Source of the DNA: a virus
DNA: 37,640 nt
Direction: 5' to 3' (one strand)
IMG/VR virus record: IMGVR_UViG_3300045996_000465
Location: 1 to 37,640 of that record
Shown: positions 1 to 37,640 of the stretch, piece after piece
How the letters are laid out: every line of letters starts with the position of its first letter
How positions within the stretch are numbered: position 1 is the stretch's first letter
Made by a program: the position numbers and the translations under genes
The notes under the pieces: generated by a model
The model's input: the letters and a program-made list of their open reading frames with translations, nothing else
The model's database searches: none
Told to the model about the DNA's origin: nothing

Positions 1-276
1 CTTCTCGACCAGGTAATAGATGGGCGTGAAGTCCTGCGAGGAGGTCAGGAACTTCTCCAGGTCCTCAATGCCGAACTTGCGGGCAGGATCGGCTGACAAC
101 TCCACCGACAGATTCCCCGGAGCCTTGTCCAGATCAATCGCGGCGTTGGTCAGGCCGTAGCGGTACACGGAGGACGCAACACAATCCCGCAGAGTGCGGT
201 AGCGGTCGCTCAGGCCCGGCTCAAAGTTCAGCGTTAGCTGGTTCTCAGGGGCTTTGATAAGTGCCGAGGCTTTCAT
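1..276 (-). CDS. Phage regulator in CII position, partial
   Basis: The gene runs off the left edge; 92 codons are visible from an ATG at 274-276 with AAGG upstream. Residues about 38-85 (RYGLTNAAIDLDKAPGNLS, then FGIEDLEKFL) look like a helix-turn-helix. From memory, similar small proteins occur in the early operons of many proteobacterial temperate phages. It is third in the leftward operon after the Cro-like gene, the place of cII in lambda-type genomes, so a DNA-binding role is inferred from shape and position only. It does not continue in frame into the far end of the window, so real sequence is missing between the two ends. Confidence 0.7.
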   Translation of the reverse strand, partial: MKASALIKAPENQLTLNFEPGLSDRYRTLRDCVASSVYRYGLTNAAIDLDKAPGNLSVELSADPARKFGIEDLEKFLTSSQDFTPIYYLVEK

Positions 277-319
277 GTATCCGCCTTAATCCACGTTTAT
301 CAAGGTTGTCGAAAACAAT

Positions 320-332
320 GAGCGATGCGCTC
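320..332 (-). terminator. Small hairpin after second gene of Cro operon
   Basis: GAGCG-ATG-CGCTC hairpin overlaps the stop codon of the 331-672 gene and, on the minus strand, is followed by a T-rich stretch. It lies between the cro-like operon and the CII-position gene, where lambda has tR1. The stem is only 5 bp with a 3-nt loop, so this is a weak candidate. Confidence 0.3.
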
Positions 333-672
333 AAAAACGAAACAAACCGAAGCGGTGGTCCCGGTCAGCCAGGCAGGTCAGCCCTGCGATAGCTTTGTGT
401 GCCGTGGGAGCTGCGGGAAGGGCAACGACAGCAGGCTTGGGGGCGGCAGGGCCGTCCCTGGCGATCATTGCTTGATTGAGGTCGAGCCAGTCAGCAAGGT
501 CGTCTGCCTCGCCGAAGGAGCCTTCCTCCTGCGCATCCGCGAAGTACACGGACATCGGCTGCTCGGTAATGGGGGCGGCGACAGGCTGGTAGATCGCAGC
601 AACGCGGTTCTGGGACTCGACTGCACGTTTGCAGTAGTCGGCCCAAACTTGTACGAGGTAGCTTTCGGTCAT
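331..672 (-). CDS. Hypothetical early protein, Cro operon
   Basis: 113 aa from an ATG at 672 with GGAG five bases upstream. The N-terminal third starts MTESYLVQVWADYCKRAVES and looks helical. The middle is acidic, and residues about 73-95 are an Ala/Pro-rich linker. No family is recognised. It lies 26 bases downstream of the Cro-like gene and is probably co-transcribed with it and with the CII-position gene. A lytic-phase regulatory or replication-accessory role is possible but is guesswork from position. Confidence 0.65.
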   Translation of the reverse strand: MTESYLVQVWADYCKRAVESQNRVAAIYQPVAAPITEQPMSVYFADAQEEGSFGEADDLADWLDLNQAMIARDGPAAPKPAVVALPAAPTAHKAIAGLTCLADRDHRFGLFRF

Positions 673-698
673 GGTCTTCTCCGGTTGGATAAGGGGGA

Positions 699-911
699 CT
701 ACTGCGCGGTCGCCTTCTTTGCCAGCTTCAAGAGGTGCGGCCAGAACTTGCGCAGGGTGTCCACGGTCGGCCCCTGCTTGCTGGAGTTGCGGATGTTTGA
801 CAGCGTGGAGAGCGGGACGCCGGACAAGTTGGCTAGCGCCTGCATGTCTCCGTGTTCCAGCGCCTTAAGCCGTTCGCGTACAGCGTCTGCGGAGGGAATT
901 TGAGTAGCCAT
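699..911 (-). CDS. Cro-like transcriptional regulator
   Basis: 70 aa from ATG 911, in frame with a longer reading frame that starts at 947; 911 is preferred because it begins just downstream of a good promoter (919-947). Residues about 18-50 (ALANLSGVPLSTLSNIRN) form a helix-turn-helix of the lambda-repressor/YdaS-like type, followed by a short basic C-terminus and no oligomerisation domain, as in Cro. It is the first gene leftward and is divergent from the repressor at 1011. It is predicted to bind the CTACCG-type operators between the two genes. It could instead be an activator. Confidence 0.75.
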   Translation of the reverse strand: MATQIPSADAVRERLKALEHGDMQALANLSGVPLSTLSNIRNSSKQGPTVDTLRKFWPHLLKLAKKATAQ

Positions 912-918
912 ACCGCAA

Positions 919-947
919 ATCCTACCGCATCCGGTAGGTTCGTGCAA
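919..947 (-). promoter_or_regulatory. Leftward early promoter (PR-like)
   Basis: On the minus strand, TTGCAC (942-947), a 17-bp spacer, then TAGGAT (919-924), a few bases upstream of the Cro-like ATG at 911. A perfect inverted repeat lies over the -10 box and spacer and a second palindrome abuts the -35 box. This is the layout of a repressor-controlled lytic promoter. Confidence 0.6.
921..938. promoter_or_regulatory. Operator palindrome CCTACCG-N4-CGGTAGG
   Basis: Perfect 7-bp inverted repeat CCTACCG/CGGTAGG with a 4-bp spacer, lying over the -10 box of the leftward promoter. Further CTACCG half-sites occur at 971-976 and 982-987, 11 bp apart. It probably binds the 1011-1328 repressor and/or the Cro-like protein. 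Confidence 0.6.
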
Positions 948-957
948 CCGAATTCGG
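948..957. promoter_or_regulatory. Operator palindrome CCGAATTCGG
   Basis: Perfect 10-bp palindrome touching the -35 box of the leftward promoter. The same decamer lies inside the rightward early promoter at 2225-2234, suggesting that one repressor controls both. Confidence 0.55.
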
Positions 958-1010
958 AGGGTGTTTCGCGCTACCGTTCGTCTACCGTTTGTGGAGGGGT
1001 GAGGTTTTCA

Positions 1011-1328
1011 GTGGACAGCAAGACAGTGCTGTGGAAGTCCGTGTCCGCCTTAATGCTTAAGCATTACGGGAGAGAAAACCTGACCCGGTTAGCCGCAGAC
1101 TGCAAGATCGGCCCCGGCAGCGCAACCAGGATCAAAGAGGGGAAGACCTCCGTTGGCTTGGACATCGTGGACAAGATCGCCAAGCACTTCCACCTGCAGC
1201 CGTGGGAGCTGCTTGTCCCCAGCTTCGACCCCGCCAACCGCCCCACCCTTCAAGCCGTCACAGAGGCCGAGCGCAAGCTATGGGAACGTCTGCGCGAGGT
1301 TGCCAAGGAAATCAAGGAGGCAGAATGA
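1011..1328 (+). CDS. Prophage repressor, XRE family (CI candidate)
   Basis: 105 aa from a GTG at 1011 with GAGG six bases upstream; the frame is open further upstream but without a comparable ribosome-binding site. Residues about 20-62 (NLTRLAADCKIGPGSATRI, then LDIVDKIAKHFHLQPWELL) form an XRE-type helix-turn-helix. The C-terminal 30 residues are a charged helix, and there is no LexA-like cleavable domain, so induction would not be by RecA-assisted self-cleavage. Divergent transcription from the Cro-like gene and the shared operators support the CI role. The last codons overlap the lipoprotein gene at 1325, so the two should be expressed together in the lysogen. Confidence 0.75.
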   Translation: MDSKTVLWKSVSALMLKHYGRENLTRLAADCKIGPGSATRIKEGKTSVGLDIVDKIAKHFHLQPWELLVPSFDPANRPTLQAVTEAERKLWERLREVAKEIKEAE

Positions 1329-1642
1329 TCCGCATTGCTCTTGTTTCTCTCGCCCTGGCCGGGTGCGCCGCAAGTCCCGAACAGATGGCCGGTCAATCGA
1401 ACTACGATGTATGCCGGTTCACCACTGGCGGTCCCCATGCTGCTGTGGCCGACGCCGAGGCCCGTAGACGGGGGTTGGACTGCCAACCCTTCTACCCGGC
1501 CATCATGCAGCAGAAGGCCGCTCAGAACGCGGCTGCGCAGAGCTGGATACGTTCCACGCAGCAGCCCGCCTATCAGGTGCCGCAGCCCGTCAACTGCACC
1601 AGCTACCGCATCGGCAACACGGTACAGACACAGTGCCGATGA
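1325..1642 (+). CDS. Small lipoprotein co-transcribed with repressor
   Basis: 105 aa; its ATG overlaps the repressor stop (ATGA). MIRIALVSLALAGCAAS is a short lipoprotein signal with lipobox LAGC. The mature part has four cysteines (DVCRF, GLDC, VNC and near the C-terminus) and an Ala/Gln-rich centre. Being in the repressor operon it should be made in the lysogen, typical of lysogenic-conversion or superinfection-exclusion proteins such as T5 Llp-type lipoproteins; that role is inferred. The stop codon directly abuts the stop codon of the converging gene at 1643. Confidence 0.75.
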   Translation: MIRIALVSLALAGCAASPEQMAGQSNYDVCRFTTGGPHAAVADAEARRRGLDCQPFYPAIMQQKAAQNAAAQSWIRSTQQPAYQVPQPVNCTSYRIGNTVQTQCR

Positions 1643-1933
1643 CTAGACGGTAGCCGTTGTGGGGCGGAACACGGCCCCCATGACGGCTGACTGGCCGACC
1701 GGGATGGTTCTGATCCCGTAGACCAGGTAATCCAGCGACACCCCCAGCAGCGGGCCGAGTGCATACCACTCGTCAGCCTTCGGCATCGACTTGCCGCGCT
1801 CCCAAGAGGACACCGTTTGCGCCTTCAGTTCAAGGTGCACAGCGATCTCCTCCTGCGTGAACCCGCTAGCAAGGCGTGACTCCTTCAGCCGCAGCCCTAT
1901 GGCCTTGCGCCTATCTTCCCTGGCTTTTTTCAT
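1643..1933 (-). CDS. Second XRE-family repressor
   Basis: 96 aa from ATG 1933 with GAGG seven bases upstream. Residues about 10-65 (LKESRLASGFTQEEIAVHLE, then TVSSWERGKSMPKADEW) are a classic XRE helix-turn-helix with the conserved S-x-W-E-x-G turn. No C-terminal dimerisation domain is present. It converges on the repressor-lipoprotein operon with adjoining stop codons. The CTGTAC palindrome just upstream (1954-1969) is probably its own operator. It may tune the lysis-lysogeny choice or the rightward early genes. Confidence 0.75.
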   Translation of the reverse strand: MKKAREDRRKAIGLRLKESRLASGFTQEEIAVHLELKAQTVSSWERGKSMPKADEWYALGPLLGVSLDYLVYGIRTIPVGQSAVMGAVFRPTTATV

Positions 1934-1953
1934 TGGTAACCTCGTGACAACTA

Positions 1954-1969
1954 CTGTACTCCTGTACAG
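1954..1969. promoter_or_regulatory. CTGTAC-N4-GTACAG operator
   Basis: Perfect 6-bp inverted repeat with a 4-bp spacer, 21 bases upstream of the XRE gene ending at 1643. Its sequence is unlike the CCGAATTCGG operators, fitting a separate regulator, most simply autoregulation. Confidence 0.5.
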
Positions 1970-2201
1970 CCAAATCCGGTAGTTCGCTTGAATCCTACGC
2001 GACCTAGCGGCTTCGTCCTACATACCAGAATCATCCGCTGGTGTATCTGCGCGCAGATTTGAGACGGCTCAGCCCGTCGTTCTCCACCCTATACCAAACG
2101 GTCCACTGAGCAGATTTGGGGACTGTCAGTTCTCCTAATACTGATGTACTAGCGTCCCACTACGCCGTTCATCCACTGGTGCACAAATTTGCGTTCGACC
2201 T
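1970..2201. other. Non-coding control region
   Basis: No convincing gene is seen between the XRE gene (start 1933) and the first rightward early gene (2283). The stretch holds a CCGGTAG operator half-site (1976-1982) and two degenerate GCAGATTTG motifs (about 2053 and 2111) resembling the start of the dispersed repeat family. Beyond 2201 come the operators and promoter listed separately. Confidence 0.5.
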
Positions 2202-2213
2202 ACCGAATACGGT
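2202..2213. promoter_or_regulatory. Operator ACCGAATACGGT
   Basis: Near-palindrome (ACCG/CGGT) ending at the first base of the -35 box of the rightward early promoter. It is closely related to the ACCGAATTCGG site at 947-957. Confidence 0.5.
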
Positions 2214-2240
2214 TGACACGCGCTCCGAATTCGGTAGACT
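2213..2240 (+). promoter_or_regulatory. Rightward early promoter with internal operator
   Basis: TTGACA (2213-2218), a 16-bp spacer and TAGACT (2235-2240), 43 bases before the first early gene. The spacer contains the palindrome CCGAATTCGG (2225-2234) that also flanks the leftward promoter, so repressor binding would occlude RNA polymerase. Confidence 0.65.
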
Positions 2241-2282
2241 GCCCTCTATCGGCCCTAACGAGCCAAACACTGGAGAGACAGC

Positions 2283-2513
2283 ATGGCGAACACAAACCGC
2301 ACACCGGAGCCGGACGCCCTTCGCTTTGCAGCCGAGTGGCTGCGTCAGTACGACGACTCTCACGATGGCGGCGCGCAATCCGAAGTGGCCCGGAGCGTGG
2401 CTGACTGGCTCGACGCACAGGCCGACGCCAAGGAACTGCGTGATGCCGCGCGTGAACACGGCGTGCCGGTGGGCGGGCTTCGCGCTCGTCTCGCCAAGGC
2501 TGCGGGAGCCTGA
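2283..2513 (+). CDS. Small early protein, first in rightward operon
   Basis: 76 aa from ATG 2283 with GGAG seven bases upstream. Helical and charged; it contains ALRFAAEWLRQYDDSHDGG and a C-terminal segment ending GLRARLAKAAGA. From memory it resembles a small conserved phage protein with an ALR-AADWL motif of unknown function. It is the first gene after the repressible promoter, so it is made immediately after infection or induction; host take-over or anti-defence functions are common for such genes but nothing specific can be shown. Confidence 0.75.
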   Translation: MANTNRTPEPDALRFAAEWLRQYDDSHDGGAQSEVARSVADWLDAQADAKELRDAAREHGVPVGGLRARLAKAAGA

Positions 2514-2514
2514 C

Positions 2515-2916
2515 ATGACCTACCAACCCCACCAAAGCGAAGACGGAACACTAAAACCAGTCGGGGGAGATTTGGGCTCGTCCATCTTGACGGCGGAGAG
2601 TCGTGCCGAGGCTCCCAGTGCGCTCCGCGATGCAGCCTACAACCAGATCGACCGCTTCCTGCGGAACAACCTCGATGACGCGGATTACGCCGACTACTCG
2701 CAGGCGCTGGACTTCATCTTCACCACTGGTGTCGGCCAATCACATGCGGCACAAGACGACGCCTACGCCGAAGGCCGCAAGGACCAGCAGGAAGAAGACT
2801 CCGAACTCCTGCGGTGGGCCTACAGCAAGTTGCATCACGTCTCTTTCACCAAGCAAGACGACGCGCTAATGCAAGACCGTCTGAAGCTGCTGCTTGAGCA
2901 CGGAATCTCGGCGTGA
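2515..2916 (+). CDS. Early protein with repeat-encoded N-terminus
   Basis: 133 aa; ATG 2515 follows the previous stop by one base, with GGGAG upstream. The N-terminus (MTYQPHQSEDGT, then VGGDLGSSILTAESRAE) is partly encoded by the first forward repeat. The next gene starts with a similar M-x-QPHQSE...VGG leader, but the bodies differ. Residues 45-133 are helical and acidic (NNLDDADYADYSQALDF). The inverted repeat 2915-2962 begins at the stop codon. No function is recognised. Confidence 0.75.
   Translation: MTYQPHQSEDGTLKPVGGDLGSSILTAESRAEAPSALRDAAYNQIDRFLRNNLDDADYADYSQALDFIFTTGVGQSHAAQDDAYAEGRKDQQEEDSELLRWAYSKLHHVSFTKQDDALMQDRLKLLLEHGISA
2569..2602 (+). repeat. Dispersed repeat, forward copy 1
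   Basis: The 31 bases 2572-2602 are identical to 7211-7241. Core: TTGGGCTCGTCC ... GACGGCGGAGAGTC. Read in frame it gives LGSSILTAES in the protein from 2515. It pairs in inverted orientation with 2915-2962. Confidence 0.9.
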
Positions 2917-2962
2917 CTCTCCGTCATCCGAAGCGAAGCAGCCAAATAAACAAGGAGCAGCC
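2915..2962 (-). repeat. Dispersed repeat, inverted copy a
   Basis: Starts in the stop codon of the gene ending at 2916 (GACTCTCCG) and continues through AAGCAGCCAAATAAACAAGG to the start of the next gene. It supplies the ribosome-binding site (AAGGAG) for the ATG at 2963. Confidence 0.8.
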
Positions 2963-3217
2963 ATGTCCCAACCCCACCAGAGTGAAGAAGCAACGATGAA
3001 GACCGTTGGGGGAGAAACAGCCAGGAACAGCTCTGTTCACTCGGGCTCGTTCGACAAGGGGGCGGAGAGTCTTGCGGAGGTTTGGTGCAGGGTTGGCCGC
3101 TATGTCGCGCTGGAAAAGCGTGCTGGTTGGTCTGGAGACTGGATGCGGGCTCAACGCATCGCTGCTCACGTTCGCCGCGCCAGCAGCCTTTACGGCTTTA
3201 CTTCAAACCCTTACTAG
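2963..3217 (+). CDS. Early protein with repeat-encoded N-terminus
   Basis: 84 aa from ATG 2963 with AAGGAG seven bases upstream. The leader MSQPHQSEEATMKTVGGE matches the start of the preceding gene product. The repeat-encoded GAESLAEVW motif follows at about residue 36, then a basic, aromatic C-terminal half (VGRYVALEKRAGWSGDWMR). The two neighbouring leaders look like a duplicated 5' module fused to unrelated bodies. No function is recognised. Confidence 0.7.
   Translation: MSQPHQSEEATMKTVGGETARNSSVHSGSFDKGAESLAEVWCRVGRYVALEKRAGWSGDWMRAQRIAAHVRRASSLYGFTSNPY
3014..3071 (+). repeat. Dispersed repeat, forward copy 2
   Basis: Contains GAAACAGCC, TTCACTCGGGCTCGT and GGGCGGAGAGTC in the same order as the copy before xis, with a diverged middle. 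It is in frame in the 2963 gene. The inverted partner is at 3442-3483. Confidence 0.75.
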
Positions 3218-3225
3218 GAGCCGAT

Positions 3226-3465
3226 GTGGACTCCAGGATCACCATCCGCTACGAGAGCGTCGGCCGCTGCTTCTGGCACATCGGCTGCACCGCCCAGCGC
3301 CACTCCCCGCCCATGAAGGTAGGGGCAGACGACATGGAGAAGCGGCGCACCGTCATTCAGTGCGCCGCCTGCGGCGAGGCTGGCTACTACCCGCATGGCT
3401 CTGTAGGGGACGTGTGTTGCGAGGCGCTCCCCTCCATGAAAGATTCTCCGCCGTCCGGCGAGTGA
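3226..3465 (+). CDS. Small cysteine-rich early protein
   Basis: 79 aa from GTG 3226 with AGGAG five bases upstream; an ATG two bases earlier is in another frame. Cysteines in CFWHIGC, CAACGEAGYY and VCCEA suggest a zinc-binding fold. The C-terminal MKDSPPSGE is encoded by an inverted repeat copy that runs through the stop codon. Function unknown. Confidence 0.65.
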   Translation: MDSRITIRYESVGRCFWHIGCTAQRHSPPMKVGADDMEKRRTVIQCAACGEAGYYPHGSVGDVCCEALPSMKDSPPSGE

Positions 3466-3483
3466 CCAACAGGTGAAAAGAGG
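3442..3483 (-). repeat. Dispersed repeat, inverted copy b
   Basis: GATTCTCCGCCGTCCGGCGAG followed by GGTGAAAAGAGG, overlapping the last codons and stop of the 3226 gene. The CTC(C)GCC-GTCC-GGCGAG portion can fold into a hairpin even though its sequence differs from the other copies. Confidence 0.8.
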
Positions 3484-3489
3484 ACTCCC

Positions 3490-3798
3490 ATGCAAACCAT
3501 CCTCCGCGACCAGCGCATCCCTGATTGCCTCGGAGCGCATGAGAACTACTCCGTACTGACAGACCAGGCAGACGAAGCAGACATCCGCCGCCGAGCCGAA
3601 GAAGACGCAGGCGTCAGGACTCGGCCAGCTCGCAAGGAGATTGCCGCTCTGGCAACGAACCTCACCGAGCAAGAGGTGTGCGCCCTGATTTCCTCTGTGA
3701 TCGGGGTCATCAACAAATGCGGCTGGAGCCATACGCAGGAAGCGATGACGGCTATGGAGTACCTGCTGGACGCGCATTCAACTTTGGAGCAAGCATGA
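3490..3798 (+). CDS. Hypothetical early protein
   Basis: 102 aa from ATG 3490 with AGGAC upstream. Highly charged N-terminal half (QADEADIRRRAEEDAG), then a predicted helical region LTEQEVCALISSVIGVINKC. Opens a run of seven tightly packed small genes (3490-4795) whose starts and stops mostly overlap as ATGA or GTGA, implying translational coupling. No homology is recognised. Confidence 0.7.
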   Translation: MQTILRDQRIPDCLGAHENYSVLTDQADEADIRRRAEEDAGVRTRPARKEIAALATNLTEQEVCALISSVIGVINKCGWSHTQEAMTAMEYLLDAHSTLEQA

Positions 3799-4025
3799 CC
3801 GACAAACGATTCAGCAAGGCGCTGCTTACCGATGTGCTGACCTACCGCATCGGCTATCTGGTCAGCCTGCATAACTTCGACCTTGGCAACGGGACCGCGC
3901 AACTCAAGGCCGGCGACGTTGACCGTGCTGTTGCCTACGGCGAAATGCGGTTTTGCGAGAGCCTGCTGGAAGACCTCCACAGCGGGCAGGTGGGTCGCTG
4001 GCTTCCGTGGAAGGAGCAAGCGTGA
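3795..4025 (+). CDS. Hypothetical early protein
   Basis: 76 aa; ATG overlaps the previous stop. Starts MTDKRFSKALLTDVLTYRIG and ends WLPWKEQA; mixed hydrophobic/charged and probably a soluble helical protein. No family is recognised. Its place inside the coupled small-gene string is the main support that it is real. Confidence 0.7.
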   Translation: MTDKRFSKALLTDVLTYRIGYLVSLHNFDLGNGTAQLKAGDVDRAVAYGEMRFCESLLEDLHSGQVGRWLPWKEQA

Positions 4026-4225
4026 ACGCCCGTAACGCCCCTTTGAGGTTCGCCAGAAGGATGGGGGAACACTTCCCCTGCCCAGAGTACGCCAACCCCA
4101 TTGAAGCCCCTGCGCCGCGCTCCATGCTGGCATCGCCTTGGTTCTGGCTCTCTGGGCTGGCTTCGGTCGGGGTCTGGACGCTGATCTGGGCTGCGATTGC
4201 CTGGATGCTGGAGAACGCAAAGTGA
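4022..4225 (+). CDS. Small membrane protein
   Basis: 67 aa from GTG 4022, overlapping the previous stop as GTGA. One strong transmembrane segment near the C-terminus (FWLSGLASVGVWTLIWAAIA) follows a basic, Pro-rich N-terminal half, so the N-terminus is probably cytoplasmic. Early phage membrane proteins of this size often alter host envelope functions or exclude other phages; nothing specific is visible. Confidence 0.65.
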   Translation: MNARNAPLRFARRMGEHFPCPEYANPIEAPAPRSMLASPWFWLSGLASVGVWTLIWAAIAWMLENAK

Positions 4226-4449
4226 CCAAGGAACTGACGCCGTGGTTTCCGCCTGAAGTGAAGCCAGTACGCGATGGCATCTACCTCGCCACCGTGGATT
4301 TGCGCGAGCGCTACTACCGCTACTGGAATGGGCGCGCATGGCTGACCGGGGATTCAACCGTTCGCTGGGCCGCTGAGGAAGCTGTTTTCGGCGTCGAAAC
4401 ATCGAACCAGAGAATCCACTGGCGCGGACTCGCAAAGGAGCCGAAATGA
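4222..4449 (+). CDS. Hypothetical early protein
   Basis: 75 aa from GTG 4222 (GTGA overlap). Contains PVRDGIYLATVDLRERYYR followed by YWNGRAWLTG, a pattern like small phage proteins with a compact beta fold in which a substrate-like 'YRYWNG..W' segment recurs. No function is known. Translationally coupled to both neighbours. Confidence 0.7.
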   Translation: MTKELTPWFPPEVKPVRDGIYLATVDLRERYYRYWNGRAWLTGDSTVRWAAEEAVFGVETSNQRIHWRGLAKEPK

Positions 4450-4628
4450 ACGACGACCTCCCCTATCGCGGACCGTTGACCCAGCCCGTGGAGTTGTTCT
4501 GCAGTTCCTGCCGGGATGGAGGATGCCCCGTTCCCTACTCTTGCATCGTCCCGGCTGAACAAGTCAAGAGCATCAAGTTCCTGGCGGCTCTTACTGCTCT
4601 TCTTAGAACTACGAAAGGCCAGCCATGA
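4446..4628 (+). CDS. Small cysteine-containing early protein
   Basis: 60 aa; ATG overlaps the previous stop. LFCSSCRDGGCPVPYSC has CxxC plus two further cysteines, a likely metal site or disulfide knot, followed by a helical C-terminus. Unknown function; supported by coupling and coding context. Confidence 0.65.
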   Translation: MNDDLPYRGPLTQPVELFCSSCRDGGCPVPYSCIVPAEQVKSIKFLAALTALLRTTKGQP

Positions 4629-4795
4629 CTGACGAAAAGCTCATCGAGCTAGCGCAGGAAGCGTCGGCAGAGTGGCGCGATTACGACTACTGGAAAGAGT
4701 GCGAAACCTGTGAACGCTCAGGGCGTGCTTACGACATAGCAGGAACTCCCATCCAGTGCCCAGACTGCGATGGTGAAGGCTGGATTGAACTCTAG
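4625..4795 (+). CDS. Small DnaJ-type zinc-finger protein
   Basis: 56 aa; ATG overlaps the previous stop; the stop TAG is at 4793-4795. Two CxxCxxxG-type knuckles (CETCERSGRA and CPDCDGEGW) resemble one unit of the DnaJ central zinc finger, a fold common in small phage proteins. It probably binds zinc and contacts protein or nucleic acid. A GGAG within its stop region serves the recombinase gene that follows. Confidence 0.7.
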   Translation: MTDEKLIELAQEASAEWRDYDYWKECETCERSGRAYDIAGTPIQCPDCDGEGWIEL

Positions 4796-4803
4796 GAGAA
4801 CCC

Positions 4804-5451
4804 ATGAAGAACATCGCTACCGCTCTCGTCAAGGCGCAAAAGGCTTTTGGCCCGGCCCTGAAGACCAGCACGAACCCGCACTTCAAGAGCAAGTATGCGG
4901 ACCTTGCCGCCTGCGTGGAGGCCGTCATTGACGCCCTGAACGCCAATGGGGTGTTCCTCAGCCAACCGACCCACCTGGACGAGCACGGCGTCACCGTGGA
5001 AACCGTCTTCATTCATGAATCCGGGGAGACGTACTCCAGCGGGAAACTGCACGTTCCGGCCACCAAGCACGACGCCCAAGGGTTCGGCTCGGCATTGAGC
5101 TACGCCAGGCGCTACAGCCTCATGGCTGCGTGCGGGATCGCCCCGGAGGATGACGATGGCAACGCTGCCAGCAAGAAGCCCGCCATCCCGGCCAGCATGC
5201 GCCACACCCCAACCGATGAGGCCGTCAGCATCGCCGGGGAGCGCGCAACCATCATCCAACTGGCGGCATCCGCTGCGCGAGTGAAGTTCGGCAAGGGCGA
5301 CCAGATCGGCGCTTACGAGGAAATCTCAGGCATCACCGACGCGGACGAAAAGCTGTACCTGTGGCAAGTCCTGAAAGCGGAGTCCGCACTGCGGGCATTC
5401 ATCAAGAAGCACGCGCAAGAACTGCGCGAAACCCAAGGAGAACCAGCATGA
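4804..5451 (+). CDS. erf: ERF-family single-strand annealing protein
   Basis: 215 aa from ATG 4804. The N-terminal 120 residues carry the ERF hallmarks: KTSTNPHFKSKYADLAACVE and QGFGSALSYARRYSLMAACG near residues 20-40 and 95-115. The C-terminal region is variable and helical, as usual. ERF proteins pair complementary single strands for phage recombination and genome circularisation. The SSB-like gene downstream completes a recombination module; no exonuclease partner is visible in the window. Confidence 0.9.
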   Translation: MKNIATALVKAQKAFGPALKTSTNPHFKSKYADLAACVEAVIDALNANGVFLSQPTHLDEHGVTVETVFIHESGETYSSGKLHVPATKHDAQGFGSALSYARRYSLMAACGIAPEDDDGNAASKKPAIPASMRHTPTDEAVSIAGERATIIQLAASAARVKFGKGDQIGAYEEISGITDADEKLYLWQVLKAESALRAFIKKHAQELRETQGEPA

Positions 5452-5648
5452 ACGCAATGATCGTTGTGAAGACCAAGAACGGCTATGCCGTTGCCCCGCA
5501 TGAGGGCGACTTGCCGCCTAACTTCGTGAGCGATATGCAGATCGCCACGGCGCTGAAGAACAACTATTCCCACCGCATCAACGTCGCGGACATCATGGAA
5601 GAGTTTTTTGAGCCAGCAGAACCCGTCCAACTGAAGGAAGCAGCATGA
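5448..5648 (+). CDS. Hypothetical protein in recombination module
   Basis: 66 aa; ATG overlaps the ERF stop and the last codons overlap the next ATG. Starts MNAMIVVKTKNGYAVAPHEG and has an acidic, hydrophobic C-terminus (IMEEFFEPAEPVQ). The position between ERF and the SSB-like gene suggests a recombination or replication accessory role, without direct evidence. Confidence 0.7.
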   Translation: MNAMIVVKTKNGYAVAPHEGDLPPNFVSDMQIATALKNNYSHRINVADIMEEFFEPAEPVQLKEAA

Positions 5649-5932
5649 ATATTCAAATCACTTGGCATGGAGAGCAGTTCAACGTGGAACTGGCAAGCAA
5701 GGAGGGTGCAGAGGCTTTCTTGAGTGTGAAGGGTTGCCGCATCGTGGAGGGAACCAAGGGGCCCTTTGTAAGTTACCCGGCCACCAAGAACGCCAACACC
5801 GGCAAGTGGTGGAGCCACGCATGGGGCTCGGACAAGTTCAACGCTGCGGTGCTGGAGAAGGCGCAGGCCACCCAGCAAACCACCCCAAAGGGCAAGCAGC
5901 GCCAGGAAGCGGACGAAGACATCCCCTTCTAA
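5645..5932 (+). CDS. SSB-like protein with acidic C-terminal tip
   Basis: 95 aa; ATG overlaps the previous stop. The core (GPFVSYPATKNANTGKWW, then WGSDKFNAAVLEKA) resembles small phage single-strand-binding proteins that replace canonical SSB. The C-terminus ends DEDIPF, the acidic-hydrophobic tip used by bacterial SSB to recruit partner proteins. Together with ERF it probably protects and presents single strands for annealing. An inverted repeat copy begins four bases after the stop. Confidence 0.75.
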   Translation: MNIQITWHGEQFNVELASKEGAEAFLSVKGCRIVEGTKGPFVSYPATKNANTGKWWSHAWGSDKFNAAVLEKAQATQQTTPKGKQRQEADEDIPF

Positions 5933-5936
5933 GCCA

Positions 5937-5975
5937 GATTCTCCGTTGTCAGGAAAGACGAGCCCAAGTGAACAA
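5937..5975 (-). repeat. Dispersed repeat, inverted copy c
   Basis: GATTCTCCG ... GACGAGCCCAAGTGAACAAG, immediately downstream of the SSB-like gene. It retains the full GACGAGCCCAAGTGAA arm found in the double copy before xis. No obvious forward partner lies upstream. Confidence 0.8.
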
Positions 5976-5976
5976 G

Positions 5977-6027
5977 ATGAATCCTTCCATTCCTCTCCCC
6001 GATGATTCAGGGGGAGAACAGCCATGA
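5977..6027 (+). CDS. 16-aa mini-ORF upstream of membrane protein gene
   Basis: ATG 5977 to TGA 6025-6027; could begin at GTG 5968 (19 codons). It ends in GGEQP with its stop overlapping the ATG at 6024, so ribosomes finishing here could restart on the next gene. The product probably matters less than the coupling. The GGGGGAGAACAGCC before the next ATG recurs nearly unchanged at 6187-6199. Confidence 0.35.
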   Translation: MNPSIPLPDDSGGEQP

Positions 6028-6203
6028 CTGACTGGCTCTTTCTCACATTGACCTTCGGCATCGGCCCGGCGATGGCGCTTGGCCTGTGGCTCCTGATCCG
6101 CTGGCGCAGGCATCAAGACGACTTGGAGGCATGGGACCGCGCCCAGGCTCTGCGCCGCCAGCTACGGGAGCAGCAAGAGGAAAGAGTGGGAGAACAGCCA
6201 TGA
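6024..6203 (+). CDS. Small membrane protein
   Basis: 59 aa from ATG 6024. One N-terminal transmembrane segment (FLTLTFGIGPAMALGLWLLI) followed by a basic, helical cytoplasmic tail (RWRRHQDD ... RQLREQQEERVGEQP), a type II-like topology. The start and stop both overlap neighbours (ATGA). Function unknown. Confidence 0.6.
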   Translation: MTDWLFLTLTFGIGPAMALGLWLLIRWRRHQDDLEAWDRAQALRRQLREQQEERVGEQP

Positions 6204-6242
6204 AGGCAGATTTGGGAGCGGCCATCTGCACGGCGGAGAGTC
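6191..6242 (+). repeat. Dispersed repeat, forward copy 3
   Basis: GAACAGCC then GATTTGGGAGCGGCC ... CACGGCGGAGAGTC (core 6209-6242), 17 bases upstream of the PAPS-reductase-like gene. The partner inverted copy is at 7038-7080, so the enzyme gene is neatly bracketed. Confidence 0.85.
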
Positions 6243-6262
6243 GCGGAAAGGCTACAGCATGA
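6200..6262 (+). CDS. 20-aa leader ORF made almost wholly of the repeat
   Basis: ATG 6200 to TGA 6260-6262, coding MKADLGAAICTAESRGKATA. Both ends overlap neighbours as ATGA. It is the shared N-terminal peptide of other early proteins but ends before a body, and its stop is coupled to the start of the PAPS-reductase-like gene. Either a regulatory leader peptide or a module not yet fused to the downstream gene. Confidence 0.5.
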   Translation: MKADLGAAICTAESRGKATA

Positions 6263-7035
6263 GCGACCCATTTGTTATCGACGGGCCGACATGCATCAGC
6301 CTCTCAGGTGGCCGCACCAGCGCCTACATGCTGCGCCGCGTTCTGGACAGCAACGGGGGAACGCTGCCAAAGGAAACGGCTGTGTGCTTCGCCAACACCG
6401 GCAAGGAAGACTATCGCACTCTGCGGTTCGTGGAGGACATCGCCCATAAGTGGAAGGTGAAAATCCATTGGGTGGAGTTTCGGGACGACTCCATTGGCTT
6501 TGCAGAAGTGGAGCCGCGCAACGCCAGCGAGTCAGGTGAACCGTTCGCGGCACTGATCGCCAAGAAGAAGTTCCTGCCGAACGCGGTCATGCGCTTTTGC
6601 ACCAGCGACTTGAAGATCAAGCCGATAGAGGCGTTCATCCGCCGGTTCTACGGTTGGGGCGAGTTCGACATGCTGGTTGGCATCAGAGCCGACGAGCCGC
6701 GCAGGGTCGCGAAGATGCGCCACCTGCACCTGCCGCTGGCCATCGCCGGGGTCACGAAGCAGGACGTGTTGGCCTTCTGGAACGCCCAGCCATTCGACCT
6801 CCAGGCAGACGAGAGCAACTGCGATCTTTGCTTTCTCAAGGGACTGCCGCAGATCATGTCCGCAATCCGCAAGAAGCCGGAGCGGGCGGTGTGGTGGGCC
6901 AAGCAGGAAGGGTTGATAGGCGCTAGGTTTGCCAAGGACCGCCCAACCTACGAGCAGATGCGGGTCAACGCGATCAACCAGCAGGACGCCTTTGGCTACG
7001 ACGAGGAAGCCATTGCGTGCTTCTGCGGCGATTGA
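6259..7035 (+). CDS. PAPS-reductase-like PP-loop enzyme
   Basis: 258 aa from ATG 6259. PP-loop ATP/PAPS-binding motif SGGRTS at residues 16-21, ANTGKE at 45-50, and CTSDLK at 114-119, similar to the catalytic region of CysH-type enzymes. GIRADEPRR at 141-149 and paired cysteines (188/191 and 254/256) suggest an additional metal or redox site. Phage homologues are widespread; proposed roles include sulfur transfer to nucleic acid (DndC-like chemistry) or changing host sulfur metabolism, but none can be assigned from sequence. It sits between an inverted pair of dispersed repeats. Confidence 0.85.
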   Translation: MSDPFVIDGPTCISLSGGRTSAYMLRRVLDSNGGTLPKETAVCFANTGKEDYRTLRFVEDIAHKWKVKIHWVEFRDDSIGFAEVEPRNASESGEPFAALIAKKKFLPNAVMRFCTSDLKIKPIEAFIRRFYGWGEFDMLVGIRADEPRRVAKMRHLHLPLAIAGVTKQDVLAFWNAQPFDLQADESNCDLCFLKGLPQIMSAIRKKPERAVWWAKQEGLIGARFAKDRPTYEQMRVNAINQQDAFGYDEEAIACFCGD

Positions 7036-7037
7036 GC

Positions 7038-7080
7038 GATTCTCCGCCGTCCGAATCGTCTCCGACCAAATGAAAAAGCA
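7038..7080 (-). repeat. Dispersed repeat, inverted copy d
   Basis: GATTCTCCGCCGTCCGAATC ... ACCAAATGAAAAAGCA, two bases after the stop of the PAPS-reductase-like gene. GATTC/GAATC can close a small hairpin. Confidence 0.8.
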
Positions 7081-7132
7081 TCTCCCCTCCCCCTTCTGAC
7101 TCCCAGAGTTATCTATATAGCCTATGAGTGAC

Positions 7133-7182
7133 AAACAGCCTTCAATTCAATGTGGGCTCGTCCTCCTTCCATTCGGAGAATC
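7133..7182 (+). repeat. Dispersed repeat, forward copy 4 (non-coding)
   Basis: AAACAGCCTTCAATTCAA then GTGGGCTCGTCC and ATTCGGAGAATC, with a changed middle. The first of two tandem copies in the gap before xis/int. Confidence 0.85.
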
Positions 7183-7190
7183 TAGACAGT

Positions 7191-7241
7191 GAAACAGCCT
7201 TCTTTTTCACTTGGGCTCGTCCATCTTGACGGCGGAGAGTC
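7191..7241 (+). repeat. Dispersed repeat, forward copy 5 (longest, non-coding)
   Basis: GAAACAGCCTTCTTTTTCAC then 31 bases (7211-7241) identical to copy 1. This gives the fullest version of the element, about 50 bp. It ends 9 bases before the xis ATG and its GGAGAG could act as a distant ribosome-binding site. Confidence 0.9.
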
Positions 7242-7250
7242 TCTCTAGCC

Positions 7251-7586
7251 ATGCTCAAAGCCACCGAAGCTGCCGCGCTGCTGGGCTTGTCTGCCAGGAC
7301 CGTGTACGCTCTGGCGGAATCCGGGGCGCTGGCCTGTCACAAGTTCGGCGCTGCCGTCCGCTTCGATCCTGCCGACATAGAGGCTTACAAGCAGTCATGC
7401 CGATTACCCGCCACCACTCGGGCCGCTGGCTCTACCAGTTTGACCGCGTCATTGCCGGAACCCGCCAGCGCGCTAACCGACTACTTCCGCAAGGCTGGAC
7501 GCGAGCCCAAGCGCAAGCCTTCGACCAGCGAGAAACGGCGCGGCTCTACGAGCTTGCAACTGGTGGCGACAAGCCAGAACCCCTGA
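7251..7586 (+). CDS. xis: Excisionase-like protein
   Basis: 111 aa from ATG 7251. The first 50 residues (MLKATEAAALLGLSARTVYA, then FGAAVRFDPADIEAYKQSC) match the MerR-like helix-turn-helix of excisionase-family proteins. The remaining 60 residues overlap the integrase gene out of frame by 190 bases and look low in constraint, so only the N-terminal domain may matter. Overlap of xis and int is also seen in lambda and couples the two. It would direct integrase towards excision at the adjacent att site. Confidence 0.75.
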   Translation: MLKATEAAALLGLSARTVYALAESGALACHKFGAAVRFDPADIEAYKQSCRLPATTRAAGSTSLTASLPEPASALTDYFRKAGREPKRKPSTSEKRRGSTSLQLVATSQNP

Positions 7587-8410
7587 TTGATGACGCCGTG
7601 CTGCTCTACCTCAAACACCACGCGCCGCACCTGAAGAACTACCCGGACATCATGGGCGCGCTGGATTTGCTGCGGCCCTTCTACGAGGCCAAGCCCTTGT
7701 CTGCCCTGCCGGAAGTCGCGCAGGAGTACGCCAAGAAAGGTAAGGGGGAGGAAGGCCAAGCCCTGAAGCCTGGAACGCTCAGGAACCGGCTGGCGTACCT
7801 GCGGGCGGCTTGCCGGTGGGCATGGAAGCATCACAGCCTAGGCGAACACGACCCGGCGGAGCGGATGGTGCTGCCCAAGGTGAAGAACGCCCGTCATGTG
7901 TACCTGTCCCGCGCTCAGGCGGTTTCAGTGTTCCGGGCGATGGGGCCGAGCTGGTCAAGGGACGCGGCCAGAGTCGCCTTCTACACCGGCTGGCGGATCA
8001 ACGAGGTTCTACAGGCCACCCCGCAGGGAACCCCGGAAGGCTGGGTCTTGACCATCCCGGACACAAAAAACGGCCAACCCCGGATTGTCCCGGCGCATCG
8101 CAGGATCGTCCATTTGGTCAGGGACCACTGGCCCCCGCAGGTGACGAAGTGGACGGCCAGCAAGGCGGTCAAGAAGGCGATGGTTGCTGTGGGTCTAGGA
8201 CACGCCCGCCTGCACGATCTAAGGCACTCTGCGGCCTCTGAAATGATTAACGCAGGGGTAGACCTCTACACGGTCGGCGGGGTGCTTGGGCACAAGTCAG
8301 CAATCAGCACGGCTCGCTATGCCCACTTGGCAACGGAGCGGCTGAGGATGGCGGTTGGGAAGATCGGTGCCAAAAAGCCCCAACCTGGGCCGGAGGCGAA
8401 AGCAGCATGA
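7397..8410 (+). CDS. int: Tyrosine-recombinase integrase
   Basis: 337 aa from ATG 7397. An N-terminal arm/SAM-like domain is followed by the catalytic domain with R200 (YTGWRINEVL), K224, H273-x-x-R276 (LHDLRH), H299 (GVLGHKS) and Y308 (TARYAH), so the active site is complete. It catalyses site-specific recombination between phage and host att sites. The stop lies 15 bases from a tRNA-Lys fragment, the expected attP position. Transcribed in the same direction as the early operon. Confidence 0.95.
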   Translation: MPITRHHSGRWLYQFDRVIAGTRQRANRLLPQGWTRAQAQAFDQRETARLYELATGGDKPEPLIDDAVLLYLKHHAPHLKNYPDIMGALDLLRPFYEAKPLSALPEVAQEYAKKGKGEEGQALKPGTLRNRLAYLRAACRWAWKHHSLGEHDPAERMVLPKVKNARHVYLSRAQAVSVFRAMGPSWSRDAARVAFYTGWRINEVLQATPQGTPEGWVLTIPDTKNGQPRIVPAHRRIVHLVRDHWPPQVTKWTASKAVKKAMVAVGLGHARLHDLRHSAASEMINAGVDLYTVGGVLGHKSAISTARYAHLATERLRMAVGKIGAKKPQPGPEAKAA

Positions 8411-8425
8411 AACCACTGTTTTCGC

Positions 8426-8470
8426 TGGTAGGACGTGCAGGATTCGAACCTGCGACCAACGGATTAAAAG
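8426..8470 (-). other. attP: attP: 3' half of tRNA-Lys(UUU)
   Basis: Read on the minus strand, the segment begins at the anticodon loop (CTTTTAA), continues through a T-arm (GCAGG-TTCGAAT-CCTGC) and ends in a 3' CCA. The anticodon is UUU. The 5' half is absent: the bases before the loop do not pair with the anticodon stem. This is the usual core of a phage att site that rebuilds the host tRNA on integration. It lies directly after the integrase gene. Confidence 0.85.
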
Positions 8471-8507
8471 GACGGTACGCGATCAGTGCGCAGAGCCGTT
8501 CCCCTCT

Positions 8508-8531
8508 GTGCGCCCCTTGCTTGGGGCGCGC
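8508..8531 (+). terminator. GC-rich hairpin after int/attP
   Basis: Stem of up to 9 bp with one G-T wobble (GTGCGCCCC/GGGGCGCGC) and a TTGCTT loop, but no immediate T-run. It may end int transcription or be part of the attP arm; it also lies just ahead of the HNH gene. Confidence 0.4.
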
Positions 8532-8582
8532 TGATGAGCATGTTTTGCCTGCTCTGTGCCAAATTCTCCCAACCTGACGCCT

Positions 8583-8909
8583 ATGCCAATAAAGCCTGAG
8601 AACCGCGCCCGCTACCCAAAGGACTGGAAGGACATAGTGTCCAAGGTTAGGGAGCGAAGTGGTAACAAGTGTGAAGGCTCCCCGAACTGGCCGGAATGCC
8701 GAGCCGAGAACGGACAACCGCACCCGGCGACTGGCAGTAAGGTCGTTTTGACCACGGCCCACCTTGACCATGTACCGGAGAACTGCGACCTGACCAACCT
8801 ACGCCATTGGTGCCAGCGATGCCACCTTGTCTACGACGCCCAGCACCACGCCGAGACTGCCTATGCTACCCGTAAGGCGCAGGCGAATACGATGGAACTG
8901 CCGCTGTGA
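8583..8909 (+). CDS. HNH endonuclease-like protein
   Basis: 108 aa from ATG 8583 (a GTG at 8556 is possible; neither has a good ribosome-binding site). Basic N-terminus, cysteines at CEGSPNWPEC, then the beta-beta-alpha metal site AHLDHVPENC ... NLRHWCQRCH. It is a compact HNH nuclease of the kind found near phage termini or as a mobile element. The position next to attP suggests a recently inserted accessory gene. An inverted repeat copy follows the stop. Confidence 0.75.
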   Translation: MPIKPENRARYPKDWKDIVSKVRERSGNKCEGSPNWPECRAENGQPHPATGSKVVLTTAHLDHVPENCDLTNLRHWCQRCHLVYDAQHHAETAYATRKAQANTMELPL

Positions 8910-8919
8910 GCCCATGAAA

Positions 8920-8963
8920 GACTCTCCGCTGTCACGGAGTCAAGCAGCCAAGTAAAACAAAGG
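8920..8963 (-). repeat. Dispersed repeat, inverted copy e
   Basis: GACTCTCCGCTGTCACGGAG then AAGCAGCCAAGTAAAACAAAGGG, downstream of the HNH gene. CTCCG-ctgtca-CGGAG forms a perfect 5-bp hairpin. It may pair with the forward copies before xis, bracketing xis-int-attP-HNH. Confidence 0.8.
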
Positions 8964-8992
8964 GTGTCTAGGCATCCTTAAAGGAGAAAGAG

Positions 8993-9052
8993 ATGGAAGA
9001 CCAAAACCATAAGGCAGATGTTGAGGGGGAGCGGCATGGCAACCGCGTTTGA
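8993..9052 (+). CDS. 19-aa leader ORF before HNH-AP2 gene
   Basis: ATG 8993 with AAGGAG seven bases upstream, TGA at 9050-9052, overlapping the first codons of the next gene in another frame. Codes MEDQNHKADVEGERHGNRV; the KAD start of the repeat peptide is recognisable. The strong ribosome-binding site suggests that it is translated and may feed ribosomes to the ATG at 9036. Confidence 0.4.
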   Translation: MEDQNHKADVEGERHGNRV

Positions 9053-9581
9053 GATGGCCCTTGGAGCTGAGTATGTCCGGGAGTGCCTTGAGGAAAACGG
9101 GGGCGTCTTGTACTGGCGCTCACGCCCAAGTCACCACTTCTCGGACGCTAGGAGCGTAACTAGGTTTCAGACGAGATACGCCGGACGGCCAGCAGGTGGC
9201 CGTGATGTAAAAGGCTATTTCGTCGTATGGGTCTCAATTGGCTCTCAGAAGTACCGGCTATTCGCTCATCGCGTAGTGTGGATGCTGCACCACGGCGACT
9301 GGCCGAGCCAGGTCATCGACCACATCAACCGGGACAAGGCCGATAACCGCATAGAAAATTTGCGCGATATTCAGCCGGACGCCAACCTTAGAAACAACGG
9401 TAATCCCAGAGGGACCGGACTGCTGGGGGCGTACCGAGCCAGGGGCAAGAAATTCTATTCTCAAGTAAGTCGCGGCGGTCGCAGCAAGAGACTTGGCTCA
9501 TTCGACACAGCCAAAGAAGCCCATGAAGCTTTTGTCCGCGCAACCACAGACAATCAAGGAGACGCTTTACATGGGAAATGA
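9036..9581 (+). CDS. HNH homing endonuclease with AP2 domain
   Basis: 181 aa from ATG 9036 with GGGGAG upstream. Residues about 80-130 form the HNH motif (HRVVWMLHHGDWPSQVIDHI, then NRIENLRDIQPDANLRNN). The C-terminal 45 residues (GAYRARGKKFYSQV, RLGSFDTAKEAHEAF) form an AP2-type DNA-binding domain. Such HNH-AP2 proteins are free-standing mobile endonucleases common in phage genomes. The last bases overlap the next gene. Confidence 0.85.
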   Translation: MATAFEMALGAEYVRECLEENGGVLYWRSRPSHHFSDARSVTRFQTRYAGRPAGGRDVKGYFVVWVSIGSQKYRLFAHRVVWMLHHGDWPSQVIDHINRDKADNRIENLRDIQPDANLRNNGNPRGTGLLGAYRARGKKFYSQVSRGGRSKRLGSFDTAKEAHEAFVRATTDNQGDALHGK

Positions 9582-9786
9582 ATCGACCCAAGCAGTGCCC
9601 ACAGGGACGGCGGAGAGTCTCACCACCCGCGAGGCTCTAGAACTGGTGCGCGACTGCTCATCGCAGGAATGGCAGCAGCCGGATGGGAAGCGCATGGCTG
9701 CGACTGACAACCAAGGTCGGCGCTTCTGGTTCATCACAGAGGATGTGATGCAGGCCGTTCGGGAAGTGCTGGAGAAGAAGCCATGA
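9571..9786 (+). CDS. Small early protein with repeat-encoded N-terminus
   Basis: 71 aa from ATG 9571, overlapping the HNH-AP2 stop. The N-terminus contains GTAESLTTREAL from forward repeat copy 6, then an acidic helical body (FWFITEDVMQAVREVLEKKP). No family is recognised. The end overlaps the next gene (ATGA). Confidence 0.65.
   Translation: MGNESTQAVPTGTAESLTTREALELVRDCSSQEWQQPDGKRMAATDNQGRRFWFITEDVMQAVREVLEKKP
9606..9619 (+). repeat. Dispersed repeat, forward copy 6 (short)
   Basis: Only GACGGCGGAGAGTC is kept, in the same reading frame as in the other genes (TAES). The partner inverted copy is at 10006-10050. Confidence 0.7.
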
Positions 9787-10046
9787 GCTGCGACTACTAC
9801 CTGACTTGCCACGCCTGCAAGAAGGGTCTGCATGTGGCGCAGGACGGCCTGAGCGGCTTCACGTTCTACAGTGGCGAGCCCGAAACCATGCGGAAGCTGC
9901 GCGACTTCCTAGCCGAACACAACGGTCAATCGCACGCTCTGGAATTGGCGACAGAACATCGGTTTGACGACTTGCTGGATCGTGGCTACGTCGATCTCGA
10001 TGAAGGACTCTCCGCCCAATCAAGCGGACGAGCCCGAGTGAAATAG
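9783..10046 (+). CDS. Conserved small phage protein
   Basis: 87 aa; ATG overlaps the previous stop. Starts MSCDYYLTCHACKKGLHVAQ, with a CxxC pair, then DGLSGFTFYSGEPETMRKLR; from memory similar short proteins with a DYYL-CxxC start occur in other phages, function unknown. The C-terminal GLSAQSSGRARVK is encoded by an inverted repeat copy that reads through the stop. Confidence 0.7.
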   Translation: MSCDYYLTCHACKKGLHVAQDGLSGFTFYSGEPETMRKLRDFLAEHNGQSHALELATEHRFDDLLDRGYVDLDEGLSAQSSGRARVK

Positions 10047-10050
10047 AAGG
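10006..10050 (-). repeat. Dispersed repeat, inverted copy f
   Basis: GACTCTCCGCCCAATCAAGC then GGACGAGCCCGAGTGAAATAGAAGG. TCCGC...GCGGA can pair. It covers the end of the 9783 gene. The following CTGCC...GGCAG hairpin (10060-10084) recurs after copy g. Confidence 0.85.
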
Positions 10051-10059
10051 TATCCCGGT

Positions 10060-10110
10060 ATCCTGCCTTTACCAATATTGGCAGTATATCTATCAGATAT
10101 GGAGAGAGAG
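10060..10110 (+). promoter_or_regulatory. Leader region shared with the next gene but one
   Basis: A CTGCC...GGCAG hairpin, an AT-rich stretch, then ATGGAGAGAGAG directly before the ATG at 10111. The 10574-10658 leader has the same order: TATCCTGCC...GGGCAG, AT-rich bases, ATGGAGAGAG, ATGGAA. The GGAGAGAG block is the ribosome-binding site in both. Confidence 0.5.
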
Positions 10111-10527
10111 ATGGAACCCAAAGCCCATGATGCAGATTTGACCTCGGCTCCTCTGACGGCGGAGAATCTTGCGGAGGCCGAGGGAGCTGCGTTGGACGCC
10201 CTTGTCGCTCAGCTTGAAGGGGTGACCGGTCTAGTCGAGAAGGACGGGCGCATGTGCCATGTGCGCGAGTGGGACCCGGAGGGGTGCGCGTGGCGCGACA
10301 ACATGCAGGAATGGGTGATGTGGGTTGACTACGCGCCCAGCCAGCGATGGGACCACGGCGGGCCAATTATCGAGCGCGCACGGGTTCAGATCGGCTTCAC
10401 GGGCGATGGTCGCGGCTGGCAAGCGGCGGTGAACCCGGATGCTTCGGCGGATTGGTGTATCCCGTGGCATGACGGGTCGACTCCGTTGATCGCCGCCATG
10501 CGTGCATTTGTCGCCAGCAAACGATGA
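10111..10527 (+). CDS. Early protein with repeat-encoded N-terminus
   Basis: 138 aa from ATG 10111 with GGAGAGAGAG upstream. The N-terminus contains HDADLTSAPLTAENLAEAEG from forward copy 7. The body has several tryptophans (VREWDPEGCAWRDNMQEWVM) and ends near WCIPWHDGSTPLIAAMRAFV, similar in character to small phage proteins predicted to act on an amino-acid-like or nucleotide substrate, but no family is assigned. Bracketed by forward copy 7 and inverted copy g. Confidence 0.7.
   Translation: MEPKAHDADLTSAPLTAENLAEAEGAALDALVAQLEGVTGLVEKDGRMCHVREWDPEGCAWRDNMQEWVMWVDYAPSQRWDHGGPIIERARVQIGFTGDGRGWQAAVNPDASADWCIPWHDGSTPLIAAMRAFVASKR
10135..10168 (+). repeat. Dispersed repeat, forward copy 7
   Basis: GATTTGACCTCGGCTCC...CTGACGGCGGAGAATC, in frame as DLTSAPLTAEN in the 10111 gene. 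The partner is 10530-10573. Confidence 0.8.
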
Positions 10528-10529
10528 GA

Positions 10530-10573
10530 GATTCTCCGCTGCCCGGAGTGAAGCAGCCAAGTGAAAAAGAAGG
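10530..10573 (-). repeat. Dispersed repeat, inverted copy g
   Basis: GATTCTCCGCTGCCCGGAG then AAGCAGCCAAGTGAAAAAGAAGG, three bases after the 10527 stop. CTCCG-ctgcc-CGGAG forms a hairpin. The AAGTGAAAAAGAAGG arm exactly matches the reverse complement of forward copy 5. Confidence 0.85.
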
Positions 10574-10622
10574 ATGTTTGGTTATCCTGCCTCTACTCGT
10601 ATAGGGCAGTACAACCATCCTT

Positions 10623-10642
10623 ACCGTTTACCGGTAAACGGT
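10623..10642. promoter_or_regulatory. Perfect 20-bp palindrome (operator candidate)
   Basis: ACCGTTTACC/GGTAAACGGT with no spacer, 16 bases before the start of the 10659 gene. The half-site resembles the CTACCGTT sites at 971-990, suggesting a repressor site, though an RNA hairpin is also possible. Confidence 0.6.
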
Positions 10643-10658
10643 CAACCAATGGAGAGAG

Positions 10659-10940
10659 ATGGAATTACCTGAACTGCCGGCGCCTGACATTTGGGTGCGC
10701 GAGGACTTTGGCCTTGGAGACTCAACGGTCCATCAAGGTTACACCGCCGACCAGATGCGAGCCTATGGGGAGCAATGCGCTCTTGCAGAGAGGGGGAAAA
10801 TCCTCGCCGCGCTGAAGGCCGAAATTGACCACTGCGCCACCAACGACGTGAGGCTGGTGCCTGTGTTCGGTCGCGCTCAGGGCGTTCTGGGCGTTCCGTC
10901 CAGCTACATTGAAGCGGTCATCGAAAGGTTTTCGGCTTAG
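10659..10940 (+). CDS. Small conserved phage protein, 'YTADQMRAY' type
   Basis: 93 aa from ATG 10659 with GGAGAG upstream. VHQGYTADQMRAYGEQC is a motif seen widely near the N-terminus of small phage and prophage proteins of unknown role, here followed by a helix and then YIEAVIERFSA at the end. Expression may be controlled by the 20-bp palindrome just upstream. The last gene in the early-type run before the hydrolase. Confidence 0.7.
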   Translation: MELPELPAPDIWVREDFGLGDSTVHQGYTADQMRAYGEQCALAERGKILAALKAEIDHCATNDVRLVPVFGRAQGVLGVPSSYIEAVIERFSA

Positions 10941-10988
10941 TTAGCGGGCCTGCATGACCCTATCCAGCGATTTCCCTACCGTGTGGCG

Positions 10989-11017
10989 TTGACAACCTCA
11001 GCCGTAGAGCCTCAAAT
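10989..11017 (+). promoter_or_regulatory. Promoter for the secreted hydrolase
   Basis: TTGACA (10989-10994), a 17-bp spacer and TCAAAT (11012-11017). Transcription would start at about the ATG at 11024, giving a leaderless message; no Shine-Dalgarno sequence is visible upstream of that ATG. This fits an independently expressed 'moron' gene. Confidence 0.5.
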
Positions 11018-11023
11018 TACCTG

Positions 11024-11866
11024 ATGCGAAAACTTCTTCTCATCCTGGCCCTGCTGGCGTCTGCATGTGTCCAAGCCCGCCAGCCAGATGGAAAGTACGT
11101 CTATCGCCAAGGAACAGGAAACGACCGCGAATACTCGCTGGACGTTTACCTTCCCGACGACGACGGCAAACCCCGACCCGTGCTGATTCTGTTTCACGGA
11201 GGGGGATGGACGAGCCACGATAAAGGGATGTTCGCCGCGTTTGCATCACGCATCACACGATTCACCCGCATGGTGGTTATCAGCGCGAACTACCCCTTGA
11301 CCGGAAACCCGCAGGATGGAGTGGAAGCTGCCAGAGGGGTCCATTGCTGGGTGCGGTCCCACGCGCTGGAGTTTCGGATTGACCGCGACTATATCGCCTT
11401 GGGCGGCGCTTCGGCTGGCGGGCAGTTGGCCGCAGCGGCGGGACAGGTTGCGAAGTCGAACGCCCCTGAGTGCGATGGTTTGCGCGTTCGCAAGCCGGGC
11501 GCGCTGGTGCTGCTCAATCCCGCTGTTGATCTGAGTGCTTGGAGCTGGTACACGCCCGAACTAAGCGCGGTCAACCCGATGGAGATGGTCCGCGACTCGC
11601 TCCCGGCAACGCTGCTTCTCAACGGTACATCCGATGCGATAACCCCTGTCGCTACGGCTCGCGCATTCCGAGCCAAGGCTTTAGGGGCGGGAGCCGTTAT
11701 GGTGAAGGTCGTGGAGTACGAGGGACGGCCTCACAGCTTCTGGAAAGAAGTGCAGAACGGCGACTTACGCAGGACGGTGTGGCAGACAGTCCATTTTCTG
11801 TCTGGGCTGGGATGGCCCATTGCCACGCGAGAGACTACGATGGAGCAAGATGATGGAAGCAGGTAA
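11024..11866 (+). CDS. Secreted or lipid-anchored alpha/beta hydrolase
   Basis: 280 aa from ATG 11024. MRKLLLILALLASACVQA is a signal peptide with a possible lipobox ending at C15. The fold shows oxyanion motif HGGGW (58-62), nucleophile S130 in GASAG, D204 (GTSDAITP) and H237 (GRPHSFW), a complete esterase triad of the carbohydrate-ester/lipase type. It should act in the periplasm or outer membrane. It is not a usual phage gene and has its own promoter; deacetylation of surface polysaccharide or another lysogenic-conversion role is a reasonable guess. Its end overlaps the next gene. Confidence 0.8.
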   Translation: MRKLLLILALLASACVQARQPDGKYVYRQGTGNDREYSLDVYLPDDDGKPRPVLILFHGGGWTSHDKGMFAAFASRITRFTRMVVISANYPLTGNPQDGVEAARGVHCWVRSHALEFRIDRDYIALGGASAGGQLAAAAGQVAKSNAPECDGLRVRKPGALVLLNPAVDLSAWSWYTPELSAVNPMEMVRDSLPATLLLNGTSDAITPVATARAFRAKALGAGAVMVKVVEYEGRPHSFWKEVQNGDLRRTVWQTVHFLSGLGWPIATRETTMEQDDGSR

Positions 11867-12056
11867 TGGAAATTTGGGCTCGTCCAGCGGCACGGCGGAG
11901 AATCTTGCCGAGCCTGCTTTTGAGGCTTTCAAAGAGTCCGGCGAGTGCCCAGACTGCGGCGACGAAGACCCACACCCTGGCCTGTACTACGCGGCGTGCT
12001 GCGGGCGGCAATTCTGCTGGGATTGCTACTGGCGCAAGCACGAAAAGTTCACCTAG
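11853..12056 (+). CDS. Small zinc-ribbon-like protein with repeat-encoded N-terminus
   Basis: 67 aa from ATG 11853 (11850 also possible) with GGAG upstream, overlapping the hydrolase end. GNGNLGSSSGTAENLAEPAF comes from forward copy 8. The body has CPDCGDEDPHPG, AACCGRQFC and CYWRKH, a zinc-ribbon pattern with about six cysteines. No function is known. The last plus-strand gene; it converges with the late operon. Confidence 0.65.
   Translation: MEAGNGNLGSSSGTAENLAEPAFEAFKESGECPDCGDEDPHPGLYYAACCGRQFCWDCYWRKHEKFT
11871..11904 (+). repeat. Dispersed repeat, forward copy 8
   Basis: AATTTGGGCTCGTCC...CACGGCGGAGAATC, in frame as in copies 1, 3 and 7. No inverted partner is seen downstream, where the converging late operon begins. 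Confidence 0.85.
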
Positions 12057-12201
12057 TCTGCATTGCATCCATCCCCATGCAGACGTTAGCGATGGCCCAG
12101 CAAACAAAGGCGACGGCCATCCAAGGGCGGTCAAGCGGGATGAAGGTATATCCGGCCCAGACGTAGAGAGCTGCCGTAACGACAAGGATTGGCAGGCTCA
12201 T
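12049..12201 (-). CDS. Small two-helix membrane protein
   Basis: 50 aa from ATG 12201, stop at 12049-12051, overlapping the end of the converging plus-strand gene by 8 bases. Two hydrophobic segments (LPILVVTAALYVWAGY and WMAVAFVCWAIANVCMG) are separated by a short polar turn. It follows the metallophosphoesterase gene as the probable last gene of the late operon. The ribosome-binding site is weak. Function unknown. Confidence 0.5.
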   Translation of the reverse strand: MSLPILVVTAALYVWAGYTFIPLDRPWMAVAFVCWAIANVCMGMDAMQTR

Positions 12202-12244
12202 AACGTATACCTACATGGAACGGGCGTTCTGTTCACTTTTACGC

Positions 12245-13219
12245 TCAAACGTCGATGACCTGGCCTCGAAACTCAATCCGTCCTTCAGAGTGAACCTTTA
12301 CAACCTCGGGGAATAGCAGATGACCGTCAACGAACGTGAGGACAATGAACCCGCTACGCCAGTTCGTCGGGCCAGCTTCGAGGTAGTTCTCGAACTGCGG
12401 CCCCAGCGGGTCAGCGAGGGTGCCAGTGTCCACCCCGTACCGGGTTCCGTGATAGTCGTCAAATGGAGTGACCTTAAGCGAATGCAGGTGCCCGGTCACG
12501 ATGTTCACGCCGCTGTTCACCGTGTTGTTATGCGTAGCGTGGACGCCGCCCTTGTAGCGATGTTTGATGACCGTCCCTGGACCGTTCCAGACCGCCCAAC
12601 ATGGGTGCCATGCGGGGAAGTGGTCCTTGAGGGAAAAGCCTTTGACGTGTTCGTATTGGGGTGCGTTGGCAGCGAGCCTGTTTTCAAACCGCGCGTCGTG
12701 GTTGCCCAAGCACCAGACGAGTCGCACGTTGTGCCGGGCTTTCTTCGCCGTTTCCTCAATCTCACCTAGAGCTGCATCACAGGCTTTCAGTTCCTCGATG
12801 ATCGAAGGGGTAGAGTCCCAGCCGATCCGGGGGAACCTGCTGATACTGGCCCCGTCGAACGCATCCCCGTTGTTGATGACGGCTTGAGGCTTCAGGTGCT
12901 CGATGCACTTCAGCAGGCCAAGGAAAGCGGTTGTCCGAATGCCGGGCCAGAAGTGGGCGTCCGAGAATGCAATGATCGTGCCATTCAGGATGCCGAGGTC
13001 TAGTCTCTGGGGGTGTTTGTGGGCGGTGTGCCGATGGGCATGGGCTGCGGCCTGGGGACTGTCGGCGGCTAGCTGGATGCCTAGCTTCAGTTCCAACCGC
13101 CTGCGCCTGTGATGAGCGTTGCGCTCACTCACCTTTAACGCGCTAGCCACCTTGGCGGCTGACTTGTGGGTCTTCCATAGTTCAACAAACTCCGCATCCG
13201 AGCATTTTGCGACGGCCAT
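12245..13219 (-). CDS. Calcineurin-like metallophosphoesterase with N-terminal HTH
   Basis: 324 aa from ATG 13219, one base past the stop of the HslV-like gene. Residues 18-45 (HKSAAKVASALKVSERNAHH) look like a helix-turn-helix. The catalytic domain has D87-x-H89 (FSDAHFW), GD118-119, GNHD (172-175), H227/H230 and GHLH (243-246), the full two-metal site. The family hydrolyses phosphomono- or diesters. A DNA-binding head on such an enzyme hints at a nucleic-acid substrate, though this is inference. Late-operon position downstream of lysis genes. Confidence 0.85.
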   Translation of the reverse strand: MAVAKCSDAEFVELWKTHKSAAKVASALKVSERNAHHRRRRLELKLGIQLAADSPQAAAHAHRHTAHKHPQRLDLGILNGTIIAFSDAHFWPGIRTTAFLGLLKCIEHLKPQAVINNGDAFDGASISRFPRIGWDSTPSIIEELKACDAALGEIEETAKKARHNVRLVWCLGNHDARFENRLAANAPQYEHVKGFSLKDHFPAWHPCWAVWNGPGTVIKHRYKGGVHATHNNTVNSGVNIVTGHLHSLKVTPFDDYHGTRYGVDTGTLADPLGPQFENYLEAGPTNWRSGFIVLTFVDGHLLFPEVVKVHSEGRIEFRGQVIDV

Positions 13220-13220
13220 A

Positions 13221-13643
13221 TCAGTTCTTGAGTTTGTGCACGACAACCGCCCCGCCTGACCCGGTGTCTATCTGGCAAGCCGCTTCTACGGCCTTCTTGG
13301 CGTCTCCGCACATCATGTAAGCACCCATGGCCGCATTGGCACCAGACCCTACGGCCTGCCAGCCACGTTCAACAGGAGTACAGAGCCCGCTGCTCTCAAA
13401 GATTCGCACCCCCTCATGGGAGAGGATGAGGACGCTGATATTCCCGATGGTGGGCATCTTTCCCCTCTGCCCGTTGACGTACCAATCCAGCCAGCGCGGA
13501 CCCTCGGCGTATTGGCCCGCCCAGCCGATCAACTCGTCTCCGTGGCGAAACACCTTCGTGACGGGAAACCACGAATCCCCGTAACACGCCTTGGAGTCGC
13601 ACACCATCACGCCCTTCTTGGCGTCTGCCAGGATCGTGGTCAT
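13221..13643 (-). CDS. HslV/proteasome-like Ntn-hydrolase
   Basis: 140 aa; ATG overlaps the upstream stop (TGATG). After Met removal the N-terminus is TTILADAKKG, like HslV (TTI). Other matches to the HslV site: D16 (VMVCDS), K30 (VTKVFR) and GSGANAAMGAY at 99-109. The nucleophile is therefore probably T2. It is shorter than HslV (about 175 aa), and no HslU-like ATPase is seen in the window. Similar genes occur in other phages; the target is unknown. It could mature virion proteins or act on host proteins late in infection. Confidence 0.8.
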   Translation of the reverse strand: MTTILADAKKGVMVCDSKACYGDSWFPVTKVFRHGDELIGWAGQYAEGPRWLDWYVNGQRGKMPTIGNISVLILSHEGVRIFESSGLCTPVERGWQAVGSGANAAMGAYMMCGDAKKAVEAACQIDTGSGGAVVVHKLKN

Positions 13644-13945
13644 CAGATGGAGGCGTCAGGCTTCAGGTGCGTTGCCGGGATGATCCCTTGGTCTCCGTCC
13701 TCATAGACCAGGTGCGCCGCATTGCCAACAAGCCGCCAGCAAGCTACATAGCTCTGACCCTGAAACACCGCAGAAGCTGCGCGGTAGTGCGGAGCGACGG
13801 AGGGGTCCAGCCGATCAAGCACAAGCTGGCTTTTGCATTCGGCACCAGTGAGACGGACGGAATCATCACCCTGTCTCGCAACCAGAACTTGAGCATGGAC
13901 AGAAGAAGCCGCGCACAGCAACGCGGCGCAAAGGAGCTTGCGCAT
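13643..13945 (-). CDS. Small exported protein
   Basis: 100 aa from ATG 13945. MRKLLCAALLCAASSVHA is a clear signal peptide with cleavage after AHA-like VHA. The mature part (about 82 aa) has two cysteines (AECKS and VACWR), possibly a disulfide, and HLVYEDGDQGIIPATHLK near the end. From memory, similar proteins occur beside lysis genes in other proteobacterial phages. It lies between Rz/Rz1 and the HslV-like gene. Periplasmic role unknown. Confidence 0.75.
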   Translation of the reverse strand: MRKLLCAALLCAASSVHAQVLVARQGDDSVRLTGAECKSQLVLDRLDPSVAPHYRAASAVFQGQSYVACWRLVGNAAHLVYEDGDQGIIPATHLKPDASI

Positions 13946-13971
13946 GGGAGCCTTTCAGGGGTGGTGTCTGG

Positions 13972-14403
13972 CTATCTCGGCCAGGCGTCGAGTAAATGCT
14001 TGATGTCGTTTACATGCCTGTCGCAGCGGCCCGCCAGCTCTCTATGAGCTTCAGCGCTTTGGACAAGTAGCTCTCCGAGTCGATTGGCTCGCTCAGTTGC
14101 GGCGGCTGCGGATTCCTCGGCCATTCGTTGGGCGCTGATTGCGTTGCGCAACCTGATAACGCTATCCCCAACACGAGAGTCATCAACCCGTACAACAGTA
14201 GTTCGCCCCACGGCCAGCTTTGCAGCTTCGTTAGCGCGATCTTGGCGACGTTGCTCAAGACGCCGACTTTCGAGGTTCGCTTGAGCTTGAGCTGTCTGCC
14301 ACTCCGCTTTGACAATTCGTTTTCCATCCATTCGCCCCTTCACGTATCCAATCGGGCCGAGCGCCAGGAGACAGGCGATCAGGATAATTTTTAGGTAGAA
14401 CAC
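13972..14403 (-). CDS. Rz: Rz-like inner-membrane spanin subunit
   Basis: 143 aa from GTG 14403 with GGAG upstream. A single N-terminal transmembrane anchor (FYLKIILIACLLALGPIGY) is followed by a long charged coiled coil (residues 30-135), the standard Rz design. With Rz1 it would bridge and fuse inner and outer membranes at the end of lysis. Rz1 is embedded in a different frame of the same DNA. Confidence 0.85.
   Translation of the reverse strand: MFYLKIILIACLLALGPIGYVKGRMDGKRIVKAEWQTAQAQANLESRRLEQRRQDRANEAAKLAVGRTTVVRVDDSRVGDSVIRLRNAISAQRMAEESAAAATERANRLGELLVQSAEAHRELAGRCDRHVNDIKHLLDAWPR
14010..14183 (-). CDS. Rz1: Rz1-like outer-membrane spanin lipoprotein (nested)
   Basis: Nested inside Rz in another frame. 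From ATG 14183 it gives 57 aa: MTLVLGIALSGCATQS with lipobox LSGC, then a proline-rich stretch (NEWPRNPQPPQLSEP). The signal from this ATG is short and lacks a basic residue; a TTG or CTG start slightly upstream (LLLYGLMTLV) may be the true one. Nested lipoprotein plus proline content is characteristic of Rz1. Confidence 0.75.
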   Translation of the reverse strand: MTLVLGIALSGCATQSAPNEWPRNPQPPQLSEPIDSESYLSKALKLIESWRAAATGM

Positions 14404-14460
14404 GGTTTCTCCAAGGGCAGTTAGACAGGGTGTGCGCCGTCGCCCCGCACATGGAGCAGA

Positions 14461-14913
14461 TCAGCCCTTGCACCGTGCGTACTCTTGTTGTCGGCGCAGG
14501 GTCAGGCCGCGTAGAGCCTTGCCCTTGAACTTGTCCCAACGCAGGATTTCCAGGCACGCCCCAACGTAGTCACCGGCATTGAGCTTGCGGACCAGCGTGG
14601 AATCACAGAAGGCAGAGGGGCCGATGTTGTACGCCAGAGACGTATAGGCGTCGTACTCACGTTGATGCAGCGGAACGGTGACGCATCGCTTGATGGCACC
14701 TTCGTACTTAGCCACATCCTGCAATGCTCGCTGGACGGCTTTAGGCGGCGTGATGGTGTCGCCCATCCTCACGCCTTCCGTGGTCCCGAAACCAAGCGTA
14801 GGCACATCGCCAGGCACCGGGATGATTGCTTGTTCTGAGTAGCCCTCGTAAGCCACCAAACCACCAAACGCCACCGCCGACAGCGACAGGACGGCTACGG
14901 CTATCCGGTTCAC
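14461..14913 (-). CDS. SAR endolysin (GH24-type lysozyme)
   Basis: 150 aa from GTG 14913, overlapping the previous stop as GTGA. The N-terminus (IAVAVLSLSAVAFGGLVA) is a weakly hydrophobic, Ala/Gly/Ser-rich signal-anchor-release segment, so export would be by the host Sec system. E23 (YEGYSEQA) is the likely catalytic Glu, followed by PGDVPTLGFGTT, where D36/T39 take the place of the usual Asp/Thr. CVTVPLHQREYDAYTSLAYN is a conserved family segment. It degrades peptidoglycan after release from the membrane. Confidence 0.85.
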   Translation of the reverse strand: MNRIAVAVLSLSAVAFGGLVAYEGYSEQAIIPVPGDVPTLGFGTTEGVRMGDTITPPKAVQRALQDVAKYEGAIKRCVTVPLHQREYDAYTSLAYNIGPSAFCDSTLVRKLNAGDYVGACLEILRWDKFKGKALRGLTLRRQQEYARCKG

Positions 14914-15080
14914 GACTCGACCTGTTTCTGCGCCACGTTGGCTGTCAGGTAGGCGCCTACCGTAGCCACAACGACAGTAGCGAATACCCCTGCTTCGATC
15001 TTGCCGAACCAGCAAAGAACGGAAACAGCCAGCATGGATAGGAAGGCAAGAATGAACTTGCGCGACATCAGCTTTTCCAT
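14910..15080 (-). CDS. Small membrane protein of the lysis cassette
   Basis: 56 aa; ATG overlaps the holin-like stop (TGATG). Two hydrophobic segments (FILAFLSMLAVSVLCWF and VFATVVVATVGAYLTANVA) with a short basic N-terminus. Sits between the holin-like gene and the SAR endolysin; with a SAR endolysin a pinholin or antiholin partner is expected, and this protein could be either. Confidence 0.65.
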   Translation of the reverse strand: MEKLMSRKFILAFLSMLAVSVLCWFGKIEAGVFATVVVATVGAYLTANVAQKQVES

Positions 15081-15259
15081 CAATCCCCCCTGCGGTAGCG
15101 AAGCCACTGGAAACCAGCGTTGATAACCAGCCCAAGCACGCCGATCAGCAAGCCACCGACTACGCCGATGATTTGCCATTCCCCCGCTGTTAGTCCGAAG
15201 TACACGGCGGCTCCACCACCTCCGACTGCCGCAGCAGCACTAGCTTTTTCAACGATCAC
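15080..15259 (-). CDS. Holin-like protein
   Basis: 59 aa from GTG 15259 with GGAG upstream; the frame is open further but without a start. AAAAVGGGGAAVYFGLT and IIGVVGGLLIGVLGLVINAG are two membrane segments, followed by a basic tail (FQWLRYRRGD), the pattern of class II phage holins. First membrane gene of the lysis cassette. It probably sets lysis timing. Confidence 0.7.
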   Translation of the reverse strand: MIVEKASAAAAVGGGGAAVYFGLTAGEWQIIGVVGGLLIGVLGLVINAGFQWLRYRRGD

Positions 15260-15261
15260 TC

Positions 15262-15462
15262 TCAGGGCTCCTGTCGGAAGTGTTTCTGGTAGCAGGATTG
15301 GCAGTGGTTGCACTCCGAGAAAAGCACCATCCACCATCCGTCAATCTTTATTCGCCAGTAGGTGTCGCCCGTCTCTTGCGCCACCTTCCAGGCGTTAGCG
15401 GAGAACGTCATTCCTCCAGGTCCATGCTTGCGGCACCAACGAACGTAGAGCGCTTTGAGCAT
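15262..15462 (-). CDS. Small cysteine-containing protein before lysis cassette
   Basis: 66 aa from ATG 15462 with AGGAG six bases upstream, 20 bases after the tail-spike stop. Has basic N-terminus MLKALYVRWCRKHGPG, a WRIKIDGWWMVLF segment and CNHCQSC near the end. It could be a small soluble zinc-binding protein. Role unknown; the gene abuts the holin-like gene. Confidence 0.65.
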   Translation of the reverse strand: MLKALYVRWCRKHGPGGMTFSANAWKVAQETGDTYWRIKIDGWWMVLFSECNHCQSCYQKHFRQEP

Positions 15463-15481
15463 GGGGTGCTCCTACGGTGAG

Positions 15482-17491
15482 TTATTCCGCTCCGACCCAA
15501 TACGTGCCGGACACATAGACAATCGCTGACGTATCCATCGCAAGGAGGGAAAGTGACGAGCCGCTGGACATGACCTGCAACGAAATGGTCTGAGTGCCAG
15601 AAGCGATGTAGCCAGTGAGTTGGCCGGTGAAGGTGAGACTCCCGGCGCGCACGCGGACGGTGTCCTGCACGCTGTCAGCGCCCGCGAAGTACGGAAGGCC
15701 CTCAATGGTCATGTTGCCGGTGCCGGTGTGCGCCGTCATATCAACGTGACCCTTGAAATACACCACATCCCCAATGCGGGTATATCTGCCGCCTCGGTTC
15801 GTGTAGGTGCCAGTACCTGCGGAGGTGGTTCCTACAACCGCTGGGGTCCAGCTTCCACGCTCAAACACATCCAGTCGGCTGGAGCTGACAGTCCCAGTGG
15901 TCGTTCCGCCTTTCGGGAGGTGCATCTTCCCGTCAGACAGAATCACCGTGGCGTCGGCATCGTCAGACCCGCCTGCGCCCGTCTCAATCGTCACATCACC
16001 AGCGGTGTTCGATTGGTTCAGGCCAAGAATCAGGTTGTTGTTGCTGGAGTTGCCCCCGGTCTGCGATGCCTTGCAGATGATGTCCGCTTCGCACGCAATC
16101 ACCATGTTGTACCGCGCAGCACCGTTGGCGCTTTCGTCGGTGCTGCCGAAAACGAACTCCGGCGTATTGCAGCCAAAGAACATGTTGTTGTCGGTGTTCA
16201 GCAGGTAAACGCCGTAACCCGTATTCGCCGGCCCCTTGGCAAAACGGCATCCAAGGAAGCGGTTGAAGCAGGCGTTCGCGGCTTCTACGCTGGCCGGGTC
16301 TTCCCCCAGCCGCAGGGCCGTGGATGCGTTCAGCGCGTAGTTATTCGCAAATGTGTTGATGTTCTCAAACAGGCACCGCTGCACGTTCTGCGTTCCGCCA
16401 GGCGTCAAGCTGTAGCTGGTGGTCGTCAGGTCAATGGCGTAGTCCGTTGCCGCGTAAACGCACAAGTCGCTGAAATGTGCGCTGGACCACGTAACGACCC
16501 GAAGTCCAGTCCCTGCCAGGTTGAGCGCGTCAATCATCAGACCGCGCAGACCACCGCCGTATTGCAGGAGGTCGGCTTGCAGGGTGCGGAACTCGATGAC
16601 AGCAGAACTCGTAGAGGCTGCGGCATTCCAGACAATCCGGGTCGCCGCGCTGTTTTGCGTAGAGGCCAACCCCGTGGCCGATCCACCCTGCCCCGCACCA
16701 ATCAGGGTGACGTTGCTTTCGTTGATGTCGATTTGCTTATTGGTGAGGAAGTCCCCTTCTCCGAGGTACACATCCCCCCCGATCAAGGAGCCTGCGTAGT
16801 TGATCGCCGCCTTGATCGCGGCCCAATCCATTTCATCGGTCAGGGCTGCGGCATGGGGATAGATCGCCTGGGCTTCAGCCAGAGATGCGAAATATTCGGA
16901 AAGCGGGTGGGAGGTGCCGTCGCCGACAGCGCCGAACCACCGCGCCTCGATCATTCCCGAATAGACCCGTTTCCAGCGGGTGTCGTCAGACGAAACGATG
17001 ATCGTGCCGCCGTTGTCCGCGCTGGTGGTGTCGGAGTCGTCGCGGGTGAAGAAACCAGCCGTCGCGCTCGGGTTCGCAGTTACCAGATAGCCGGTGATCT
17101 GGACGTACTTGGACGTTCCGGTGTACGCACGCAAAGCCGTGTAGCTGGCAAGGCTCAGCGCGTCCAGCTGGTCCTCGACAGAGCCGGAGCCGTAAGTGAC
17201 ACCGGCAGCGGAGGCAATCGTCCCGGATACGTTGTCCTCGGTCCACTGAGTCACGCCAGCCGCGTTCTTCAGAACGAACTTGTAGACCTTGGTGTCATCC
17301 AGCCAGAGGGTGCATTCCCCGTTCGCGTCCAGGGTAATGGAAGTCCCGTTGGAGGACGTGAGGGCCTTGTTTGCCCACGTTTCGGTGGGGGTGGTGGTCC
17401 CGGCAAGGTAGGTTTCCAGCGTCCCGCCGACAAGCGGTACACCGTCGCGGGAGAACTGGTAGCGGGGGATTACTGCGGTCGTGCCGGACAT
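15482..17491 (-). CDS. Tail spike/fibre with beta-helix and C-terminal module
   Basis: 669 aa from ATG 17491. The N-terminal 90 residues (YQFSRDGVPLVGGTLETYLA) match the particle-binding domain seen in other short-tailed phage fibres. IEARWFGAVGDG at about 185 marks the start of a pectin-lyase-like right-handed beta-helix. The C-terminal module (GSWTPAVVGTTSAGTGTYTN, then YTRIGDVVYFKG) is common in tail fibres. It is the likely receptor-binding protein and may cleave surface polysaccharide. Preceded by a terminator hairpin. Confidence 0.85.
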   Translation of the reverse strand: MSGTTAVIPRYQFSRDGVPLVGGTLETYLAGTTTPTETWANKALTSSNGTSITLDANGECTLWLDDTKVYKFVLKNAAGVTQWTEDNVSGTIASAAGVTYGSGSVEDQLDALSLASYTALRAYTGTSKYVQITGYLVTANPSATAGFFTRDDSDTTSADNGGTIIVSSDDTRWKRVYSGMIEARWFGAVGDGTSHPLSEYFASLAEAQAIYPHAAALTDEMDWAAIKAAINYAGSLIGGDVYLGEGDFLTNKQIDINESNVTLIGAGQGGSATGLASTQNSAATRIVWNAAASTSSAVIEFRTLQADLLQYGGGLRGLMIDALNLAGTGLRVVTWSSAHFSDLCVYAATDYAIDLTTTSYSLTPGGTQNVQRCLFENINTFANNYALNASTALRLGEDPASVEAANACFNRFLGCRFAKGPANTGYGVYLLNTDNNMFFGCNTPEFVFGSTDESANGAARYNMVIACEADIICKASQTGGNSSNNNLILGLNQSNTAGDVTIETGAGGSDDADATVILSDGKMHLPKGGTTTGTVSSSRLDVFERGSWTPAVVGTTSAGTGTYTNRGGRYTRIGDVVYFKGHVDMTAHTGTGNMTIEGLPYFAGADSVQDTVRVRAGSLTFTGQLTGYIASGTQTISLQVMSSGSSLSLLAMDTSAIVYVSGTYWVGAE

Positions 17492-17500
17492 TGAGACTCC

Positions 17501-17536
17501 AAAAAGGAAAAGCCCCAGCCGGTTTCCCGTGGGGCT
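17501..17536 (-). terminator. Terminator before tail-spike gene
   Basis: On the minus strand, AGCCCCA/TGGGGCT stem with a 12-nt loop followed by TTTCCTTTTT. It lies inside the late operon, so read-through or processive antitermination is needed for the spike and lysis genes. Confidence 0.7.
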
Positions 17537-17547
17537 ATACTGAAAAG

Positions 17548-17718
17548 ATGACCTGGCTAATCGCCGTTGTTCTGAAGCCTTTTGCAGCCTTGGTGCTGTT
17601 CGGGCTTATTTGCCTTCCTGCGAGGCTCGCTTTTCAGCGCTGGATGCCTCCGGGTAAGTTGAAGACGCTCTTACTGACCGACCTCAAGGGCTCCCGCCGC
17701 GCCAAGCGGCCCACCTAG
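17548..17718 (+). CDS. Small membrane protein on the opposite strand
   Basis: 56 aa from ATG 17548, running against the late operon and overlapping the last 48 bases of the ejection-protein gene. MTWLIAVVLKPFAALVLFGL is a transmembrane segment followed by a strongly basic tail (LKTLLLTDLKGSRRAKRPT). TATACT at 17536-17541 could be a -10 box, but no good -35 box or ribosome-binding site is seen. It may be a lysogen-expressed gene, or chance. Its position in the gap between two late genes supports reality. Confidence 0.5.
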   Translation: MTWLIAVVLKPFAALVLFGLICLPARLAFQRWMPPGKLKTLLLTDLKGSRRAKRPT

Positions 17719-19260
17719 CATCTGTGCCAGTCGGTTCTGAAGCAGCGCCTGCGTTGCCTGCGTGAAGGGGACCGGCGTGCTTTGTTGAAGCGCGCGAGCC
17801 TGCACCGGGCCAGACAGCAGCGCATTCCTGGCAAGCGGCCTGCCAAGCCAAGCGGCCATCAGCGGATTGCCAGACGCAACGCCACCGGCAGCAACAACCA
17901 TGTCCAGCGGGCTAAGTTGCTTTGGCGCTTCTTTGAGCGATTGAGTCGCCTTCGGGAAGGCTTGCGCCGTCTCAGCGATGGTCCGCAGGTCCCCTGAAAG
18001 TGGATTACCCTTGGCGAGCTGTTCGGCCAGCTTGTTCGCCGAGACGTTGCCAGTCTGGGAGTTCAGCCCCTTCTGGACGCTGTAGGTCTTGGCAATCAGG
18101 GTCCGCGCATCACGGAATGCCTTGAGTGCATCCGGGTTGCCGACTGCCTGCAGGTGACGCTCTAGCGCCCCCTCGATGGCGTCAGCCGCCGCTTTATTTG
18201 CTTTGCCCAGCCCGGCGTCACCAGCGCGGTAAGCCTTGTCTGCCGCCTCCCGCAATACCTTGGTGGCGTCGATAGCGTCTGCTGCATCGAAGGCCGGTTG
18301 TTTGAGCTTCTCGACAAGATCAACCACGCCGTTCTCTCCGATGCCAGGGAACGACTTGGAAGCCCCTTGCTGGGTGGCCGCGATCTTGTCCAGCGTGTCG
18401 AAAAACTGCTTATCTGCGTTGACCGTCCCAGCGCTTCGGATCGGCGCGTAGCCCTGCTGTGCTGCTTGTTGGCGAATGGCTTGGAGCGCGTCGGCGTTCA
18501 ACGGCGCATCGGGAGCGACACCGATAGCCTTGCGGGCCAGTCCATCCGTAACAAGCTGGTTCTTCTGGCTGGCAACCTGCGCCGTCTTAATCTTGCCCGA
18601 GAAGGCGGAAGCAGCCTCACTCAGAACGCCTGGCTCCAGATCGGCAGGAGGAATGACGTAACCCGCCTTCGCGGCAGCTTGAGCAGCGCCGAACTTCTGC
18701 GCGTTGGCAGTCTGCCCAGCCACAGCCTTGTTCACGCGGCTTTGCAGAAGTGCGGGGACCTTGTTCGCCACCGCCTGACCACCAGCGCCACCAAGCCCGC
18801 CAAGGGTCACGTTGGTAAGCGTCTCCTTCGTGCTGGTGGAAGGGGCAAGCAGCCCGGCCGTCGCTCCAACCACACCGGCACCCGTTACCGTGTTTGCACC
18901 CGGAATCATGGCCGTGGGAGCCAGCAGGGCCACGTTACCGGCGAGGTTCCCAGCAACACCAGCCCCGGTATCCATCAGGGGAGCATCGAGCTTGCGGCTT
19001 TGAGCTACGTCATCCCTACTCACCGCTCCGACGAGCTGACCAGCGCCACGGGCAACATCAGTGAATGCCTTGCCAATGCCTGCGCGGAACTTGTCAACCC
19101 CGCTCATTCCATCCGTGGGGTCGGCGGTCAGCGGAGCCAACTGCGGCTTGGCCTGGTAGTTCTGCTGCGCATAGGCCAGAACGTCAGCCTCACTCGCACC
19201 GTCAGGAGCGGTAACCTCATAGGTGCCGCCGTCAGGCCCGGTGATGCGGTACTTCGCCAT
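17671..19260 (-). CDS. Ejection (internal virion) protein
   Basis: 529 aa from ATG 19260. The first 35 residues (YRITGPDGGTYEVTAPDGAS then DVLAYAQQNYQ) are a small domain common at the N-terminus of phage internal proteins. The rest is Ala/Gly/Lys-rich and helical with weakly hydrophobic stretches (GNLAGNVALLAPTAMIPG), as in proteins injected with DNA by P22-like phages (gp7/gp16/gp20 analogues). Third of three consecutive ejection genes. It probably helps form the DNA conduit across the envelope. Confidence 0.7.
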   Translation of the reverse strand: MAKYRITGPDGGTYEVTAPDGASEADVLAYAQQNYQAKPQLAPLTADPTDGMSGVDKFRAGIGKAFTDVARGAGQLVGAVSRDDVAQSRKLDAPLMDTGAGVAGNLAGNVALLAPTAMIPGANTVTGAGVVGATAGLLAPSTSTKETLTNVTLGGLGGAGGQAVANKVPALLQSRVNKAVAGQTANAQKFGAAQAAAKAGYVIPPADLEPGVLSEAASAFSGKIKTAQVASQKNQLVTDGLARKAIGVAPDAPLNADALQAIRQQAAQQGYAPIRSAGTVNADKQFFDTLDKIAATQQGASKSFPGIGENGVVDLVEKLKQPAFDAADAIDATKVLREAADKAYRAGDAGLGKANKAAADAIEGALERHLQAVGNPDALKAFRDARTLIAKTYSVQKGLNSQTGNVSANKLAEQLAKGNPLSGDLRTIAETAQAFPKATQSLKEAPKQLSPLDMVVAAGGVASGNPLMAAWLGRPLARNALLSGPVQARALQQSTPVPFTQATQALLQNRLAQMLGGPLGAAGALEVGQ

Positions 19261-19261
19261 G

Positions 19262-20587
19262 TCAATTCACTTTCTGGATAGACCAGCCACCGGATGCGCC
19301 ACCGGCAGGAGCGCCAGTCTTCAGCCCACCCGGAACTTCGGCCTCCAGCCCTTGAATCGCCAAGGCACGGTTGCGGCGCTTCTGCTCCAGTTGGCCCGGC
19401 TTGTCGTTCGGCTGCGGGAAATACTGCTGTTGCGCGTTGGCAAATTCAGCATCGCTGATGACAGCGCCAGACTCCCGGCGAAGGACTGCGTTCACAAAGT
19501 CTCGCTGCGCCTGTTCCGCGCGCTGGCCTTCTTCGGACAGCATGGCGTTTCCAACAGCACCGGCCAGCCCACCAACACCGGGCGTCTTTTGTGCCGCCAT
19601 CTTGGCGTTAACAGCCATCGGGGAATACTTGCCTTCCAAGTCTTTCAGGATGCGGTCGGCCTCTTTCATCCGGGAGCCGAACAGATTGGCCTTGGCTTGG
19701 CCCTCAGTCATCGGTTTACCGCCAGACTTCGGCGCGTAGCCCTGCACCGGACGGATGTTGCCTTGCTTGTCCTGTTGGACGAGGACAGGCCTTCCATCTT
19801 CACCGGTGACTTCAAAGGGCTTGGTCAGGGTGGCAGCGGTGGACTCGCGCTGACGAGCATCAGCCAGGTTCTGTCCGCGAATCGTCACGGACCGACCTGC
19901 AGCAGCATCAGCAGCGGCTCTGGCATTGCTTGCAGCGTTGTCAGGGCTCTGCGTGTTTTGCACGCTGTTTGCCGTCCGAGCCTGCGCGGTCACAGGATCA
20001 ATCGCCAGCGTGTCGGTCGTGCCGCCAAGGTTGCGCGTCTCGATCTTAGGCAGTTGGTCCTTGGCGCTCAGTGCTTGACGGAAAGCCTGATCCGCGAACT
20101 GTGCGATGGATGCCGGGTTTGCCTGTGCGTTTTTGCGCCACATTGCAATCTGCTCCGGGGGGAACACACTCAACTGCTCCAGCATGTCGAGGCCCATCAT
20201 CGCGTTCTCAACCGTGGGATTGGCTCGGACGGAGCCGAACACTTGCCCCATGATGTCCGCGCGTTTGTGCGCGGTTTCCAGCTTCTTGTGATCGGTTTCG
20301 GCGGCAGTCTTTTTCACATCCGCCTGCCCTTTTTGCCAATCGTTGGCTTCCTTCACCTTGCCGCGTCGAATGAGGGCGTTATAAACGTCGGCGTTCGGTG
20401 CAGCAAGATCAGAGCGCAGGGCGTTCTGATCCTCAATCCCCCGCTGGTATTCGTCCATCTTCAGCCGGTTCATCTGCTGGCCCTGCTGCATCTCCTTGAT
20501 TTGCAGCACCTTCGCCAATGCGTTGACCGGGCTTTCAAACTGCGGAGGCCTCACGCCCATCGCAATGCTGGCGTCAATTTGTGCCAT
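19262..20587 (-). CDS. Ejection (internal virion) protein
   Basis: 441 aa; ATG overlaps the stop of the upstream gene. Highly helical with long charged stretches (KEMQQGQQMNRLKMDEYQRG) and Ala-rich segments; the region from 330 to 420 contains RRESGAVISDAEFANAQQQY, seen from memory in many podophage internal proteins. Fits a P22 gp20/gp16-type DNA-transfer protein. Assignment rests on position and composition plus this motif. Confidence 0.75.
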   Translation of the reverse strand: MAQIDASIAMGVRPPQFESPVNALAKVLQIKEMQQGQQMNRLKMDEYQRGIEDQNALRSDLAAPNADVYNALIRRGKVKEANDWQKGQADVKKTAAETDHKKLETAHKRADIMGQVFGSVRANPTVENAMMGLDMLEQLSVFPPEQIAMWRKNAQANPASIAQFADQAFRQALSAKDQLPKIETRNLGGTTDTLAIDPVTAQARTANSVQNTQSPDNAASNARAAADAAAGRSVTIRGQNLADARQRESTAATLTKPFEVTGEDGRPVLVQQDKQGNIRPVQGYAPKSGGKPMTEGQAKANLFGSRMKEADRILKDLEGKYSPMAVNAKMAAQKTPGVGGLAGAVGNAMLSEEGQRAEQAQRDFVNAVLRRESGAVISDAEFANAQQQYFPQPNDKPGQLEQKRRNRALAIQGLEAEVPGGLKTGAPAGGASGGWSIQKVN

Positions 20588-21687
20588 CAGAAGCCCCCGC
20601 CGTAGTTGTAGTTACCAGCCCCGCCGCCAAGGTTGCCGTAGTAGGAAGGCGTCCCACCACCATAGCTGTTCATCAACTGGTTCTGCTGGTACATGCTCAC
20701 GCCCTGTCCAATCGCGTTGTTCCACGCATTGGCAGACCCCACCCGTCCGGCAGCTTGAGCATTCCCCGCGCCGATGATGTTTCCACCGGCCTGATTGCCG
20801 TAGTTCTGGGCCGCGTTACTGATGTTGTTCGATGCGGTCTGACCAATCCCGGAAATGCTCGCCAGCCGGTTGAACTGCTTGTCCTGGTTGTTGTTGAAGC
20901 GGTTGTAGGCGTTGCCGAACTCCTGCGAGGCAAGACCCTGGTTGAAGTCCATCGCGTCCTTGAGCATCGCGCCGGAGTCAATCCCGCCACCCAGAGAGGC
21001 AGCACGTTGGAGCGCCTTTTCCCCTTGTGACTGGCGAAAGGCGTAACCCGGGTCAACCTGGAAGTCTTTCAGGTCGAAAGTGTCCATTAGCGAGCCGTAC
21101 TCAGGATCACGCCCGGCCACCCTCTCGGCCTTGTTCGCGGCCCGCTCGTATGCCTGCTTCTGGCGTGCCTGCTCCCTTTGAATGGCTTGGGAAAGTCTGG
21201 CTTCATCAACCACTGAGTTGGTGACCGGAGCCCCAGGCGTCACCCCGCCGCCTTCTTCCGCCGAGGTGTACCCACCGGGGAGGTTGGAGGTGGACTGAGT
21301 GGTAAACCGCTGCACAAGACGAGCGCGAATTTGCTCCGGCGTCTCCATCGTCGGCATACCGTTGCCACCCGCAGTGCCTCCATACCCCGTAGGAGACAGG
21401 CCGAGCATGTAGGAGAGTCGATTCAGCCCGCCTACGCCCGCATCTCGCCACGGCTGCTGCAGCTTGACCTGCTCGTCGAAGATGTACTTCTGAAGCGCGT
21501 TGGCGTCAGCGGCCGCGCCAGATTGCGCATCAGCAGCGTCACTGGCTGCACTGGCGCTCATCGCGCCACCAACGACAGCACTACCAATAATGGCGGCTGC
21601 GACGTTCAATTCCGTATCCAGCTCCGGCTCGCGCTCACGCTGGCGCTTGCCAAATACGGCGGTATCCGCAATCAAGAAATCCATCAT
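20587..21687 (-). CDS. Ejection (DNA-transfer) protein
   Basis: 366 aa from ATG 21687, overlapping the GNAT stop. VAAAIIGSAVVGGAMSASAA near the N-terminus is a membrane-active-looking segment. The middle is polar and helical (GSLMDTFDLKDFQVDPGYAF and QSQGEKALQRAASLGG, typical of podophage internal proteins). The C-terminal 40 residues are Gly/Tyr/Asn-rich. First of the three ejection genes, in the place of P22 gene 7. Confidence 0.8.
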   Translation of the reverse strand: MMDFLIADTAVFGKRQREREPELDTELNVAAAIIGSAVVGGAMSASAASDAADAQSGAAADANALQKYIFDEQVKLQQPWRDAGVGGLNRLSYMLGLSPTGYGGTAGGNGMPTMETPEQIRARLVQRFTTQSTSNLPGGYTSAEEGGGVTPGAPVTNSVVDEARLSQAIQREQARQKQAYERAANKAERVAGRDPEYGSLMDTFDLKDFQVDPGYAFRQSQGEKALQRAASLGGGIDSGAMLKDAMDFNQGLASQEFGNAYNRFNNNQDKQFNRLASISGIGQTASNNISNAAQNYGNQAGGNIIGAGNAQAAGRVGSANAWNNAIGQGVSMYQQNQLMNSYGGGTPSYYGNLGGGAGNYNYGGGF

Positions 21688-22142
21688 CAGTCTCCCAGCC
21701 ACTTGCTGTAATAGGTTTCCACCGGCTTAGCCCCAATGCGCTTGAAAAGGGCGCTGGCGTCAGCGTGAATCTTCGACCCCATGAACCACCTCTGGACCCC
21801 ACGGCGTTTCAGTTCCTGCTCAACAAAGCGGAACATGCGAACACCACCCGAGCCGGTGCGCTTGTCAGGGCGAAGGTAGAAAATGTCCATCGTGCAGGTA
21901 AGGCACGTCTTGTAATGAAGGCCAGGAGCGATGAACCCAATGAAGTACCCCACCAGCTCCCCGGCGTCCCTGAGCGTTACGAACAGCAGCCCGCCCTGAC
22001 GTTCACGCTGGATATAGACCTCGTACTGCGGATCAAGCGGCACCTTGTCCTGATTCAGCGCCAGTTCCTTGTAGTGCCCCGGCAGGAGGGATTGAAGCTC
22101 GCCCAGCCGTTCCTCGAAGGACTCAACGTGGCAGGTAATCAC
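21687..22142 (-). CDS. GNAT-family acetyltransferase
   Basis: 151 aa from ATG 22142. Beta-strand/alpha pattern of the GNAT fold with ELVGYFIGFIAPGLHYKTCL in the central strands, and DKRTGSGGVRMFRFVEQEL as the acetyl-CoA pyrophosphate loop and helix; the C-terminus (ADASALFKRIGAKPVETYYS) is typical. Similar enzymes sit between connector and ejection genes in other short-tailed phages. Substrate unknown; a virion or host protein is likely. Overlaps the dioxygenase gene start-to-stop (ATGA). Confidence 0.8.
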   Translation of the reverse strand: MITCHVESFEERLGELQSLLPGHYKELALNQDKVPLDPQYEVYIQRERQGGLLFVTLRDAGELVGYFIGFIAPGLHYKTCLTCTMDIFYLRPDKRTGSGGVRMFRFVEQELKRRGVQRWFMGSKIHADASALFKRIGAKPVETYYSKWLGD

Positions 22143-22708
22143 CGGCTGGTCCTGATGTCAACAACCATGTGAATCCGATCCACAGCGCTGTTGTTGATGA
22201 CTTCGTGCTCCTGCGAGTTATCGAACCACCAGCACTCACCGGGGGCCATCGTGACCGTCTCATCGCCTGCGCGGAACATCACACCGGGGGCGCTTTGCAG
22301 GCAGAAGTGAAAACGGGTGTAGTAGTCCGTGTGGCTCTTGGTGTCCTTGTGCGGATAGATCATCCCGCCAGGTGCGATCTTGTTAATCATCACCCGGCCC
22401 AACCTCTCACCACCGACTCGCGCCATCAGCGACATGACCAGCGGGCGAGCCTCAGAAAGCGTCTTGTACGCTGGGTAATCAATGTTTTCGTGTTGGTCGT
22501 AGGTGCTGAGGTGGTTCTTCAGTTCTTCCTCAGTCTCATGGACCGTCTTCACCGGGAAGCGCAGCATGATCGACTCAATGAGCTTGAACGGGCCTTGTGG
22601 ATAGTCCCGTAGGTAGGTGTCCTCTTTCCACATCTCAGGGCGTCTCTTGATCGCCAATAGAAGGGGGAGAATATCTACGCCTCGTTCAAGGCATTGGAAA
22701 TGGCGCAT
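22139..22708 (-). CDS. Aspartyl/asparaginyl beta-hydroxylase-like dioxygenase
   Basis: 189 aa from ATG 22708. A double-stranded beta-helix 2-oxoglutarate/iron site is visible: H120-x-D122 (YPHKDTKSH), distal H168 (NSQEHEVIN) and R178 for 2-oxoglutarate binding. GECWWFDNSQEHEVINN resembles the Asp/Asn hydroxylase family (Asp_Arg_Hydrox). It sits among virion genes and overlaps the GNAT gene, so the two may modify the same particle or host target. Function not shown in this phage group to my knowledge. Confidence 0.8.
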   Translation of the reverse strand: MRHFQCLERGVDILPLLLAIKRRPEMWKEDTYLRDYPQGPFKLIESIMLRFPVKTVHETEEELKNHLSTYDQHENIDYPAYKTLSEARPLVMSLMARVGGERLGRVMINKIAPGGMIYPHKDTKSHTDYYTRFHFCLQSAPGVMFRAGDETVTMAPGECWWFDNSQEHEVINNSAVDRIHMVVDIRTSR

Positions 22709-22713
22709 CTTGT

Positions 22714-23229
22714 TTATGTCCTACGGGTCACGATGAAAGTATTGGTTGCCGTCTTGCGGCACCGGAACAGACCGGAGGTGCTCGCAGCAACCGTCATCAG
22801 CCCGGTCAGGGTGATCCCTGCTGCAGTTGCAAGCGTTGCAATCCCCGCCCCACGATTGAGGATGGAGAAGTCAAACGCCCGGTCATTGGCAAGCGCACCC
22901 GCCAGAATCCCCGCGTCCAGGTCGGTTCCGGTCGGCATGGTCAGGCTCGCTGCGCCCCCGGTGTATTCGATGGTCTGCGTCAGAAGCTCCGCAGCCGTGA
23001 GGGTCGCCGCCCCAGCCTTGACAGTGGATGCGCCCTGCTGGACAAACACGTTCCCGGTCAGATTGGGGTTTGCCAACATCTGTTCTTTGATGTTGCCCCA
23101 GGTCATCCGCATGATGCGGTTGGAGTCTTCGCTGTTCGTCCCGTAGAACGAATCCAGATCAACGATCGTCGTCTTCCCCGTTGCCCGCGTGAAGTTGGGG
23201 CGAGTCAGATACTCCCCGGCGTGCGGCAT
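22714..23229 (-). CDS. Virion protein, Thr/Ala-rich beta protein
   Basis: 171 aa from ATG 23229, overlapping the upstream stop. The N-terminal 60 residues are polar; residues 75-171 (TLTAAELLTQTIEYTGGAAS, then NDRAFDFSILNRGAGIATL) form a beta-rich module seen in other phage particle proteins. It is probably a minor structural or decoration protein. No enzymatic motif. Confidence 0.65.
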   Translation of the reverse strand: MPHAGEYLTRPNFTRATGKTTIVDLDSFYGTNSEDSNRIMRMTWGNIKEQMLANPNLTGNVFVQQGASTVKAGAATLTAAELLTQTIEYTGGAASLTMPTGTDLDAGILAGALANDRAFDFSILNRGAGIATLATAAGITLTGLMTVAASTSGLFRCRKTATNTFIVTRRT

Positions 23230-23564
23230 CAGGTCACTTCCCGGCCAGAAGCACGAATCACGATGGCAGAAGCGGTCCCGGCCAGGGTGGAGACAAACCC
23301 GCCAGCGTTGATAACCTGTCCAACCAACTCAGGACAGGTGTACGTCTCACCCGCAGCAATCGAGCGGGACATAATGACTTCATCCGCACTCGCAGCGCCA
23401 CCCGAAGCAATGATGCTCACCGTCAGGGTGGCGGCACTGGCCGTCCCGTTGTACGCGGTGAACTTGTCGATGATGGTCCGCACACCAGACCCGGCGGTGT
23501 ATTGGGTTGTTTGACTTGCCTCGGCGTACTTAGCGTCGATCAAGCATTTGGCGGTAACGCTCAT
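23229..23564 (-). CDS. Virion protein, small beta-rich
   Basis: 111 aa from ATG 23564. A run of short beta-type stretches (GTASAATLTVSIIASGGAAS then RSIAAGETYTCPELVGQVI) with an Ig-like feel; the AGETY-x-x-PELVG phrase is common in small phage structural proteins. Probably head or tail decoration. Confidence 0.65.
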   Translation of the reverse strand: MSVTAKCLIDAKYAEASQTTQYTAGSGVRTIIDKFTAYNGTASAATLTVSIIASGGAASADEVIMSRSIAAGETYTCPELVGQVINAGGFVSTLAGTASAIVIRASGREVT

Positions 23565-23574
23565 TTGTGATCCT

Positions 23575-23910
23575 TCACAGCATCTGTCCTTGTTTCATGT
23601 CTTCCAGTTCCTTGCGCAGCTCCGCGATCAGCGCCATGGCCGAGGAAAGCTGCGTCTCGATGTCTTCCACCCGTTGCTGCTCCATCTGAGGGGGAGCCGA
23701 AAACAGGCCGTCCATCCACTTGGAGGCTTCGTGCTTGAACTCCTCAAGCCCGGAATCGTCATCGTCCGACTGGACAAGTTCCGTGTTGGTCGGAGCGTCA
23801 ATACCCCCGGTGCGCTCCCACAAACCAGTCCACGCAGCTACTGCCTCGCGCGTCAGGAATCCATTGGCATCCACGAACCGGATGCGTGCGGGGAAAAGAG
23901 GCAGGGCCAT
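23575..23910 (-). CDS. Small virion protein with C-terminal coiled coil
   Basis: 111 aa; ATG overlaps the stop of the gp10-like gene. The start (RIRFVDANGFLTREAVAAW) is shared by small podophage structural proteins. A central acidic run (SDDDDSG) is followed by a heptad-like C-terminal helix (QLSSAMALIAELRKELEDMK). Probably a connector or tail accessory protein. Confidence 0.65.
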   Translation of the reverse strand: MALPLFPARIRFVDANGFLTREAVAAWTGLWERTGGIDAPTNTELVQSDDDDSGLEEFKHEASKWMDGLFSAPPQMEQQRVEDIETQLSSAMALIAELRKELEDMKQGQML

Positions 23911-25328
23911 CAGCTACCAGCCGTAGCGCGCACAGACGCACCGAGAACAACGAACTTGCAGGGGTCGGAAAAGGAGATTTCCCACACCCGCTCCCGCCCT
24001 GCTCCGGTTGGGCCGAACTTCACCCGCTTGCCGTACTCACCGGCCACACCAATACCTGTCGTCTTTTCGTTACTCCAGGTATGCCCGCCATCGTTGGAGT
24101 AGCGCAGCATCAAGAGAGGTTCGCTCCCCTGCCCGGTGGGAAGACCCACCCCTGTTTCCATCAGGATCAGCACTTCCTCGAAGAACAGGCGCTTGCCTTC
24201 TTCCGTGATGGTCTGCGCCCGACGAATCCGCTTGATCGGCACCCCGTCGTCCGTGTAGACATCCGGGTCGATCCTGTAGACCTTCCCGTTCTCCCAATCC
24301 CCGACAAGGGGAACACCAGACCCGAAGGCGAAGCAGTTGGAGCGGTGGCGATGCAGGGTGTTCAGGCTCGCATCGCGCCACAGCCATTCAGACCATTCCC
24401 CACTCGCTACGTCAAACATCCACGTCGCATCAGCAGTAGGGAAGGTCAGGACGTAGAAGGAGTGCCCGTCCATCTGGAAGGCATAGCCGAAAGCATCATC
24501 AATTCGGCTGTACCCACGGATGGCGGTTTCAATGGGATGGGTGGAGATTCGCGCCGGGGTGTAGCCGTTGGTGCGGAACACGATCCCGTGCCCGTTCTTT
24601 CCTGTACCCAGCCAGAAGACAGAGTTGTCAATCGTGGCCGCTGACCAAGTGGCCGCACAGCCATGCTCGATGAACGCATTACCCGAGCGGGCAAACAGTT
24701 GGTCTGCGTCCCCGGTGTTCACCCACACTTCCACGGACTGCGAACCCAGAACCCACAGTTCCCGGTGGTCCGCGATGATGGAAACGATGTTGTCGGGCGA
24801 ACCCTCCGCAGATGCGAAGTCCAGCGCGTTCCAACTGGCCCCATCGTTGGCTATCTCACTCCAATACAGCCGTTGTGAGTTGTTCCCGGCAACGATGAAG
24901 TACCCGTCGATGAATACCGCTTGAGTGACACCGAAGGGGAAGGAGGTATCAGCAATTTGCGTGAGGCTGGCGTTCTCCGCAATCCACCCCGACACCCCAT
25001 CCACGATCAGGATTTCAGACCCGTTGGTTGCCATCCCGACGCGGCGGGCGTTGGTCGTGATCGTGCCTAGCAGGGAGACGGAGTAGTCAGAAGCCGCGAT
25101 GCGGTAGACGTTGCTGCCGGAGACGACATACCAGAAGTTGCCGTTGGCGATCATTCCCCGGATCGGCCCGTTACCCACGGTCGCCACAGTCTCAAGGCCG
25201 GGAGTGCCGTACAGCGTGCCTCCCTGCGCGGACTTCTGGCTCAACTCAAGGTAACAGTTCACCGTCCTCTGAGCGTCAGCGTTGGAGCTGCGCGCTTCAG
25301 AGGACGGGCCGAGGAAGGGGATAAGCAT
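23910..25328 (-). CDS. P22 gp10-like packaged-DNA stabilisation protein
   Basis: 472 aa from ATG 25328. Starts MLIPFLGPSSEARSSNADAQ, then VNCYLELSQ and GTPGLETVATVG, diagnostic of the phage stabilisation protein family. The interior has repeated beta-propeller-like strands (GYFIVAGNNSQRLYWSEI, RELWVLGSQSVEVW). It would close the portal channel after packaging and form the tail hub. Directly downstream of the adaptor-like gene. Confidence 0.85.
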   Translation of the reverse strand: MLIPFLGPSSEARSSNADAQRTVNCYLELSQKSAQGGTLYGTPGLETVATVGNGPIRGMIANGNFWYVVSGSNVYRIAASDYSVSLLGTITTNARRVGMATNGSEILIVDGVSGWIAENASLTQIADTSFPFGVTQAVFIDGYFIVAGNNSQRLYWSEIANDGASWNALDFASAEGSPDNIVSIIADHRELWVLGSQSVEVWVNTGDADQLFARSGNAFIEHGCAATWSAATIDNSVFWLGTGKNGHGIVFRTNGYTPARISTHPIETAIRGYSRIDDAFGYAFQMDGHSFYVLTFPTADATWMFDVASGEWSEWLWRDASLNTLHRHRSNCFAFGSGVPLVGDWENGKVYRIDPDVYTDDGVPIKRIRRAQTITEEGKRLFFEEVLILMETGVGLPTGQGSEPLLMLRYSNDGGHTWSNEKTTGIGVAGEYGKRVKFGPTGAGRERVWEISFSDPCKFVVLGASVRATAGS

Positions 25329-25991
25329 CTAGAACCACTCCGGCGCGGTGGTGGCGCTATCCACTCGCTCGGTGTTCAGAATCCGCATCGTGACTGCCGC
25401 ATCGCGGGCCTGAACCATCAGGCGTTGCGCGAATGCCTCCGGCACACCGAAATCGTCAACCAAATCCGCAGCAACCAGAGTGACGAAAGAGCGGAGCATG
25501 GACACGGGGATGTCCACAGAATCGGGGTTGTTCGTGTCGGCTGCGATGGCCTGATAGGTGAGCTTGGCCGTGTAGTTGGACGTGGGGACCGGCCAGAAAT
25601 AGACGGTGGACCCATCGAAAAACGCCTTTTCAGGCTCGCCGGATTCCGTCTTGCTGGGGATGGCCTGGTACTGCCGATGGGAGATGATTTCGATTGGCAG
25701 GTCTTCCCCGTTGACCCTCAGCACCATCGAGACGGGGAAAAGAAGGTCCGTTACTGCCGAAAGGCTGACCGTAGCCACCCCCGCCGTCATGGCGACGTTG
25801 GTGGTCGCGCCAGAGACGTTCCACCAGAGGATTCCCAGGGCGTGCAACTCCTTCAGGCGAAGGTCAATCGCCTCGTTCACCAACGCAGCATCATCGGCTG
25901 ACGGCGACTCGTTGGGATCGAGATAACGCAGCTTGCGCAGGATCAGCTTTTGCAACTGCGGCAGCGTGCGTGCGAATGTGTAGGTCGGCAT
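25329..25991 (-). CDS. Head-tail adaptor-like protein
   Basis: 220 aa from ATG 25991. The helical N-terminal half (LRKLRYLDPNESPSADDAAL, then EAIDLRLKELHALGILWW) and the C-terminal PEAFAQRLMVQARDAAVTMR are typical of podophage adaptor (P22 gp4-like) proteins, with a beta insertion in between (FFDGSTVYFWPVP). It would bind beneath the portal. The gene directly precedes the gp10-like one. Confidence 0.7.
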   Translation of the reverse strand: MPTYTFARTLPQLQKLILRKLRYLDPNESPSADDAALVNEAIDLRLKELHALGILWWNVSGATTNVAMTAGVATVSLSAVTDLLFPVSMVLRVNGEDLPIEIISHRQYQAIPSKTESGEPEKAFFDGSTVYFWPVPTSNYTAKLTYQAIAADTNNPDSVDIPVSMLRSFVTLVAADLVDDFGVPEAFAQRLMVQARDAAVTMRILNTERVDSATTAPEWF

Positions 25992-26197
25992 CAGGCGTCC
26001 TTACGGGGGCGTCCAGGCTTGCGCTTCGGTTGGTCGGGCATGACTTCCACGCCGTCGAACACTTCGGAGAAATGCGAGTTGCCGCGCAGCTTCATCTGAG
26101 CGTGCTGGTCGTTTACTTCTGTGGGTTCTCCAGCACGGAAACGGAACCCGAGGGTTGCCGTCTCCGCGTGGTCGCCTAGATAGACGAACAGGGCCAT
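25991..26197 (-). CDS. Small virion-region protein with AT-hook tail
   Basis: 68 aa from ATG 26197. The N-terminal 50 residues are a small beta-like domain (LGFRFRAGEPTEVNDQH). The C-terminus KRKPGRPRKDA is an AT-hook-like DNA minor-groove motif around GRP. Sits between the decoration-like and adaptor-like genes. It could bind packaged or incoming DNA, or the tail may be a simple basic anchor. Confidence 0.65.
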   Translation of the reverse strand: MALFVYLGDHAETATLGFRFRAGEPTEVNDQHAQMKLRGNSHFSEVFDGVEVMPDQPKRKPGRPRKDA

Positions 26198-26200
26198 GCT

Positions 26201-26671
26201 TTAGGGCACGGTGTAGTACACAACCACCGACAGGGTGCCAGCCGCGAAGGTCGCAGCGGTGGCAACGCAGGTCACGGTGATGGTGGTTTCCTTGGCGAAG
26301 GTCTTGGGGCCCTCAGTGACAAGCACGCCGCCAAAGGCATAGTTGTAGCCAGACTCCGGCTTGACACCGGCGACGGTATCCGTGCCCATCACGCCCAGAT
26401 TGCCGAAGCCATCCGAGTCGGCGGCGTCGGAGCCGTTCGCAGCCCAGCCCACATCCAGGTCCAGCGTTTCCGTGGCGTTGGTGTCCAGGTCATCGGAGTA
26501 AATCCGACCGCCAACAACAACAGCGCCAGCGGGCAGCTTGCACATCTGGTAGACATCGGCGGCGACCGGGTTGGCCGTGACTTCGATGGTGCCGTAGGCA
26601 ACAGCCATCGCACCGGAGGGCGCGAGGACGGGGAACGTGCTCGACGCACGGGTAGCGGTAAAGGTAGCCAT
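26201..26671 (-). CDS. Head decoration-like protein
   Basis: 156 aa from ATG 26671. Beta-rich and Ala/Thr/Val-rich (TIEVTANPVAADVYQMCKL, TETLDLDVGWAANGSDAADS), with no charged catalytic motif. Directly downstream of the capsid gene, where many phages of this type encode an abundant head protein. Separated from it by a hairpin terminator. Confidence 0.65.
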   Translation of the reverse strand: MATFTATRASSTFPVLAPSGAMAVAYGTIEVTANPVAADVYQMCKLPAGAVVVGGRIYSDDLDTNATETLDLDVGWAANGSDAADSDGFGNLGVMGTDTVAGVKPESGYNYAFGGVLVTEGPKTFAKETTITVTCVATAATFAAGTLSVVVYYTVP

Positions 26672-26688
26672 GTTGATTCCTTGGGTTA

Positions 26689-26713
26689 AGTGAAAGCGGG
26701 GCCGAAGCCCCGC
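26689..26713 (-). terminator. Hairpin between capsid and decoration genes
   Basis: Minus strand GCGGGGC-TTCG-GCCCCGC followed by TTTCACTT. Stable 7-bp stem with a TTCG tetraloop. It probably trims the capsid message while allowing partial read-through. Confidence 0.65.
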
Positions 26714-26719
26714 AATTCA

Positions 26720-27805
26720 TCAGGCGTCAGCCACACCGGCGAAGTAGCCGGTCAGAACGCCGTGTTGCTTCAGGTCGTCGGTGTCGCCCGAGCCGGAGCC
26801 GAACAGCATCTTCTTCAGGCCGTCGATGCACTCGATAGCCACGCCCTGCTTGTCGCCGTAGTCGAACGTCTCCGTCTTGGAGGTCCAACGCTTGGCCATC
26901 GCCAGGCCCAGAGCCTGCGCGCCGCACAGGTACACCGGAGCCACGTCGATGGAGCCAGCGCCCACGCCGGAGATGATCGGCAGGTTGTCGCACTCATGCA
27001 CGATCACGCCGTCCCACTCCAGGTCGCCACCGTTGAACAGCTTGTTGTTCTGGTTGGCGAGCGTGACTTCGCGCAGGGCCTGAACCATCGTGCTGTTTTC
27101 CTTCAGGTCGCGGAAGGCGCGGGGGTTCGCAAACGCCACATAGAAGCGCTTGTTCATCCCTTCAACGCGGATCGGGCGAATCTTCGGGGAGGCAGCCAGG
27201 GCCATGCGCTTCATCAGCGACAGAGCGGCAGGCGTGAGCTTGTCGTTCGTGTTGTCGATGTTCGCCAGCGAGGCGGAGTGGTCGTTGCTGGAGTTGTTGG
27301 ACTTCGCAGCGCCAAACAGCACGCGGTCAGCGTTGTCCACCAGCCACGCATCCTTCTCGGCTTCCGAAGCGGACGCATAGGCAACGCCGTTGATCGACGC
27401 CAGGGCGGCGTAGATGCGGTCGATGTCCTTCTCGTCAGCCCAAGTACGCAGCACGGACTTGCCCGCATCTCGAAGGCCGATGGCAGAGAACTGCTCATCA
27501 ATCTCAGCGACACGAACGCCGTTGCGGCGCTTGTTCACGGCAACCGCGAAGGAGCGGCTGTCCATCTCTTCTTCAGAGCCTTCCAGGGTCTGCGAGCCCG
27601 TCACACCGTCGCCGGTGAGGCGGTTGACCAGCGCGAAGGTGATGGAATCGCCCTTCTTCTTGGTCAAATCTTCCTTGATCTGGAAGATGCTGTTCTCGTT
27701 CGTACCCATGTAGGTCTTGAACGGGTGGTTCTGGATGTACTCGACGAAGAACTCGTCATCCCATTGCTGGGGAGTCAGCCCAGCGCGTGCGGTCGTGTTT
27801 GCCAT
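26720..27805 (-). CDS. Major capsid protein (N4-gp56/BPP-1 type)
   Basis: 361 aa from ATG 27805. LTPQQWDDEFFVEYIQNHPF near the start, GDSITFALVNRLTGDGVTG at about 53, NKRRNGVRVAEIDEQFSAIG at about 92 and a C-terminal ATSRAWLS-like beta region are characteristic of the N4-gp56-family capsid proteins with an HK97 fold. Preceded by the scaffold gene and followed by a strong hairpin, consistent with high expression. Confidence 0.85.
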   Translation of the reverse strand: MANTTARAGLTPQQWDDEFFVEYIQNHPFKTYMGTNENSIFQIKEDLTKKKGDSITFALVNRLTGDGVTGSQTLEGSEEEMDSRSFAVAVNKRRNGVRVAEIDEQFSAIGLRDAGKSVLRTWADEKDIDRIYAALASINGVAYASASEAEKDAWLVDNADRVLFGAAKSNNSSNDHSASLANIDNTNDKLTPAALSLMKRMALAASPKIRPIRVEGMNKRFYVAFANPRAFRDLKENSTMVQALREVTLANQNNKLFNGGDLEWDGVIVHECDNLPIISGVGAGSIDVAPVYLCGAQALGLAMAKRWTSKTETFDYGDKQGVAIECIDGLKKMLFGSGSGDTDDLKQHGVLTGYFAGVADA

Positions 27806-27814
27806 TTAAGGCTC

Positions 27815-28621
27815 CTATTTGCTGTTCAAAAGTGCGGATAAGGGGGTTGGTCCGTCATAGGTTTTGCCCTCAAAGCGGCCTTTGACATCCCGTGCTTGTG
27901 TGAGCGTTTCAGGCAAGCGCGGCTTTTCCTTCAGCTCCGGCTCCTCTTTGGGAGTGGCCGATAACCGATCCTCGATACGGGCAAGTTCCTTGACCTGGCG
28001 GGTTTCGGACAGAGCTGCGATGCGGTACGCCTCACCCGGATTGGCCGTGAGCCAGTGCACCAATTGAGGTGCGGTGTCCGAGTCCAGAATGGCGTCTGCC
28101 ATCGCTTGCGGAACAGGAAGACGAACGAACGCCTGCATGTCGAATCCAGGCAGCTTCATTGCTTCCGCAAAGATGCTTTCCGTTTTCGCCTTCAGCGTCT
28201 GTTCTGCTCTCACCTGCTCCTGCTGTCGCCACTGCTTCTCACGCTGGCGGTCCCGCCACTCATCCCGCGCATCCAGCCATGCGTCCTCAGTCTCAAACTG
28301 AGTGCGCTGTGGCTTGGGGTCTTCGGTCTGGGTTGGGAATGCCTGCGGTTGACGCAGCGTCTTCAGCTCTTGCTCCAACGCTTGAGCCCGTTGCTCTGCC
28401 TCTTGGCGGCGCTTGCGCTCCGCTGCGGCTGCTTGCTCCAGTCCCTTGCGATGCCTATCGAGGGGATCGTCCTTTTGTGTTTCCGGCGGCGTCCCGGTTA
28501 CTTCGCCCGTGGCTTGCTCGGTCGGCTGCGTCTGTTCAACAGTCGTTTCCGGCTGCTGCACTTCTGCGGTCGTTTCCTCGCTAACCTGTCCACCTAGAAC
28601 AGAATCCAAGCTGCTTTCCAT
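27815..28621 (-). CDS. Scaffolding protein
   Basis: 268 aa from ATG 28621. Gln/Glu-rich with a Thr/Glu-rich N-terminus (TTAEVQQPETTVEQTQPTE) and a long coiled coil (residues about 60-140, RKRRQEAEQRAQALEQELK). The basic C-terminus (ARDVKGRFEGKTYDG) would bind the capsid protein. Position between portal and capsid is the standard place. Confidence 0.8.
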   Translation of the reverse strand: MESSLDSVLGGQVSEETTAEVQQPETTVEQTQPTEQATGEVTGTPPETQKDDPLDRHRKGLEQAAAAERKRRQEAEQRAQALEQELKTLRQPQAFPTQTEDPKPQRTQFETEDAWLDARDEWRDRQREKQWRQQEQVRAEQTLKAKTESIFAEAMKLPGFDMQAFVRLPVPQAMADAILDSDTAPQLVHWLTANPGEAYRIAALSETRQVKELARIEDRLSATPKEEPELKEKPRLPETLTQARDVKGRFEGKTYDGPTPLSALLNSK

Positions 28622-28690
28622 CTACGCTCCAAACGCCCGATAAGCCCGGCGACAGCCATACGCCCGAATCCCCGGCGACAGGCCCAATGC

Positions 28691-28713
28691 AAAAAGCCCG
28701 CACTAGGCGGGCT
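28691..28713 (-). terminator. Terminator between portal and scaffold genes
   Basis: Minus strand AGCCCGC-CTAGT-GCGGGCT followed by TTTTGC. Good 7-bp stem plus T-run inside the late operon; partial or antiterminated. Confidence 0.75.
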
Positions 28714-28733
28714 CTCTGTTGGGAAGGAAATCG

Positions 28734-30743
28734 TTACTCTGTAGTCGGCGCTTCGGCCACCGCTACTTCATGCTGGATCGTTTGCGCGGCGGCATTCAGC
28801 CCGGCCTGCGCCTTGTCCACCGCACTGGTGGCTTTGGTCTGCGCTAGTTGAACTTCCATGAGTGCCAGGCGCTTCTGAAGCTCAAAGTTCTCTTCGCGGT
28901 ACTTCAGTTCAAGTTCACGCTTAGCCATCTCCGCAGCCGGACCCATGCTCTCGGCCTGCATCGCCTTTTGCTGGGCCTGGGACAGCTTCTGCTGCAGGTC
29001 TTGCACCTGCTGCTCAAGGGCTTGCCCAGCCTCTTGCATCTGCGCCATCTGTTGCTGCACTTGGGGCGGGAGTTTTCCTTCGCCCTCTCCGCGCAGCTTC
29101 TCCAGAATCTTGTCCTTGTTCCGCAGGGGGGAGGCTTCAATCAGCGCCTCAAACAGCGGGGGCGGCATCTGCCCTGCGTGGGGTGCAAGTTGGACAAGCT
29201 GGTCGAAGGTTTCCGACTGCAGCGAAGCGCTGGCTGGGACTTCATCCAGAACAATGTCCACATCCAACTGCGCCACGTTGTTCTTGGTCCCCACCACCGT
29301 CTGCATTTGCGGGTCCATCTGGGCCTGCTGCTGCATCTCCGGGGTGATCTGCTGGCCCTGCTTCTTGGCCTGCTCCATCATCTTCTCGCCCAAGGTCAGC
29401 GGGGCATTGAGTCCAACGAACTTGACGTTTTTGTCATCGTCCGTAACGCGAATCCACTTCTCGGCGGTCCAGAACTGCTTGATGCGGTTCCACACCTTGC
29501 GGTAAACGTCATGCTGGAACTGAGAGAAGGCATCGAACACCGGCCCCAGCTCGGACAATCCTTGCTCAGACTTCGCCATCAGGGCGCGGCCGGACATCAC
29601 CCGATCCTCGTTACCAGACAGGGCTGCGTTCACGCCCACCGCGTCAATCTCGTTCTTGGCCTCCTGAAGCATCTTGAACTGCGCTTCAGCCATGTCGATG
29701 GTGGGAAGGACGCCGAAGTCCTCACCGAACTTCGCGCCGCCCTGCATCTCGATATGCCCGTCCGGCTTGGCAAGCTCTGACTTCAGCTTGTTCTTGTCGC
29801 CCACGGACTGATTGCCGTAGGTCTGCCGCACGTTCATCAGGTGCATGGCCTTGGAGCGGCGCTTGTTGATTTCGTCCTGAACCGAAATCCAAGCACGCAC
29901 CACGCCGTAACGGTTGCCGTCGCGGTCGATGTTGCACGAACCGAAGACAAACCCATCATCGGGCTCGCCGTCTTCGTCCTTGTACGGGGATTCGTCCCGC
30001 TCCAGAATCCCGCCTTTGGTGTACTTGGTCAGGTAGTAGGTTTCCCCCTCCTTGCTCCAGCACTCCACGATGCGAACCCGCTTGCGCTTGGTGTCAGCCC
30101 ACCTGGTGCGGGGTACGTCCTGGTACGTCTCGCCAATGACTGCAGGGCCTTCCGTGCTCAGTGTGGCCTCAATGACATCTTTCTTCTCGGGCCACTTCTT
30201 GACAGCCTCGTCGCAGTCCATCCAGACATACTGACCTTTGTGGTTGCCGTCGCTCCAATCCCTCATGCGGGAGTAAACATCACCCCACATCCGGTCCCAC
30301 GTAATCTGCTTGACCTCGATGCAGTAATCCCCGTCCTCTTTCTCGTAGACCTGAATGTCAGCCCCGCAAGCACCCTCAATGATGTGGTTATCAAAGCAGG
30401 CAGAGCGAACGCGGTCCCACTTGCTCTGATCCATGACAAAGCGGATAGCGTCCGTCGCTGCGCTGGCTCCGTCTTCCTCCGCAGGCGTGCGAGGGAAGGC
30501 GCGCGGCATCATCCTTCGTTGTTGTTCCTGGCCCTTGAGGAAGTCAACCTTGGGCTTGATCCGGTTGATCGTGACTACGGGCTGTTTGCGCTTCTCCAGG
30601 GCTGCGCGCTCGGCATCGGTCCACTGGTAGCCATCGTAGTAATCACGGTCCCGCTCTGCCTCCTCTCGGGCGTCGGCGGTGGATTGGTCTGCGGCCTCGT
30701 GCCACTGCACCAATCTAGCCAGAACGTCGCTATCAGAGTCCAT
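28734..30743 (-). CDS. Portal protein, P22 type
   Basis: 669 aa from ATG 30743, adjoining the terminase stop (TAAATG). ERDRDYYDGYQWTDAERAAL at about 28 and QPVVTINRIKPKVDFLKGQ at about 54 are family signatures; GNEDRVMSGRALMAKSEQG lies near the middle. The C-terminal 120 residues form a long Gln-rich coiled coil (barrel-like extension). Dodecameric DNA channel for packaging and ejection. Confidence 0.9.
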   Translation of the reverse strand: MDSDSDVLARLVQWHEAADQSTADAREEAERDRDYYDGYQWTDAERAALEKRKQPVVTINRIKPKVDFLKGQEQQRRMMPRAFPRTPAEEDGASAATDAIRFVMDQSKWDRVRSACFDNHIIEGACGADIQVYEKEDGDYCIEVKQITWDRMWGDVYSRMRDWSDGNHKGQYVWMDCDEAVKKWPEKKDVIEATLSTEGPAVIGETYQDVPRTRWADTKRKRVRIVECWSKEGETYYLTKYTKGGILERDESPYKDEDGEPDDGFVFGSCNIDRDGNRYGVVRAWISVQDEINKRRSKAMHLMNVRQTYGNQSVGDKNKLKSELAKPDGHIEMQGGAKFGEDFGVLPTIDMAEAQFKMLQEAKNEIDAVGVNAALSGNEDRVMSGRALMAKSEQGLSELGPVFDAFSQFQHDVYRKVWNRIKQFWTAEKWIRVTDDDKNVKFVGLNAPLTLGEKMMEQAKKQGQQITPEMQQQAQMDPQMQTVVGTKNNVAQLDVDIVLDEVPASASLQSETFDQLVQLAPHAGQMPPPLFEALIEASPLRNKDKILEKLRGEGEGKLPPQVQQQMAQMQEAGQALEQQVQDLQQKLSQAQQKAMQAESMGPAAEMAKRELELKYREENFELQKRLALMEVQLAQTKATSAVDKAQAGLNAAAQTIQHEVAVAEAPTTE

Positions 30744-32183
30744 TTAGGCGGTCTTCCAGTTGTCGTCGGTTTCGTCGTCACCGAAGGTCTTGTCCCAGCG
30801 GTCACGCACTTTTGTTACGGTCGGCCTCGACGCAATCGCCGGGTGAGCCTCGTCCAGCGCCCGCCCAATGAGGGAGGCGCAGTCCACATCGTCGTCATTC
30901 GCACCAGCAGGAAAGCGAAGGAACTCGTCTATCTCCGCGCCCTGCTCAAACCACACACTCCCCATCGCTGCCCGCGCTTGGAAGCCTCTGGCCCGTGTCG
31001 GTTTGTCATGGATGCTAGGCAGCCACTCCATGCGGCAGAAGGCATTTCTCTCCCTCATCCGGCGAATCAGCATGGGCTCGATGGCCTTTTGGATCACCCC
31101 AGACTCACCGAACCACGCAAAGGGCTTGTGCTCTTTGATGAGGTCGATTTGCCTTTCAATCCAGACATCGGAGGTTGTTCTTCCCCTCCACCCACCCAGC
31201 CGGTACAGCCCACCCTCTGGAGACACCCCCCATATGCGATGCACCGTGTAATCCCCGCCTCCGTCCGTCACCGCGTAATCGCTGGTGCCGTAGATCGCTA
31301 GTTCCTTGGGTCGGTCGGTCCAGGTCTTGAACCACTCCCGCAGGAAGAATGTTCCGTCCTCCGGGCTGGGCCTTTGCTGATACAGCGCCGACCAGTCTCT
31401 AGGTCCGACCGCCGCCTTGATCCTCTGGAGTGATTCAAGGTCGTACTGCTCGGGCCAGAGAGGCTTATCCCCATCCAAAGCAGGAAGGTCCAGAACATCC
31501 CATCCCTCCTGCTTGTGTTCGCTCAGTAGCCAGCCTGAAAGATCGTCCTCATGCCAGCGGGTCTGAATCACCACGATCCGCGCGCCTGGCATCAGCCGGG
31601 TGTAGGCGGTAGAGGTAAACCATTCCTTGATGCGCTTGCGGACAATCTCGCTGTCCGCTTCTTCCCGGTTCTTAACCGGGTCGTCAATCAACAACAGGTG
31701 CGCGCCTCGGCCTGTCAGCGGGCCTCCTACACCTACCGCGTAATAAGCGCCCCTCTGAGCCGTCCCAATCTCCGTCCCGCCTTCGACGTGGAAGCGCTTG
31801 ACGCTCTTGGAGTCCTCAGCCAGCTTGACTCCGGGGAAGATCGCCGCATAAGCCGGGTCTTCAATCTGCCCCTTGACTTTGCGCCCGAAGTCGTCAGCCA
31901 GCTCCTGAGCGTAGGTTGCCGCAATGACGTAGTGCTCGGGGTTTCGCCCCAAGTACCAAGCCGGAAAGAACTCGCTCGCCAGCATGGACTTGCCATGTCT
32001 TGGCGGCATGAAGATCATCAGCCGCTTAACGTCTCCCCGCTCGACTGCCTCCAGCTTCCGGGCAATCAGCCTGTGGTGGGCTGCGTCCCGGTATCCGGGC
32101 CATTGGTAGGCTGCGTAAGCCAGGAGCCGGGAGAATGCGAAGTCTTCAGCGGTCGGCACGTAGCGCGGCTTCGACTGCTGCAT
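30744..32183 (-). CDS. terL: Terminase large subunit
   Basis: 479 aa from ATG 32183, overlapping the small-subunit-like gene by 38 bases. Walker A-like MPPRHGKS at residues 59-66, Walker B LLLIDD at 163-168 and an RNase H-type nuclease start GTSDYAVTDGGG at about 295. This motor pumps DNA into the prohead and cuts it. Confidence 0.95.
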   Translation of the reverse strand: MQQSKPRYVPTAEDFAFSRLLAYAAYQWPGYRDAAHHRLIARKLEAVERGDVKRLMIFMPPRHGKSMLASEFFPAWYLGRNPEHYVIAATYAQELADDFGRKVKGQIEDPAYAAIFPGVKLAEDSKSVKRFHVEGGTEIGTAQRGAYYAVGVGGPLTGRGAHLLLIDDPVKNREEADSEIVRKRIKEWFTSTAYTRLMPGARIVVIQTRWHEDDLSGWLLSEHKQEGWDVLDLPALDGDKPLWPEQYDLESLQRIKAAVGPRDWSALYQQRPSPEDGTFFLREWFKTWTDRPKELAIYGTSDYAVTDGGGDYTVHRIWGVSPEGGLYRLGGWRGRTTSDVWIERQIDLIKEHKPFAWFGESGVIQKAIEPMLIRRMRERNAFCRMEWLPSIHDKPTRARGFQARAAMGSVWFEQGAEIDEFLRFPAGANDDDVDCASLIGRALDEAHPAIASRPTVTKVRDRWDKTFGDDETDDNWKTA

Positions 32184-32466
32184 CCCTTTGCTCTTTGGCG
32201 CTTACTTCAATTGGCCCACCATTCGGACCACTCAACTCCGTCCGGTTCAACTTGGGCGCTCCGTACTCAGCCAGCTTGGCGAGAAGGTCCAGAGCCTTGG
32301 CCGGGTCGGGCTTGTTGTCTCCATGCCCATCTGCCACCTGCTGAAGCCATAGATCGACCTTGGCCGCGTTCTTCTCAAGCAAGGCGGTGATGGTCTGGCG
32401 GAACTCCACGGTGGCCTTGTTGGGCGTTCCTGCCTGCCTACCGCCCGTTTTAACGCCCTTTGCCAT
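32146..32466 (-). CDS. Terminase small subunit-like protein
   Basis: 106 aa from ATG 32466. Basic N-terminus GVKTGGRQAGTPNKATVEFR, then a helical region (KALDLLAKLAEYGAPKLNRT) resembling DUF5681-type or small-terminase proteins of phages. The position before terL supports a DNA-recognition role for packaging. Its 3' end overlaps terL. Confidence 0.75.
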   Translation of the reverse strand: MAKGVKTGGRQAGTPNKATVEFRQTITALLEKNAAKVDLWLQQVADGHGDNKPDPAKALDLLAKLAEYGAPKLNRTELSGPNGGPIEVSAKEQRDAAVEAALRADR

Positions 32467-32496
32467 GATTGCCTCTAAACCAATCCACTTTGGATA

Positions 32497-32949
32497 TCAG
32501 GCATCCAACCCACGAAGGCACGGGCGATAGACCTCGGAGTTACCAGCCGGGGTAAAGGCTCCGTTAGTCACCAAGTAGCCGTAAAGCCCGACGCCGGGGC
32601 AAATGTGCTTGTTCACCTGGTCCACGGAACTAAACAGAGTGCTACCCACATCAGCGGGAGAACCAAGGTCCACGTAGCCGATGTAGTAGTCCCGGTCGCC
32701 GGACGGGATGTCGAACACCGCGTTGTCAGCCAAGGCGCTAGGAGGCGAGCCATCGTACAGGTGCAGACGGAAGCTGGTCATGCCTGCGGGAATGGCGGTG
32801 ACGTTGATGCGAAGGTCACAGGTGGTCAGGAGCGCACTGACGCCAGCTTTGAACTCAGGAAAGCTGATGACCCCTCCCACCACATCCCCAGCGGTGTAAG
32901 CGGTGGTGTTTGCAGGACGGGTGACGGTGGGTTGACTCTTGTATGCCAT
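32497..32949 (-). CDS. Conserved small virion protein
   Basis: 150 aa from ATG 32949. The start MAYKSQPTVTRPANTTAYTA and AIPAGMTSFRLHLYDGSPPS, VDLGSPADVGSTLFSSVDQV and GAFTPAGNSEVYRP are, from memory, strongly conserved across many unrelated phages. Beta-rich; likely a particle surface or decoration protein. Lies between a beta-helix protein and the terminases, an unusual place for a structural gene. Confidence 0.75.
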   Translation of the reverse strand: MAYKSQPTVTRPANTTAYTAGDVVGGVISFPEFKAGVSALLTTCDLRINVTAIPAGMTSFRLHLYDGSPPSALADNAVFDIPSGDRDYYIGYVDLGSPADVGSTLFSSVDQVNKHICPGVGLYGYLVTNGAFTPAGNSEVYRPCLRGLDA

Positions 32950-32964
32950 TGGGGTTTCCTTAGT

Positions 32965-34617
32965 TCACATCGCGGCCAAGGCGACATCAGAGGGAATTGG
33001 GAGGTAGGTCACGTTGGGCCGCTCCAACCCTGCCCCCATCGCAATGGCCGGACTGCCGCCAGTTACGTTGAAGTCTCCGTTGGCCGGGTCAACCAACAGA
33101 GGGTCCGATGCCACACTGGCTTGGTCGTAACTCAGTTCTGCTGCTTTGTAGAGCGCAAAGCTGGTGTAACTCGATGCGCCGATGTTGAAGTCAATCGTGG
33201 CGGGCCAATAGACGTTGTTGTCTGCCGATCCCGTACCAGTGATCCGGTAAGCAGTGGTGTTCGTGCTCGCCGTGATGATGTTGTACGAGCTGTTCACCTG
33301 TGAGCCAACGGCGTTTCCGTTGACCATGATCCGGGACGAGCCGGTCGCGGTGGTGTCTCTGGCAAGTACCGACTTCGTAACCGTGACGGTTGCGGTTCCA
33401 GCCGCATAGACGGAGCCTCGACTTGTCCCGTCGAAACAGTAGTGCCGCATCCCCTCGATGGTGGACGTTCCTGCGGTGGTTTCCGTCGCTCCAATGTGGG
33501 TAACGGTCGGGCCTTCCATGACCTTGCAGTCATAGGCCGTGTGAACCGTTCCGCCAAGGAGAAAGCCCTTGTTTACGTCATAAGCGTAATTTCTGGTGTT
33601 CGTGAACAGGTCACAATCTGCCGCCGCGAATCCCGTCACCACACCAGAAGCGGCGCAGTCCTCATAAATGACCGCATCCCACTCTTTTGCGGCTCCGGTG
33701 GTGTGAGAGTAGAAGCCGTCAACGGAAATGGAAGCTGCGCGGGCAGCCTCACCAATGGCCGGATCGCAGATGGCAACGCAGCGCCGGAACGTTACCCGCT
33801 TTCCAGAACCATCCGAGGTGAAGCCAACAAACATGGTGGCGTTGGAGCGGTTCGGATAATCCGCCTTCCACGCTATGCACCCATCTGCGATGCTGTCAGC
33901 ACCAATGAATAGGTTGTGCTTCCATCCGTCTTCAGCTAGGCACCAATTTACCCGGCAGTTGTTGACCGCCTCAAGGCTTCCATTGCCGTTGGTGGTTCTC
34001 TTGGTGTGGACGTATTCAATGAGCCAGTTAGACCCAATCTCCCCGGTCATCAGACCCCACTCACGGGAGGAAATCTCGTAGGTCTTGCCGTTGGTGTCGG
34101 GATCGCCGCTTCCGGTGGCATGGACGTAAACCGCACTAGGAGAGGTCGTCACAGTGGCGACGTAGTACGTGCCAGGGGTTGCATCGCATAGAGCCGTGCT
34201 GGCAACCCAGCGCAACCGGACGCCATCTTCCCAAACTGAGATGACAGACCCGGACGAAGCCTCATGCACCCAAGAGGTGTCATACACGTTAGTCAGAGCA
34301 CCAGTCTTGGCCCAGGAGTCGGCTGGGACAACATCAGCCCCGTCCAGAACAGGCATGGCCCCGGAGCCATACGCCTTGATGACTACATTTGATCCCCAAT
34401 CGCCCAGCCCACCGATCTGCTCTCGCCAGTACGACCCACGCGCCAAGCCAATGCGCTTTCGGTCGTAACTGCTGCCAAGGACCGTCTCTAGCTTTGCAAT
34501 GGTCCGAAACGCCCTAGCCGGGGTCTTGCCGTCACTGTAATCAGAGCCGTTGACGGAATCGACGTGGTAGTCGAACCGGCTGGCCCCTAGCAGCAGTTGA
34601 CGGACAGCAGGGTTCAT
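32965..34617 (-). CDS. Second beta-helix tail-spike-like protein
   Basis: 550 aa from ATG 34617; the frame is open upstream across the terminator, but this ATG starts MNPAVRQLLLGASRFDYHVD. VNGSDYSDGKTPARAFRTI is the usual start of parallel beta-helix pectate-lyase-like proteins, and short repeating strands follow. It could be a second receptor-binding or polysaccharide-degrading protein. It is the first large late gene, far from the other spike (15482-17491). Confidence 0.75.
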   Translation of the reverse strand: MNPAVRQLLLGASRFDYHVDSVNGSDYSDGKTPARAFRTIAKLETVLGSSYDRKRIGLARGSYWREQIGGLGDWGSNVVIKAYGSGAMPVLDGADVVPADSWAKTGALTNVYDTSWVHEASSGSVISVWEDGVRLRWVASTALCDATPGTYYVATVTTSPSAVYVHATGSGDPDTNGKTYEISSREWGLMTGEIGSNWLIEYVHTKRTTNGNGSLEAVNNCRVNWCLAEDGWKHNLFIGADSIADGCIAWKADYPNRSNATMFVGFTSDGSGKRVTFRRCVAICDPAIGEAARAASISVDGFYSHTTGAAKEWDAVIYEDCAASGVVTGFAAADCDLFTNTRNYAYDVNKGFLLGGTVHTAYDCKVMEGPTVTHIGATETTAGTSTIEGMRHYCFDGTSRGSVYAAGTATVTVTKSVLARDTTATGSSRIMVNGNAVGSQVNSSYNIITASTNTTAYRITGTGSADNNVYWPATIDFNIGASSYTSFALYKAAELSYDQASVASDPLLVDPANGDFNVTGGSPAIAMGAGLERPNVTYLPIPSDVALAAM

Positions 34618-34623
34618 ACGCTC

Positions 34624-34654
34624 CAAAAAGAAGAAAACCGCCTCTAGGGCGGTT
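34624..34654 (-). terminator. Terminator at the head of the late operon
   Basis: Minus strand AACCGCC-CTAGA-GGCGGTT followed by TTCTTCTTTTT, ending 8 bases before the second spike ATG. It is about 300 nt downstream of the candidate late promoter, the position of a Q-controlled tR'. Confidence 0.8.
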
Positions 34655-34718
34655 GTGAAAGTGCTTGTGGCACTGCGATAGGTTTCAGTGGCCGGTACTG
34701 AATTCCGGCTTATCTCTA

Positions 34719-34919
34719 TCAACCAGCGCTTTCGCGTGAGACAGCGTTTAGGTGCCCTTGCGCATCAGCCTGCGCATTCACTGAAAAGGGTTGGGGCGGC
34801 GTCTCTACGAGGTGGCGGACTGTGCTTCGCGAGCGGCGTCCCCTGAGTATTAAGAGGGCCGTCCCCAAGATGGTGAGCGCCAGAAACGACAAATCCCCGA
34901 GGGGCGACAGGGCCTCCAC
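34719..34919 (-). CDS. Possible small membrane protein
   Basis: 66 aa from GTG 34919, with no clear ribosome-binding site. One hydrophobic stretch (LSFLALTILGTALLIL) followed by a strongly basic segment (RGRRSRSTVRH). It lies in the late leader between the promoter and the terminator. The lambda late leader is non-coding, so this may be chance. Confidence 0.4.
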   Translation of the reverse strand: MEALSPLGDLSFLALTILGTALLILRGRRSRSTVRHLVETPPQPFSVNAQADAQGHLNAVSRESAG

Positions 34920-34927
34920 CGGGGATT
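34892..34927 (-). terminator. Long-loop hairpin just after late promoter
   Basis: AATCCCCG/CGGGGATT, 8-bp stem with a 20-nt loop, about 30 nt downstream of the predicted late start, followed by TTTGTCGTTT on the minus strand. Could be a pause or termination element used in antiterminator loading. Confidence 0.4.
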
Positions 34928-34961
34928 GATCGACTTATGCGTGTTCGCGCTCGATTTCGCG

Positions 34962-34990
34962 ATTATCACACATTGTCAAGTTGCGTGCAA
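34962..34990 (-). promoter_or_regulatory. Late promoter (pR' candidate)
   Basis: Minus strand TTGCAC (34985-34990), 17-bp spacer, GATAAT (34962-34967) with an upstream TG (extended -10). TTGACA occurs twice nearby (34974-34979 and 34999-35004), and GTTGC-AC-GCAAC forms an inverted repeat over the -35 box, both possible Q-binding sequence. Downstream of the Q-like gene and upstream of all late genes. Confidence 0.55.
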
Positions 34991-35443
34991 CTATTTAGTG
35001 TCAAATTGTGTTTTGCCCATGGTGACTACCGCGTGCTTCATCACGACATAGAGTGCGTGGGACTCGCTACGTGGTAGCGTCGGGTGCATATTGGTCAGGA
35101 TGGCGAGGGCGTCGGACAGGTCGATGTCTGGTTCGCGCTCTAATGGAGGCGGGTAAGAGTACAAGGGGGTGTGATTGACGAGACGGCTAATTACGACACC
35201 GGCATCTTGGACGAAAGTACAGCGGCGCACCACCATGGCTGGCAAGGGCATCCAGTGGGTTGGCTTCTCCCCCCACTCGTCCAATGCGTGCGACGCGCAT
35301 TCGCTGGTGAACCAACCTTTACCCTCCTCGCTCCAGAAGGCAATGGCAACTCCATCAGCCTCCACCGTCGCAGGCGGACGCGGAAAGTAGAGCAAAACCC
35401 ATGTCTCATCCTTCGGCGCGGTTTCAATTGGCATCCAATCCAT
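34991..35443 (-). CDS. DUF551-like protein
   Basis: 150 aa from ATG 35443. The first 70 residues (MDWMPIETAPKDETWVLLYF, then KPTHWMPLP) carry the WIPI/DUF551 signature of a small domain frequent in phage genomes, function unknown. The C-terminal 80 residues are an extra helical region (LSDALAILTNMHPTLPRSES). The late promoter overlaps its end. Confidence 0.75.
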   Translation of the reverse strand: MDWMPIETAPKDETWVLLYFPRPPATVEADGVAIAFWSEEGKGWFTSECASHALDEWGEKPTHWMPLPAMVVRRCTFVQDAGVVISRLVNHTPLYSYPPPLEREPDIDLSDALAILTNMHPTLPRSESHALYVVMKHAVVTMGKTQFDTK

Positions 35444-35491
35444 GATCTCTCCTTATTCCTAATCCGGGGAGGGTTGCGCTCAAATGTCAGA

Positions 35492-35671
35492 TTACTTGTC
35501 TGCTTCCAAGACAGTCCGGACAAGCGTCCTAATCTCGCTTTCAGTTATCAGGTAGCACTGTTCCGAGAAGCACTTGCGGCGTTCCCAAGCGGAATAGACG
35601 AGTGCGACACAGGCGGCAATCTGCAAAACCGGGACCATCCACCGCCAGAACAAAACCAGCCTATGCCGCAT
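35492..35671 (-). CDS. Small single-pass membrane protein
   Basis: 59 aa from ATG 35671, overlapping the Q stop (TGATG). Basic start MRHRLVLFWRW, transmembrane MVPVLQIAACVALVYSAW, then a charged tail (ITESEIRTLVRTVLEADK). Function unknown. Confidence 0.6.
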   Translation of the reverse strand: MRHRLVLFWRWMVPVLQIAACVALVYSAWERRKCFSEQCYLITESEIRTLVRTVLEADK

Positions 35672-36048
35672 CACACCCCCCTGTTAATCAGCATCGTCCT
35701 GCCTGACCGGATCAGGTCTAGCAGCCCTTGTTTACTCACCCCCAACCGCTTTGCCGTGGCTACCGGGCTCCCGGCAAACACGTAGCAGAACCTGATGGCC
35801 TCCCGGTGCTTCTCAGGCAGCAGGGAGACGGCTTTCTCCATCTCCACCGCCTCTGGGATGTTGATGGATTGTTTGATGTCGGGGGTATGCCACTGCCAAC
35901 TGTGGGAGCGGTACTGCCGGAACATCGGGGCAACCTGCCAGCCTTGAGGACGGACGCGGACCCAACGCGCCCAGCTCTCCAGCCTCGCGTGGACCTCAAG
36001 ATGCCGGTCATCCACCAGGAAGAAATCAACCGCGTCTTCTCGTTTCAT
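35671..36048 (-). CDS. Q-type late antiterminator
   Basis: 125 aa from ATG 36048. LEVHARLESWARWVRVRPQG in the first half and a C-terminal sigma-region-4-like helix-turn-helix (LPEKHREAIRFCYVFAGSPV, then AKRLGVSKQGLLDLI) match phage antitermination Q proteins of the 21/P22 type. It should load on RNA polymerase at the late promoter (34962-34990) and allow it to read the hairpins at 34624, 28691, 26689 and 17501. Confidence 0.8.
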   Translation of the reverse strand: MKREDAVDFFLVDDRHLEVHARLESWARWVRVRPQGWQVAPMFRQYRSHSWQWHTPDIKQSINIPEAVEMEKAVSLLPEKHREAIRFCYVFAGSPVATAKRLGVSKQGLLDLIRSGRTMLINRGV

Positions 36049-36072
36049 TCCTCTGCCCCTCTCTTGTAGTTG

Positions 36073-36537
36073 TCAGGCCATCAACCCAGCAAAGGGGTTG
36101 AACTGCTCTTTCCATGCCCGGTAAGTCCGAACCTTGGACACCAGGTCTCGACTGACGCCAAGCTCTTGCGCAAGGTCAATGCCTCGCTTGTCGCTCCCCC
36201 TGATGTACCGGGCCTTTTCCATCGACAGCTTGCCGAACTTGGCCTGATTGGTGCGGGACGAAGAAGCCGACTTCTTAGCCTTCACGGAAGGCCGCGCGTT
36301 GGATATACGGGCCACTTCGCTTTTGTTCGTCAGCTTCATGTGCGCGACGTTCAGGCACATCGATTGACCACAGGTCACCGTCAGGAGCTGGCTCTTAGTC
36401 AACGGCCCTTTCTCAGCCTCCCAAACAACCCTCCTTGCGCTGCGCTGCCGGTACTTAGGGTGCCCCTTGGCGTTGGTTGCGCCTTGCCACAACTGGCAGT
36501 CTCCGCACTCCAGACAGCGAAGCCGGATCAGTTCCAT
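36073..36537 (-). CDS. HNH-like endonuclease with C-terminal HTH
   Basis: 154 aa from ATG 36537 (36555 possible). Cysteines in LRCLECGDCQLWQG and CGQSMCLNVAHMKLTN fit an HNH/zinc fold with H in AHM, and the C-terminal region (KRGIDLAQELGVSRDLVSKV) is a helix-turn-helix. Resembles free-standing phage homing endonucleases. Embedded in the nin-like region. Confidence 0.7.
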   Translation of the reverse strand: MELIRLRCLECGDCQLWQGATNAKGHPKYRQRSARRVVWEAEKGPLTKSQLLTVTCGQSMCLNVAHMKLTNKSEVARISNARPSVKAKKSASSSRTNQAKFGKLSMEKARYIRGSDKRGIDLAQELGVSRDLVSKVRTYRAWKEQFNPFAGLMA

Positions 36538-36539
36538 AT

Positions 36540-36791
36540 TCACGCCAGCCTCCAAATCCGCCAGCCCTGCCGGTCAACCTTGCGGATGGCGAACTTCTTT
36601 TCAGGTCTGCGGACCTTGAACTGCTGGGCGGCTTTGAAGTCCTTCATCTCAGGAGTCATGGTGGATTGACCGGGCTGGAGCTTGTCCAGGGTCTTTGTCC
36701 ACTCCGTCAAGGGGTTGCGAGCTGCGCCACCCTTGCCACGGTTGTCTGAATCAGGGACAGGGATGCCCTCTTCTATGGTGTACGTCGTCAC
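36540..36791 (-). CDS. Small conserved phage protein
   Basis: 83 aa from GTG 36791, overlapping the NinG stop as GTGA. LTEWTKTLDKLQPGQSTMT followed by FKVRRPEKKFAIRKVDRQGW and RIWRLA matches, from memory, a widespread phage family with a ...KFA-RKV...-RIWR ending and unknown function. Small beta-rich fold expected. Confidence 0.7.
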   Translation of the reverse strand: MTTYTIEEGIPVPDSDNRGKGGAARNPLTEWTKTLDKLQPGQSTMTPEMKDFKAAQQFKVRRPEKKFAIRKVDRQGWRIWRLA

Positions 36792-37348
36792 TCTTGTTCC
36801 TTCTCTAGCTGTTTGAGCTTGGCTTTGTAGGTTGCGCGGATGGCTATTAGTTCTTCGCGGGTCCACTTGTGGGGGGTGTTGTCAGCCTCTAGGGCTTCGA
36901 CGGCTTCAAGCCCAATCCGCTGGATGAGGCCGATTCGATAGTCAACCGCATTCCCTGACTTCCACTGGTTGTCGTGCTTGGATTGGGCGTGACAGTTGTT
37001 TTCGTTGAAGCGGAGGTGTGAAGCGCTTCCGACAGATCGGTAATGGCCAGCATCCACACCATTGCCGCTCCAGTCCAGCACGCGACCACTAGAGATGCAC
37101 CGATGGCCAGCTTGACGATCTCGCTCGCGGACATAGGCGTTAAAGGCATGCTGGGCCTCCTTAATCAGTTGGGGGATCGTCTTGATGGCTTCCCTGCGCT
37201 CCCGGAATGCTTCCCGCTCCTTAGTCTTGTCTGCCTTCAGCTTTCGCATGGCGCACCGCTGGGAACAGACGGTGGCAAAGGAGCTGCGCGGGATGAACTC
37301 CCGTGGGCACATGGCGCAGACCTTGGGGCGAAGCTGGATGGAGAGCAT
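36788..37348 (-). CDS. ninG: NinG recombination protein
   Basis: 186 aa from ATG 37348. Zinc knuckles CAMCPREFIPRS/VCSQRC at 12-33, then EAQHAFNAYVRERDRQAGHR and CISSGRVLDWSGNGVDAGHY with the HNH-like centre RFNENNCHAQSKHDNQWKSG, matching lambda NinG (Rap). It cleaves or resolves recombination intermediates. Next to NinB as in lambda. Confidence 0.9.
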   Translation of the reverse strand: MLSIQLRPKVCAMCPREFIPRSSFATVCSQRCAMRKLKADKTKEREAFRERREAIKTIPQLIKEAQHAFNAYVRERDRQAGHRCISSGRVLDWSGNGVDAGHYRSVGSASHLRFNENNCHAQSKHDNQWKSGNAVDYRIGLIQRIGLEAVEALEADNTPHKWTREELIAIRATYKAKLKQLEKEQE

Positions 37349-37459
37349 TTACTTGGAGTCCTCTTCGATCAGCCTCAGCACGCAATAGGCCAACAGAGGT
37401 GGAAGGCACATGAAAATCGCGCCTCCAACCATCATCAGAACAAGCTGCCACCACGTCAT
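37349..37459 (-). CDS. 36-aa membrane protein in nin region
   Basis: ATG 37459 overlaps the NinB stop; TAA at 37349-37351 is immediately followed by the ninG ATG. MTWWQLVLMMVGGAIFMCLP then LLAYCVLRLIEEDSK: one or two hydrophobic segments. Tight coupling on both sides argues that it is real. Function unknown. Confidence 0.55.
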   Translation of the reverse strand: MTWWQLVLMMVGGAIFMCLPPLLAYCVLRLIEEDSK

Positions 37460-37640
37460 TGGCTCAACTCCACTCCGTTCATTGCCGCCCATGCATGCAG
37501 CCACTCCACAAACTCGCTTGCGTCCTGCTTGGTGAACTTGCGGGACTGCAATCCAATCTCCACCACTCCATCCCCGGTCAGGTTGGGGATGACCTTTCCC
37601 CTTGGTCGCTTCGTCTCTTTGGCGAAGGCGTCCAAAAGCA
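37456..37640 (-). CDS. ninB: NinB recombination protein, C-terminal part
   Basis: Runs off the right edge; the last 61 codons are present. VIPNLTGDGVVEIGLQSRKF then ASEFVEWLHAWAAMNGVEL aligns with the end of lambda NinB (VPNLAGNGFVVIG...). NinB binds single-stranded DNA and mediates recombination. The absence of its N-terminal half, and its failure to join the left edge, show that the window is not the complete phage. Confidence 0.85.
   Translation of the reverse strand, partial: LLDAFAKETKRPRGKVIPNLTGDGVVEIGLQSRKFTKQDASEFVEWLHAWAAMNGVELSQ

Follow-up and report, generated by a model that had tools for sequence, protein, structure and literature searches.

A dispersed inverted repeat family as candidate DNA seams for modular gene exchange in a lineage of mosaic phages

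Why should a phage carry the same short sequence at the start of a gene and, reversed, at its end, and repeat this arrangement across a series of unrelated accessory genes? The question is raised by a phage sequence of 37,640 nucleotides (hereafter the window, meaning this whole stretch), for which a first-pass annotation had proposed either a system of cassette exchange or a set of RNA-pairing sites. Our preferred reading, to which we give a probability of about two in three, is that these repeats serve as DNA seams at which gene modules are exchanged, putatively through short-homology annealing by phage recombinases. Taken as a whole, the earlier interpretation is partly supported.

Results

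The dispersed inverted repeat family is confirmed. A profile search found 15 copies of a degenerate element of ~31 to 54 bp in the window, all within 2.5 to 11.9 kb (Table 1), and these include each of the eight forward and seven inverted sites listed previously, at slightly shifted coordinates. The 11-nucleotide core GGCGGAGARTC occurs at 13 sites with up to one mismatch, against 1.84 expected, and none of 100 shuffles reached 13. The near-invariant part of the element is CGGAGA-R-TC, to which the way the profile was built contributes in part. Elsewhere in the element, TTTCAYTTGG and GGGCTCGTCC are frequent variants, variant middle blocks are found in both orientations, and the outer GAAACAGCC part differs from slot to slot. 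The reported identity of 2572 to 2602 and 7211 to 7241 extends over all 31 bases, and the five clean forward-inverted pairs were borne out, with the copies at 5937, 7134, and 11864 remaining single in the window.

Forward copies are associated with gene starts, across unrelated gene families, and inverted copies with gene ends, so that their placement is not random relative to gene borders. This association had been claimed from the outset, but most forward copies lie inside the open frame, ~14 to 37 codons past an ATG, rather than immediately ahead of the gene. Translation runs through them in one frame, which nearly all gene-start copies keep, to give a leader fused or ATGA-coupled to the cargo, and the end copies hold stops at offsets -5/-7/-1 or +32/33/38. 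A gene inserted between the two should therefore be both translated and terminated. The core is equally conserved in gene-start and gene-end copies, and third-codon-position relaxation is small, which argues that the constraint acts mainly on DNA; conservation as a leader peptide was rejected on the same grounds.

Table 1. Repeat copies, cargo, and candidate enzyme genes in the window
Feature	Position	Strand	Evidence
Slot 1 cargo, 133-aa orphan, leader MTYQPHQSEDGTLKPVGGDLGSSILTAESRAEA fused in frame	2515..2916	+	Homologous leader, then different genes in G002, G005, G006
Forward (N-type) element at gene start	2569..2602	+	Profile 32.9 bits; 31 nt identical to 7211-7241
Inverted (C-type) element; slot 1 gene stop codon at offset -1	2915..2957	-	Profile match
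Forward element of slot 2, leader MSQPHQSEEATMKTVGGE	3024..3071	+	Profile match; same leader fused to different gene in G006
Inverted element	3442..3479	-	Profile match
Fused gene, 5' part of one and body of another, joined at CCTCGGAGCGCA (12 bp)	3490..3798	+	Sequence comparison
ERF-family single-strand annealing protein, candidate enzyme	4804..5451	+	Pfam PF04404, E=1.3e-24
Inverted element, after gene ending at 5932	5937..5983	-	Profile match
Forward element of slot 5; leader MKADLGAAICTAESRGKATA* overlaps cargo start (ATGA)	6195..6242	+	Profile match; leader frame
Slot 5 cargo, PAPS-reductase-like protein	6259..7035	+	Protein domain scans
Inverted element	7038..7084	-	Profile match
Degenerate forward element (F') before integrase slot	7134..7183	+	Profile match over 7134-7168
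Second forward element, top profile score 45.6 bits	7192..7241	+	Profile match
Slot 6 cargo, tyrosine integrase	7397..8410	+	Pfam PF00589
HNH endonuclease, last gene before inverted element 8920	8583..8909	+	phrog_1571, E=1e-26
Inverted element	8920..8968	-	Profile match
HNH_3 homing-type endonuclease gene, inserted inside forward element	9022..9590	+	Pfam PF13392, E=9e-16; alignment
Slot 7 cargo, two small orphans (9571-9786, 9783-10046)	9571..10046	+	Open reading frames
Right half (core) of interrupted forward element	9601..9619	+	Profile match; alignment
Inverted element, read through as C-terminus of upstream gene	10006..10054	-	Profile match
Slot 8 cargo, NinX-like protein with N-terminal leader	10111..10527	+	Pfam PF10765, E=8e-17
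Forward element	10120..10168	+	Profile match
Inverted element	10530..10578	-	Profile match
Forward element, unpaired in window	11864..11904	+	Profile match
NinG/Rap junction endonuclease, possible recombination helper	36788..37348	-	phrog_171, E=3e-80

The same profile recovered the element in six further IMG/VR phage contigs, for 66 matches across seven mosaic phage contigs in all. Because G001 and G002 share 12.9 kb of near-identical sequence, the number of independent phages is about six, and those other than the window come from two metagenomes. Copies in the relatives flank minus-strand genes as well (G002 at 13850, G003 at 4001, and G006 at 404), so the orientation of the element follows the gene and not the genome, and the confinement to a plus-strand region described earlier is true of the window copies but not of the lineage. 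The element was absent from INPHARED phages in near and distant searches and from PLSDB plasmids, and seven matches in GTDB, all of them single places scattered over unrelated phyla, appear to be chance matches. Eighteen other relatives of the window terminase or ERF protein had no family-like core counts and did not convincingly carry the element; nine relatives scanned with the profile yielded one weak match only (E=0.028) and no obvious analogous inverted family of other sequence. A search of the literature for prophages whose genes are individually flanked by repeats gave no usable result.

Comparison among the related phages shows that what lies between a forward copy and an inverted one has been replaced as a unit while the repeats and outer flanks stay, which supports the cassette-exchange idea of the first-pass annotation. 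In slot 5, where the outer flanks are near-identical, the window has a PAPS-reductase-like gene, G002 a C5-cytosine methylase, and G003 an ~80-codon orphan, and the forward element (window 6195 to 6242) is identical in G000, G002, G003, and G006. The block preceding slot 6 (7038 to 7084 plus 7134 to 7183) is 94 to 99% identical in G002, G003, and G004, and partly in G006; behind it, the window integrase is replaced in G002, G003, and G004 by divergent integrases, which in pairwise comparison are 24 to 30% identical or barely alignable. The leaders of slots 1 and 2 are likewise joined to different genes in relatives (Table 1). A 12-bp short-homology fusion is visible near 3530 to 3540 in the gene at 3490 to 3798, and G003 and G006 retain a cassette between its two parts. 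The forward element at 9601 to 9619 is a core half only because an HNH_3 gene has inserted in it, and the element is uninterrupted in G003 and G004. Slot order is collinear among the phages, and the identified cargo includes cytosine methylase, PAPS-reductase-like and weakly Mom-like genes, and integrases. Within the lineage, at the slots examined, relatives did not carry the same genes without the repeats. The NinX and PAPS reductase families exist elsewhere without the repeat.

Homology breakpoints cluster at the gene-facing repeat ends, with 35 of 160 lying within 15 bp of them against 2.5 expected, and none of 2,000 shifts as high, although the test is somewhat circular because the element itself is a conserved island. 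All 35 are right ends at forward copies or left ends at inverted copies. The outer repeat ends have a weak excess (6 breakpoints against 2.4 expected; 67 of 2,000 shifts as high). Judged from these alignments, shared intergenic sequence stands at the borders of the shuffled modules.

Discussion

In the proposed model each accessory slot is a fixed intergenic linker, in which an inverted copy closes one gene and a forward copy opens the next. The comparison shows that cargo is exchanged as whole units and that homology stops at the gene-facing repeat ends; the exchange itself would take place during co-infection or with resident prophages. The exchange is probably performed by the phages' own annealing recombinases (ERF, Sak) acting on short homology; ERF is encoded in the window, Sak in G003, and a YqaJ exonuclease in G006, and NinG/Rap may contribute. 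Breaks made by the HNH endonucleases that crowd the region may start the process. A general annealing recombinase would suffice for such exchange. In experiments, phage recombinases of the Rad52-like type, among them Erf, work efficiently on diverged sequences and generate mosaics, assisted by Orf and Rap (PMC3945230). It counts against the seam model that the elements are just 31 to 54 bp and often 70 to 85% alike, and that annealing exchange does not need inverted symmetry, which would promote harmful inversions. The model also leaves unexplained the reverse-complement relation of start and end copies and their continued likeness.

That symmetry, together with a near-invariant CGGAGA-R-TC core at both ends, precise gene-side boundaries, and variant middle blocks in both orientations, would fit a phage or host site-specific recombinase or transposase that recognizes the repeat and mobilizes units of forward copy, gene, and inverted copy, in the manner of integrons or TIR-bounded cargo. 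We regard such a dedicated system as unlikely, as the proteins scanned (a subset of the genes) included no transposase and no common recombinase besides unrelated integrases, the slots are collinear, attC-type sites are absent from the window, and outer-end breaks are in too little excess to mark a clear transposon edge. The "true inverted terminal repeats" of the first-pass annotation are accordingly not supported in the transposon sense. It is doubtful, too, that the phages carry an integron-like plug-in platform, in which a putative dedicated enzyme (e.g., an HNH endonuclease or recombinase on the CGGAGA-R-TC core) would exchange single accessory genes between inverted repeats doubling as translational leader and stop; if true, phages would be swapping DNA-modification genes and integrases rapidly.

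It appears improbable that the repeats are mainly regulatory, as translational leaders at starts, stop or 3' elements at ends, or RNA-pairing sites, with swapping incidental. The constant leader frame, the ATGA coupling, the stops in end copies, and the ability of intergenic inverted-forward pairs to fold would all suit such a role. However, the RNA pairing of a copy with its partner or neighbor is no stronger than with a random copy of the same genome (the fraction of random pairings at least as stable was 0.30 for own pairs and 0.84 for adjacent pairs), contrary to the RNA-pairing idea proposed earlier, and single elements do not fold (mean z -0.2). Neither promoter-like sites (2 against 2.2 expected, sigma-70 consensus only) nor terminator-like sites (9 against 9.2) are in excess in 2200 to 12300, the third-codon-position relaxation is small, and the shared start and end sequence and the homology breaks there would be left unexplained. 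No known RNA family reached the gathering threshold, and the idea of a GANTC methylation site, taken from the GARTC of the core, was rejected, as GANTC is not depleted in the window (126 against 138 expected).

Ordinary mosaic evolution by illegitimate recombination and selection, with the repeats as unrelated hitch-hiking sequence, is very improbable: P22-like temperate phages are generally mosaic and the head genes of the window are P22-like, but the breaks cluster at repeat ends far above shifted controls and with strict gene-side polarity.

Several known systems share parts of this arrangement with the DNA seams proposed here. The promoter early stem-loops (PeSLs) of T4-type phages (Arbiol 2010 and Comeau 2014, as cited in PMC4503421 and PMC3950731) are, in those citing accounts, also short intergenic repeats of a hypervariable early region, where they mediate modular gene shuffling between related phages; they are described there as a promoter plus stem-loop, whereas here promoters (sigma-70 consensus only) and terminators are not in excess, the repeat overlaps coding sequence, and cargo start and end carry the same repeat in opposite orientation. 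The SAS/ESAS repeats of cluster K mycobacteriophages are likewise dispersed at gene starts across gene families, largely within one phage lineage, and a translational role has been proposed for them (PMC3203893). The 13-bp SAS GGGATAGGAGCCC, found before start codons, had no matches with up to two mismatches allowed. In ESAS the inverted repeats are grouped upstream of a single start (PMC3203893), whereas the two arms of the present element lie apart, at the start and at the end of the gene. Lambdoid mosaic borders formed by Rad52-like recombinases also coincide with shared, often diverged sequence, and an ERF-type annealing protein and NinG/Rap are present here too; those borders, however, are ordinary shared sequence (PMC3945230), whereas the present phages use a single repeat family, in either orientation, at many of their borders. 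Integron gene cassettes resemble the present cargo in being single genes exchanged as units beside a fixed recombination sequence, but here repeats stand at both cargo ends and the slot order of genes is fixed. No attC pair (RYYYAAC ... GTTRRRY within 30 to 110 nt) was found on either strand of the window, and the only integrase found there, at the level of the Pfam family PF00589, is a phage tyrosine integrase.

Phage mosaicism is usually ascribed to rare random joins or to homology between shared genes. In these phages a single repeat family recurs at many gene borders and brackets the cargo at both ends with translation start and stop signals, so that a swapped gene should be expressed at once. 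The cargo functions, DNA-modification-type genes and integrases, are plausibly under fast selection by host defense and attachment site. The repeat gives a short search motif for finding more members, and the phage lineage offers a natural test system for single-gene exchange between phages.

Results

In the window, an IMG/VR virus record of 37,640 bases, the repeat family is real and strongly non-random. The 11-nt core GGCGGAGARTC occurs 13 times in the window with at most one mismatch vs 1.84 expected, a count that no shuffle reached, and the first-pass annotation's confinement of the repeats to the plus-strand early region is borne out; the P22-like head genes (portal, head closure Hc3, and terminase) lie on the minus strand. 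A profile built from element copies of seven contigs, the window among them, found 15 matches in the window and 66 in total. Read 5' to 3' towards the gene, the consensus is TTTCAYTTGGGCTCGTCC, a brief variable part, and GACGGCGGAGARTC, often followed by TTGCCGAGGC in gene-start copies and TTTCATCG in gene-end copies. The middle of the element is variable (GGGCTCGTCC, GACCTCGGCT, GGTAGTGCCT, GACCGTTCCC, and others), and several of these variants are found in both orientations.

Gene-start copies with an upstream ATG, the nearest usable one lying about 14-37 codons away, are nearly all read in one frame (...DLGSSxxTAESLxE...), and the resulting leader is either fused to the enclosed gene (the cargo) or stops within a few codons, overlapping the cargo start, usually as ATGA (at window position 6195 and in the related contigs G002, G005, and G006). 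End copies have their stop codons either ahead of the core, at -5, -7, or -1, or within the element, at +32/33/38. Information content hardly drops at third codon positions and is similar between start and end copies, and the constraint therefore acts mainly on DNA; the invariance of the core is due in part to the choice of profile seeds.

Genes have been replaced while the repeats stayed, as anticipated for a cassette-exchange system, at several places. One slot between a forward and an inverted copy is common to four phages (the window, G002, G003, and G006), with the forward element AAGGCAGATTTGGGAGCGGCCATCTGCACGGCGGAGAGTC identical in all and a closing block that matches at 94-99% in G002 and G003 and is shared in G006 as far as the contig end; its cargo is listed in the table. 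In the next slot stand four integrases, which share 24-30% identity or can hardly be aligned. Different genes follow the leader at window position 2515 in G002, G005 (weakly Mom-like, under the Pfam cut-off), and G006, and another gene is attached in G006 to the leader at 2963. Comparison of six early regions gave 160 distinct homology breakpoints, of which 35, all with the expected polarity, fall no more than 15 bp from a gene-facing element end. Shifted positions gave 2.5, and the highest count among 2000 shifts was 12; outer ends have 6 breakpoints vs 2.4. The effect is partly built in, because the element itself is conserved, and slots with long outer flanks are free of this. These sequence comparisons support the reading of the repeats as exchange seams.

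An exact-pattern scan of IMG/VR found six further contigs with the element, which derive exclusively from metagenome records 3300045996 and 3300044648, and other patterns and a lineage-specific gene used as IMG/VR queries added none. The element was not found in INPHARED or PLSDB, and seven GTDB matches, each at a single place in unrelated phyla, look like chance. Core counts in 18 other IMG/VR terminase or ERF relatives were not family-like, and nine of these, scanned with the profile, gave a single weak match.

Features of the window and related contigs (G002, G003, and G006 positions are oriented coordinates)
Contig	Position	Feature
Window	3490-3798	Fused gene
Window	7038-7183	Closing block of AAGGCAGATTTGGGAGCGGCCATCTGCACGGCGGAGAGTC slot
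Window	8425-8475	tRNA-Lys-like sequence
Window	8583-8909	HNH or HNH-like
Window	about 9022-9590	HNH_3, within forward element
Window	11024-11866	Alpha/beta-hydrolase
G002	18168-18805	HNH or HNH-like
G003	10199-10735	HNH or HNH-like
G003	11648-12103	HNH or HNH-like
G006	5759-6439	HNH or HNH-like
L203	about 60-3830	attC-like sites
L200	about 36019-36620	Direct repeats
Window, G006		AAGGCAGATTTGGGAGCGGCCATCTGCACGGCGGAGAGTC slot cargo: PAPS-reductase-like gene
G002		AAGGCAGATTTGGGAGCGGCCATCTGCACGGCGGAGAGTC slot cargo: C5-cytosine methylase
G003		AAGGCAGATTTGGGAGCGGCCATCTGCACGGCGGAGAGTC slot cargo: ~80-codon orphan
Window		ERF; NinG/Rap
G003		Sak
G006		YqaJ exonuclease

Discussion

Two traces bear on how exchange might occur. 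The fused gene joins, at a shared 12-bp CCTCGGAGCGCA, two reading frames that flank a cassette in G003 and G006, and reflects a short-homology event. The HNH_3 endonuclease gene interrupts an element that is uninterrupted in G003 and G004, resembling an intronless homing insertion. Rad52-like phage recombinases, Erf included, have been shown to recombine diverged sequences and to drive mosaic formation, with Orf and Rap assisting (PMC3945230). Given this precedent, these traces, and the recombination genes tabulated, we favor exchange by annealing at the repeats, which HNH breaks would possibly initiate. Small HNH or HNH-like genes, some confirmed by Pfam or PHROGs and others assigned by eye, crowd the early regions, and it is possible that they drive exchange.

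A dedicated enzyme that performs the exchange is a less likely alternative, retained mainly because the same sequence stands, inverted, at gene starts and ends, which annealing leaves unexplained. Free transposition of the units is argued against by the slot order, which is constant between phages. The suggestion that the repeats are RNA-pairing sites around each cistron is not supported in the form of pair-specific pairing: a fraction of 0.30 of random pairings equalled or exceeded own pairs in stability, and 0.84 did so for neighbours. No promoter or terminator excess, attC pair, or SAS was found, and Rfam had no match to the element.

Other features were observed separately. L203 (IMGVR_UViG_3300044626_000445), whose terminase is 78% identical to that of the window, carries several integron attC-like sites (GCCTAACGTTCGAGCTAA ... 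GTTAGGC or GTTGAGC) and is perhaps a prophage adjoining, or carrying, integron cassettes. At what look like gene starts, the terminase relative L200 (G008) has direct repeats built around CCCTCAAGGAGTG, which resemble start-associated repeats. Directly 3' of the window's integrase, a stretch resembling a tRNA-Lys gene 3' end, in which ARAGORN found no complete tRNA, is a probable attachment site, and the hydrolase of the accessory region (esterase-like, Abhydrolase_3) has an apparent signal peptide.

The genomes bearing the element are mosaic, and as far as the collections searched show, the family belongs to a single small lineage of phages. The repeats are a variant of the linker idea known from the phage linker sequences SAS/ESAS and PeSL, with an unusual bracketing of single genes by inverted copies and with start and stop signals built in.
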